NCBI RefSeq assembly: GCF_002775205.1
Contig: NC_036446.1
Span: 79,501 to 143,500, forward strand
Length of the DNA: 64,000 nt
Direction: 5' to 3'
DNA from: Xiphophorus maculatus
Lineage: Eukaryota > Chordata > Actinopteri > Cyprinodontiformes > Poeciliidae
In this document: positions 1-64,000 of the stretch, piece by piece
How positions within the stretch are numbered: the first letter of the stretch is position 1
How the letters are laid out: each line of letters starts with the position of its first letter
Notes under the pieces: model-generated
Database searches by the model: none
The model's input: only the letters and a program-made list of their open reading frames with translations
Told to the model about the DNA's origin: nothing
Position numbers and translations under genes: made by a program

Positions 1-3000
1 TGCAGCCCTGTGACGTACCAGTGCTCCAGCGCCGCCTCCACTCTGCAAGAGGAAGCAGCTGGTGTGAGTCTGGCTGAGGCGGGCCAGAGGGTTCCACAGG
101 AAACACTCCCACCTGAACGCCTGCGCTCCGGGTCTCTGGGATATCCTGGTGCTCAGGTTGACCATCTGGATGTTGAGGATCTCCGGGACGTCGCACTGCT
201 CTCTGATGGTCACTGACGTTCTGAGCAGCTGGAAGGTGATAATGGCACCGACGTACTGAAACACAGAAGGCCGGGTTACTGGGTCACCTTAGGACAGCGT
301 TTCACTTCATTAAGGTTCTGATCCCTGAGGATGAGGTCTGGGCTTTGACTAGGCTATTGTAATACCATGATCCTATTCTCGTTCAGCCATTCTGTTCTAG
401 ATCTGCTGCTGTGTTTGGATCCTGGTTCTGTTCAGTATGCAGCTTGGACCGAGCTTCAGCTGCTGGTCAGATGAACTCACACCGGACTCTAGAAAACTTT
501 GGTCCAAAGAGGAGGTCCCTGTCTGCTCAGAGACAGCCATCACTCCTCCACCACCATGCATCAGACCATGAGGAGTCACTGTTGACCTGCTATCTGGATT
601 CCTCAAGATTTCTAGTTTGTTCTCATCTGTCCATAGGACATTGTCCCAGAAGTCTCGTTATCCACCAAGAAGCAGCTTCATTAACCTCAATCCGACGGCC
701 ATTTTCAATCTATCATAAAAGAAAAAGCTTTCTCTTTCAATGCTGATACAGAATTCCTCTGCCTGTCCTGTAATGGACATCAACATTTTTCAAACAAACT
801 CTCTAGAGCATAGGTGTCAAACTCTGGCCCACGGGCCAAATTTGGCCCGCAGTGTAATTATATTTGGCCCGCGAGGCAATTTCAAATTAATATTAGAGCC
901 GGCCCGCCGGTATTATACGGTGGCAACGCTGTGATGCCGCATTCACTGCTTATACTACAAATCCCATAATGCTCTGCTGTATTTTGGCGCGTCAATCAGG
1001 ACAGAGGCAGACACGCCTCCTCCTCTGTGTCAGTAGCACTTATGGTAGCGGACATGGATGGTGATCCGTCTTCTTGTGCACTCCTTGGGTGAAAGCCCCG
1101 GCGCACCCCGCAGCCCCGGGCCTCTCCCCCAAACCTCACTGCGACCTCAAACTACAGCCGTCACTGTGTTACCCTACCAAAAAATGGCAAAAAGAAAGAC
1201 AGAAAACAGAACTTTTCTGGACAGGTGGGAGACAGAATATCTGTTTACATATGTATGTGAGCAACTTTTCTCCTCAGTGAAGATGATGAAAACGTCTCAC
1301 AGGAGACGTCTGACTGACGAACACCTTTGTTCGATAATGAAGGTTTCCTCAGCTCAAACTCTGAGCCCCGACATTGATGAACTGGCATCCAAGAAAAGAT
1401 GCCAGATATCTGGCTTGGCTGCATCAGAGTAGATCAGTGTGTCGCAAAATGAGCAATAAATAAGTTTTCTATGCACCTTTTCTTGTTACTCCAAGGCCTG
1501 AATGTTTATTCATAGTTTATTTAATGATTTATTCATAGTTGTTATGTTATTTTATTTTCTAATTTATTAGTTTGTGTACGAAGCAAATTTTGACATTTAC
1601 CTCAGAAAGGAGGCTTTCAATTTTTATTTAAACTTTATTTAATATGCCATTTATATGTTTTATTATTATTTTTAGCAACTCAATTTTGCACGCCTGCACT
1701 TTTAAGTTATATAAGCCTTGCTTGTTCAATATTTATTGTTCAATCAAAACTTGTTTGGGTCCATATTAAAAGATTCATTTGTTCAACCTTGGCCTGCGGC
1801 TTTGTTCAATTTAAAATTTTGGCCCACTGTGGATTTGAGTTTGACACCCCTGCTCTAGAGAGTCTCTACCTGTCAGAGTCTCTACCTGTCAGAGTCTCTA
1901 CCTGTCAGAGTCTCTACCTGTCAGAGTCTCTACCTGTCAGAGTCTCTACCTGTCAGAGTCTCTACCTGGTAGAGAGTCTACCTGTTTGGGTAAAGCCAGG
2001 TTGTGCGAGCTGCCGCTGTAGCCAATAGCTGTGTAGAGTTTTTCCTTCTCCTCAGCCGTCATCAGCTGGTCCAGACCCGAAGCTGAAACAGAACTTGCCG
2101 GTTCATAACCAAATCTTGGGTCTCTCCAGTAGGTCCAGATCAGCTCTTACTCTCAGGCTCCTTGCCCTCCTCCTGCTCCTCTTTCTTAGCCTTCCTCCCA
2201 AACCAGCCACTGAAAAAGCCTCCTCCTCCTTTCTGGCCTCCGGCTTTCTTCCCAGCCAACTTCTGGCCCGACCGGATCACCTGCAGGAGCAGAACCCTGA
2301 AGTCAAGCCGGGCCTGTGAGAACACACATCATCACCTTCATTTCTACAAGATCACCTCCATCTGGGCTTGCTGACGGGCCAGAGTGATGTTGAACACGTC
2401 CAGGGTTTTCTCCAGATCCTGAAGCACAGCAGAGACCAGCTTCAGTCAGTGTCTTTTATTACTATTTTTACTTATTGTTATTTCAGCTTCTTTTTATCTA
2501 TTATAAGATTCAGCAGATCTAATTATTAATCATTTAATTTTCCTCTAATTTCAGTCATAACCTGTGTCCTTTGGAATCATTTCATTTTTAATGGCTAAAT
2601 TTCTTTTGAATATTGCTGTAAAGTCAATGAATCAACGCAGGAGACTGTCGCCCCCTGCTGGGGCTCCAAGTCAATAACTTTCTTAGAACCTTTTTAAATG
2701 ACTTTAAAAACAATAATCTGTTTCATAACTAGGATCAATTGGAATGGATGCTGGAGTGAATTGAAAGGAATTTTTGTAAAGAGCCTCAATATGACTTTTG
2801 TTGTGACTTGACCCTTTACAAATAAAACTTAATTAATGGAACAGATTAATTACAACAGTCTGCTGAAAATCTGCAGATAAGAACTAAATATTAACTCCGG
2901 AACTAAAACAGCTTTTTCCAAATAGTTCTAAGCATTTAATTTATTCTAGTTTCAAATTTATTTAGTGTCATTTGTAAACATTTAATTTTTAACCTCTAAC

Positions 3001-6000
3001 ATGCAACTACACAAATTCAGAAAAATTTGTTACTTTTACCATTTTTGTGTCAGAAACACTAAATTTCTATTAACATATAATATATGCAGCTATATTTGAT
3101 ACAATTGTCAAAAATAACTGGTTATTTTGTTTTAAGGTATATATGATCTTCAGCTCAATTTATATTCAGTAATCATCCTAATAAATGTTGTGTTTGCAAA
3201 CATTTTCAATTTAAAGATTTTTAAATAAGTTTGTATTTATGAACAAAATATTTAACAGATAAAAAACTATTTTTTTAAATACCACATTTTAAGTCAGTTC
3301 TGTTGAAAAGATGATAAAACATCAGTATCATCAGCAAACAGAAGAACATCCAACAATTTTAATACATTACAAATACCAGTTAAAAAAAGATTTAGAAAAA
3401 ATAAAACAGGCTAAAGGCTGAAAGTACAAGAAATAACCCTAAAAACATTTATACAGAACATTTCAGGACACGTTGACCAACATCTTGAGAAAAACATCTT
3501 GATTTATCCAATAAAAGTCTGAAATGGCAAAAGATCATTTCATGTGAGTATGAGACGCTGGGATGGGCTTCCTGAAGGTCCCACCTCAAGTTTCCATTTC
3601 TGCTTCAGGAAACCCAACCAGCTGAACTCAACTCCACCGGTTCAGATGGGATGGAGGGGGGGGAAGTTTTCTCACACAACATTTAACCCAACCCTTACTG
3701 TTTCCTCACCTGGATCTGCTTCTCAGTGTCTGGCCCTGGCTTGTTCTGGCTCAGCAGCTTGCTCTTGTAGGCAGCCTTGTAGACCTTCAGGCTCTCCCGG
3801 TGCTGCTGAATCTTGGACCAGGACCACATGTGGCTGAGGCGTCGGATGTGGACCTCCATGATGCTGTTGAAAGTGTATCTCCACCTGAAGGTAGCAGGAG
3901 ACCACAATGTAAACGGTCTGGTCCTGGTTTTATCTGGGTCTGAGCTTATGGAGCAGGACAGCAAACCCACCAGACTTTGGCGTTCTTACTGACAGGAACA
4001 TCTGGCCTGAACTTCCTGTAAGGGGCGCTCTTTGCCATTAGATCAATGGACTCCAGTAGCTCCACCATGCTCAGGTACTGTGGAGGACAGACAGGTAAAG
4101 GTAGTCTCACCTGTGCCCACCTGATTCATCCAGCAGGCTGTGTCTTGCCTCACCTGAGGTTTGGTCATCTCGATGCCAATGTTCTGGACCTCCAGCTGCA
4201 GCTTCATCTTCGGAGACTTTAGCTCTGCCTCTGCATTCGGGTTGATGCACATTTTAGCCGAAGCGAAGATCGGCTTGAAGACTAGACAGAGAAGAAGAGT
4301 GACCAGCAGCTCCGACTGTCAAGGACTTGACAGATCACCCTAACCCTGACAGGACGTTCAGTTTTTCATCAACCCCATATGAAATGATGGTCACACTTTC
4401 ATTCATCATTATAAAGCAGAAAGACTACGATCCACTGTGACCCACTATGATCCAATATGATCCCTAATGATCCATTGTGACTTTCTTGCTTAAATGGATT
4501 TTAAATGAACTGAGTCAATCTGGAGTTCTGATTGCCTGAAAAGCAAAAATCTTATTCTAGTCTGTTTTCTGGGTACGTAGTAAATAAATTCTAAAACTGA
4601 ATTAAAATCAGCTGAAACTAAGAAGACTTATACACACACACACGTTTTCGTGGCTATCTTTGTTGTTTCTGTTATGTCAAACTTTGTTTCATTTCAATCG
4701 ATCAAGCAATCAATTTTAGCTATAAAGCACCCTTCATGTTGGAGGCAGCTCGCTGAAACACATAATAAAGGGTATTTTTGACCTGGGTTTGAACCACCCA
4801 GGGTCACAGTCTGCAGGTGCAAATACCAGAGTTGTGAAGTAAAGTGAAACTGGTGGGATTCTCCCATCATTGTAAGAGGGCTGGTGGATATTAAAAGCAA
4901 CATACTTTTACCTTTTCTTCACTTCCCTGGACTAGCCAGGAGAGTCATAGCTATATTCTTTACTTAATTTCTTAATAATAATCAGAATGCATTTTGAATC
5001 TTGATTTACTCAGTGTTTCACCTTAGATAAGATTTATTTATTTCCTTAAAACTTCCATTCGTTTCTGCAGCCCATGGGGGTGGGAAACACTCTTAGTGTT
5101 TCCATGGAGATGGAGGGAAAGATTTCCAATCAGGGTGTTCATCAACACTTTTAGATGGAAACTCTGTGAAACTCTGAGCTCTTTGCCATTTCCTGGACAA
5201 TCTGGACTGCAGAGCAGCTAAAGCTGCAGGTTAATAGATTCAACCAGGGAGGCACTTGAAACATACTGCTACCACCACATACCCTTAGTTTAGGGTTCAA
5301 AGGTCATAAGGCCACCAGCTTACATCACAAAGAGTCAACATTTATTAATCAAAGACCTGAACTCACTGTACTGATAGTGAGGCAGCTGCTGGTCTTTGCT
5401 GCTGATCTCTGACCTCAACTGGTCCTGCAAAGGAGAGCAGGATCAACCGGGGGACAGGAGGCTCCGAGTCCAAAAATAAACAGAAATGAGCTTCATCAGA
5501 TCAACACAGACATGCAGGGCTGGACTGACCACAATGTCCTGCCAAGAGCTCCGGTAGTACATGGGACTGTTGACGTTCCAGTAGGCGCAGAGACTGTCCA
5601 GACGGCCCAGCTGGGGACAGAGACAGCGGGGCAGCAGGTATTTATTAGTACACAGGGTTTCAGCAGCAAGGCAGCTTTACACCAAAAAATACATAATAAC
5701 CAATTATGAAACAACAACTGTTATGTGCTTTGGGCACTTTATAATTATTTTTGTCTATTTTTCCTGAGTTTTTTGATATATTTTGGAGTTTGGATCATTT
5801 CTTATTTTGGTAATTGATTTGATTAAGCTGTGTCGTTGTTGGTCACCCTTTAAATAGGCTGAATTTTGACGAGTGTGTAAGTGCGTGTAGACCCGCCCTT
5901 CCGCTCGCGCCACCGCCACCGGGGATGCGTTCTGCCGCTGCGCCAGCGAAACCAGTGGCTGAAGAGCCATGGTGGGCTGACGCCATGCGCTAGTTTTTAT

Positions 6001-9000
6001 TAGCCATTGTTTGCTTTTTTTTTGTTGACCGCTTGTCCTATTTTTGTTTCTTTCTTTTGCAGTAGGTTCTTTCTGAGGGTATTTTACTCTTTTTTTTTCT
6101 TCACAGAAAATCAAAGCAGCTGAACCAAAAGAAAATTCCAAGATTTTAAAATTAGTTAAATCTTTTAAAATAAAAGAATATTTGAACCTTTACTCTTGCA
6201 TCCGTGTCCTTAAATATGTTGTGCCCTTTTGGATGTAACAACACTAAATTTTGCATTTTGTCAAATGCCATCATCAATCATGACTGATCCAAGAAAAAAC
6301 TCAGGCGCAATGTGATGACGGTTTAATGAGACGGGAGTACGAGTTACAAAGCACAGGAAACAGGAACATGAGGAACGCAACAGTACAACCAGGCAGCGGC
6401 TGACTGACGATGAGCAGCTGCAATGCTGGTGAGTTGAGAACTGGAGGCTTATTAGTAACGGGCTGCAGCTCAGAGATCAGACCACAACGGTCGACTGAGG
6501 AGGGAGAGAGAGAATGGCACAAGGAATAGGACAGGGGATCAAGAAAAATAAAAGTGAAGTAAAGAACTAAACACAGGATGTAAAAAGGACAACAGAAAAG
6601 GCTGAACAAATCATAAAAGGAATGAACTCTGTCAGGGAGATATGATAACTGCAGAACAAATCCAAAACTCACATGCTGAACAAACTGAGAGAATAAACTA
6701 GGCTGGGAGGAAACAATGAAAATGACAAAATCTGAAGTCTTCAACTGCACAGGATATGACATCATCAAAATCATTGTCAAATGTGTTGCTCAATGTTCCA
6801 TTTACTACAAATCAAAGCAGCTCTAACAGCTGGTTTTAGTCTGGATTTAAAGCAACTCAGTGTTTCGGCTGTTGTGCAGTTTTCTAGAAGTTTGTCCAGA
6901 TTTGTGTTCATAAAAGCTGAATGCTGCTTTTCCATGTTTGGATGCAGAGCAGAACCAGAACCAGAACCTGAGAGATCTGAAGGTTGATCCAGCAGAACTT
7001 TAATGAAAACATGATGAGTTTCTCTGATCTGAGACTTTAGTCTCTGGTCCTGGAAATGTTCTGCAGCTGCTAGAAGGTCCACTGTGGAACCCAAGGCTTT
7101 ATGTGGCTCTGGAGGGTCAGGACAGAGGTCAGAGGTCAGCCTGATCTCTGGTTTACAGCTGGAAGAACTGAAGCTGACTCTAGATCTATAACTCTAGATC
7201 ATACCTCTTTAGGTCCAAAGATAATAACTTCAGAAAGTTTTTGCACATCCACACACATTTCTCTGTTCTCAGCATCTGTTCAGTGATTGGATGGGGTCAA
7301 AGGTCACCTAGTAACATCATAATGTAGAACTGTATATCATCTGCGTCGTCATGGTAACTGATCTTACTTCCTGTTATAAGCTGAAGCAGTGGGAGTATAT
7401 AGTTATTAAATAAGAGGAATCCTATGATTGAACCTAGAACTCCTCTTGTGACCTCTGACCTCTTCGATGAGAAGTTTCATATTGAAACAAAGAAATCCCA
7501 GTTCTATGTCATCCCTACTGACTGCTTCAAGCACTGAATGATCCTTCTTGAGCACGAGCAGGTCGAGTGTAAATCACAACAAAGTCGCCTGTGACCTGCC
7601 AGGTGACTCTATAGTCACATGAGACCCGGCGCTCAATCCCTGTTATTCTTCTTGTGCGCAGGTGTGCTGAGTGCAGTGTGGCTGTGTGAGGCTGGTTACT
7701 TCTGTGTTTACCACTCTTCTCTTCTCTTCTGCTTGTTGCTAGTAGCTTTGTGTTTGGTCAGAGCTGCGGTTAAGCCTCGCCCTCCAGGAACTGCACCAGC
7801 TACTTTTCACCTTTTTACCAGATCCTCAGTTCTTTCTGCGATGACTGGTATGTTTTGTTCTTCTTTTTTATAGTAGTGTACTGTTCGCTTTAATTTGCCA
7901 GGGCCTCTGGGTCTGACTCCATTGCAACCCAGGAGGAGGGGGGGGGGGGGTCTGTGACAGCCACAATTCAAACGGCTCTTGCCCGTTTACAGACTGGTGT
8001 TCCTCAGGCCTAGTCTGCGGCTTCTAGCACCTTCTGTAGGTGCAGTACATCTGTGGCTGCTTTTGTGGTTCTTCCCTCGGAGGATTATATATGGAACTGC
8101 ATGCCTGTTGGTCAGACACCAAGGTGTTATCATGTCTGACAACGGATGGCAGGGCCATGCAGGAGGCACCCAGTGTTGGCTGGGGGCAGATGCCAGCTGT
8201 GGAACCGAGTATTGCCTCTCTTATTATCCCGCCTGGTGAGGCTTTGCGGCCCAATGCCCATTGCCCATGCCCTCAGTCTCGTATGGGCTCTTTGCACCTG
8301 CTGCGCTGACGTCACAACCGCATGCGCAAATGCGGCTCTCTTTTTTCCGCTTTGAGTTACCATGACAGCTAGAAAAGACAAAGTCGTATTTCAGACGCAA
8401 ATAAAACAATACTATGCACTTTGCTGACTTCCTAATATAATGGGATTTTAAGTTTTCATGGATTTCCAAACGATCCTGAATTAAGAAGACGGTGGCTTGT
8501 AAATATCCGTCGCTACCAGTTAAAGCTAACGCCGCACAGCAAAGTTTACAGCCTTCACTTCACTCCGGATCAACTTGTTCAGCCTAAAGCAGAAGGTAAA
8601 GGAGCCTCCTGTGTTATTTCCATGGAATCACTTCTGTATTCAGCCTGAAAGAGTTTATGGGAACCAGAGAGCAGACCAGAACCAGACAGCCGAGCTACTG
8701 ACCCGCCTGTACAGACTGCTGGAAACACCGTCCTGCTTCACTAGAAACATGCTAAACTAATAAAGCGAAATAACACGGAGACCTTAAGGAACACGGCCAT
8801 ATTTTTCTAAAAGCAACAACTGAACCTGAACAGTCAGCTGAACTAGAACTCCGACACCAGAGCTGCTCTACTGTTAAGCTATGGGCTTGTTGTTCCTCAG
8901 GCTTCAGAAGCAAAAAGCCTGAACCGTAAAATCCCCGTTACTTGGTCTCTGACACTAACGACAATAAACCACGTAATATACTTGAACACAAGGTAAAAAC

Positions 9001-12000
9001 ATTGTCCGTTAGAATGGATGAAAAATGTTTAGACACTTAAATAGCACATTTTTATAAGAAAAATGTCTAGCATAAGCTAAAGCTAATGTTAGCCACAAAG
9101 TTTAAAGAAAGTAAAACTCACCTTCGTATCTGTATAACGAGGCGAACATCTTAAAACCTTTCTCCAGCTTATTGTCGGGGCTTCAGATCGATGTTCATCA
9201 TTAATTGTTACCTTGAACAAGCCCTGCTAACACCCAGTGGAAAGAGCCTTTTTCAATAGATCGGAAACGATTGAGCCGCTTTTCCCCGAACGCGGAAGCT
9301 GAGGTGCAAAGAGCCCATTTCTGATGACCTTCTCTGCCAGGCCTAAACTCTGGCGCCCCTATGGGTCGGATTGGAAACTCTCTCCCATTTAATGCTGGCC
9401 CTGTCCTCCTCTTTGGAATCTGTTCCACTGGACCATTCCACCCAAAGCCTGGTTGATGCATCTCTGCAGGCTTTTGCTCTTATGACAAGGGAGCTGGGAT
9501 ACACACTCTCTACACTGATTCACACTCGCCACCAGGTGTGGTTGGCGCAGTCGCCACTTACTGAGCCTTGTACTAAAACTCTCCAGGCACTTCTTGTCGT
9601 TTTGGGAGACGTTTATTTTCATGAAAGCTTTGCCCTATTGGAGGTTTCTTTATTGTGCTTTCCAAGGGAAGTATTTCGAGGTCAGGGTCCACCCGTTCAG
9701 ACTTTCGCTGTCACTTGGGGTGCCGTTGAACATTAGACGCCATGCGGGATCCTGGAAATCACCTAGTACCTTTGCTTGGATTTACAGGGTGAATGTGGCT
9801 ACGCCTCATTCCCTTCATCACATTGAGGGAGGTGGTGTAGTGGTTGTTCCATGGATGTTGCAGATTCCTTGTGATCTTGTTTACATGAGTCATCCAGTTC
9901 TTTAACAAACCCCTCCGGCGGTCAGTAGGGATGACATAGAACGAGAGTTACTGCTGTAACTGCGGTTCTATGAATCCCGGATGTCCCCCAGAGTGCTTGA
10001 TCCCTTGGAATCCTTGCTTTTCGTGAGAAAGTTGAGGGATTGAGCGCGGGGTGTCATGTGACTATATAGAGTCACGTGAGTCACCAACAGGTGACTTTAT
10101 TGTGATTAACTCTCGACCTGCTCATGCGCATGATCATTCAGTGATTGAAGCACCGCCTCTGGCAGTCATCCGAGATTCATAGAACCACAGTTACGGCAAT
10201 AACTCTTATTCTTTAGACCGGAACCAATCCAGAACAGTTCTGAACTATTCTGGACTGTTCCAGAATAGTCCAGAACTGTTCTGGAACTGGTTCCAGTTCT
10301 GGTCCGACTGGAACCAGAACTGGAATCAGTTCAAGTCAGACCCAGCTCTCCAGTCACTTCAATAGCAGATCAACGGTCTCTTTTTTTCCCTCCAGCTGTG
10401 TTAGCATCAACAATCATAAAGGTCAGCAGAGACCAAGTGGAGCATCTCACCTTATAGATGATCTTTGCAGCTTCATTCAGAATGCACAGCTTCCAGTTCT
10501 CATCAGTCGTCTGAAGGTAGAAGAACATGAGCCGTCAGCAGAGGCAGCGGGACGTCAGGCTGAGGGTGTGTGTGTGTGTGTGTGTGTGTGTACCTGCAGG
10601 CTGAGCTCTGACAGTGTTACTCCCATCGATAGGGGGCGCTGTGGATCTGACAGCTGAAAAACATTAATGAAGCTGAGAGTCAAGCAGAGCTTCAGGAGAC
10701 AGAACCAGAAGTGGGATTGGACAGGGCCGGACCAGAACTCACGTCATCCTCGTAGCGCAGGTGGATGCTGCTGATCTTCACCTGCAGGTTCTTGATCACC
10801 TGAGTGGCGAGTTTCTCCATGAACGTGTCCTTCTTGTCCTCCTGAGGTTTATCTGAAACAAGCAGAGACGGTCAGGAACCGGGTCGGCTCCCTCTGGATA
10901 TCACCAGATCCGACGTCTCTTCTCAAAAGATCTTCGTCTCTTTAAGGAGAAACATGAACTCACCTGCTTTGTGTTCGTGTCGCTTCAGTTTCTTTAAAAC
11001 GTTTTTGTGCTTTTTGGTTTTTTTACGTCCTTTTGGGACTTTGGCAGCGTTAAAGACAGAACAGCCATTAGAGAGAGAAAAGCTGGAAACAGAGAGACAG
11101 CAGGAAGCAGAAGAACCAGAAGCTTTGGACCTGATGGACTGAATGAGCAGAGACACCAATGTGACTTTGGGCTTCAGAAACCAGCCTCTGGAGCTCTGGC
11201 AGTGATGCTGCCATGGACCCAATAAAGCCCAAACCACTGACTGGTCCCTGGTCCAAACCCTGGAGACAGCTGTCTCCTGTGTGTCTCTTTGTGTCTCAGT
11301 GTGTCTGTATGTCTCAGGGTGTGTTACCATTGAGCTGCTCCTTGTAAACAACGCTCTCCAGACCGAACAGCAGATCTCCGGTCTGAGACGCTGACAGCAA
11401 ATGCAGCATGAACAGGACAGAGAGAGAGTTAGTGAGTAAACCTGCAGACTCATGCAGCAAGGATGGGTACTGAATTCTGCACTTTTATTGGTAGCGATTG
11501 AATTCTGCCGATACTACCAAGTACCTATTCACATAAAATCAAACGGTACCATGTTTCAGTATCCGAGCGCATCATTGTGACCGTATCGAGGAAGAGTGGG
11601 GGATTTTCCATGCTTGTCCTGAAAGCAGCATAGCAGCGCAAGGACGTAATGACGTCAGCAGCCGCTAGTTCAGTAAACAAAGTAAGCATAGGTGGTAGAA
11701 AATGCTAAAAGGTATGGCTCCACTTTTCAAAATGTGATGCAAATTATGCTTGTTGCAATATTTGCAACATAAAGCACAAGGCCAGCAGTGGAAACACATC
11801 TGGTTTGAGAAAGAAACTGGTTAAGCACAAGATTTTTCTTAAGGATGAAGATTTTCGACAGCCTCAGACCTACAACTCCTGCGTTAGCCTCCGTTAGCTC
11901 GCAGACTCTTCATCTGTAGCCAAGCAACACAGACCAACAAATGTTTAATAGATTTGGTGATGGCGACAAACTGCAACATTTACGATGCAAGTGAGGAGAA

Positions 12001-15000
12001 ATGGAAACTAGGAATACATGGAGATGGATTTTAATTTGTGCAATAAGACAAAACACTCCGTTTATTACTTTGTATAAATTTGTCAAACAGCCGTGATGTT
12101 ACAATATAAAGACGTTGTCTTGATCCATCCATTGTCTTCCCAGAGATAGACAGGACAAACAACCATGCACACACACACTCACTCACACACCAGGGAGAGT
12201 TTATACAGACCAGTTAACCTGACAGTCATGTTTTTGGCCGGAGAACCCGGACAGAACCCACCACGCACAGGAAGAACATGCAACCCAGAACCCAGAACCT
12301 TCTTGCTGCAAGGCAACAGTGTAGCTGTTGCCTTGCAATATCTTGATATATTTATTAAATTTTATATATTGAAAAATAAATATGCTAACAAAAATAGCGC
12401 TTATTATTAAAAAGCAACATGCACTAAAGTACTGAAAGCTGGTACCGTTGAGTACCGACACCGATTCCCAAGTACCAGAAATTGGTACCGAATTGATTTA
12501 AGTGTCAAAGCTTCCCATCCGGAGCCTCAGACTCGCTGTGGGCGACCACTGGGCAGGACCTGCTAGTCATAATGACCTGTTCTTGTTCGGTTCTTCTGTT
12601 ATTGTGGGAGCCAATCGCAGCCTTCCTGGCTGAGCCAATCGCAGCCTTCCTGGCTGAGCCAATCGCAGCCTTCCTGGCTCAGCCAATCGCAACCTTGCTG
12701 GCTCAGCCAATCGCAGCCTTCCTGGCTCAGCCAATCGCAGCCTTCCTGGCTGAGCCAATCGCAGCCTTCCTGGCTGAGCCAATCGCAGCCTTCCTGGCTG
12801 AGCCAATCGCAGCCTTCCTGGCTGAGCCAATCGCAGCCTTCCTGGCTGAGCCAATCGCAGCCTTCCTGGCTGAGCCAATCGCAGCCTTCCTGGCTGAGCC
12901 AATCGCAGCCTTGCTGGCTCAGCCAATTGCAGCCTTCCTGGCTGAGCCAATCGCAGCCTTCCTGGCTCAGCCAATCGCAGCCTTGCTGGCTCAGCCAATC
13001 GCAGCCTTCCTGGCTGAGCCAATCGCAGCCTTGCTGGCTCAGCCAATCGCAGCCTTCCTGGCTCAGCCAATCGCAGCCTTCCTGGCTCAGCCAATCGCAG
13101 CCTTCCTGGCTCAGCCAATCGCAGCCTTCCTGGCTCAGCCAATCTAAGCCTTTTGAGCAGCAGCTGAAAGCAACAATGAAGAGAAAGAGGAGAAAAGCCA
13201 AAGACAGCAGCAGGTTGGGGTCGGTCTCACCTCTTCGTGTGGCGCTCTGCAGCGCCTCCTCGATGCGCTGTAGCTCCCTCTGCTTCGCCTCCTGCTGGTA
13301 GCGCTCCTCCTTCGCTGCATCGTACTTTATCGCTGGGGAAGACAAAAGGCTTTGTTGAACATGAGAAAGCAGCTGGATGGACCTGCAGAAACGACGCTGA
13401 TTAACCCCAGAAGAAGAATCACTAGCAGCTAAAAACACAAGCAGGTCTAAACAGCAGCAAACCAGACGTTCTGGCAGAAACTCCTCCAGTCCAACTGGTT
13501 TCACTGGATCTGTTCTCTCTGCAGCCGACTGTTGCAAGGAGTCAAGGTTGATAACTGGGATCAGTTGGAATGCATATGTGATGGAGATGAAATGATTTCT
13601 TTGTAAAGCGACTTCAGACAATATTTGTTGTGAATTGGCGCTTTATATGCAACGTGAACCAGCTGATGGACCTCTGGTGTACTCCTGGTTCTGAGGAAAA
13701 CCGGTTCAACCCAGAGTCCAGACCCAGCTGCCCCCAGATCAGCCAGCAGCAGAATGGAGTCCAGCGTCCGGTACCGAGTCCAGACCGGTCCGTCTGAGGA
13801 GAGGCTGCTCTTCTATGGGTCATTAGCAGTTTGAGTTAGAAATGAAATGAGACGGCACCATATTGGTGAATCTATATAACGTTGAGAAATGTTGTGATGA
13901 CAATATCAGCTGTAATATCTGGCTGATTTCTTCGTCTATCTCTGTCTGGCTGGTTTCTTCCTCGGTGTGACCTTCAGCGTTTAGAGGAAGGTCAGCAGAT
14001 TCTCCTACTATATAAATGTTGGATCAGCACAACAAATATGACTTCAGAACTCTTCAAATATATTTTCCAGCAATCACTGCACTCCCTACAGTCCTTTGCA
14101 ATCTAAATATTGCGATGATCATATATTTGCAATATGTGATCAGCCCTAAACCAGACACCGGTACCGGGTCTGGACCGGTCCGCCTGACGAGCAGAAAGTT
14201 GCTTTTCTGTGGCTCATTTAAATTCATCAAGTTGATGTTCGAAAATCATTTGCTGTCTGCTCAAAATAAAAAACTGATTTCTTCAGTTTTATGAACAGAA
14301 ACCTGCTGAAAACAGGACTTGCAGCCCTAAGGTCCACAGAACTGGAAACCCAAAACACAACCTGATGAACAGGATCTGAAGCTTCAAAATAAAAGCCTCT
14401 CAGGCTTTATTTCAAAGCCAGGTGTGTTTCCTTATAGAGGTCGACCGCTTACCGTTATAAGGAGACGTTTTCAGCTGAGACTGAGCTAGAACACGCACAC
14501 ACACACCATTATGTTCAGCATGCTGTCAGCCATCTGAACACATGTTTTATTCTGATGCGTTTGTGGCTTGGGGAGAACCGGACTCGGATCAGAAGCATTT
14601 GGAGGACGGTTTCTGTTCTGACTTACTGGCTCCAGGAACAACCAACAGGTAGAGACCGTCCAGCGTGGCCACCACCGCGTCGCCGTACAGGTTCTTCCAG
14701 GGGATCTTCAACGTCAGCTTGCCTAAACCAGACAAGATGGAGAGTTAGCTGAGATCACAGCAGAATCCACGTTCTCATCAGAACCTAGTGGAGAACCGAG
14801 CAACGCGGCTTCAACACGCCATGAAACATTTCAGTAACTCTGGGCTGACGGAGCCTGGAGAAGCCTGGAGGAGCCTGGAGAAACCTGAAGGAGCCTGGAG
14901 AAACCTGAAGGAGCCTTTGTAACCCTTCTATGTTATGTTGTAACCCTGTTCCACCTGAAAATGCCTGAAGGTGTGAGTTGGTGTGGTAGAAACTCGCAGC

Positions 15001-17026
15001 TTCGGATCAAGCTGTGGACTCAACGGCTGTTCCACTGCATGAACAAATTGAAGGAACCAGGAAGGTGGAATAGTTTCTAAGATGAACAAAAGTTGCAGGC
15101 AGAATTGATCTATTTAATAGAAATAATGAATTTAAAGAATCCAGCTGTTTAACCATTTAAGGAGTCGCTAAATGCATCAGAATATCTCTTTAGCCAACAG
15201 TCCAGCATGGTGGAGGAAACAGGATGTTAGCTTTGCCCTTCAATCTAAAAGTATTAAAACAGAAACAAAAATTAGGTTCAATACTCACCAATCTGTCCAG
15301 CTTTTACTTTGAAGGGAACATCAAACTCGCTCTGAAACATAAACAAAGTCAGTTAGGGTCTGGGCCTGAAGGGCCCCATGAGGTTCTGAGCCGCTCTGAG
15401 CCGCCACCAGCTCGCTCATGTGACCTGCTGCTAGCTGCAGGGATGATGATGATGATGATGATGATGGCCTATCATCAGTTTGCTTAAGGCAAGCAGCAGC
15501 AACACAAAGATGCTGCTTTTCAAAATAAAAGCAGCCTTGAGGAAGCAGGACCAGAAGACTTACCAGAGCGTTTTCCTTCACCCTCAGGTTCTCCAGAACT
15601 ACATTTCCTGCAGAAACACAGAGAACAGAATCAACCAGGTTCTGGTCACAGTTTGTCAGCTAGCAGAACTTTGTGTGGAAACAACAACGAGCATCAGCAA
15701 CTGAAGACCAGCAGCAACTGAAGACCATCAGCAACTGAAGACCAGCAGCAACTGAAGACCAGCAGCAACTGAAGACCAACAGCAACTGAAGACCAGCAGC
15801 AACTGAAGACCAACAGCAACTGAAGACCAACAGCAACTGAAGACCAACAGCAACTGAAGACCAACAGCAACTGAAGACCAACAGCAACTGAAGACCAGTA
15901 GCAACTGAAGACCAACAGCAACTGAAGACCAACAGCAACTGAAGACCAACAGCAACTGAAGACCAACAGCAACTGAAGACCAACAGCAACTGAAGACCAA
16001 CAGCAACTGAAGACCAACAGCCTCTCCGTAACGAACCGCCATCAGCTCAGCAATGCAGGTATTGATGAACCTGATCACGACCGCAGGAGAAGCTGCTGGT
16101 TCTTCTTCAGGGGATTTTCATCAGTACTGACAGTTGAATGCAGATTGGTGGAGCCTCCCAGGTGATTCATCAGGTGAAGGAATGCAGGCAGACCGGCAGG
16201 TGAGGCTGGAGAGACGCGTCAGTGTGCAGACGTGTTGGCCTGATTTTAAGCGTCATGTTCACTAATTCAGCTGTGAGGACAAGAGTCTTTTAATCTATTA
16301 TTTGCTTTTATTACTTATTTTTATTTACTAATGTTTTTTAGGGCCAACTTATACCCCTAAACATTTTACCAAGATCTTTTCAACAAAAACTGAACCAAAC
16401 AGCAAACCGAGAAGATTCAGGGCTCCATGCTGAGCAGAGCTGCAGGTGGAGCTGCAGGTGGAGCTGCAGGTGGAGCTGCAGGTGGAGCTGTTCATCTGCA
16501 GCGTTTACAATGCCAGGGTTTGAAAACATCAGCAGTGACCTCAGAACAGTAACTATTGCAGCCCATGAACCTGAGGAGGGTCAAAGGTCATCTCTAGACC
16601 ATCTGGAGTCCATTATCTTCCAGAGAGGAAAACTTCCCAGAAGTCCCAGCAGATTCAAAGGTCAGAGGTCAGAGCACGAAGCTCAGAGAAATGAGCAGTA
16701 ACCCCAGAGCTCCAGCTCAGACTGTACAAGCCTTCTTTAGCAGGTTAAAGGTTAAAGGTCTTATTTGGAAATGAAACACAGCAAAATGTGTGATGACCTC
16801 AAACCAGCTGTAAAGCACAGTGGTGGAGGGTAATGATGTGGGTCCAGTCAGGCAGAAACCAGCACAGTGCCGCATCCAGCTGGGTCAGCCCCATTTCCAG
16901 ACCTTTGGACCCTCAGCCAGGACTTCATAATGAATGAATGAATGAATGGATGAACATTATTAATCCCAGGGGGGAAACAACCCGTCCAAAACAAAAACTT
17001 CAGAGGATGGCGCCACACACACACAC

Positions 17027-17074
<48 letters not shown>

Positions 17075-17132
17075 AGGGGTAATCATCAGTTATTTTTATC
17101 AGCATTAAACACACTGAACAAATTAACATAAT

Positions 17133-17223
<91 letters not shown>

Positions 17224-17871
17224 GCTGATAAGCTGCACTATGACACGTTGCAGACTGCAACATGAACGTGCTCCGCCCAGATCTGATCCGGGATCAGTCG
17301 GTCCGCCTGCACAGGTGCATGCAGTTGGTGGGTCACTAGTTTTTGTTTCCCGGCTGCTCCGTTAAATCCATGAAGCCCAGTGAAGCGCAGGTTTTCAGTC
17401 CAGACTTCTTTCCAATAACATAAAACCCGGTTCTTACCGGAAGTTACACCTGAAAACCCGGTTCGGTTCGGGTCCAGGTTGGTCAGACTTTAATTCGGGG
17501 TACATTTGAGTTGCTGTCAGTAAATATGATCAATAATCCGTTCAAGTATAGTGGTAGAGTCGCTGTCGTTTCCGGGATTAACGGAGGATCTGCTCAATAA
17601 AGTTTAGATTCCAGCAGAAATACGAGGGATCTGTGTTTTAAATTAAAGCCGAATTAAAGGCTGGATCAAACAAACAACCATCTGCCTAACTTATTAATAG
17701 CATGGCGAATGCATGCAGTGAATAGTAATATTAACGTGTTTCTCTGTTAGCTGTGAGCTAGCAGGACTCACCTCCCCAGATCCCGATCTTCAGCTGAGAC
17801 TTGTCCAGGTTCTCCACGTAGTCCCCGATGTACCTGTTCAGGAGGTCGCTGACCAGAGACTCGAACACCAT
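1..17871 (-). CDS. vps13c: VPS13C, N-terminal part (20 exons, 3' end outside window)
   Basis: VPS13 proteins are large bridge-like lipid-transfer proteins at organelle contact sites; VPS13C works between ER and late endosomes/lysosomes or lipid droplets. I joined exons by splice sites and phase, in coding order: 17772-17871, 15564-15607, 15289-15331, 14627-14722, 13231-13332, 11328-11390, 10964-11038, 10743-10852, 10594-10653, 10451-10510, 5530-5610, 5367-5424, 4154-4281, 3971-4077, 3710-3884, 2356-2418, 2151-2280, 1982-2082, 113-255, 1-42. All phases close with no stop, giving about 593 residues. The start is [20 protein letters not shown], the chorein N-terminus. Paralogue choice rests on segments typical of VPS13[10 protein letters not shown], the basic [10 protein letters not shown] insert, [38 protein letters not shown] with FFSGWFGRK, and SQRPGAQ. 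The exon ending at 3971 uses donor GTGGGT, which restores a WWRY motif; the alternative at 3990 breaks the frame. Splicing is inferred; no transcript was seen. Confidence 0.95.
809..1852 (+). mobile_element. hAT-type DNA transposon remnant with 8-bp target duplication
   Basis: The ends are inverted: the left begins CATAGGTGTCAAACTC and the reverse complement of the right end begins CAGGGGTGTCAAACTC. Both ends are followed inward by GGCCC-rich sequence. The 8-bp duplication CTCTAGAG flanks it at 801-808 and 1853-1860. Inside, 1220-1430 encodes a short piece resembling a hAT transposase C-terminus ([20 protein letters not shown]), ending at a stop. Most of the transposase is missing, so this is an internally deleted, non-autonomous copy in a vps13c intron. 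Confidence 0.88.
1859..1970. repeat. 16-bp minisatellite, 7 copies, next to a vps13c splice donor
   Basis: Seven units of AGAGTCTCTACCTGTC (the last ends GGT) lie between the hAT remnant and the exon at 1982-2082. On the gene strand each unit carries CAG-GTAGAG, nearly the same as the real donor CAG-GTAGAC at 1981/1982. Confidence 0.95.
2419..3709. other. vps13c intron without recognisable element
   Basis: This is AT-rich intron sequence. I see no gene, repeat array or transposon end that I can support. Confidence 0.6.
4282..5366. other. vps13c intron without recognisable element
   Basis: This is intron sequence with one short CA run near 4632. Open frames here are short and have no family resemblance. 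Confidence 0.6.
5611..7480. other. Start of large vps13c intron, with a dispersed repeat at about 6868-6990
   Basis: No gene is seen. The stretch 6868-6990 recurs in diverged form at about 26,720-26,830: both contain TTTTCTAGAAGTTTGT, then GCTGAATGCT, then CCATGTTTGG and a run of AGAACC. It is therefore a dispersed repeat of unassigned family. Unrelated open frames on the minus strand at 6301-7094 show no domain. Confidence 0.55.
7490..10200 (+). mobile_element. Degenerate DIRS-like retrotransposon with inverted terminal sequences
   Basis: The left end (about 7,490-7,640) and the reverse complement of the right end (about 10,030-10,170) match. They share in order CACTGAATGATC, GAGCAGGTCGAG, AATCACAA, GTGACTCTATA, AGTCACATGA and GCGCTCAATCCCT. 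A further GGTTCTATGAATC copy lies near 9,960. Inside, 9,371-9,650 encodes [20 protein letters not shown], typical of the first ORF of fish DIRS elements. No tyrosine recombinase or RT was found, so the copy is incomplete. It is split by a younger element at 8285-9316. Outer borders are approximate. Confidence 0.72.
8285..9316 (+). mobile_element. 1.03-kb DNA transposon with 2-bp target duplication and THAP-like remnant (copy 1)
   Basis: Inverted ends GGGCTCTTTGCACC and GGTGCAAAGAGCCC bound the element, and AT flanks it on both sides. A second copy in opposite orientation lies at 57,759-58,782. At about 8,451-8,590 the plus strand encodes [14 protein letters not shown], then [15 protein letters not shown], which resembles the second half of a THAP zinc-binding domain; the usual Cys of the CSLHF motif is Tyr. 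On the opposite strand at 9,150 a short [10 protein letters not shown] exon ends at a GTGAG donor. No complete transposase is present. Confidence 0.75.
10231..10282. repeat. Inverted repeat, 24-bp arms
   Basis: Arms 10231-10254 and 10259-10282 pair with one mismatch around a 4-base loop. A second short palindromic pair (CTGGTTCCAG / CTGGAACCAG) follows within 45 bp. The element lies in a vps13c intron. Confidence 0.85.
10567..10591. repeat. (TG)n microsatellite
   Basis: An uninterrupted TG run lies just outside the donor of the vps13c exon 10594-10653. Confidence 0.9.
11468..12510 (+). mobile_element. BED-zinc-finger hAT transposon remnant
   Basis: The region starts with GGTACTGAATTC-like and ends with GGTACCGAATTG-like sequence, with several GGTACC motifs near both ends. 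At about 11,715-11,835 the plus strand encodes [13 protein letters not shown] followed by [13 protein letters not shown]. This matches the C-x2-C...H pattern of BED fingers at the start of hAT transposases. The frame is then broken and the rest of the transposase is lacking. I could not find a clean target duplication, so borders are approximate. Confidence 0.6.
12609..13145. repeat. 24-bp minisatellite, about 22-23 copies, each with a CCAAT box
   Basis: The unit is AGCCAATCGCAGCCTTCCTG plus GCTG or GCTC. Every copy keeps AGCCAATCG (one has AGCCAATTG). The array lies in the vps13c intron just after exon 13231-13332. As 24 is divisible by three and the unit lacks stops, several long spurious open frames cross it on both strands. 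Confidence 0.97.
13333..14626. other. vps13c intron with a locally repeated segment
   Basis: Segments near 13,770-13,835 and 14,158-14,222 share a pattern: GTACCG, then GACCGGTCCG, then a Cys-poor stretch ending in a TGG/TGGG-TCATT motif. They are two diverged copies of an unassigned short repeat. No gene is seen. Confidence 0.5.
15703..16019. repeat. 17-bp minisatellite, about 18 copies
   Basis: The unit is CTGAAGACCAACAGCAA, with CAG/CAA and AGTAG variants, in vps13c intron 1. Open frames of about 110 codons over it are artefacts of the repeat. Confidence 0.95.
16437..16491. repeat. 12-bp tandem repeat, 4 copies
   Basis: The unit is GCTGCAGGTGGA, in vps13c intron 1. Confidence 0.9.
17014..17070. 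repeat. (AC)n microsatellite
   Basis: An almost pure AC run of 57 bp with one G interruption, in vps13c intron 1. It is 63 bp from a longer TG run, so the two are inverted relative to each other. Confidence 0.97.
17134..17218. repeat. (TG)n microsatellite
   Basis: A pure TG run of about 85 bp, complementary to the AC run at 17014-17070. Confidence 0.97.
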
Positions 17872-18070
17872 GGCTGGAAGCTGCTGACGGACCCGCCGAG
17901 GGTCGCGGGCTGTCTGCACCTGACTTCCGGGCTGCGAGGATCGACTCGATCTGGGATCTACAGGCGCTGTCTGCAGGCGTGTGTGTCTGTGGAGAGAGAG
18001 GCTGGTCAGTCAGGTGACGGTGAGTCAGGAGGAACTGGGAGGATCTCCGCCATGTTTCTCACGTGATGAT
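17872..18070 (-). promoter_or_regulatory. vps13c: Probable vps13c 5' UTR and TATA-less promoter
   Basis: Directly upstream of the vps13c ATG (17871) is GC-richer sequence without a TATA box. On the gene strand it has an ETS-type CCGGAAGT (17923-17930). The plus strand shows a YY1-like CGCCATGTT (18048-18056), and a palindromic E-box TCACGTGA lies at 18059-18066. This motif set is usual for broadly expressed vertebrate promoters. The transcription start is not determined, and a non-coding first exon further upstream is possible. Confidence 0.5.
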
Positions 18071-19436
18071 AACTCATAAATAGAAACAATTCATTTCAAT
18101 CTGCACTCCATGATGATCACTGTACTACGGAAGCCTGGAGCTGCCAAAAGAACTCTGCAGTCACATTGGGGAAACTTTAATTTTTCAAAGAATATAACGT
18201 CATGTTAATACAATTGACATACTTATCATGCACTAACAAAAACTTTCATGTTGCCACAATATAATATTCTTATTGCAGTAACATGGTCAACAAACAAAAA
18301 CATTATGAAGTTTTCACCTTTTTATGACATGTAGCTCAATTTTTATTTGGTCGGTTTGTGGCCCAAGTTTAAACCTTTTGGCCGTAACTGAAATTGTGTG
18401 AAACTCTGAAGATCCTGTAAAACACCAAACTTGCCGCAGAGCCTGGCAGTGGCAGCATCATGCCTTCGGGCCTCGGTGGAGCTGGAGGGAACCGTGAAAT
18501 TCCTTGGTAACTAAAGATACTTTGGTTCCCAGAGCAGATCCTGGTCCACTCAGGGAAGCCTGCAAAACCAGCCCAGATCATAATACCTCCACCACTGTGC
18601 TATTTCTGGTTTCCTCCATCTCCTGTCTGGTCTGGTCTCTCCAGAGGACACTGTCCCAGAAGTCTCGTCTCTGCTAACTTCAGTGTGGCAGCCATCTTGT
18701 TTCTGGAGAGAACAGGTTTTCTCAATCAGCCGTTCCAGACTTTTTATTATTTATTTTTTTATCAGGTTTTTGACTTTTGGCCTGTTGACCTCTTCCTGTT
18801 ACTATGGCGACAGTCCAGCCACTTCTAACAGGAAGTGAACAAAGTAAACATGTGCATTAAGCTGGTTTCCATAATCAATCAGCGGTCTGATTAAACCTGT
18901 GCCGCCTGCAGCTCCAGCGTCTCGCCTCATCTGTGCTGAGTGCAGCTGTGATGTCATCAGCATGTCACTCTTCAGAGAATCGGCGCCATGTTTGCAGATA
19001 GCAACTAATGAGCTGCAGGAAGCAGCAGATTGGCAGTAATGGAGGAAGCAGTCGAGCTAATGTTCTCCAATCACAGCAACAGAGAGCGAGATTACTGGCT
19101 CTAATGAGCGCGCTCAGTCCCAACCGCCGTCCTCACAACACCGGATCAGCTGACGGGACGACATGTGACTCCTCACAATGAAGCACATTCACATCCACAT
19201 GTTTTCACCCAGAAACAGAGCAGATGAGAAACAAGAACCGGGTTCCGGTCCAAACTGACATGAACCGATTCCTGGGTTTAGAAGCTGGACTGGATACAAA
19301 TCCTGGGTTCTTTTCAGTCAGAGAAGAAAGTGAAGCCAGAATTCATCACATGGAAAAGAAAAACTCAAGCAGCAGCTTCACCAGTTCTAGATTTGGCAGC
19401 AATGAACCGGATCAGAACTGCGGTTCATTGCTGGAG
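18071..19436. other. Intergenic sequence upstream of vps13c
   Basis: I see no gene or transposon end here. The open frame at 19224-19538 runs into the minisatellite that follows and has no family resemblance. Confidence 0.6.
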
Positions 19437-20410
19437 TTGAGTCCTAGAGTTCTCTGGACCGGAAATCTGGACCGGAACTCTAGAACTCTGAACCAGAACT
19501 CTAGAACTCTGGACCAGAACTCTGGATCGAAACTCTAGAACTCTGGACCAGAACTCTGGATCAGAACTCTGGACCAGAACTCTGGACCAGAACTCTAGAA
19601 CTCTGGACCAGAACTCTGGATCGGAACTCTAGAACTCTGGACCAGAACTCTAGAACTCTGGACCAGAACTCTGGATCGGAACTCTAGAACTCTGGACCAG
19701 AACTCTAGAACTCTGGACCAGAACTCTGGATCAGAACTCTGGACCAGAACTCTGGACCAGAACTCTAGAACTCTGGACCAGAACTCTGGATCGGAACTCT
19801 AGAACTCTGGGCCACAACTCTAGAACTCTGGACCAGAACTCTGGATCAGAACTCTAGAACTCTGGATCAGAACTCTAGAACTCTGGACCAGAACTCTGGA
19901 TCGGAACTCTAGAACTCTGGACCAGAACTCTAGAACTCTGGACCAGAACTCTGGATCAGAACTCTGGACCAGAACTCTGGACCAGAACTCTAGAACTCTG
20001 GACCAGAACTCTGGATCGGAACTCTAGAACTCTGGACCAGAACTCTAGAACTCTGGACCAGAACTCTGGACCAGAACTCTAGAACTCTGGACCAGAACTC
20101 TGGATCAGAACTCTGGACCAGAACTCTGGACCAGAACTCTAGAACTCTGGACCAGAACTCTGGATCGGAACTCTAGAACTCTGGACCAGAACTCTAGAAC
20201 TCTGGACCAGAACTCTGGATCAGAACTCTAGAACTCTTCACCAGAACTCTGGAACTCTGGATCAGAACTCTAGAACTCTGGATCAGAACTCTAGAACTCT
20301 TCACCAGAACTCTGGAACTCTGGATCAGAACTCTAGAACTCTGGATCAGAACTCTAGAACTCTTCACCAGAACTCTGGAACTCTGGATCAGAACTCTGGA
20401 CAAGAACTCA
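19437..20410. repeat. AACTCTAGAACTCTGGACCAG-type minisatellite, nearly 1 kb
   Basis: A 21-bp unit (AACTCTAGAACTC-TGGACCAG) alternates with a 13-bp short form (AACTCTGGACCAG) and GGATCGG variants. Together they make higher-order blocks. A TTCACC variant appears at the right end (20,230-20,380). Confidence 0.95.
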
Positions 20411-20524
20411 TCCCTTCATCTGTTCTCATCCGCTCCAGCTAAATCAACATTTTCTAAATGGTTTTTAATTTTCTCACTGACTAGCAGTCATTTATTATTA
20501 TTGATATTTACTGGTATTAATCAA

Positions 20525-20625
20525 ATCAAAAAATGTAATCAAATTTTATTTGTATAGCACATTTCAGCAGCCAGGCATTTCAAAATGCTTTACATCATAT
20601 CAAACACAGAAACACAATCACCAAA
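20525..20625 (-). mobile_element. 3' tail of a LINE-like repeat
   Basis: AATCAAATTTTATTTGTATA, then GCACATTTC and CATTTCAAAATGCTTTACA, is the reverse of the tail seen on the plus strand at about 23,245-23,330. A third relative lies at about 57,020-57,130. The family is not assigned. Confidence 0.65.
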
Positions 20626-21260
20626 CAAACCAAATTATTACCAAACATTTGAAGCCATTTTCCCCTAAAACAACCCAGATTATCCAGAATCCAGAATCTG
20701 GACCGTCCGGCTAGTTCTGGAGAGCCTCAACCAAATTTTGAATTGAAAACTGACCTTTTGGTTTTGACTTTGCAGTCGGTTTGAGTCCCATCAACTATAT
20801 TTTTGTTGTGCTTGTCAGACCGTTTTTCTTCTTATTATTTGCTTTCAGTCCTCTCAGATCTTCTCAACTTCTATGCACCACAAGTCTAAAACAAACTTTC
20901 TGAAAACTGCAAAACAGCTGAAACCCTGAGTATCTTTAAATCTGACACCAACTGGTTAGAGCTGATTCATGAGAACTGGGATGTCGCTCATTTCAGCTCC
21001 TTCTGTTTTGCTGCTGTAACGTTTTATGTTTTCATAAAGCATCTGACTTCTCTTTCAGCATTTATACCTTGATTGTCTTCATGTCTGGAAACCTTTTTAG
21101 TTTTGTTAATGATCGTAGCATGGACAGCAGATTGTTAAAAAAAACTTGATTTGATTTCAAAATGCATCCATCAGTCAGTCTGTCTGTCTGTGTCAGAAAT
21201 ATACAGACATGTAAAATAATTCCTGTACATTTATGCAGACACATCTAATTATTCAATTTA
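20626..21260. other. Intergenic sequence, nothing recognised
   Basis: No gene, RNA or transposon end that I can support. A short CTGTCTGT run lies near 21,180. Confidence 0.55.
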
Positions 21261-22969
21261 AAAGCTAACAATGAAAGCTAAATGAAAAATAACCATGAAA
21301 TCTAACCGTGAAGTCTAACTATGAAAGCTAATTATGAAAGCTAACTATGAAAGCTAATTATGAAAGCTAACTATGAAAGCTAATTATGAAAGCTAACCAT
21401 GAAGTCTAACTGTGAAAGCTAACTCTGAAAGCTAATTATGAAAGCTAACTATGAAAGCTAACCATGAAGTCTAACTCTGAAAGCTAACTATGAAAGCTAG
21501 TTATGAAAGCTAACTATGAAAGCTAATTATGAAAGCTAACTATGAAAGCTAGTTATGAAAGCTAACTATGAAAGCTAATTATGAAAGCTAACTATGAAAG
21601 CTAGTTATGAAAGCTAACTATGAAAGCTAATTATGAAAGCTAACTATGAAAGCTAATTATGAAAGCTAACTATGAAAGCTAATTATGAAAGCTAACCATG
21701 AAGTCTAACTGTGAAAGCTAACTCTGAAAGCTAATTATGAAAGCTAACCATGAAGTCTAACTCTGAAAGCTAACTCTGAAAGCTAGTTATGAAAGCTAAC
21801 TATGAAAGCTAATTATGAAAGCTAATTATGAAAGCTAACCATGAAGTCTAACTGTGAAAGCTAACTATGAAAGCTAATTATGAAAGCTAACCATGAAGTC
21901 TAACTGTGAAAGCTAACTATGAAAGCTAATTATGAAAGCTAACCATGAAGTCTAACTGTGAAAGCTAATTATGAAAGCTAACCATGAAGTCTAACTGTGA
22001 AAGCTAACTCTGAAAGCTAATTATGAAAGCTAACCATGAAGTCTAACTCTGAAAGCTAACTATGAAAGCTAACCATGAAGTCTAACTGTGAAAGCTAACT
22101 CTGAAAGCTAATTATGAAAGCTAATTATGATAGCTAACCATGAAGTCTAACTGTGAAAGCTAACTATGAAAGCTAATTATGAAAGCTAACCATGAAGTCT
22201 AACTGTGAAAGCTAACTATGAAAGCTAATTATGAAAGCTAACCATGAAGTCTAACTGTGAAAGCTAACTATGAAAGCTAATTATGAAAGCTAACCATGAA
22301 GTCTAACTGTGAAAGCTAACTCTGAAAGCTAATTATGAAAGCTAACCATGAAGTCTAACTGTGAAAGCTAACTCTGAAAGCTAATTATGAAAGCTAACCA
22401 TGAAGTCTAACTCTGAAAGCTAACTATGAAAGCTAACCATGAAGTCTAACTGTGAAAGCTAACTCTGAAAGCTAATTATGAAAGCTAATTATGAAAGCTA
22501 ACCATGAAGTCTAACTGTGAAAGCTAACTATGAAAGCTAATTATGAAAGCTAACCATGAAGTCTAATTGTGAAAGCTAACTATGAAAGCTAATTATGAAA
22601 GCTAACCATGAAGTCTAACTGTGAAAGCTAACTCTGAAAGCTAATTATGAAAGCTAACCATGAAGTCTAACTGTGAAAGCTAACTCTGAAAGCTAATTAT
22701 GAAAGCTAACCATGAAGTCTCACTGTGAAAGCTAACTCTGAAAGCTAATTATGAAAGCTAATTATGAAAGCTAACCATGAAGTCTAACTGTGAAAGCTAA
22801 CTCTGAAAGCTAATTATGAAAGCTAACCATGAAGTCTAACTGTGAAAGCTAACTCTGAAAGCTAATTATGAAAGCTAACCATGAAGTCTCACTGTGAAAG
22901 CTAACTCTGAAAGCTAATTATGAAAGCTAATTATGAAAGCTAACCATGAAGTCTAATTATGAAAGCTAA
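21261..22969. repeat. 13-bp satellite (GAAAGCTAATTAT family), 1.7 kb, with 52-bp higher-order units
   Basis: The base unit is 13 bp, with variants AAAGCTAACTATG, AAAGCTAATTATG, AAAGCTAACCATG, AAGTCTAACTGTG and AAAGCTAACTCTG. In the right two-thirds, four variants in fixed order form a 52-bp repeat. Copies of GCTAATTATG carry the TAATTA core. Confidence 0.97.
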
Positions 22970-22977
22970 CCATAAAA

Positions 22978-23891
22978 CAGGGGAACCCAAACGTTTTGAG
23001 ACCAAGATCTACTTTTTCTCTCACCAGCTGGCTGAGATCTACCTCATGACACAAAGACATAAAAATTGTAAATTAAACTCTATTGACTTTTTTTATATGC
23101 GAATATACATCAGTTATATATATCTCAACTAAAAACCCACCTGTTTAGGATTGTATTTGAAATGTAATCAATTACAAATTTATGGATGGAACTTGACTTA
23201 ATGCTTTGTTTTGATTATTGATTCTATGTTGCTTTGTGTTTCTGTGTTTGTAATGATGTAAAGCACTTTGAAATGTCTTGCTGCTGAAATGTGCTATACA
23301 AATAAAATTTGATTGATTGATTGATTATATCAGAAATATTAAAGTGATAGAAAACCTGATGCAGTTTCTTCCTCAGTGAGACTCTGCCACTGGGAGGAGG
23401 TTACTGGTTTCTCAGTCACAAGCTGGTTGCAAACCTGAGGCCAGCAGGTGTCAGTCAGTTATGGTAGATCTGAACTTTGGTTTGATAACGTCAATATGAG
23501 AAATTTCAGACTGAAAGAGCAGCACTAAGTTAAAAGCACATCTTCTGATGTCAGGGTATTTTCCTCCTGCTCTGCTAGTCACTTGGTCTTTCAGTCGCCT
23601 TTTTTTTATGGAACCAAAACACACAGAATTGTGCAACACCTTGTTGAAACAATAATGAGATTATTATTTTTGTTGGGTCATTAACTTGAACACGTTTTGT
23701 TGATTTTTTAAAAATTCTTTAATAACATTACAAACGTTTTGTATCTTAGTGAATATTTTTGATAATCGTGTCAGAAGAAGACCTGCTGGTTTCAGCCTCT
23801 TGGTGGTGTTCAGTTTGCTACCTACTGCTGAGATCGACTCAAAACCTTCCACGATCGACCGGTCATCACGATCGACTTATTGAACACCGGG
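22978..23891. mobile_element. hAT-like element (8-bp target duplication) inserted in the satellite edge
   Basis: CCATAAAA occurs at 22970-22977 and 23892-23899, and satellite-like GCTAAC sequence resumes on the right. The left end starts CAGGGGAACCCAAACG; the reverse complement of the right end starts CCCGGTGTTC, so the termini are poorly matched. Both ends mention GATCTAC / GATCGAC-type sequence. A LINE 3' tail, ending ATTTGATTGATTGATT, lies inside at about 23,140-23,330, so insertion is nested. No transposase is recognised. Confidence 0.7.
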
Positions 23892-23947
23892 CCATAAAAG
23901 CTAACAATGAAAGCTACCCACAATTTACTGAGAAGGAAGACCCTCAC

Positions 23948-24060
23948 GGTTTGGGGGTTCAGTGTTTGGGGGTTTAGGGTTTGGGGTTTGGGAGTTGGGC
24001 GTTTGGGGTTTGGGGGTTCAGTGTTTGGGGGTTGGGCATTTGGGGTTTGGGGTTTTGGGT
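23948..24060 (+). repeat. G-rich TTTGGGG-type degenerate repeat
   Basis: Repeated GGTTTGGGG, GGGGGTTCAGTGTTT and GGGTTTAGGGTTT motifs give more than a dozen runs of three or more G on the plus strand within about 110 bp. This is compatible with G-quadruplex formation. Confidence 0.85.
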
Positions 24061-24413
24061 AGATGTTGGGTTGCTGCTCATGTTAACATTAAGCTCTTTA
24101 TTTTTTGTGGCATTCTTGTTATAATCTTCTGATTGGTTTATTTTAGTTTCCGTCAAAGCATGAAGCAGCTCTGGTCTCACCTCAGCACATCTGGTTCTGA
24201 CTCTTCAAGCCAGACAGAACCGAGCCTGGACCCGTTCCTCTGCTGGACCGGTTCTGTTGCTGAAGTTCTAGTAAAATTCCTCTCATTTAGCCAACTGGGA
24301 AGAATAACTGAAGGCTTTTTATAAGACTGAAGAACTCATCTCAACTCGTGTCAGTAATGTTTAACATTTTGTGACGATACACAGGGCGACGCCCCCTGCT
24401 GGTCATGTGACCT

Positions 24414-24487
24414 CTTCCTGTTGATTGGCTTTAAATCACCTTCAGCTCCTCCAGAGACAGAAACGCAGCGGCCGCCTCAGCCAGAAG
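24414..24487 (+). promoter_or_regulatory. Candidate promoter and non-coding first exon of the agouti-related gene
   Basis: An ATTGG (inverted CCAAT) at about 24,424 is followed by TTTAAA at 24430-24435. About 50 bp later a strong donor AAG-GTGAGT occurs at 24487/24488. The spacing suits a TATA-like box, a start near 24,460 and a short 5'-UTR exon, as known for agouti-family genes. This is inference; the acceptor would be just upstream of 25,699. Confidence 0.4.
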
Positions 24488-24520
24488 GTGAGTTCATCCT
24501 CCTCTTTTCTGTTGGGAGTC

Positions 24521-24557
24521 GATGATGATGATGATGATGATGATGATGATAATGATC
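24521..24557. repeat. (GAT)n microsatellite
   Basis: A GAT run in the putative first intron of the agouti-related gene. A similar (ATA)n run lies at 24,666-24,700. Confidence 0.9.
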
Positions 24558-24664
24558 AGGTGAAAAACTGAAGGAAAATGCTGCTTCCATCATATTTTTT
24601 CCAAATTACTATTCTGGCTGGTATTTAAAATGAAGAATCGATTGATTCTCCACAGTGATCATCC

Positions 24665-24699
<35 letters not shown>

Positions 24700-25698
24700 G
24701 GTGGAGATATCAATCAGAATAAAGCAAAATTTATCTGCAAACACAGAGAAAGGTAAATTAGAATAAACTGATGGATCTGCAGTGTGATTAAAGTAATAAA
24801 GAAAAATACAATAATTAAAAATTTTTACCCTGTGAAAAAATTAATAGTAATTATAAAAAGGTAAAATATTGTTATATAAATCAACAAAAAATATGCATAA
24901 AATTTTCTATTATAATATGAGAAGTATTGCCTTTAATTTTTATTAATAAACTACGCAAATGATGAATAAATGTAATAAGTTTTAAGTCCTTCTTTCCATA
25001 ATGTTACAAATAAAAACTATATTATTACCTATAACTATTGTCTGATCATGACTGAAAAGCTGCTGATAAAAAGATTATTGACGTAAATCTGAAGATTTCA
25101 TTTTTCATCTTTGTTGTCCCCAACAAATGATTTAAAGTTTCCAGTTTGGCTCCAGAACCTTTTTTCAGATTCCTCCACAGTTACTGAGATCCGGTGAATG
25201 AAAAAGCAGAAAAAAGATATTTGGAGCGTTTTCATTTCTGAAATGTTTCTGTGTAACTTCTGAAGGACAAGCAGAGCTGCAGCTCATAGTTATATTTATT
25301 TGTATTTATGATCTAGCTGTGCTGTTGATTAATGTTGGTATCTTTAATTATGCTGGTAATTTATTTGATTAAATATTGTTCTGTAGTTTTAGCTAAAGTT
25401 AATATCCAACTTGGGTCAAGAGCTTTCAACATCAGTTGCTCTTTATGTAATTGTTCTAATTTTGTTGTTCCTATAAAAATAAAGTAATTCTTATAATTGC
25501 TATTATTTGCTTGAATTTAAGGCTACTATGTTGTTGGATTGTTTCATGCGGCTCAAATTCTTCAGATTTCCTAACAGGGAGATAAAACAGCTTCTGTTTC
25601 CTGTTTCCTCCTTTCAGAAGCTCTTGTTGGAGCAGCCGAGGATTGTGGGAGTTGTAGTGCAGTTTTTTCTTCTTCTTGTGTTTGGTGACGGCAGCAGG

Positions 25699-26371
25699 AT
25701 GTTCGGCATGCTGCTGCTCTGCTGCGCCTCCTCCGGTCTGCTGCGGCTGGCCACCTCCATGGTCCACGGAGTCCGGCTGGACGACGGCCCGGCGGCCGCC
25801 TTCCGCCCCGACGCCGCCTACCTGGCTGACGTCGGTTGGTGACAGACGTCCAATCAGAGAGCTCTAATCCCCCCACCCCCTCCCCTCCAGAATTACTGGT
25901 GTTCATGGTTCCAGTTTCAACCTGGAGCGTTGAAGAGCAGAATGGTGTGGAAAACATCTAACCAGATGGAGTGTTTTTTCTTTCTGTGTCTGCAGATAGA
26001 GGCCACGCCCCCAGCCCTCTTCAAGATGGCGGTCTCCTTCCTGTGGACTCAGAGGAAGACCGCTTGCTGATGGAGGCGGGCTCCAACAATGAGGTGCAGG
26101 ACTGTACTCTACAGCAGGTCTGCAGCTATTTGTAATTTTGCACCGAATTGACCCAACTATGGATTTTTCCCTTGTCCTGCAGGACTTGTCTGCGCTGCAG
26201 CTGCAAGGCAGAGCCGTGCGTTCCCCTCGCCGTTGCATCCCTCACCAGCAGTTCTGTCTGGGTTACTCGCTGCCCTGCTGCGACCCCTGTGACACCTGCT
26301 ACTGCCGCTTCTACAACGCCATCTGCTACTGCCGCCCGGTGGGCCACACCTGCCCACAGAGACCCACCTGA
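25699..26371 (+). CDS. agrp2: Agouti-related peptide (AgRP/ASIP family)
   Basis: AgRP-family peptides are secreted antagonists or inverse agonists of melanocortin receptors. Three coding exons join in phase: 25699-25834, 25996-26117 and 26183-26371 (136+122+189 nt), giving 148 residues. MFGMLLLCCASSGLLRLATS is a signal peptide. The acidic middle part includes DSEEDRLLMEAGSNNE. Exon 3 carries the basic RSPRR site and the C-terminal cystine-knot domain, from CIPHQQFC through CCDPCDTCYC to CYCRPVGHTC, with all ten cysteines. The receptor-binding triplet, RFF in AgRP, is RFY here. A polyA signal AATAAA lies at 26416-26421. Family is certain. The paralogue symbol is an inference from linkage to vps13c; agrp1 is the alternative. 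Agouti itself is less likely because the last cysteine spacing is AgRP-like. Confidence 0.85.
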
Positions 26372-26415
26372 ACCAGAGACCCACCTGAACACATATGCAG
26401 TTTGCTTCAGTTTGT

Positions 26416-26421
26416 AATAAA
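26416..26421 (+). terminator. Polyadenylation signal AATAAA of the agouti-related gene
   Basis: AATAAA lies 45 bp after the stop codon, on the coding strand. Confidence 0.75.
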
Positions 26422-26699
26422 GAGTTAATGTTTGATCATCTCCCACATTTTCATCGCTGATTTTCTGCTGCATGTCGACATCTTGAGTCCAAACTCACTA
26501 AACACAAAACGGGAAAAACTAAAATTTTAATTCATACAAAGAATTTACAGAAAATTCTGCAGCGCAGAGAAAATGTTTTTGTTCAGTCTAAATATGGATT
26601 TCTGTTGACATGAAATTATGACCAAATGTTGGTAATAATGAATGAATGAATTTTATTAATGTCAGGGGGGAGGGGAGGTTGACATTCGAAACACATAAA

Positions 26700-26830
26700 G
26701 GAACTCTGGGTTTTGGCTGTTTTTCAGTTTTCTAGAAGTTTGTTCCAGATTTGTGGTGCATAGAAGCTGAATGCTACTTCTCCATGTTTGGTTCTGGTTC
26801 TGATGCAGAGCAGAACCAGAACATTTAAGT
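26700..26830. repeat. Dispersed repeat related to 6868-6990
   Basis: It shares TTTTCTAGAAGTTTGT, GCTGAATGCT and CCATGTTTGG blocks with the vps13c intron copy, in the same orientation. Family is not assigned. Confidence 0.6.
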
Positions 26831-27044
26831 GAACCTGCATATGTGTTTGATTCAAGTTACCTACCAAAACTTTCTCCAGCTGAACAGAAATAAAAATGAG
26901 GATATTAGGAAACACAAAGACTGACATGAATCTTCAGTAAATTATGAAACTTTTAATGCAAAATTCACATTATTTAAAATGTCTTTGTTATGACAACCTG
27001 ACATTAACCAAGAATCATCATCTGCCATAAATATGTCATAACAG

Positions 27045-28045
27045 TCATCCATCCCTCTTCTTCCGTTTATCCGGAGTCGGGTCGCGGGGTCAGCAGCTTC
27101 AGAAGCGAGGCCCAGACTTCCCTCTCCAGCCTCTTGTTCCAGCTCCTATGGGGGAATCTGAGAAACAGCCCAGGAACATAGTCCCTCCAGCGTGTCCTGG
27201 GTTTTCCCCTCCTCCTGGTGGGACCTGAACTCCTCACCAGGGAGGCGTCCAGGAGGCATCCTGACCAGATGCCTGAGCCTTAACTGGCTCCTCTCGATGT
27301 GAAGGAGCAGCGGCTCTAGTCCCTCCCGGATGACTGAGCTTCTCTCTCTAAGGGAGAGCCCAGCCACCCTACGGAGAAAACCCATTTTGGCCGCTTGTAT
27401 CCGCGATCTCGTTCTTTCGGTCATGACCCAAAGCTCATGACCATAGATGAGGGTGGGAACGTAGATCGACCGGTAAATCGAGAGCTTCGCTTTTTGGCTC
27501 AGCTCTCTCTTCACCACGACGGACCGGTACAGCGCCCGCTTAACGGCGGACGCTGCACCAATCCGCCTGTCGATCTCCCGCTCCCTTCTTCCCTCATTCG
27601 TGAACAAGATCCTGAGATACTTGAACTCCTCCACTTGAGGCAGGACACCCCCCTGACCCGGAGAAGGTTGTCTACCCTTTTCCGGCTCAAGACCATCATG
27701 GCCTCGGATTTGGAGGCACTGATCCTCATCCCGGCCGCTTCACACTCGGCTGCGAACCGCTCCAGCGAGAGCTGCAGATCACGACCCGATGAAGCCAGAA
27801 GGACCACATCGTCTGCAAAGAGCAGAGATGAGATCCTAAGGCCACCAAACTGGATCCCCTCAACACCTTGGCTGGCCTAGAGATTCTGTCCATGAAAGTA
27901 ATGAACAGAATCGGTGACAATGGGCAGCCCTGGCGGAGTCCAACTCTCACCGGAAACGAGCCCGACTTACTGCCGGCAATGCGGACCAGACTCTGACATG
28001 CATTGAGGTGAGACCGACCATTTCTAGCCAGAACATCTCAACTTC
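27045..28045 (-). mobile_element. Truncated and internally deleted APE/RT LINE
   Basis: Read on the minus strand, 27,050-28,000 matches the RT and C-terminal part of the LINE at 35,870-38,942. Shared protein segments are VGLRQGCPLSPILFITFMDR, LSLERFAAECEAAGM and LIYGHELWVMTERTRSRIQA. The 3' end is near a short GGATGGATGA tail. At about 28,000-28,045 sequence from the element's 5' part (GGCTAGAAAT, GTCGGTCTCACCTC) joins directly to the RT part. About 1.8 kb in between, most of the endonuclease and early RT, is missing. The frame is also broken. Confidence 0.85.
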
Positions 28046-30011
28046 ACACATGAACTCAGGTTCCTACACTTTAGTGCGTAGCTTGAAGACTTTGTAAGGA
28101 AAAAAGTTCATTGTTGCCATGAGTGTCATGAAATGGTTTGTAGTGATGAGGTTTGATGCAGGGAGACTCAGGGTAAAGTGGAGAAATATTTTAATACAGT
28201 CCAAAGTTGTGCATAATGTCAGGAACCTCAGGTGAACAATGAGACTCAGAGACCAACGTAGGTAGACGCACAATGACTTGACAGACTATTACTAGGATCC
28301 AGCAGGTGACGTTAAATACACTATGGATTAATCAGGGAACAATTAAAGGCATGACTTGAAAAAACAGGGACCAAATAGACCAAAATACACAGAAAATCCA
28401 CATCCTCACAATGGAGTAGTAAGTTTTTATCCTTTACTGGTTAATTTAGCAGTAGTGACAGTGGAGATGAGGATGATGAAGAACCTGTCCCTCACTGAGG
28501 GACTTGATAGAATACAAACCTGAATAAATGCCAAAAAAGAAAAGAAAATCTGGCCTTAACAAAGCAGGAATTGAAGACATTTCTGTCATGAAACACGGTG
28601 AAGGTGGTGAGGAATATTAAGGAAGAATAATTTAAAATTAACTTTGGACAAAACGTTTGGCTCTCTCTTCCTTAAACTCCCGGGTCCTTAGCGGGCGGCG
28701 TGCAGCGAGAGTGAAACAACAACACTGTGCGTTGACGTCACAGAAATCACAGAGTTTAATCCCATACAAAGCTACAGAGAAACAGAGATATTCATTCATT
28801 ACCTTGAGACAGGAAAAATAGAGAAAGAAAAAACAAAGAAAAGGCAAAGACGCGTCTTTGGAGATAGCTGATGCAATAAAGCAAAATAGTGGCAGCTTTC
28901 TAAATTTTTTCTCCTGACACTAAGTCTTATACTAAAGGTGTGTCTTGTCTTTTTAATATATGCACTTAAGGCGTTCCTCTAGTTGACCAACTGGAAACTC
29001 CCTTAGGCACTCAGAGAAACTTAGGAACTCCCCCTAATTTACGGCAGAGATCAAAGGGCCATCTGGTCTCTGGTAAAACAAAAGAGCGAACCTCTTCGTC
29101 CTGACCCCCTGTGGTTCCACGGCCATCCCGGGCACAGAAAAAACCTGAGATAAGATTTCACAGATACCTGTGAAATCTGAAGTCTCTTCCATTATCTCTC
29201 CTTACATAAATTCTCAAAGAGACTTACAGCCAGTAATTTTCAAGGAAATGTTATCTTTACAAACCCCAGTTTTGCTTCTCTACAGTCAGCACCCCAAAAG
29301 ATTGAGTCCTGCCAAAAGTAACACATAAAATCAACAGAACAAAATAAGGTATAATTCCTGAGCCATTTTCTAATAGTAAACAAAACATTTTCATTCAAAC
29401 AATTTCCATTTGCTTCTGATATAGTCACAGCTAATACAGTTTTCAAATACATTCATCATTTAGTAGTTTTAAAATGAGATAATACAATCTTCAGTAAAAA
29501 CATGGTATTAATACTTAGAAATTAAATGTTAGCGGTTTCAATCTTCTATGTTGCATTAAATTTTCACACCATCCCAGATGTTGGTTTCCTGCAGGCTTTT
29601 GATCTGCTGTGAACAGACCAGGTCTCTCTCTCCCAAGCTCAATTTATTGCCCTGCAGGAAATGCTAATTTTATGGCCTCCTATGCTGTGGCCGCACAGCG
29701 GGAGGCCCCATTGAGGGATCTGCATTTGGCCCCTGTTTGTCTGAATGCTTAACACAAACCTGTTCAAAATAAAGAAATTTGTTCAAGAGTGTTGAATATA
29801 CCTTTTACACATGCCGTAAGATCAACTGTATTAAACACTAAAAATAATCATTTTTCCTCAACAGTCCCCCTTTTGAGGTCTGAAAAAAACAGACCTCACA
29901 AAAAATTGATTAAGCCTTCTAATAGAGGAACCAAAAAACTATGTATTATACTAATAAAAAGAAAAAAGAAAGAAAAAACCCAAAAGAGTAGCCTAATTAT
30001 ATAACAGGAAG
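28046..30011. other. Intergenic, AT-rich; no gene recognised
   Basis: No coding family could be assigned. Near 29,865 is TCCCCCTTTTGAGGTC followed by a small palindrome (GAGGTCTG / CAGACCTC). It could belong to an LTR-type or other repeat, but I cannot show paired LTRs. Confidence 0.45.
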
Positions 30012-30370
30012 ATGCTGTGGACCCAGATTGAAATGAAGGATGAATGATAAATTTAATGAAATTGTCAGAAATCCAAAATCCAGGCAACACAGAATGAGTG
30101 GAAGGCTAAGGCTCAAAACTGGTAGCAACTGGTTAACAAGAAACATCTGACAGCAGATTTGACGAGACAGATCAGACAGCAAGACAACTAGACAAGGACT
30201 CGACAAAGAACAAGGAAGACAGGTGGGTTTAAATACACAGGGAGACAATCAGGAGGAACAAGGAACAGGTGGAACTAATCAAGGGATAGACGGGACAACA
30301 CAGAGACTCAATTGACTGAAAACGATACAGAAACCTAAATGAACACAGAGAAAAACCCAAAACCTTACAA
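30012..30370. repeat. Dispersed repeat shared with about 52,590-52,830
   Basis: Shared blocks in the same order: ACTGGTAGCAACTGG, TTTAAATACACAG, AATCAGG, AGACGGGACAACAC and CAGAAACCTAAAT. Unassigned non-coding repeat. Confidence 0.65.
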
Positions 30371-30616
30371 TTTCCACGTATGGAATCATGTCACCTAAGA
30401 TACATGAGGTCAAGAATGTATTGGTCATCAGAGCCAAGTCTTCATCTTTACATGATACCAAGTGTTTTTTCACTTCTTAGAGAAGATGAATCTTTTACAT
30501 TTCAAAGCACCTGTAGCTGCTGTGCTAATGAATGAGGGTTGCATCCAGACACTCAGGAAGACCCAGTGCCACTCCATCACCATTAAAATGCAGACTGGTG
30601 TCTAGTGTGTCCAAAG

Positions 30617-30775
30617 TCAGTCCTCCAGCATCCTGCATGTTCTAGCTCTCTGGCTGGTGGTAGAAACTTCCTCCTCAGTATGTCTCCTGATGTCTTCTAA
30701 CAAACTATCATTGAACCAGGGGGAAAACATGCAGAACTCCGGCCCTCCAGGACCGACTTTGGATGCCGCTGGTCT
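30617..30775. mobile_element. Short non-autonomous element related to 60,771-60,920
   Basis: Ends carry CCTGCATGTT...TCTAGCTCTC and AAACATGCAGAACTCCGGCCC, the same palindromic layout as the copy at 60.8 kb, but diverged. The target duplication is not clear. Confidence 0.5.
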
Positions 30776-31610
30776 AAGATACCACATGAGATCAGGCTGA
30801 GGTCTGGGGAACTCTGGGCCCACCTCACTGCAGCCAAAATTATCAACATGCAATGATCCACCTTGCACGCAAAAACTAGATACATCTGCATCCAATGTTT
30901 GCAACCTCAGTGCTTTGCACATTTTCACACAAGATAGACTTGAAACTGAAGATACTGTACTGTCAACTTACAGAAAAGTGTCCTGTTCAGTGTTGTTAGT
31001 TTTTGAAAATTAAAAATGTTCATAATGATAATGTATTGTTTGAAAGGAGCCAAAATAAGAGTAAAATGAGACCAAGTGGCTGAATGACAGGGATTAAATA
31101 AAGGGGCAAGATAGTAGTGAACATTAGACAAGGAAATGTTCTATATTTATGCATTCTGTTAAAACGTCAAAATACATTCACATTATAATGTACAGTATTT
31201 CATTTGTTAAATCATGTAAGTTTTAAACCTCACTGGACAATTGGAAAAATCCTAGAATTTTTTTTACATGCCTTAAGAAAATCAAAAACACTTTGGAAAA
31301 AGTCCTGAATTAAGGATCATAATTCAGGCCAGAAGACAAAACAAGTGAAGCAGTTATTGCTGCCACAAGCCATGTCTGAACGTAGTCCTGGCTCAGAGAT
31401 GATCTGCTTCGCTGTGCTTCTCTCATAGATGAGGAATGAAAGGAGCTTCTACTGCCATGAACTGTGCACTGTTTCTTTAAGAGGGCAGCGCCTCCATGGC
31501 TGCAGCCTCAGACCGTGTCTCTCTTGTGTCCGTTTGGTGATTTATCTTTCCCTAGATGGGATTTACTGAATCTGAACATTGAAAGTTCTCCTGGTTCAAT
31601 GCGTTTAGTG

Positions 31611-31835
31611 CAGGGGTGTCAAACTCCAGTCCTCGAGGGCCGCAGTCCTGCAACTTTTAGATGTGCCTCTGCTGCACCACACCTGAATAGAATAATTAGG
31701 TCATTAGCAAGGCTGGGAGAACTGATCTACACAAGGAGGAGGTAATTAAGCCATTTCATTTCAGTGTTTTGTAGCTGTGGCACATCTAAAAACTGCAGGA
31801 CTGCGGCCCTCGAGGCCTGGAGTTTGACACCTGTG
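31611..31835. mobile_element. Palindromic hAT-type MITE with 8-bp target duplication
   Basis: Inverted ends read CAGGGGTGTCAAACTCCAG on the left and CACAGGTGTCAAACTCCAG on the reverse complement of the right, both followed by CTCGAGGGCCGCAGTCCTGCA-like sequence. GTTTAGTG flanks it at 31603-31610 and 31836-31843. It is only 225 bp, without coding capacity. Confidence 0.92.
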
Positions 31836-32703
31836 GTTTAGTGTTTTTGTCTCTGTCCTGTCAACCCTCACTCAGACATTCAGTCCAGTTCTGCTTCTAC
31901 TGCAGATCCAGGAGGTTAAGAACATCATGACACACTGTTGCCACATGAAGAGAGACTGCTGCAAACGCAGCAACCTGATGCATTCGACTGGGTTGAAAAC
32001 ATTTAACCAATTGGAAAAATGATCTGAACTTAACTGAAATGTTTAATGATTGAGTTCAGCCTGAACGGACTCTGAGGTGTCGGTAAGGTTGGGTTACATT
32101 AATTCTGCATTTCTGGGTATAAACTGAATGTTTTTTTATTGTGGTGATTTGGTGCGGAGTCGATAAACCGAACTGAATGAATCCCATCTTCATGTGATGC
32201 TGCTGTCATGTTTTGGCCAAAGGGCTCAGAGATCTTCTACATGTGATAAACTGAAAACAAAGGACAAGTAGACTTAGAGTCCAGGACTGTGGTTCTGAAA
32301 AGGCCACCATGATGTCAGCTCTGAACTACTTTCAAATCCAACCACAGAAGGCGGCGGCCATCTTTAGTGCCGCAGACGGAGCGCTGCTGGGCGACGGCTA
32401 CGTTCTTCTTCTGCAGGTCACTTTGGGGTTATGAACATTTTTTATTGAAGGTTATAATGTATAACTGTATATTTGTTTTTATTAAAAATTATGCTTATAT
32501 TAACTTGAATAATTTCTTAATATCTTACTGGTTGAATGTTTCTTTAAGAAGAAATGCTGTAATATCTTCTGTTTGGAGGTAAATATGTTTGATTTTAGCT
32601 TTATTTATGATGACTGATTGGTTTCACATGAACTCAGTGAGAGATGAAGATGAGGGTCTGCAGGAGAAGAAGACATGGCTGCAGGTTTGGTCAGTTTCTG
32701 TGT

Positions 32704-32709
32704 TTTATT
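32704..32709 (-). terminator. Polyadenylation signal of chymotrypsinogen copy 1
   Basis: AATAAA on the minus strand, 41 bp after the stop codon. Confidence 0.8.
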
Positions 32710-32749
32710 GAAGATCAGGCTAGAAGCGGAGGCCGACCGCTGAGCACGC

Positions 32750-34923
32750 TCAGTTGGCAGCGATGGTCTGGTCGACCCAGGCGCGCAGCTCGGTGACGCG
32801 GGCGTAGACAGCCGGAGTGCTGGTGCTGCAGGTGCTGCTGCCCCAGGACACGATGCCCACCAGAGTCCAGGCTCCGCTCTTCTCACAGACCAGAGGACCT
32901 CCAGAGTCACCCTGAGGAAAGAAACCCAGCAGGCTGATGAAAACCGGAGGTCAGACCGGATGAACAGAACCGGGTCAGAACTAAACTCCCACCATGCAGG
33001 AGGAGGCTCCGGCCGCTCCGGCGCAGATCATCAGGTCGGTGATGTTGCTGCCCCAGTAATTGCTGCAGTTAGCATTGGTGAGGAGGGGCAGAGCGGCCTG
33101 CTGCAGCAGAGCGGGGGTGCTGGGGGCTGCAAAACACACAACAGTTACCAGAAAGTTCAAACTCATTAGAAACTATTTTCCAAGTCAGGAATTATGAGAC
33201 TACAGTAAAGATATGATTATTACTCAGGAATAAAAACTACTTGCAGGGTTCTTAATTTCAACCTGGATGATGAATTAAAACATTTTTATAGTGAATGAAG
33301 TGAAACTTTGAACACAAAACAAGGTCTGAAAAATATGACAGGACCCTGTTTTATAAATTATTGTAAAGTTTCTGTTGCTTGCAATCTCTTGATGATTCTC
33401 TCATAATGCTTTGTGAGCGTCAGCAGCTGTTACCGTTGTAGCGGGTCAGACCCCAGCCAGAGGTCACACACATCATGCCTCCAGGGAAGTTATCGGAGGA
33501 CTCAGCCAGGCACACGGGGGAAACCCGCATGTTGAGCTGGGCGGGGCTGGACAGCTTGATCAGGGTGATGTCGTTATTGATGGTGAAGCTGTTGTACTGG
33601 GGGTGTCTGAACACCTGGCGGGAAGTGACACGTTAGGAGTGGCAGGTTAAAGGTCAGAGGATGTGAAGTGAAGGGTCTCACTTACCTGGCCGGGAGAAAT
33701 CACCTGGATGCTCTCTGCGTTGGAGGAGCGGTCGTGCTCTCCGAGGACCACGCGGTCGCTGGTCCTGCAACACACCAACAGTTTGATCTCTTCTTCTTTG
33801 GTAAAGCAGATCTCAGGTGTGTGACGCTTACCTGATAGTGCAGTGAGCAGCCGTCACCACCCAGTTCTCGTTGATGAGAGAGCCTCCGCAGAAGTGGAAG
33901 CCAGTGTAGTCCTGAAACAGAGGTCGGTCCCATTTTAACAGCTGTGCAAGTTGTAAGAACACTGCAGCCTGACAGGTCGGAGGTCAGCTCAGACACGCGG
34001 CGGATAAACTACGAGGAGGCGACGGCCGCACGTCAAGGTCGCCGTTTGACGGCAAAGAGCAGCCGGGTTGATATTTTCCAGTCCTGGAAAAATCAGAGGA
34101 TGGATGCGTTTCTTCTGACAGCAGCATGTTTGCGTGTGTGAGATCTCTTCCAGCCTAATGTCGGACCTGGACCTGCCGATGTGGCCTTGAGGTCGGTGAT
34201 CAGTATGCGACAGGCTGATGCAGAGCACGCCAAGATGCTTGGAAGAATTGCAAAGCAGGGTTATTCCACCAAACACTGATTTCTGACGGTAAACATTAGG
34301 GGCATGCAGTCTAAGAAAGATCAACTTTTATTCTTTGAGGTTGGAAAATGCAACGTTTTTGGCGTCTCCACCATTTTAATATTGGCTTCACATCCTCCAA
34401 AGTTCAGAAATGATCACATCTCCATAAAGTTGTTTAGTTTAACTGATCATCTGCAGGACGGTGAGGTACCAGCAACAATTATCGGTTAGAAAAGATTTCT
34501 ATGTCAGAGATTGTTCCTAAGAAGGAGGCGAGCATCCCTGAAGTTAACAGAATAAAGCATCTTTGTTTGTGGGAGTTTACCTGAAGAGACACCTGCCAGG
34601 GCCAGGAGTGAGGCACAGCCTCCTCACCGTTCACAATGCGGGCGTAACCGGTGATGACGGGAGTGATGGCAGGTGAGCCGCAACCTGGTGACATCATCAT
34701 TACATCATTACCAACAACAATTAGAAACAAACTCCTGACACCTCAGGAGAATGACGTGTTTCCTCTCCCTTCGACCGAAGCCGGACGTCTTTCTAACTTC
34801 GTGCAGCGTAGGCAGTCTGCAGACATCTACACTCGTCTCTGAGCGACTCTGCTGATGAAGGCCGGTCTCACCGTAGGCGGCGCCGACGAAGGCGAGGCAG
34901 GAGAGGATCCACAGGAAAGCCAT
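32750..34923 (-). CDS. ctrb1: Chymotrypsinogen B-like serine protease, copy 1 (Ala226)
   Basis: A secreted pancreatic digestive zymogen cutting after large hydrophobic residues. Seven exons in coding order: 34872-34923, 34581-34684, 33832-33911, 33686-33764, 33434-33614, 32993-33126, 32750-32911. They total 792 nt, giving 263 residues, the usual family length. All introns are GT-AG and phases close. The 18-residue signal peptide ([18 protein letters not shown]) is followed by Cys1 (CGSPAI) and activation site R15-IVNG. The catalytic triad is His57 in TAAHC, Asp102 in NNDITLIKL and Ser195 in GDSGGP. Ser189 (ASSCMGDSGG) gives chymotrypsin rather than trypsin specificity. Residue 226 (precursor 244) in TPAVYARV is Ala, as in chymotrypsin B. 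The gene looks intact; orthology to one mammalian gene is not implied. Confidence 0.95.
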
Positions 34924-34935
34924 GGCTCGATCATG

Positions 34936-35057
34936 TCCACTCCCTTTGGGCCCGCTGCTTTTATACAGCAGTGGAGCGATATGATTGGACGGGACAGCAG
35001 GGACATCTTATCAGAAGACAGTGGGAGTTTGGACAGGTGTGGGTATTTTTCCACCTG
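34936..35057 (-). promoter_or_regulatory. Promoter of chymotrypsinogen copy 1: TATA box and PTF1-like motif
   Basis: On the gene strand TATAAAAG lies at 34959-34966, about 40 bp before the ATG, leaving a very short 5' UTR as usual for pancreatic protease genes. Further up, E-boxes CACCTG (35034-35039 on the minus strand, 35052-35057 on the plus strand) flank a TTTTTCC box (35046-35052). This resembles the E-box plus TC-box site of the acinar factor PTF1. The same sequence is present in copy 2. Confidence 0.65.
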
Positions 35058-35226
35058 AAGAAGCAGGAACACGAAGGTCAGAATGAGACCATAAGGCTGG
35101 AGGTTGAATTAGTATTAAAATCAAACTGTTACCAAAGTGAAGCTGGACGTCACTTCATCACTGAGTTCTGAATAAATACCACCAAATAATTGGAGCTCAA
35201 AGCTCATGTTAAATGATATTGAAGTA

Positions 35227-35736
35227 TCTTCTGTAGGAAGAATGATTCCTTCATAGAAGAACAACTTGTAAATTATTTACAGGTTTGGGTTGGTGCCAGA
35301 TAAAAATAAGTAAAATAATATAGATCAAATGTAACAAGAAACATTCAAACAAAACGTAAGTAAAACATAGCTATGGCAACTACACATACAGAAATCATTA
35401 TTTTCAGGGAAATAAATCAACCATGAAAGGTTTTGGTTCGCTGGTGTGTTTAACTCCAGCAGAGTCAGTCACCCCAGAGGGGGGCTTAGGGTTGGGGCTA
35501 GGGGGAACTGTCAAACTGCAGGGCAAATCCTTTTAAGGGATAAATAAAATAAGTTTCTAAAAGGAACAATGAACCCGTTCTAGTAGATGCAGAGTAGAGC
35601 CTTTAACTGCTCCATGTTGTACAGAAACTATTGCAAAGGTGAATGATAAGGAAGGTTCTAAGATTACAATTATAAACCTAAGAATTTTAACAAAATGTAT
35701 TGAAAGTAGTTTTAGTTAGGGTTAGGGGTTAGGGTA
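35227..35736. other. Intergenic between duplication block and minisatellite
   Basis: No gene. A short TTAGGGTTAGGGGTTAGGG segment lies at about 35,713-35,732, next to the minisatellite. Confidence 0.6.
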
Positions 35737-35869
35737 GACAATAGACACGACAATAGACGAAGTCAATAGACACAACTACAGACGAAGACAATAAACACTA
35801 CAGACGAAGACAATAGTCATGACAATAGACACAACAATAGACGAAGACAATAGACACGATAATAGACAC
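35737..35869. repeat. Minisatellite of ACAATAGAC / GAAGACAATAGACAC units, left part
   Basis: Irregular units of ACAATAGACACAACAATAG, ACGAAGACAATAG and AATAGACAC. The same array continues at 38,943-39,255 on the other side of the LINE, so it was split by that insertion. Confidence 0.9.
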
Positions 35870-38800
35870 CGGTGGTGGGCCACCGGTAATAGACACGGGT
35901 GGTGGGCCCCTCCCATGGGCCCACCACCCGTGGGAGGGGCCAAAGGGGTCGGGTGCAGTGTGGGATGGGTGGCAGCAGAGGGAGGGGACCCTGGCGGTCT
36001 GATCCTCGGTTGCAGAAACTGGCTCTTGGGACGTGGAATGTCACCTCTCTGGTGGGGAAGGAGCCGGAGCTAGTGCGTGAGGTCGAGAGGTTCCGGCTAG
36101 AAATAGTCGGTCTCACCTCGACGCACGGCTCTGGTTCTGGAACCAGTCTCCTTGAGAGGGGCTGGACATACTTCCACTCTGGAGTTGCCCAAGGTGAGAG
36201 GCGTCGGGCAGGAGTGGGCATACTTGTTGCTCCCCATCTCGGCGCCTGTACGTTGGGGTTTACCCCGGTGAACGAGAGGGTAGCATCCCTCCGCCTACGG
36301 GTGGGGGGACGGGTTCTGACTGTCGTTTGTGCTTACGGGCCGAACGACAGTTCAGATTACCCACCCTTTTTGGAGTCCTTAGAGGGGGTGCTGGAGAGTG
36401 CTCCTCCTGGGGACTCCCTTGTTCTGCTGGGGGACTTCAACGCTCACGTGGGCAATGACAGTGAGACCTGGAGGAGCGTGGTTGGGAGGAACGGCCCGCC
36501 CGACCTGAACTCGAGCGGTGTTCTGTTGCTGGACTTCTGTGCTCGCCATGGATTGTCCATAACGAACACCATGTTCAAGCATAAGGGTGTCCATATGTGC
36601 ACTTGGCACCAGGACACCCTAGGCCGCAGTTCGATGATCGACTTTGTCATCGTTTCATCGGATCTGCGGCCGTATGTCTTGGACACTCGGGTGAAGAGAG
36701 GTGCGGAGCTGTCCACTGACCACTACCTGGTGGTGAGTTGGCTCCGGTGGTGGGGGCGAAAGCCGGTCAGACCTGGCAGGCCCAAACGTGTTGTGAGGGT
36801 CTGCTGGGAACGTCTGGCGGAATCCCCTGTGAGATGGAGCTTTAACTCCCATCTCCGGCAAAACTTCGAACACGTCCCGGGGGAGGTGGGGGACATGGAG
36901 TCTGAGTGGACCGTGTTCCGTGCCTCCATTGTCGAGGCGGCCGATCGGAGCTGTGTCCGCAAGGTTGTCGGTGCCTGTCGCGGTGGCAACCCTCGAACCC
37001 GCTGGTGGACACCTTCGGTGAGGGATGCCGTCAGGCTGAAGAAGGAGTCCTATCGGGCCTTTTTGGCCTGTGGGACTCCGGAAGCAGCTGATGGGTACCG
37101 GCGGGCGAAGCGGCATGCGGCTCGGGCGGTTGCTGAGGCAAAAACTCGGGCGTGGGAGGAGTTTGGAGAGGCCATGGAGAAAGACTTCCGTACGGCTTCG
37201 AGGCGATTCTGGTCCACCATCCGGCGTCTCGGGGGGGGAAGCGGTGCAGCACCAACACTGTTTATAGTGGGGATGGTGTGCTGCTGACCTCTACTCGGGA
37301 CGTTGTGGGCCGGTGGGCAGAGTACTTTGAAGACCTCCTCAATCCCACCAACATGCCTTCCACTGAGGAAGCGGAGCCTGGGGACTCTGGGTTGGGCTCT
37401 CCAATCTCTGGGGGCGAGGTCGCTGAGGTGGTTAAAAAGCTCCTCGGTGGCAAGGCCCCGGGGGTGGATGAGATCTGCCCGGAGTTCCTTAAGGCTCTGG
37501 ATGTTGTAGGGTTGTGTTGGTTGACGCGACTCTGCAATGTCGCATGGACATCGGGGGCAGTTCCCCTGGATTGGCAGACTGGGGTGGTGGTCCCCCTGTT
37601 CAAAAAGGGGGACCGGAGGGTGTGCTCCAATTATAGAGGGGTCACACTCTTAAGCCTCCCTGGCAAGGTCTATTCAGGGGTCCTGGAGAGGAGGGTCCGT
37701 CGGATAGTCGAACCTCGGATTCAGGAAGAGCAGTGTGGTTTTCGTCCTGGTCGTGGAACACTGGACCAGCTCTACACCCTCAGCAGGGTCCTGGAGGGTT
37801 CTGGGAGTTCGCCCAACCAGTCTACATGTGTTTTGTGGACTTGGAGAAGGCGTTCGACCGTGTCCCTCGGGGAGCCCTGTGGGGGGTTCTCCGGGAGTAT
37901 GGGGTACCGGGCCCTTTGATACGGGCTGTCAGGTCCCTGTATGACCGGTGTCAGAGTCTGGTCCGCACTGCCGGCAGTAAGTCGGGCTCGTTTCCGGTGA
38001 GAGTTGGACTCCGCCAGGGCTGCCCTTTGTCACCGATTCTGTTCATTACTTTTATGGACAGAATCTCTAGGCCAGCCAAGGTGTTGAGGGGATCCGATTT
38101 GGTGGCCTTAGGATCTCATCTCTGCTTTTTGCAGACGATGTGGTCCTTCTGGCTTCATCAGATTGTGATCTGCAGCTCTCGCTGGAGCGGTTCGCAGCCG
38201 AGTGTGAAGCGGCCGGGATGGGGATCAGTGCCTCCAAATCCGAGGCCATGGTCTTGAGCCGGAAAAGGGTAGAGTGCCTTCTCCGGGTCAGGGGGGGTGT
38301 CCTGCCCCAAGTGGAGGAGTTTAAGTATCTCGGGATCTTGTTCACGAATGGGGGAAGAAGGGAGCGGGAGATCGACAGGCGGATTGGCGCAGCGTCTGCT
38401 GTCAAGCGGGCGCTGTACCGGTCCGTCGTGGTGAAGAGAGAGCTGAGCCAAAAAGCGAAGCTCTCGATTTACCGGTCGATCTACGTTCCCACCCTCATCT
38501 ATGGTCATGAGCTTTGGGTCATGACCGAAAGAACGAGATCGCGGATACAAGCGGCCGAAATGGGTTTTCTCCGTAGGGTGGCTGGGCTCTCCCTTAGAGA
38601 TAGGGTGAGAAGCTCAGTCATCCGGGAGGAACTCAGAGTAGAGCCGCTGCTCCTTCACATCGAGAGGAGCCAGTTGAGGTGGCTCGGGCATCTGGTCAGG
38701 ATGCCTCCTGGACGCCTCCCTGGTGAGGAGTTCCGGGCACGTCCCACCGGGAGGAGGCCCCGGGGAAGACCCAGGACACGCTGGAGGGACTATGTCTCTC

Positions 38801-38942
38801 GGCTGGCCTGGGAACGCCTCGGGATTCCCCCGGAGGAGCTAGAAGTAGTGGCTGGGGAGAGGGAAGTCTGGGCCTCCCTTCTGAAGCTGCTACCCCCGCG
38901 ACCCGACCTCGGATAAGCGGAAGAAGATGGATGGATGGATGG
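35870..38942 (+). mobile_element. Near full-length APE endonuclease/RT LINE (RTE/Rex3-like), frameshifted
   Basis: The first part (about 36,010-37,250) encodes an APE-type endonuclease: [40 protein letters not shown], and [13 protein letters not shown] then STDHYLV. The RT follows with LLGGKAPGVDEI, VVPLFKKGDRR, QCGFRPGRGT, VYMCFVDLEKAFD, LRQGCPLSPILF and the catalytic LLFADDVVLLA (FADD at 38128-38139). The C-terminal part ends at PPRPDLG and a stop at 38916. At least three frameshifts break it: near a G-run at about 37,230, near 37,795, and at about 38,090-38,120. The 3' end is a short ATGG repeat. AATAGACAC occurs just before (35861-35869) and just after (38943-38951), the likely target duplication. 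The clade name is from memory of family features. Confidence 0.9.
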
Positions 38943-39255
38943 AATAGACACAACAACAATAGACACAACTACAGACGAAGACAATAAACACAATAGACGA
39001 AGACAATAGTCACGACAGTAGACACAACAATAGACGAAGACAATAGACACGATAATAGACACAACAACAATAGACACAACTACAGACGAAGACAATAAAC
39101 ACAATAGACGAAGACAATAGTCACGACAGTAGACACAACAATAGACACGACAATAGACGAAGACAATAGACACGACAATAGACACAACAATACACAAAGA
39201 CAATAGACACAACTACAGACGAAGACAATAAACACAATAGACGAAGACAATAGGG
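38943..39255. repeat. Minisatellite of ACAATAGAC / GAAGACAATAGACAC units, right part
   Basis: Continuation of the array at 35,737-35,869; it ends in TAGGGTTAGGGGTTAG at about 39,252-39,267. Open frames with VSIVVVSI-type repeats here are array artefacts. Confidence 0.9.
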
Positions 39256-39639
39256 TTAGGGGTTAGTTCTTTTAGATAAAGAAGTTTTGTAACATGAACC
39301 TTAAATCAATAGGTTGCTGTTTCAGAATTTCCCATTTCAATCATACGCCCAATCCTATTGGGTGGTATTCATTATACCACCTTAAGTTGTCAACAACTTA
39401 AAGTGACCAATTTCAATGGAAAATAAATCCTGTTTGTATCGGAGGATAAAATAAGATAACATTTAGAATAGGCCATGATGAAAGGCCAAGTCTGCTAAAG
39501 ACCACAATTTCTTGATTATCATTAATAATAATCCCCCCTTTTATGTAATTCCGGAGTATTTATAACCAATCAAGATTTCCTAGCATATGGATTTATAACA
39601 TTTGTATATGCTGGGATCTGAGGTTTTTGGCTCTTTGTT

Positions 39640-40436
39640 GGAAATTTTCTGTTGCCTGCTGCTTCTCTCTTCGTCCACTAGATGGCACCAAGGGACTGCA
39701 ACACCTGGAGACTGACAGGTGTCAGCGCACCTGGGATCCATCGCCTGATCATCCAGGGGGACATGAGGAGCAAGAAGCTGCCAGCACTTTATTAGTTAAT
39801 TTTACCATCACATGTAGGAATAAAAGGAAATGAGTTGGCAGATAAATATGCAAAACAAGCTACAAAAAGTTGTTATATTGATATATTGGCACCATTCAGT
39901 AAAGATTAAATCAAATCTATTATTAAACAAAAGGTTAAGGAAAGATGGCAGAAACAGTGGGAAGAAGAAAGAACTGGCAGGTGGTGTAATGAGGAGAACA
40001 GGATGAAATGGAAAGGAGGAAACCAAAATGTCCAGATTACGTTTTGGTCATACAGGGTTAAATATTACTTTATTTAAAATGGGAAAACATCCAACAGGAA
40101 AATGTGATTTTTGTTTTCAAGAAGAGACAGTAAAACATGTTTTTTGTTCTGTTCTAAATATTCTGTTGAGAGACTTGAACTAGTATGTAGATTACAAGAA
40201 AATAAATTAAAGCTAAATATACAAAATATTTTGGACAAAAATTCTACTTCTGAATATTTTTGTTCTTTAATGAAACAAGAAAACAAAATTGATAGAAAGG
40301 ATATAAGTTTTATACATTTATTTTTGTGGGAGAATATATATGTAGCATCATGATCCACACTCCATTCCAGTAGATGGCGGTAATGCACATCAGTAAGTTG
40401 CTTGCCAACCGCTATAAAAAAAGAAGAAGAAGACTT
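39640..40436 (+). mobile_element. 3' end of an I-like (Nimb-type) LINE with RNase H remnant
   Basis: At about 39,790-39,860 the plus strand encodes LPSHVGIKGNELADKYAKQA, the C-terminal motif of the RNase H domain of I-clade LINEs. It continues with KQKVKERWQKQWEEERTGRW and a FCS-type Cys pattern near 40,110, broken by stops. The end has CCAGTAGATGGCGGTAATGC, a stem-forming TTGCCAACCGC and an AAGAAGAAG tail at 40,425-40,435. It is strongly 5'-truncated; the left border is approximate. Confidence 0.7.
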
Positions 40437-43400
40437 TGACGCCTGAGTGTTTGTCAGTTTTGGTACTCTGCACCCCTTTGAGTTTGCTCTCTAAGTTTCC
40501 CAAGATTACATCAAGTTTTATCTTTCTGTTGCCTCCTCCTCAGGTGTTTCCTCCTGATGCCTCAGACTATTGTCCACCTGCGTCTGAGTCCCTGGGTTTC
40601 TGGATTCCTCCCTCGTGACGCCGTGGATTGTTTACCCACTGGTTGCCTGAGTCCCTTTTCACCTTTACAGAAGAATCATTGACACTTCCTGGTTTTCTCT
40701 GCTGGCAGTTGGATCGCTCCTCGTTCCTCCTCACCTGAACTTACCTGTCCTCCTTCCACCGCAGCCTCTACCATCTGAACCTCACACAGGAACCCGGCTC
40801 ACTTTCAATGACCTCTACAAAGAGACCATACTCCCAAAGACCACAGTACTACTTAGTTAATTTGGGCCTGCTGGATTTGCTGTGTGATATCTACATACCT
40901 GAAAGAGTTCTTCTGGATTGTTCATGCTCAGCTGGCCGTTTTGAAGCATCTCCTCGCCTGCAGGTTGGAGCCTGCCCTGCCCTCATCAGCGATCAGAGCT
41001 AAAGGACGACCTGTCAGATTACAAGTAGTGTCTGCAGCGTCAGATCACTTCCAGGACTCCTCAATCCCCATCACCTCTCCCGGGCGGAAATTCCCATCCA
41101 GCTAGTAAGATCTTTCCACAAGTCCCTGTTCCAGTTTGTTCATTATACTCACTTTCCCGATCTGTCTCGATCGTGTCGGTCCTTCCAAGCCTGGCCATCA
41201 ACAGATCCATTCATTGCATATTTAACATTGTTTTCCTTAGAAATAAATCCTTTAAACTATCTGGTTTCCTGAGAGTATCCCTGCATGTGGGTCCAGAATA
41301 TTACCAACATGATACCTTTTGTTGGGTGCTGGAGTCTGGTCTTGTGGGGAGCTTTCTTCTTCTTCCACCAGGAGGAGCCATGAGGTTGCAGTCTGTTGGA
41401 GGGTGGCCCCTGCACACCTGTGCATAATCGGCACCATCACCACCAGGATAAGAGGAGCGGGCGGCCGGTTCTCCAGCGCTTGAGTGTTAACCTCTAACGG
41501 TACTCTGAGCCCCCTGAGCTTAATCCTCTGTGTTTTCATCCGTGCTCCTAGCAACCTGAATTTATCTTTAAATTTCTACTTGCAGGAATACGTCTCGTGG
41601 TGCCGTGGAGAAGTACCCTTTGTGAACCCACGTTCAAATCCGAGACCCAAGAACCTCAGCTGAAGAAATTCCTGGAATACAATCTAAACTGGCCGAGACC
41701 CGCTCCTCACCCTACAGACTACCCTCTGACTACCTGCCCGCCCTCCAACGGCTCTCCCATCTGCGACCTCAGGGGATCCTCCAGCCATCGGACCCCTGAT
41801 CGGACTCCTCCTCCTCCTGTCAGCTTCCCAGGCTCCAGTACCCCAACATCAGTTTTCCCCCAGCGGACGCACCTCACCCACTAAACTCGTTCCTGAACTA
41901 GTTTGTTTCAGTTCAATATTTCACTTACCTTTCCTTTCCCCCTGCCTTCAGCGCGAAGACGATTCTTATCCATTGGCCCCAAGACATTTCACATACCACA
42001 CCAGATATTTATGGTTTAAAAGAAAATAGACTTTATTTATCTGAGTCATTTTCCATCTCCTATTTGTGTCTCTGCATGTGGGTCAAACATGTAGCTTCAA
42101 ACATGACACCTTTCACACATTTTATTTCTTTCACAAGAAGCTACAGGATGAAGATCCTGCTTCAGTCTGACCAAAACTGGCTGAAGCTATTTACTGACCA
42201 ATGAACTGCTTCATAAAAAAACACACACAACTTCACTTTCAGTGATTTAAGGTGGTTTTTCCACGTCTGTAGATCTTGAATTTTAAAATAATCCATCTGA
42301 ATTACATCTTTTTAAGATCACCCAGAAGCATTGATTCATTTACTTATTTTACAACAAAGAATAAACTAAAACGTAATTGATGAAATAAAATGAACCACAA
42401 AAACAAACCCAAAAATCCAGAATTATGACATTTTCTGCTGTAAGACTAGTAATGTTGGAACAAGAGGAGACCCAGAAAATCTGGAAACCACTGTTCAAAA
42501 ATATTTGGTACTAAATGTTGAGAAGTGAGACATTTTCTACCTGCTGCTCGTCGTTCTCTCGTCTCCTCGGGTCCATTAATGTTGTGTGTAAAAGTGAAAC
42601 CATAAAGACAGCAGTCACTGTTCAACTTCACAATCAACCAGAATTTATTCAAACAATCAAGTGCATAAAGTCACACCAACATCTCATCATGGTCACCAGA
42701 AACCAAAGCCACAAAGAAGAAATTAATTACCTTAGAAAAATACAAAGAAGGCTCCTTCAGAGACACTGAGTGGCGTTCAGACAGATCCAGTGATCTGATT
42801 GGCTGGTTTAGCTCCATTCCTTTTATATCCAGGTGTTTCTACTGTCTGATGGTCCAACATAGTTTAGACTCAACCAGCCGTAATGTTGCTGTTAGCAGCC
42901 AGAGACCAGGCAGGTTTTACCGAGGCCAAGATGGATCCATCCTGCTGATCCTCCTGATCTTTACCAACAATAGATGTTTATTTCATACAGAAACATTTTA
43001 TTCAAGAAAGTGGAACCAAAGTTTATCAGCTATCTGTGTTTTTCAGTTCAAACTGGTTCACACTGGTTCCTGAGCCCACAGAGCTCTGCTGACCTCTGAC
43101 CTCTGACCCAGGGCGTCAAACAGCAGATTTGATTATAAAAATTAACATGTTTCATATAATATCTTCAAACTCTTATAAAACAGTCATAAGCAGTCTGTTT
43201 TTGTTTTGGTATTTTGGTGTTGTTTTCAATACCAAAACATCTTTTACACTCAATATTATCTGATTAGTTTTAGACTTCCTCAGTTATAATGAACTTAAAC
43301 AATTTCCAGATTAATATATGATTTATACACTCTTAAGAATGTGATCCAATATAAAAACTACTGATTAGACTAATTTTAATCAAACCTAATCTTAACCCTA

Positions 43401-45444
43401 CCCATTATATCTAAGAAAAATGTTCTACTGATTAAGTTATATATTGATGAAATCATGACTCTAAATCTAACCTAAATTGATGCCGATTCAAAATCAGTCT
43501 ATTTCAACAAAGTTGAACATCATTAAAACTAGCATAATTAAACTAATATTTCCAACATATGTCAAAAAAATAATCCATGGACCAAAGTTGACGTAATACC
43601 CAAGTTTATTGTAATTGGTGTGTTTTGTTTCTGGCACAGATTTCTGAATTCTTGAATTTCTGGATGCCATCATGTACCAAGTTCACTATGGGAGAGTGTG
43701 TTTGACTCCAACTGCTATAGTTTGTTATATATATACATCTTAAGATGTGAAGAACCTTGTACAACCAGATTAAACTTATTTCGTCTCCCACTTGTTGCTC
43801 ATTACTATTTAAAGGCTCAAACACCTGATTAGCATCTGTTTCTCAAGCATTTTACATATAGATTTGTAATTTATTAAACCTAGATTGACAGAAGGTTTCT
43901 TAAATAAAGATTTAATTCCAATCTTACACTGTAGTAAGGGTAAATTAGTTCTATCTAAAATGGGGGCAGTATTTAAAGGAAACACTTCTTTAAGCCCTTA
44001 ACCTGCATCAGAACGCCCCCATGCCGTTTCTCCATTGTTTTACTCAGGGTGAGATTTAAGGGTTTTCTTAAACCCTTAAATCTCACATGTTGGGTTTAGG
44101 TTTTCCTTCTTTAGTGGATCCAGTTCAGTTATTTCTTAAGTCCTTCTAGCTTTAGTGTTTCTAGTTTTCTCATTTTGTCACTTTAGGTTTAGTTAGTCTT
44201 TTTGTCCTGCCTTCTTTGGTGATTCTAGTTAAATTATTTCTATTTTCAGATCTTCTACTTACCCTAGCTCTACGTCCCCTAGTTCTTCTTATTGTTAGAT
44301 CAGCCTTCTTCCTGTTTAGGTTTATTTATGTTTTTCCCTCATGTCTTTTCGTCTTCTAGTTTATCAGGGTTTCTTTAGTATTCGAGGTATTTTCAGCTCC
44401 CTGCTGTTTCCTCTGTTTTTCTCCTCAGCCAACGACTCACACCTGGAACCAGTTATCTCATCTCGTTAGGCCCGTTGTCCCAGTATTTAAGCTCCTCTGT
44501 TCCAGTCACAACTCGCTGGTTCGTCTCGTCACCCTTATCGTTACTACCCATGTCTACCTGTTGGTCCAGGAAGCTTTATTTTTTGGTTAATTTTCTTCAT
44601 TAAACATCCATTTATTTCTACGACTGCTGCCTGCTGTGTTTGGGTCCTCTGCCACATCGTGATTCCCCCTTTTGATTGACATTGCATTTTACCAATAATG
44701 TTATGAAATGACTTTTTCTGAGCCAATAAAATCCAGAGAGCGACTTGAGTTCGTTTTGATATGCCTGTATTCTTTCTGGAATATTTCTGACTGGTCAACT
44801 CGGAGACTAAATCTAAAGCCACCGATGTGTAGCCAACGCGTGGCCTGTCATAAGGATATCAGGCATTTTGGGGTTTGTGTTGACATGAATCCACCAGCTG
44901 CATGCGTAACCACGCGTAATGTGTGCGTCAGGCTCTGTGCGCCCTCGTTCGTAACGGTGTTTACAGGACTTTTTCCTCACCAACCACGATGTCAGAACGG
45001 GTCAAACCTGGATGTGTTTCTTCATCAAAGTTTCACAACTCCCAGGAGTGGATGATTATGGCCGTAAGAGTTCTGACAAGTTTTGGATCTGAGAATACCG
45101 GAAACTTTTAGTCGTCTGCTGCTACAGTCAGAGCGACGGGGTACAGCGGGAACGGGGAACGGGGGGGAGGGGCCTAGTGTACCGTTAAAAGCTGAGTTTA
45201 GGGCATTAGAGGCTACATCTGGGCTGACACCCTCTGTGTCCCCCCATTATATCGACCTGAGTATTTAACACTCAGATAGAAAAAAAATCTGAGGTCTGAT
45301 TCAAACATTGCAAGTAAAGACTGGTGGACGGGAAAACGACAAACAAATGAAAATTTGGTGTTTTGCATAGAGGGAAAGGAAAACTAAGGGTCAGAAGTTT
45401 CAACGAGCTGCTCTGTTTAGGGGAAAACGCGCCTTGTGTTGGTC
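40437..45444. other. Intergenic 5 kb between the chymotrypsinogen blocks
   Basis: I recognise no gene. Open frames at 40,808-41,105 and 41,597-41,884 are proline/serine-rich without a family. Near 44,630 and again near 48,755 the phrase TTTGGGTCCT follows T-rich leader-like sequence, which may mark LTR-retrotransposon remnants; paired LTRs were not found. Confidence 0.45.
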
Positions 45445-45547
45445 AAGATGAGGGTCTGCAGGAGAAGAAGACATGGCTGCAGGTTTGGTCAGTTTCTGTG
45501 TTTTATTGAAGATCAGGCTAGAAGCGGAGGCCGACCGCTGAGCACGC

Positions 45548-47721
45548 TCAGTTGGCAGCGATGGTCTGGTCGACCCAGGCGCGCAGCTCGGTGACGCGGG
45601 CGTAGACGCCAGGGGAGCTGGTGCTGCAGGTGCTGCTGCCCCAGGACACGATGCCCACCAGAGTCCAGGCTCCGCTCTTCTCACAGACCAGAGGACCTCC
45701 AGAGTCACCCTGAGGAAAGAAACCCAGCAGGCTGATGAAAACCGGAGGTCAGACCGGATGAACAGAACCGGGTCAGAACTAAACTCCCACCATGCAGGAG
45801 GAGGCTCCGGCCGCTCCGGCGCAGATCATCAGGTCGGTGATGTTGCTGCCCCAGTAATTGCTGCAGTTAGCATTGGTGAGGAGGGGCAGAGCGGCCTGCT
45901 GCAGCAGAGCGGGGGTGCTGGGGGCTGCAAAACACACAACAGTTACCAGAAAGTTCAAACTCATTAGAAACTATTTTCCAAGTCAGGAATTATGAGACTA
46001 CAGTAAAGATATGATTATTACTCAGGAATAAAAACTACTTGCAGGGTTCTTAATTTCAACCTGGATGATGAATTAAAACATTTTTATAGTGAATGAAGTG
46101 AAACTTTGAACACAAAACAAGGTCTGAAAAATATGACAGGACCCTGTTTTATAAATTATTGTAAAGTTTCTGTTGCTTGCAATCTCTTGATGATTCTCTC
46201 ATAATGCTTTGTGAGCGTCAGCAGCTGTTACCGTTGTAGCGGGTCAGACCCCAGCCAGAGGTCACACACATCATGCCTCCAGGGAAGTTATCGGAGGACT
46301 CAGCCAGGCACACGGGGGAAACCCGCATGTTGAGCTGGGCGGGGCTGGACAGCTTGATCAGGGTGATGTCGTTATTGATGGTGAAGCTGTTGTACTGGGG
46401 GTGTCTGAACACCTGGCGGGAAGTGACACGTTAGGAGTGGCAGGTTAAAGGTCAGAGGATGTGAAGTGAAGGGTCTCACTTACCTGGCCGGGAGAAATCA
46501 CCTGGATGCTCTCTGCGTTGGAGGAGCGGTCGTGCTCTCCGAGGACCACGCGGTCGCTGGTCCTGCAACACACCAACAGTTTGATCTCTTCTTCTTTGGT
46601 AAAGCAGATCTCAGGTGTGTGACGCTTACCTGATAGTGCAGTGAGCAGCCGTCACCACCCAGTTCTCGTTGATGAGAGAGCCTCCGCAGAAGTGGAAGCC
46701 AGTGTAGTCCTGAAACAGAGGTCGGTCCCATTTTAACAGCTGTGCAAGTTGTAAGAACACTGCAGCCTGACAGGTCGGAGGTCAGCTCAGACACGCGGCG
46801 GATAAACTACGAGGAGGCGACGGCCGCACGTCAAGGTCGCCGTTTGACGGCAAAGAGCAGCCGGGTTGATATTTTCCAGTCCTGGAAAAATCAGAGGATG
46901 GATGCGTTTCTTCTGACAGCAGCATGTTTGCGTGTGTGAGATCTCTTCCAGCCTAATGTCGGACCTGGACCTGCCGATGTGGCCTTGAGGTCGGTGATCA
47001 GTATGCGACAGGCTGATGCAGAGCACGCCAAGATGCTTGGAAGAATTGCAAAGCAGGGTTATTCCACCAAACACTGATTTCTGACGGTAAACATTAGGGG
47101 CATGCAGTCTAAGAAAGATCAACTTTTATTCTTTGAGGTTGGAAAATGCAACGTTTTTGGCGTCTCCACCATTTTAATATTGGCTTCACATCCTCCAAAG
47201 TTCAGAAATGATCACATCTCCATAAAGTTGTTTAGTTTAACTGATCATCTGCAGGACGGTGAGGTACCAGCAACAATTATCGGTTAGAAAAGATTTCTAT
47301 GTCAGAGATTGTTCCTAAGAAGGAGGCGAGCATCCCTGAAGTTAACAGAATAAAGCATCTTTGTTTGTGGGAGTTTACCTGAAGAGACACCTGCCAGGGC
47401 CAGGAGTGAGGCACAGCCTCCTCACCGTTCACAATGCGGGCGTAACCGGTGATGACGGGAGTGATGGCAGGTGAGCCGCAACCTGGTGACATCATCATTA
47501 CATCATTACCAACAACAATTAGAAACAAACTCCTGACACCTCAGGAGAATGACGTGTTTCCTCTCCCTTCGACCGAAGCCGGACGTCTTTCTAACTTCGT
47601 GCAGCGTAGGCAGTCTGCAGACGTCTACGCTCGTCTCTGAGCGACTCTGCTGATGAAGGCCGGTCTCACCGTAGGCGGCGCCGACGAAGGCGAGGCAGGA
47701 GAGGATCCACAGGAAAGCCAT
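45548..47721 (-). CDS. ctrb1: Chymotrypsinogen-like serine protease, copy 2 (Gly226)
   Basis: Exons in coding order: 47670-47721, 47379-47482, 46630-46709, 46484-46562, 46232-46412, 45791-45924, 45548-45709, giving 263 residues. Signal peptide, activation site, catalytic His57/Asp102/Ser195 and Ser189 are the same as in copy 1. The only protein differences I find are Thr224 to Ser and Ala226 to Gly (SPGVYARV instead of TPAVYARV). Gly226 is the chymotrypsin A-type residue lining the S1 pocket. The TATA box (about 47,757-47,764) and polyA signal (45,502-45,507) are also kept, so both copies look functional. The symbol is by family only; the copies need separate names. Confidence 0.95.
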
Positions 47722-47733
47722 GGCTCGATCATG

Positions 47734-47855
47734 TCCACTCCCTTTGGGCCCGCTGCTTTTATACAGCAGTGGAGCGATATGATTGGACGGGACAGCAGGG
47801 ACATCTTATCAGAAGACAGTGGGAGTTTGGACAGGTGTGGGTATTTTTCCACCTG
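47734..47855 (-). promoter_or_regulatory. Promoter of chymotrypsinogen copy 2: TATA box and PTF1-like motif
   Basis: Same layout as copy 1: TATAAAAG about 40 bp upstream of the ATG, and an E-box/TC-box group 110-135 bp upstream. No base difference from copy 1 was seen in this segment. Confidence 0.65.
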
Positions 47856-48024
47856 AAGAAGCAGGAACACGAAGGTCAGAATGAGACCATAAGGCTGGAA
47901 GTTGAATTAGTATTAAAATCAAACTGTTACCAAAGTGAAGCTGGACGTCACTTCATCACTGAGTTCTGAATAAATACCACCAAATAATTGGAGCTCAAAG
48001 CTCATGTTAAGTGATATTGAAGTA

Positions 48025-48769
48025 AAGAGAGTATTATCAGCCAATCAAACATTCTCCCTGGGGATTCTGCCAAACGGTGGATCCAACAGGATGAACTTCA
48101 GCCCAGATCTTGAGGTTCTGACTTCTCCATTGCTGTCAGATGAAACGGAGCCAACTTTCTACAGTCTGAGTCTCTGTTGGTCTAACAGCTTCCAGAGGAC
48201 TTTCCGTCTCCCAGCATGAACTCGTCCACCATTGGTCTCAGTGCCTCCTGCTTCCTTTTCCTCCTGCTGAAGATGTTGTGGTCGCAACTCTTCCACTTCC
48301 TTTCTGGAGGTTTTCACAGATGCCTTGTGTTTCCGTTCCTCAGCTCTCCAGTGAGGGAGTTCAGGTGTTTCCTGAAAAAACCCTGCTGAGGATCCCTCAG
48401 TGTCTCTGCTGGGCCCCTCCAGGGGTCCAGGGCCCATCTGGACTCCTAACCAGGCTCACCATCCGTTCTCTAAGCCTCAGCCTCCTGAAAACTCTTTGAC
48501 CTTCAGACTCCATGACACCTTTGCTTCTTGTTTTGGTTTCTGGCTCCTTTGAGTCTTAGTGGAGTTCCCTTTGTGGTAGTTAGTCTTGCTTTATGCTTTG
48601 ATATTTTCCACCCTGCCTCAGTAGTTCAGCTCCCGTTTTTGTGTTTGTCATTGCTGAATCTTTCTGTTCAGTTCCTGCGTTGCATGATCAGAGGATCTTC
48701 CTCCTCTCAGTTGTTTTTCTGAAGGTCTCTGTTGAACAGTTTTTTCTGCATTTGGGTCCTTTCAGACGT
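48025..48769. other. Region downstream of copy 2 block; possible LTR-retrotransposon remains
   Basis: No intact frame. A T-rich leader-like stretch ends in TTTGGGTCCT near 48,760, next to the gypsy RT remnant on the other strand. I cannot define LTR borders. Confidence 0.35.
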
Positions 48770-49400
48770 AACAATATGGACCTGATGTTCTGCAACATCT
48801 TTCAAAAAGAAGATCATGTCATCTAGATGGATGAAGAGAAGATGTTACAGACTCAGAAAACATAATTCACAAGGTCCTGGAAAACAGCAGGAGCATCTGT
48901 TAACAACCATGAACAAGCACCCCAAGTGACCCGCATGTATCTCATCTCATTTTCTGGAAAAGACAGTAGGAGCTAGATCTGCTTCAGTGGGTGTGAGGAA
49001 TTGTTTTTATTGGCTATAATATGACAGATTGTCCCTGCAGCTGGGGATTTCTCTACGTATTTCTCCATAGCATCTCTTTCAAGTTTAGACAGATTGTAAA
49101 CCTCTGCTGGGTGCTAAAGTGGTTCCTGAAAGAACATCTGTGGGACAATCAGTGGGTCTGTGGGGTTCCAGGTCCCTCACAGACTCTGGGTGTTCACAAC
49201 GAACACCTTGTGAACAGTTCCTTTGGACAGATCACAAGCAAGAAGAGTCACCTTACTGAATCATTTCACTGCAGAGACCAGTTGATGCTTGCGTTGTGTT
49301 TCTGGAACTACCAGCATCCTAAGACAACAAATGGTCTCATGTCTGATGAGTGACAGCTGAGAGACTTTCCATCCAAAGACAGGACCGAAGGGATCGGACA
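48770..49400 (-). mobile_element. Ty3/gypsy retrotransposon RT remnant
   Basis: Minus-strand reading across several stops gives LEPHRPTDCPTDVLSGTT, matching the start of gypsy RT domains. Downstream come TEADLAPTVFSR and then LFIHLDDMIFF with KMLQNIRSILLRL, the (Y/H)LDD catalytic region. Internal sequence between these blocks is deleted and stops are frequent, so it is inactive. Confidence 0.65.
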
Positions 49401-51770
49401 GGTTTGGTGGGAATTCATTGCAGTTTCACTGGTTCTACATGGAGCAGATGTTGCTGGGATCCATGAGAGTTTGAACAGGGAAATAGTCGTAATGTGTCAA
49501 GTTATCCTTTGATGTTTAAATGGGTGCTCGTTGAATTTATCTCCACTTTCTCTGTGCTTTTTGGAATAATATGTGATTATTGCTGATAGTGCAGCTGTTC
49601 TCAGCTCAGCCTCCTGAATGTTGACTCTGTTATCGCTGTGTCCACAGATCAGCGACACGTGGGAATGTGCTGGGAGTAAAGCTCTCATTTAGCCAGAATA
49701 CATCCAACATTTCCCAGCACTGTTTTAGAAAAATGATAAAATGACCTTCATCAAAAATCTGAGAAATGAACCAGTTATATGGGAATAAAATCATGTCAAT
49801 ATTAGTCAATTCATCCGCATAACAAATATTTTTGTGATTCTGCATCTTCAGCTGAACAGCTTCGCTCTGACGTTCAACTAAAGTTCATTCAGCAGGAAAA
49901 ACTTTCACGTTCTTGTTACATTTCGTTTTTACCTGCTTAGTTTCTGAAAGTTCAGTTGAGCCAATCAGAGAGCTTCATGTCAGGTCAAGTGACCCATGAG
50001 AACACAGCTTCTGCCTCAGCTCTGATAAGCAACTGACCCCAGAGCCAACGGCTGCTCTGATTGGCCGCTGGCTTCAGGAGTTGCAACAGAAAATCATCAT
50101 CATCATCAGGTCTGACTAACAAATCAAGGCTGCTGCTGGAGTTCTGACTAAAACCAGGAAGATAGAGACACACCCTACTTCACCTGGTTCTACACCACCC
50201 GGTTCTGCTTCACCCGGTTCAGATCAGATCAGATCAATGCGTCTGGACTTTATTGAAGAAAGCTTTTGGTCGGATATCCAGACAGCAGGAGGAGGAGCCT
50301 AATTCATTTAGAATTTCCTCTGGGCTTTTAGGGTTTAGCAGTTGAAATAGAACCATTTTTTTCTGCATTTGTTATGTAATTTGTGTAGCATTGCTGCTGG
50401 ATTCAGTCTGGATGTTCAGATTAATCCTCTGATTTTTTTGTAACCTTTTCTCCAGTTTGCAACAAGCAGTTATATCAAAGTTAATCAGCAGAGGGCATCA
50501 GAGTGCAGATCTGCCTGCATTAGCAGCTCGGTCTGAAGAACAGATTCATGTGAAACTGACTGATTTTTTTTTTTTTTTTTTCAGTTTCTCAGGTCAAACC
50601 GTAATAATTCAGAGCTCAGAGACAGGAAGTGACTTTGACTCCTGCAGAGGATCAGAGGAGATCGAACATGTTAGAAAAGACTGGAACAGATGTTTGAAAC
50701 GGTCCCCTAAAGTCTGAGGAAATGCTTTGATAGTGTTGAATTTCCATGGTTTTTATGTTTTCCCTTAGTTGTCTTTCCATCATGTATTCAATTGGTTTTG
50801 TCATATTTGATCATGGATTAATCCATGTTGTTGTGTTTCCCATCAGAACCATGTTATTCTAATGAAGATGTTTCAGGGTTAAACTCTGAGCAGAAGGCAG
50901 ATAGTCTGAGTACAGCCACCCAGCTTCCTGGTACTCTGGGTTTTTGTTTCAGAACATCAACCAGGCAACCCAGTTCTGAGTCGGGTCTGCCCTGAATGGT
51001 TCACCATGGCAATGGGAGAAAAAAACAAGCCTGAAAGAATAAATTTCTCACCAATTAGAAATCTTAATGACAGCATAAGGAGAAAATCACAACATTACAA
51101 CAGAAGGTGCTGGGACCTGCCCAGATTATTCCCTGTATCTATTCATATGCATTCCTTATGATGACCTTCGTTTAATAGTTCTCTGTTGTGAAACCAATTG
51201 TCAAGGTGGGTTTCCAAAATCCCCAAATGTTAATCTTTGCTGACGACGATACTTAAAATGACATTTGTTAACTTATTTCATATGCTACCAGTGTTAATAT
51301 GTAATATCTTAAGTCCCTTTATTGTGATTTTATAAGACATGAAATGAAGAAGAAGAATGAAGATTGTGATGCACTGTATGATTATCCTGCACATCTATTG
51401 TACAATCAAATCATGGCAGCAATTCATCTGGTGGATTTGGAGTTCTGCGTCAAAACGCTCTTTCTGGACATCATGTCTCCTTCTCAGACGACGAGTCAAA
51501 CAGAAACACCTGAACAGGTGCAGCTTTACAGAGAAAACCACAGGGGCAATCTGGAGATCTTCCTCCAGCGTTCCTTCAGTACTTCCCACTGCCACTTTAC
51601 TCAGTAAGCTGTCAGGATGTGACTTTGTTCATGAGATTAAAGCCAGTGGGGCCAGACTGGGAGGCTGCAGCGGCCCCATCCATCTCTGAATCTCAGAGCC
51701 GCTGCAGCAGCATCAGAGTCAAAACAGCCTTTCTTCATCAGGAACCACCATGAAGACCACAGGCTGCAGA
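49401..51770. other. Intergenic, nothing recognised
   Basis: No gene or element that I can support. A T-run lies at about 50,564-50,581 and a repeated AGATC pattern at 50,220-50,236. Open frames at 51,344-51,689 overlap each other and lack family features. Confidence 0.5.
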
Positions 51771-51779
51771 TAAAGTCCA

Positions 51780-54530
51780 GTTTTTATTAACATTTTTCAT
51801 TTTCACATATATTAACATAACAGGTCAAATTCCCACCCACCCTAACCCGCACAAAATCGGCACATCATAAAACGGTTAAGACAACAAGGGATAAATACAA
51901 CAAAAATTGATCCAAATCTTTCCACAAGTAATCAAAAAAAGACAATTACACAAACGACTAAGCAGTGGCAGGTCTGTCATTAACAGTCTTCCTTAAATTT
52001 CATTGAACACAGAGTCCTTCTTCCAAAATCTCAGAATCAACCTTTTAGGAATCACCATGCCAAACAAAACAGCCATTTTCTCACTTTTAGTGGCTGATTG
52101 CAAAGCATTGAAGGGCCCCAGGATGGCAAGAAGTGGTTCTGGGTCCCATTGTTTATAAAAACTGTAAAAAAAAAAAAAAAGTATAAGATTTTCTTCCAAA
52201 TGAGTGAAGCTAAACACAACCAGAAGGAGAATCACGTTACCAATAGTAGCCTGACAACAATTACAAATTGGAGACACTTGTAAAGAAAGGGCTCAGTTTC
52301 TCCCTGGAGTCTGTGTGATGTTTTGAACTGGATGAGATTGTGTCTGGCATTGACTGAACAGTTTTGTACACTTCATCAGGCATCTGCTGCCCTAACTCAT
52401 CCGCCCATGCTGTCTTCATTCTGGTTGTGTCTACAGGCATAATACTGAAGACCTTATAAAAGTACGACACTGCCCCCTGATTGACAAGGTCAAATTTATT
52501 TATTGCCTCCAGGGTTTCATGCTTGGTTAAAGCTGGTACATTTTTCCTAACATAGTCCCGGACCTGTAGATAAGTCCGGGTGGCACAGATGAGCTGAAGG
52601 CTAGGAGCTCAGAAACTGGTAGCAACTGGGACAAATGTAGAGACATGTGACACAAACAGACGACTGGATAGGCGAGGAACGACAAGGAATCAAGAGACAG
52701 CTGGATTTAAATACACAGAGGGTAATCAGGGAACACGAGACACAGCTGGGAGCAGTCACAGGTAGACGGGACAACACTCAAAAAACACAGAAACCTAAAT
52801 TAACACAAAGGAACAAAACAAATCCTGACAAGCTAAGGGACAGGAGATGTTCTGATTAGTAATGTAAATAAATTATTTCTATCCATTTTGTAAACGGGTC
52901 CAAAACCAACTTTTTTGAGGACATACATCATATAAGACCATTGTACTTGATCAAGAGGACGTTGTGCACCTAGCAAAACAATAGACTCATCTGAATGATA
53001 TGAATATAACATATTGAAAAACGGCACAGATTAAAAACATATGCCAGTCTGATCCAGGTGGATGAGTAAACCTGTGTATTTTTTGAATCTATTGGCTAAA
53101 ATTTCCCCAAGGATTTTGGTTTCTAGAGAGAGAAATGAAATTGGGCAATGGGATGAAACGACCTCTGGGTCTCGGCCAGGTTTAGGAATGAGCGAAACAT
53201 TGGCTCTGTATGAAGTGGGAGGCAGTCTTGTCACTTGTTTAGTGGTTTAACATACGCAAAAATAGAGGCGATAATTTGAGACTGAATACTTTGAAGAACT
53301 GGACACTGAAGCTGTCAGGACCTGACGCTTTGTTGCTGGGAAGGGTAGAGACAACAGATTCAACTTCCTGTAAAGTTATGCTGGCTTCCAGAGCTTCAAC
53401 CGAATCTGATGGTAGTCTCAGCAGATTCAAATTTTCAAAAATTCTTCCCATATTTCCAATGTCCAATTTTCCCTGTGACTGATAAATAGATGTCTGCAAA
53501 GCAGTCATTGATTTTATCCGGATCTGTGAGTAAAGTCCCGTCTTCAAGCTCAATACGAAGTTTGGCTCCAGAGGTCAGCGATTGTTTAACAGCTGATGGG
53601 GTTTGTCACCTAACTCAAAGTGTCTTTGTTTGACTTGTACCAGTAATTTAGAAACGTTTCTTGACATAATGCAATAATATTCATATCTTAGAGCTGATAT
53701 TTTATTGAGTGTATCTGGACACTGCTTTAATTTATTTGAGTTATCTAAGTCAGCAGGTCATCCATCTCTTCCAACCTCGTCTTGGACTCTCTGCTTTTTG
53801 CTGCCTCAAACAAAATTATACATCCCCTTATTACCGTCTTCATTGCTTCCCAGAGCATTGAATCATCCTCATCCCCCTTCTCATTACAGCTCAGGTATGA
53901 CTTCATTTTGTTTGAAATATAGGAGCAAAATTCCTTATCTTTCAACAGAGTTATTTAAGCGCCAGTTCCACCTTCCCTTTTTATAATCCAATTTAAGATT
54001 CAGCCACACAGGAGCGTGATCTGATATGTGAATATTGTGGTATTTGCAGCTTGATACTGATGCTACACTCCAGAATCCAAGAAGAAGTAATCAATCCTAG
54101 AGTAGGACTTATGTACTGCGGAAACGTTCGGCAACTTTAGCAGTTGTTTTCTTAATATGGCTTTCCTGGAGAAACCAAATATCAGCCTCAGTGAAGGCAG
54201 GTGTGCTTATACTTTACCTCTTTTTAGAGGGTTATTTATCCCTCCAACATTCCAGCTCATCAAATTAATCCTGCCCTTACTATATTTATCTGGATCGGTT
54301 CACATTCATTTGTGTGCATTTTAGTAACTAACTTGCATGACTGTGAAACTATTCAGAACATGAAACAGCCCCTGCAATAACATAACTAACCCTCTCCGCT
54401 ACCAAACATAACTGCACAGAACCAGGGGCAGTTATGTTTGCCCCAACCTAAAGCCAGACCCAGCCGTGCACAAGACAGTTTGCAGACAAAGTCCGTCGGT
54501 TACCATTCTCTACTTTCTCTTGTATGTCCA
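51780..54530 (-). mobile_element. L1-like LINE fragment, degenerate
   Basis: On the minus strand 53,240-53,553 encodes EVESVVSTLPSNKASGPDSF and 53,031-53,234 encodes ANVSLIPKPGRDPEVVSS with ILANRFKKYTGLLIHLDQTG, the early RT blocks of L1-type ORF2. Further 3', 52,261-52,470 gives KTAWADELGQQMPDEVY, a C-terminal motif of fish L1. The upstream part (to about 54,500) has endonuclease-like remains (IPLVAEFWSVAS-type, weak). Multiple stops. An unrelated repeat interrupts it at about 52,590-52,830. Confidence 0.75.
52590..52830. repeat. Dispersed repeat inserted in the L1-like fragment
   Basis: Relative of 30,012-30,370 (shared GGTAGCAACTGG, TTTAAATACACAGAG, AGACGGGACAACAC and AAACCTAAAT blocks). 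L1-like coding sequence resumes on both sides. Confidence 0.6.
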
Positions 54531-54537
54531 CAATACG

Positions 54538-54870
54538 ACCGCAGTGAAGTTAGTTTCAAGTTGGATATTGGCGCTCCACGGTGTAAGCGGCGTTTAGCTA
54601 AAGGTTGATCCGATTTATGAGCGCTAATGTCGGCCAGCCGTTCTCCACCGCTCCCTCCCCAAGCGCTCGGAGGTTCACTTAGGGACCGTCAACAAATTTC
54701 CGAACCAAACACTCCTGTCAAACAAATGTTAATAAATGCCTTGCCTTGTGACCAACTGACACAAAAAGTGCTAATTCATGCTTTTAAACTATTTTTTAGT
54801 CAAAATTTAGTATTTTTCTTCAATAGCTTCCAATTCATGTCACCTATCGACTCAAAATCACTTTGAAATT
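54538..54870. repeat. Left arm of a 4.5-kb inverted repeat
   Basis: From ACCGCAGTGAAGTTAG to about CACTTTGAAATTA, this arm is the near-perfect reverse complement of 58,998 down to 57,641. That other arm is interrupted by a 1-kb transposon. Confidence 0.92.
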
Positions 54871-55560
54871 ATTCAAATAATCTGGATTGAAGAGGCACAC
54901 TAATTTTTATTCCATTTTAGTAGATTTTTGGCATTTTATCTATTTTTTTAGTTAAAATTTTGTGGTTTTCTTCAATAGCTTCTAGGTCATGTGACCTATT
55001 GACTCAAAACCAGTGTGAAATTATTCTACTAGTCTGTGTAGATGATGCACACTCATTTATATTCCTTTTTAACTATTTTTTTTATTTTGGGGGTCAAAAT
55101 TAGTATGTTTTCTTCAATAGCTTCCAAAGCATGTAACCTATTGAATCAAAATCACTTTACTAATCAGCAGAGATAAGGCACACTCATTTTATTCCATTTT
55201 AACTCATTTTTTTGTTTTTTGGATAGTTTTTTAGTCAAAATGTAGTATTTTTCTTCAATAGCTTCCAAGTCATGTGACCTATCCCCTCAAAATCAGTGAG
55301 AAATTGTTCTACTAGATGGGAGGGATGAGGCACACTCATTTTTGTCCCATTTTAGATATCTTTGAATTTTTAAAGCAATTTGAATTTACGTATTAAAAAA
55401 TATGATTGGTGTTTAATAGCTTACATGTCATGTGACCAACTGACAAAGCATAAACAGGGTTAAATGGAATAAAAATGAGTGTACCTCATCTATCCAGTCC
55501 AGTAGAATCATTTCACATTGATTTTGAGTTAACTGGTCACATGACCCATAAGCTATTGAA
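54796..55560. repeat. Degenerate tandem repeat, about 130-140-bp units
   Basis: Four or more units share TTCTTCAATAGCTTCCAA, CATGTGACCTAT, GACTCAAAATCA and GGCACACTCATTTT. The last part (about 55,440-55,560) carries the unit in inverted orientation. Confidence 0.8.
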
Positions 55561-55564
55561 GAAG

Positions 55565-56960
55565 AACCCAGAAGACCTGACCAGGGAGGCGTCCAGGAGG
55601 AATCCCAATCTGATGCCACTGCAAGAGGCTCCAGTGCTTCTATCCTGAGTCGGTTCCGGATCTCTAAGGGAGAAGACACCCTGTGGAAAAAAGTCATTTT
55701 GGCCGCTTGTGTCTGTGATCTTGTTGTTTCAGTCAAGACCCCTAAATCTTTGTGTTTTGATCCAGCTCTCTCTTCACCATGACAGACTGGGACAGCGCCA
55801 GTTTCACTGCAGCCAGTCCGTCTATTGATCTCCTGTTCCATTTCTACCTCGTTCGTCATGTTATGGATTCTGTCTTTTCCTCTGTCTCTTTTAGCCTCTT
55901 TCCTCTGCTCAACAAGCTGCAGCTTACATAACCATGTTTATGTGTGACTGCTGGCAGTCATATGTAAACAGACTGAAACTGATTAGACTGTCCTTTAGGG
56001 AGGGAACAGATTGAAGAGAAGAATAAAAAGCTAAACTCGTGCTACTGTAACAGAGTTACAAATGTGTTTCTTTGTTAAATTATTATTTCTTATTCATTTT
56101 ATATTGAGAATTTGTGAATTTTACCTTATTCAGTTATTTTTATTTATTTTGTTGTTTTTGCCTGCGGGGGTCGCCCTTCTGCTCTCCGCCTCGTTTGTGT
56201 TTCCTGGGCTTCCGTAGTTTATTCCAGCCCTCGTAGCTCCTCTGCCCCCCCTTTTTCCTCAGAGCGTTGTTCCGCGCTGCTGTGGAGCCGGAGTGCAGGG
56301 AGAAGGAGTTGAGGAGGTTGTTCATTTGTTTTCCCTTCTTCCCCCAGAATAAAAAAATAAAATATCTGGTTGAGACCCACCTGAACGACTTCTGAGACTC
56401 ATTGATGCCACCTGTTACACTACAGTCTTCGCCTCATTGGTTCCATCCATAAGGTTTGCAGAGTGTAACTCTGTGTCTGATCCATCTGTATGAAATGTAT
56501 GGCTTGTAACATTTGATCATCTTTCGGCATTAAAGATGTTCTCTGTTTTTATATAACCAAATCTCATTATTTCCCAAGGTAATTTACACTCAGGGGTTCT
56601 GGTCGGGTCCTGAAACTGCTAAACGAACCTGGGTGGTGCACAGAGACAGAAATGAAAGAACTCCAACAGTGAAGGAGTTGATTCATTTACTTAAACTCCT
56701 CCACTTGGGTCAACACAATCTCCCCTGACCCGGAGAAGGCACTCTACCCTTTTCCAGCTAAAGACCATGGCGTCGGATCTGGAGGTACTGATCCCGGCCG
56801 CTTCACACTCTGCTGCGAACCGCTCCAGTAAAGCTGTAGATCACGACCCAATGAAGCCAGCAGGACCACATCATCTGCAAAAAGCAGAGACGTGACCCCA
56901 AAGCCACCATATGGACCAAAACGGACCAAAACGGTTATATATGGACCAAAACGGATCCCT
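55565..56960 (-). mobile_element. Fragment of the APE/RT LINE, split by an insertion
   Basis: Positions 55,565-55,860 and 56,690-56,960 match, on the minus strand, consecutive parts of the LINE at 35,870-38,942 (about 38,720 back to 38,130). The second part still reads LLFADDVVLLAS. The roughly 830 bp between them (55,862-56,690) are foreign and unassigned. Confidence 0.75.
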
Positions 56961-56994
56961 TCAAAAGCCCGGCTGTGCAGAACGTGGCCTCGGA

Positions 56995-57130
56995 CTCAAT
57001 GTCCCCCAAATCCAAAAATCTAATCAAATTTTATTTGTATAGCACATTTCAACAATAAGGCATTTCAAAGAGCTTTACACCATAAAAGCACAAAAATACA
57101 GTCATAGAAACACAGCCAACAACTGAAACA
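56995..57130 (-). mobile_element. 3' tail of a LINE-like repeat
   Basis: AATCAAATTTTATTTGTATA with GCACATTTC and TTTCAAAGAGCTTTACA, related to the tails at 20,525 and 23,245-23,330. Confidence 0.6.
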
Positions 57131-57640
57131 TTACATTTTGTCGCTCCATATCAGATCATTAAGAGACAAGCTTACGACGCAGAGTTTAAGCTCCAGGCGA
57201 TCAGTGACGCAGTAAAACACGGGAACAGAGCAGCAGCAGAGGATTTAACATGAACCAATCAATGGTTATAGTGGAAGTGGATATATATTGTGATTTGATT
57301 TACAGTAACAGTATCAGACTGTTTTTTACATGTTTATTGAATCGAGGAAAAGTTCCCCTCCACTATATGTTATACCTTGCTGTTGTTAAAAGATAAACTG
57401 TGTCACGAAAATACCACTTTACCTTTACCTCGGGGAAAATAATAAAACAGCTGTTTATTCATTTTGGGAATGAAGGGAGTTTTCAGAACGCTGGTTTGTA
57501 ATCTATAAATAAAGTTTGACTGACCTATCTGACTGTTTTGTCGACATTCCCTTTAGTGCAGCTCCATCTAATGGATGCATAACGTAACCCAGCCTCTACA
57601 GTAGCGGCTATTCTATGCGCCTTATAATGCGGAAAATACG

Positions 57641-58998
57641 GTAATTTCAAAGTGATTTTGAGTCAATAGGTGACATGAATTGGAAGCTATTGAAGAAAAA
57701 TACTAAATTTTGACTAAAAAATAGTTTAAAAGCATGAATTAGCACTTTTTGTGTCAGTGGGCTCTTTGCTCCTCAGCTTCCGCGTTCAGGGAAAAGCGGC
57801 TCAATCGTTTCCGATCTATTGAAAACGGCTCTTTCCACTGGGTGTTAGCAGGGCTTGTCCAAGGTAACAATTAATGATGAACATCGATCTGAAGCCCCGA
57901 CAATAAGCTGGAGAAAGGTTTTAAGATGTTCGCCTCGTTATACAGATACGAAGGTGAGTTTTACTTTCTTTAAACTTTGTGGCTAACATTAGCTTTAGCT
58001 TATGCTAGACATTTTTCTTATAAAAATGTGCTATTTAAGTGTCTAAACATTTTTCATCCATTCTAACGGACAATATTTTACCTTGTGTTCAAGTATATTA
58101 CGTGGTTTATTGTCGTTAGTGTCAGAGACCAAGTAACGGGGATTTTACGGTTCAGGCTTTTTGCTTCTGAGGAACAGCAAGCCCATAGCTTAACAGTAGA
58201 GCAGCTCTGGTGTCGGAGTTCTAGTTCAGCTGACTGTTCAGGTTCAGAGTTGTTGCTTTTAGAAAAATATGGCTGTGTTCCTTAAAGTCTCCATGTTATT
58301 TCACTTTATTAGTTTAGCATGTTTCTAGTGAAGCAGGACGGTGTTTCCAGCAGTGTGTACAGGCGGATCAGTAGCTCGGCTGTCTGGCTCTGGTCTGCTC
58401 TCTGGTTCCCATAAACTCTTTCAGGCTGAATACAGAAGTGAGTCCATGGAAATAACACAGGAGGCTCCTTTACCTTCTGCTTTAGGCTGAACAAGTTGAT
58501 CCGGAGTGAAGTGAAGGCTGTAAACTTTGCTGTGCTGCGTTAGCTTTAACTGGTAGCCACGAATATTTACAAGCCACCGTCTTCTTAATTCAGGACCGCT
58601 TGGAAATCCATGAAAACTTAAAAGCCCTTTATATTAGGAAGACAATAATGTTCATAGTATTGTTTTATCTGCGTCTGAAATAAGACTTTGTCTTTTCTAG
58701 CTGTCATGGTAACTCAAAGCGGAAAAGAGAGCCCCATTTGCGCATGCGGTTGTGACGTCAGCGCAGCAGGTGCAAAGAGCCCGTTGGTCACAAGGCAAGG
58801 CATTTATTAACATTTGTTTGACAGGAGTGTTTGGTTCGGAAATTTGTTGACGGTCCCTAAGTGAACCTCCGAGCGCTTGGGGAGGGAGCGGTGGAGAACG
58901 GCTAGCCGACATTAGCGCTCATAAATCGGATCAACCTTTAGCTAAACGCCGCTTACACCGTGGAGCGCCAATATCCAACTTGAAACTAACTTCACTGC
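57641..58998. repeat. Right arm of the 4.5-kb inverted repeat (interrupted)
   Basis: 57,641-57,758 plus 58,783-58,998 together form the reverse complement of 54,538-54,870. The interruption at 57,759-58,782 is copy 2 of the 1-kb transposon. Confidence 0.92.
57759..58782 (-). mobile_element. 1.02-kb DNA transposon with 2-bp target duplication and THAP-like remnant (copy 2)
   Basis: Same element as 8285-9316 in reverse orientation, bounded by GGGCTCTTTGC and GCAAAGAGCCC. GT flanks both sides. The uninterrupted target (GTGTCAGTTGGTCAC on the reverse strand) is preserved in the left inverted arm near 54,745-54,765, which fixes the ends. The THAP-like segment (FHGFPSGPELRRRW, then HSKVYSLHF) lies on the minus strand at about 58,480-58,615. 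Confidence 0.85.
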
Positions 58999-60770
58999 GG
59001 TCCACAAATCATCCAGCTTAGCTTGTGGCTGAGAGCACCGAGCAGCTAGGCTATCGTGTCGCTTCTCCAGCTCTGAAATCCGTCTATCCTGACACGACGG
59101 CGGCTTCGGTTGATGTCACACAGTCACAGATGCCGGAAAGCGCCGCTTTGAGACTGGAAATTGATCCACTGAGCTCCGCGAACCTCATGTCTACCCTGCT
59201 GCAAGCTTGCTAATGGCTGCTGGGATGTTAGCATTAGCCACCTCGAAGCCTGCTAGTTTGGTCCGGTGGTCCAGAGTCTCATCCCCCGAGCCTTTGTCAT
59301 CTTGTGCTTAATGTGGCACACTACACCTATGTTAAGCAGAAGTTTTAAAGATTATTTAGGGTGAAATAATGAAGTGGAGCTGGAGCTTCCTCAAAACACG
59401 TCCACGTCCCAAAGTCCAGCTTTTGGCCATCTCTGGATGCACCAGGACAGACGGTGAAGGAGCTTTCCATTCGCGAGGAGACATCCGGTCAGGAGCAGAA
59501 ATAATGGAGCGGTCATTTATCAGAACAAGATGTTTAATGTTTTATTTGTCAAGATACAAAAATTAAGGCAATAACTGACAGAACCCTAAATTAAGCTGAA
59601 GATGTCTGCTGTAATCCTCTAAATATCTGGAGATGAAACAGATCAACCCCAGCTGATCGATAACAGTTATCTTCCTCCTGCTCCTCTTCCTCTTCGTTTG
59701 CCTTGTTTTTGTGTCAGTGAAGTAAAATGACTGTTCATCAGCAGCTGGTTCCGTCTCTATGGCAACCAGTCCATCTACACAAGTACTGATGATGAATAAC
59801 AAAGTCAGAAAAGGTTTGTCAGGGAGGAATAAACAGTGGAGGCTGTTTCCATCTCTGTCCCAGATCAGATAATGATTTCTGTTTGGCTTCTTCAGCAGTC
59901 GTCCCACACACACCCACTCATGTCATGTTCCTCTGATATCATAAAGCATTAGACAGGAAATGAACTCCGCCGACTGTAAACAGGTCCGATCACCTTCTGT
60001 CATCATGAACACGTCTGAGTTAATCATGTTAACTTCCTGTTGGCTGTGGAAGGAGAAACCTGCTCCGGGTTCTCCCTCACATCTGATGGACAGGATCCGG
60101 CGCCGGGCTTTTCCTGCTGGGAACCAGTAAGGCCTGACTGGGGAAATGTCCTAAACACATTTCAAGTCATTCAAAGATTAATATCTGAGTCCAAACATCC
60201 GTCTTTAATCCAACTTCAGCCTCTTCATAATTTCAGCTCAGAAACCTGAAGGACATCCTGTCCTCATGTTGGCATGGAGACAATTCATCTCCATATCTGA
60301 GGGAGTCTCTGGCGGCTGTAGAGGAGAAGCTCAGGATTTTTTTCTACTTCTACCTCCCAACCCTCAGCTGAGTGAAAGAACCAGATCATGAACACAAGAA
60401 GCTGAAATGGGTTCCAGAGAAGAGCTGACTTCAATATGCAGGATTCCTTGTGCTGAGCTTCTGGTTTCAGCTCCCAACATGTTGGCTTTGACTCTTATTT
60501 GAGTTTTTCTCCCTGGTTTGTGGATCTTGTTTGTAATGTGATCGTGTTTCCTTTAACCCCAAACTAAAACGATCAGTCCTCTCCTGGTCCACATGTCTCA
60601 CCTGGTTTCCGTTTTCTAGAGACGGGACATCCGAAGCCAGACTTCTTGTGAGGTCTTGCTGAAAACCATGTGACTGACAACATTGCATGGGACACTGTCT
60701 GCTTCATTTTGTGCGTCGGTTTTCAAAGTAAAAGCGCGATGAGTCTGCTGCTTCATGGGTTGTTGTAGGT
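58999..60770. other. Intergenic, nothing recognised
   Basis: No gene family or repeat border that I can support. Open frames of 60-116 codons occur on both strands without recognisable motifs. Confidence 0.5.
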
Positions 60771-60920
60771 CAGTGGTGTCCTGCAGTGGGTCCTGGAGGG
60801 CCGGGGTCCTGCATGTTTTAGTCTCTCCCTGCTGGTAGGAACAAGTCAATGTTCTTCATTAAACCAGGGAGAGAACTGAAACATGCAGGACTCCGGCCCT
60901 CCAGGACCCACTCTGGGCTC
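60771..60920. mobile_element. Palindromic hAT-like MITE
   Basis: Left end CAGTGGTGTCC...GTGGGTCCTGGAGGGCC; the reverse complement of the right end is CAGTGGAGCCC...GTGGGTCCTGGAGGGCC. Flanks TTGTAGGT and TTGTAGTA are an imperfect 8-bp duplication. A relative lies at 30,617-30,775. Confidence 0.75.
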
Positions 60921-61789
60921 CACTGTTGTAGTAATTTGGAAGTATGTGTCTTCAGCAGTGGACGCCTTAATGGAACATTGACCAACATATTTAAATGAGT
61001 GTCCCTTTAAGGAAGACACTGATTAAAGTGGAATGTTACTGGTTCTATCAGTTGTTGACTGCATGTGAACTTTAACACCAACTCAGTCCTTTCACTCGGC
61101 TCATTTAAGCTTTTAGGTCAAAATGAGCTACAAGCATGTGGGATATGATTAGCATGTTGACTAGCATTATCTATGGAGTTTAGTTTTATTACTAGTATGT
61201 TGACCGACATTAATATACTCTATTCAATGGTTAATGTAAATTAGTTAATAAGCTACTAAAGTTATTTAAAATGCTAATGTTGACTAATCTGCAAATTACA
61301 GTAGCATGTTAGCATGTCGCGTACGGTATGTATAAAATTCTATGAAACTGCCCTTTAAATATAATCAAGACGTCTCTTTGCTTTGCAGCAATTTGCCAGA
61401 AAGCTGCAAGTCCCAGATGTATGAGAGGTAGATTTTCAGAACCCAGAGAGGAATTTCTATGTTTTCATGTACAAATTGTGTAGAACGAGAGACAATCAAA
61501 TGAGTAACAAGAATTTGTTCAGGAATCTACAGAATTCTTCAAAAGGTTTAATATCTGAAATGACCAGAAGTCTTTTTCCAGTAGAAGCTGAATGTTCTGA
61601 TTAATTGTTGAAATGGGCCGAAGTTACAAACCCTAAAGCAGAACATGGAGGAGAGAGAAACACAAACTACTAATAAGACCTAAAGGAAGGAGACACTTCC
61701 ATAATTATTGATTTGTAACTATAATCTGAATTGATCAACTGAATTGTGAATCTCCTGATTCTGTTCTGGTTCTGGTTCTGCTTCTGTTC
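60921..61789. other. Intergenic, nothing recognised
   Basis: AT-rich, with short direct GCTAATG / TAGCATG repeats around 61,140-61,310. No gene. Confidence 0.5.
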
Positions 61790-62166
61790 TGGTGAATCGG
61801 TTGAGCACAACACATCACAAAGGACACTTCTCACCCCGGACCTTCTCTGTTCACACTGCTGCCTTCAGGCAGAAGATACAGAGCAACCAGAACCAGAACC
61901 AACCGTCTCAGAGACAGTTTCTACCCGACAGCAATAACTAAACTAAATGCAATCAAAAACAACCATTAATCATCATGAATGATGTTGTGAGAATGTGGCT
62001 GTTCTGATTTTTTTTTTTGCCAGTTTGTTGATTCTTGCGTTGTGTGTGAATTGTGAGACAGTTATTTTTTGTTTTTGGGCATGTGCACCGACTGATGGCA
62101 CCTTTTGAATTTTGTTGTTCTTGTGACAATGATAATAAAGATTTATCTTATCTTATCTTATCTTTA
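61790..62166 (+). mobile_element. 3' end of a LINE with (TCTTA)n tail
   Basis: The plus strand near 61,850-61,960 encodes LPSGRRYRATRTRTNRLRDS followed by FYPTAI, a C-terminal motif common to several fish LINE ORF2 proteins. About 200 bp of 3' UTR ends in AATAAAGATTTATCTTATCTTATCTTA. It is strongly 5'-truncated; clade not assigned. Confidence 0.7.
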
Positions 62167-62851
62167 AGGCTCCGCCATCCTGAACAAGAACAATAAATTA
62201 CCACCAGGAAAAATGTAAATATTCTGGATTATTATCATAAATGATTTTTAGCTGAAGCTGAAAGAGTTCCAGGAGCAGACTCCCAACAGGAAGTAGAAAC
62301 AACTGTTGACAAAATAAAAGCTTCCTCAGCGAGCAATGTGAAAAGAGAGAAGCAGAACCACTGGTCCAGCACTGCTGGAGTCCTGCTGGTTCTGACCCAC
62401 TTTCAGCAGCTTGTTTGCATTGGTCGGATAAAAGTCTGTTTGTATGGGGGAATTTTCCTGCCATAATCTAAGACCCTACACTTTCAGTCTGAAAGCAGGA
62501 TTTCATTTCTTTTGTTCTCAAAACCTTTAATACTTTTGCTTGAATGTTCATTTTGAGAGCAGGACTTCATGTCTTTCTTCTAAAAACTTGTAACGCTTAT
62601 ACTCAACATTCCTTCTCGCGCTCACACTCAGTCTCTGCTCGCTTACAAAACATGGAACTGCCTTTTGGCACAGTTGCCTGGCAACCTCAGCCCATACATT
62701 GAAAGTGTTGTACTGGATGCGTTTGTTTCCTTCTAGCATGTGTGTGTGTGTGGCTACAATCGATTGTAGCAACCTGCGCCACCCACTGGATGTAGGGAGA
62801 AACAACGACGTCAGCTTTCTGCGCCACAGTACATTAAACATCCACCAGGAG
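62167..62851. other. Intergenic, nothing recognised
   Basis: No gene or element that I can support. Confidence 0.5.
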
Positions 62852-63066
62852 AGCTACTGGTCGCTAACAGCTACTGGTCGCTAACAGCTACTGATGGCTA
62901 AGAGCTACTGGTTGCTAAGAGCTACTGATCGTGAACAGCTACTGGTCGCTAACAGCTACTGATGGCTAAGAGCTACTGGTTGCTAAGAGCTACTGATCGT
63001 GAACAGCTACTGATTGCTAACAGCCGCTGATCGCTAACAGCTACTGATCGCTAACAGCTACTGATC
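62852..63066. repeat. 17-bp minisatellite, about 12 copies
   Basis: Unit AGCTACTGGTCGCTAAC, with GATCG, GATGG and GTTG variants. Confidence 0.93.
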
Positions 63067-63139
63067 TTAGGCAGGAGTTCATTCACTCAACCAAAGACAA
63101 CATTGTCATGACATGATATCTGTCTGTCTGTGTGTGGGT

Positions 63140-63400
63140 GTGTGTGGGTTTGTTTCTATTACCTTGTGGGGACCATTTTCCTGACATATACTACGTTGTG
63201 GGGACCCACTGCTCCTTGTGGGACCGAAGCCTGGTCCCCACAACGCTGTTTTTGGGACAGGGGTCAGATTTAGCACTAAGGTGTGTTTTGGTTAGGTAAG
63301 GGTTAGGTATATAATGGATAGGGGTCAGGGTAACGGTAAGGGTAAGGTTTAGGCTGTAGAAATAAATGGAAGTCAATGGAAAGTCCCAGCAAAGATAGCT
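63140..63400. repeat. Common fish dispersed repeat with GTGGGGACC motifs
   Basis: It contains ACCTTGTGGGGACC, its inverted form GGTCCCCACAAC, runs of GGTTAGG and TAAGGGTAAGG, and ends with AAATGGAAGTCAATGGAAAG. I know this as a widespread fish repeat; the class is not assigned. Confidence 0.55.
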
Positions 63401-63739
63401 GTGTAAGCAAAAGTATTAAAAGTTTTGAGAACAAAAGACATGAAATCCTGTTTCAGACTGAAACTGTGTGCTCTTGGATTATGGCAGGAAAATCCCCCCA
63501 TACATTTGTTCCGGAAGAGCCCACAGAACCAGAAGGACTAGTACCGGCTTTGTTCTGGACTCGGACCTGCAGTTTTACTCTGAAAGCCTCAGACCGGAAG
63601 CAGATCTCTGCGGTTCTGTTAAGTGGACGCGCTTCCAGCTGTTCGCTGAGCTTGGACTTTGCTGCCGGACGTGTCGGACCGAACCATGGACCCGCTCTGC
63701 GCTCGGCTCTGACCTCCAGCCGGCAGCCGGAGCTCCAGC

Positions 63740-64000
63740 ATGGTGCCGCCGGGAAACGAGTCGTACAGCTGGGCTGAGACTAACCGCACCGCGGGGGAGC
63801 CCGGGCCGGAGGTGGTGATCGTGCCGCTGGTGTTCGGACTGATCTTCGTGGTGGGGCTTCTCGGGAACTCCCTGGTGATGCTGGTGATCGGCAGGGTGAA
63901 ACCCAACGGAGGCGCGCGCCCGCTCAGCCCCACCAACATCTTCATCGTGAACCTGAGCGTGGCGGACCTCCTCTTCCTCCTCTTCTGCGTCCCGCTCCAC
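63740..64000 (+). CDS. Galanin-receptor-like class A GPCR, N-terminal part (runs off window)
   Basis: Encodes a seven-transmembrane peptide receptor; 87 codons are visible from the ATG at 63,740 with no stop. The extracellular N-terminus has two N-glycosylation sequons (N6-E-S, N15-R-T). TM1 is IVPLVFGLIFVVGLLGNSLV with the conserved GN (Asn1.50). After a short basic loop, TM2 begins TNIFIVNLSVADLLFLLFCV with the conserved LSVAD (Asp2.50). The VPLVFGLIF..GNSLV and (T)TN-FI-NLS-ADL--LLFC-P pattern fits galanin receptors best. Related allatostatin/kisspeptin-type receptors cannot be excluded from TM1-TM2 alone, and the galr subtype cannot be told. Several other ATGs lie upstream out of frame; this one gives a family-typical N-terminus. 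Confidence 0.8.
   Translation, partial: MVPPGNESYSWAETNRTAGEPGPEVVIVPLVFGLIFVVGLLGNSLVMLVIGRVKPNGGARPLSPTNIFIVNLSVADLLFLLFCVPLH

Follow-up and report, generated by a model that had tools for sequence, protein, structure and literature searches.

Adjacent A-type and B-type chymotrypsinogen genes of Xiphophorus maculatus differ mainly at a nine-nucleotide island spanning the residue 226 specificity switch

The window analysed here is a 64,000-nucleotide stretch of the Xiphophorus maculatus assembly GCF_002775205.1 (contig NC_036446.1, C4:79501-143500), and feature positions are given as window coordinates. The window contains two complete chymotrypsinogen genes of seven exons each, both on the minus strand and therefore in the same orientation. 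Exons, splice sites and products were rebuilt from the sequence. The coding sequence of copy A (32750..34923) comprises exons 34872-34923, 34581-34684, 33832-33911, 33686-33764, 33434-33614, 32993-33126 and 32750-32911, the last including the stop codon. That of copy B (45548..47721) comprises exons 47670-47721, 47379-47482, 46630-46709, 46484-46562, 46232-46412, 45791-45924 and 45548-45709, again including the stop. All introns have GT/AG splice sites, and each gene encodes a product of 263 amino acids. A preliminary description of the locus had placed the outer limits of the pair at 32750 and 47721, and the two coding sequences, 34923-32750 and 47721-45548 on the minus strand, end exactly there.

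Self-BLAST and alignment of the copies to each other showed that each gene lies within a 2580-bp block that makes up a complete transcription unit, block A at 32647..35226 and block B at 45445..48024, both on the minus strand. The TATA box TATAAAAG is found 42 nt upstream of the start codon in copy A (34958..34965) and is identical in copy B (47756-47763). The AATAAA polyadenylation signal is likewise identical (32704..32709 and 45502-45507). The full promoter, the introns and the polyadenylation signal are thus kept in both copies. Because the copies share their introns, retroposition is excluded as the origin of the second copy. The blocks are 12,798 bp apart from start to start. The spacer of 10.2 kb contains the remains of a non-LTR retroelement on the plus strand (35893..38910), with an endonuclease at 35893-37281 (Pfam PF14529, E 1.4e-9) and the end of a reverse transcriptase at 38071-38910 (PF00078, E 1.5e-7).

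The copy B product matches Pfam PF00089 (Trypsin) over residues 34-256 with an E value of 3.5e-72; the copy A product differs from the scanned one at only two residues. Residues 19-263 align without gaps to residues 1-245 of bovine chymotrypsinogen A (1acb_E), a span of 245 residues. The alignment places the catalytic residues His57, Asp102 and Ser195 in register with 1acb_E, together with Ser189, the ten cysteines of the bovine protein and the Arg15-Ile16 activation site. The two products are identical at 261/263 residues, and the only differences are Thr242Ser and Ala244Gly in precursor numbering. In the numbering set by the ungapped match to the bovine protein, these positions correspond to residues 224 and 226. 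The rebuilt products therefore bear out the two-residue difference, Thr224/Ser and Ala226/Gly, that had been reported previously for this pair.

Residue 226 had also been named as the A/B-type specificity switch of the S1 pocket, in agreement with PMC11937528. According to that source, human CTRB1 and bovine chymotrypsin A carry Gly at position 244 (226), and Ala occupies it in human CTRB2, bovine chymotrypsin B and mouse CTRB1. Gly226 is described there as widening the pocket and favouring Trp, and CTRB2 as performing better with Phe, Tyr and Leu. In the fish pair residue 226 is Ala in copy A and Gly in copy B. Among solved structures, bovine A (1acb_E) has Gly at 226 and the chymotrypsin B chain 1kdq has Ala; residues 224-226 are Thr-Pro-Gly in the former and Thr-Pro-Ala in the latter. 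Judged by sequence, copy A is a B-type and copy B an A-type chymotrypsinogen. The S1 pocket of copy A should be slightly narrower, as in chymotrypsin B, and that of copy B wider, as in chymotrypsin A, so that copy B is predicted to accept Trp better. Both genes are probably expressed in the pancreas.

Alignment of block A with block B revealed 9 substitutions in 2580 bp and no length differences. The sequences flanking the two blocks, approximately 3 kb in each direction, showed no similarity above chance to their counterparts, and the block ends are abrupt, without a diverged homologous fringe. The near-identity block of 2580 bp, the homology-free flanks and the clustering of five substitutions within 9 nt were not part of the preliminary description. 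To look for other copies, the assembly (704,300,149 bases in 101 contigs) was searched with a 739-nt query covering exons 2-7. Among the matches listed, 97-100% identity was reached at the two blocks only, and no third place above 87% identity was found. The remaining 9 of the 21 matches, counts that are lower bounds, did not exceed 108 nt and had 73-87% identity. A search for remnants of other ctrb copies, run as protein and as DNA on the window with both blocks masked and on three flanking stretches, one of which lies inside the window and so contributed nothing new, returned only chance-level matches (best E 2.4 and 0.058). This genome contains at least two ctrb-type genes and one CTRL-like gene (C3:14013846-14015380).

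The near identity of the blocks could mean that two alleles of a single gene were laid out as two loci, and the preliminary description had named misassembly of this kind as one way in which its reading could fail. The matter was judged from the assembled sequence. False haplotype duplications bring their flanks with them, whereas roughly 3 kb on each side are unrelated here. Furthermore, the blocks are separated by a 10.2-kb spacer with a retroelement of its own, and other contigs yielded no additional copy among the matches listed. An allele mix-up is very unlikely because the flanking sequences are unrelated and the block occupies two places on a single contig. The A-type/B-type chymotrypsinogen pair is real.

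The substitutions are distributed very unevenly. Five of the nine in the whole 2580-bp pair fall within the 9 nt of codons 224-226, which read ACT CCG GCT (Thr-Pro-Ala) in copy A (32810..32818, minus strand) and TCC CCT GGC (Ser-Pro-Gly) in copy B (45608..45616, minus strand), so that 5/9 bases differ. Two of the five change residues (Thr/Ser and Ala/Gly) and three lie at fourfold-degenerate third positions. Fourfold sites differ at 3/3 positions in the island versus 0/144 in the remaining coding sequence (Fisher p 1.9e-6 for an interval chosen post hoc), and when nine differences were placed randomly in 2580 bp, five fell within 9 nt in 0/200,000 trials; these statistics are descriptive, because the interval was chosen after the data had been seen and every count is small. 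The nonsynonymous base of codon 224 is the first of the island, which extends one base past the nonsynonymous base of codon 226. Around it the copies are identical for 2006 bp on the 5′ side, up to intron 1, and for 163 bp on the 3′ side. If gaps are allowed, the patch can also be aligned with two substitutions, a one-base insertion and a one-base deletion.

The other four substitutions lie toward the 5′ end of the blocks. Two are in intron 1 (copy A 34825 and 34831; partners 47623 and 47629, minus strand), where copy B has CpG sites and copy A the transition product. The other two are upstream (copy A 35102 and 35213; partners 47900 and 48011, minus strand), outside the proximal promoter, which is identical between copies over 178 bp. 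All 4 differences among the 2571 non-island sites are therefore in the 5′ 402, with a post hoc probability of about 6e-4 for that end and 1.2e-3 for either end. This uneven spread has to be set against the abrupt block ends, which suit a young 2.58-kb duplication equally well.

The preliminary description had proposed a very recent duplication followed by divergence almost only at residue 226, or retention by selection, which may apply. The silent sites speak against the first history, since 3/3 fourfold sites differ in the patch versus 0/144 outside it. The patch does not represent two fresh selected mutations on a clean copy, because silent fourfold sites also differ inside it. A duplicate with only 4/2571 differences elsewhere should not show five changes (three silent) within nine bases, and a very recent duplication with two point mutations does not suffice. 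The patch either predates the identity that surrounds it or arrived in one event. It looks like older divergence, retained or imported, within an otherwise young or homogenised pair.

We tentatively favour, at a little under an even chance, a history in which interlocus gene conversion homogenised the pair while sparing the residue 226 switch, as for the primate opsins. The A/B difference would predate the present identity of the two genes. Interlocus gene conversion would then have homogenised the remainder of the pair, and selection would have removed those conversions that carried the 226 switch. What remained would be the 9-nt island, with silent differences surviving inside it, and selection would thus have had a role in keeping the split. 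Under a model in PMC3924837, divergence between converting duplicates should peak at the site under selection, and the source illustrates this with the red and green opsins. An old pair at this locus is plausible because ctrb1 and ctrb2 are both tabulated, together with ctrl, in two pricklebacks in PMC10657299 and this genome has two such genes and a CTRL-like one.

Other protease pairs of this genome were examined as controls. In the C16 pair (C16:248500-254500 versus C16:273000-279500), 473 bp around exons 6-7 contain 1 mismatch, against 75-86% identity in the three remaining aligned pieces. In the C20 pair, all 50 differing columns lie at or before column 1960, and the last 1542 of 3503 are free of differences. 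Both mosaics have the pattern that conversion would produce and serve as precedents within this genome for the favoured history. No 9-nt interval with at least 5 substitutions was found in the main alignments of the C16 and C14 pairs. The C20 pair has one, within a homopolymer run, and the C3 pair (93% identical) has several, in its diverged first part. No rate for such clusters can be derived from four control pairs of such mixed character.

Conversion with two protected sites was simulated together with mutation, using mean tracts of 50, 100 and 300 bp at two background levels and 60 runs for each setting. With protection, 0-15% of runs ended with differences at all three inner silent sites, and 0-3% across the six settings combined this outcome with no outer difference within approximately 160 nt. 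Without protection, in one setting, all three differed in 0/60 runs. The usual outcome under protection was fewer inner or more outer differences than in the real pair. As modelled, protection outperforms its absence yet predicts the exact sharpness of the island poorly.

The sharpness of the island is better explained by a different history, in which a young duplication or recent conversion of the whole 2.58-kb unit was followed by a single event that placed the patch in one copy. The source could be a micro-conversion from a paralogue or allele that is absent from the assembly, or a complex multi-base mutation; selection is optional. The 4/2571 differences outside the island and the clean block ends are in keeping with such an event, as is the gapped alignment of two substitutions with one inserted and one deleted base. 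The search for its source argues the other way. A 20-mer of each patch, with at most 2 mismatches allowed, matched itself only, and the genome search with exons 2-7, itself a lower bound, gave no donor either. Within its own block the longest match to each patch was 7 nt, no longer than for shuffled patches (means of 7.0 and 7.4 over 60 shuffles each), and local template switching is thus unsupported. A chance event would moreover have to strike the A/B switch and produce both natural residue types. Because a single import fits the sharpness better and the protection model fits it poorly, conversion sparing the switch is held only as a tentative preference, and the single event, though doubtful, keeps a substantial share of the probability.

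Two further observations concern sequences that resemble the patch. The CTRL-like paralogue on C3 has Thr-Pro-Ala and the codon CCG in common with copy A. It reads ACC CCG GCA GTG TAT at the patch and beyond, so that two of the nine patch bases differ, as do the codons after the patch, and it was rejected as a direct donor. An 11-nt inverted match to the copy A patch, which may be due to chance, is present elsewhere in the window.

Old silent differences in an otherwise young duplicate would also be accounted for if a standing polymorphism had been captured. Here, old Thr-Pro-Ala and Ser-Pro-Gly alleles would have segregated at one locus until a recent duplication fixed one in each copy, forming a permanent heterozygote. 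The footprint of an old balanced polymorphism, set by local recombination, should normally exceed 9 nt, and this pair has zero differences within 163 nt 3′ or 2006 nt 5′ of the island. We regard capture of this kind as improbable.

Divergence that persists despite conversion has been described in other duplicates. The primate red and green opsins are adjacent duplicates homogenised by conversion except near two close functional residues (PMC3924837), as proposed for the fish pair, but the opsin peak is described for an exon, exon 5, and was aged by ortholog comparisons, whereas the fish island spans 9 nt and comes from a single genome. In the copepod Tigriopus californicus, GOT1p1 and GOT1p2 show islands of divergence that persist despite conversion (PMC3728101), again as proposed here; several populations were compared in that case and one assembly in ours. 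The prickleback ctrb1, ctrb2 and ctrl genes match the fish genes in presence, but the table in PMC10657299 gives copy numbers rather than residue 226 or identity.

An A/B pair of this kind is already known, and the present instance is unusually clean. We take human residue 224 to be Ser in CTRB1 (Ser-Ser-Pro-Gly) and Thr in CTRB2 (Thr-Thr-Pro-Ala), which would equal the linked residue pair of the fish copies. Human CTRB1 and CTRB2, like bovine A and B, are a very similar pair with Gly or Ala at 226 and differ in pocket width (PMC11937528). According to the same source, the human genes are in opposing orientation, share 98% identity and have a further difference at 218 (Asp/Arg), whereas the fish genes run in one direction and differ at 224 and 226 only. 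It is conceivable, though unlikely, that vertebrate pairs of both fish and mammals have kept an island of three codons, ancient and under selection (Ser-Pro-Gly versus Thr-Pro-Ala), while the rest of the gene was continually homogenised. If so, the fish pair would show the chymotrypsin A/B split in nearly pure form. A search for a related vertebrate gene returned no relatives among viral contigs and, among genome contigs, bacterial records only, at no more than 53% identity (80 loci kept of 145). No prior report of this chymotrypsinogen pair or of the patch residue strings was found in the open-licence papers searched.

If related fishes keep the same split at both loci, the pair would be an exceptionally clear example of a specificity switch kept by selection in the face of conversion, and the question of why vertebrates retain both chymotrypsin types would become directly testable. 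If they do not, it would be an ordinary young duplicate with an odd patch of mutations. The two genes also provide a natural near-isogenic comparison of A-type with B-type chymotrypsin. As 261/263 residues and the 178 bp of proximal promoter are identical, any difference in usage between the copies would be due to residues 224 and 226 or to control elements farther away.

Two protease-gene pairs elsewhere in the same genome were examined as controls. The members of a serine-protease pair on contig C16 (C16:248500-254500, L050, and C16:273000-279500, L051) are spaced ~25 kb apart and share a 473 bp stretch around exons 6-7 (local positions 4370-4842 and 4778-5250, respectively), in which pairwise alignment revealed 1 mismatch. 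The remaining aligned pieces are 75-86% identical. The near-identical stretch is a conversion-like tract. Tandem protease copies on contig C20 (C20:6652500-6656000 and C20:6659400-6662900) were aligned over 3503 columns, of which 50 differ, all within the first 1961 and 0 beyond. A third copy with an identical active-site motif lies ~6.9 kb further along.

Self-comparison of the window revealed long tandem arrays at 21255-22977, 19452-20409, 12608-13152 and 15689-16021. Two inverted copies of a retroelement end (27046-27998 and 37949-38937) are 91% identical, the latter being part of the element that separates the two chymotrypsinogen genes. Another inverted repeat within the window, ~1 kb and 96% identical (8285-9317 and 57758-58782), is probably a DNA transposon because its first arm carries a THAP domain (Pfam). 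At the window end, a 7tm_1 match at 63713-64000 (E 9.1e-7, narrowly below the Pfam cut-off) marks the start only of a rhodopsin-type receptor gene, which continues past the edge.
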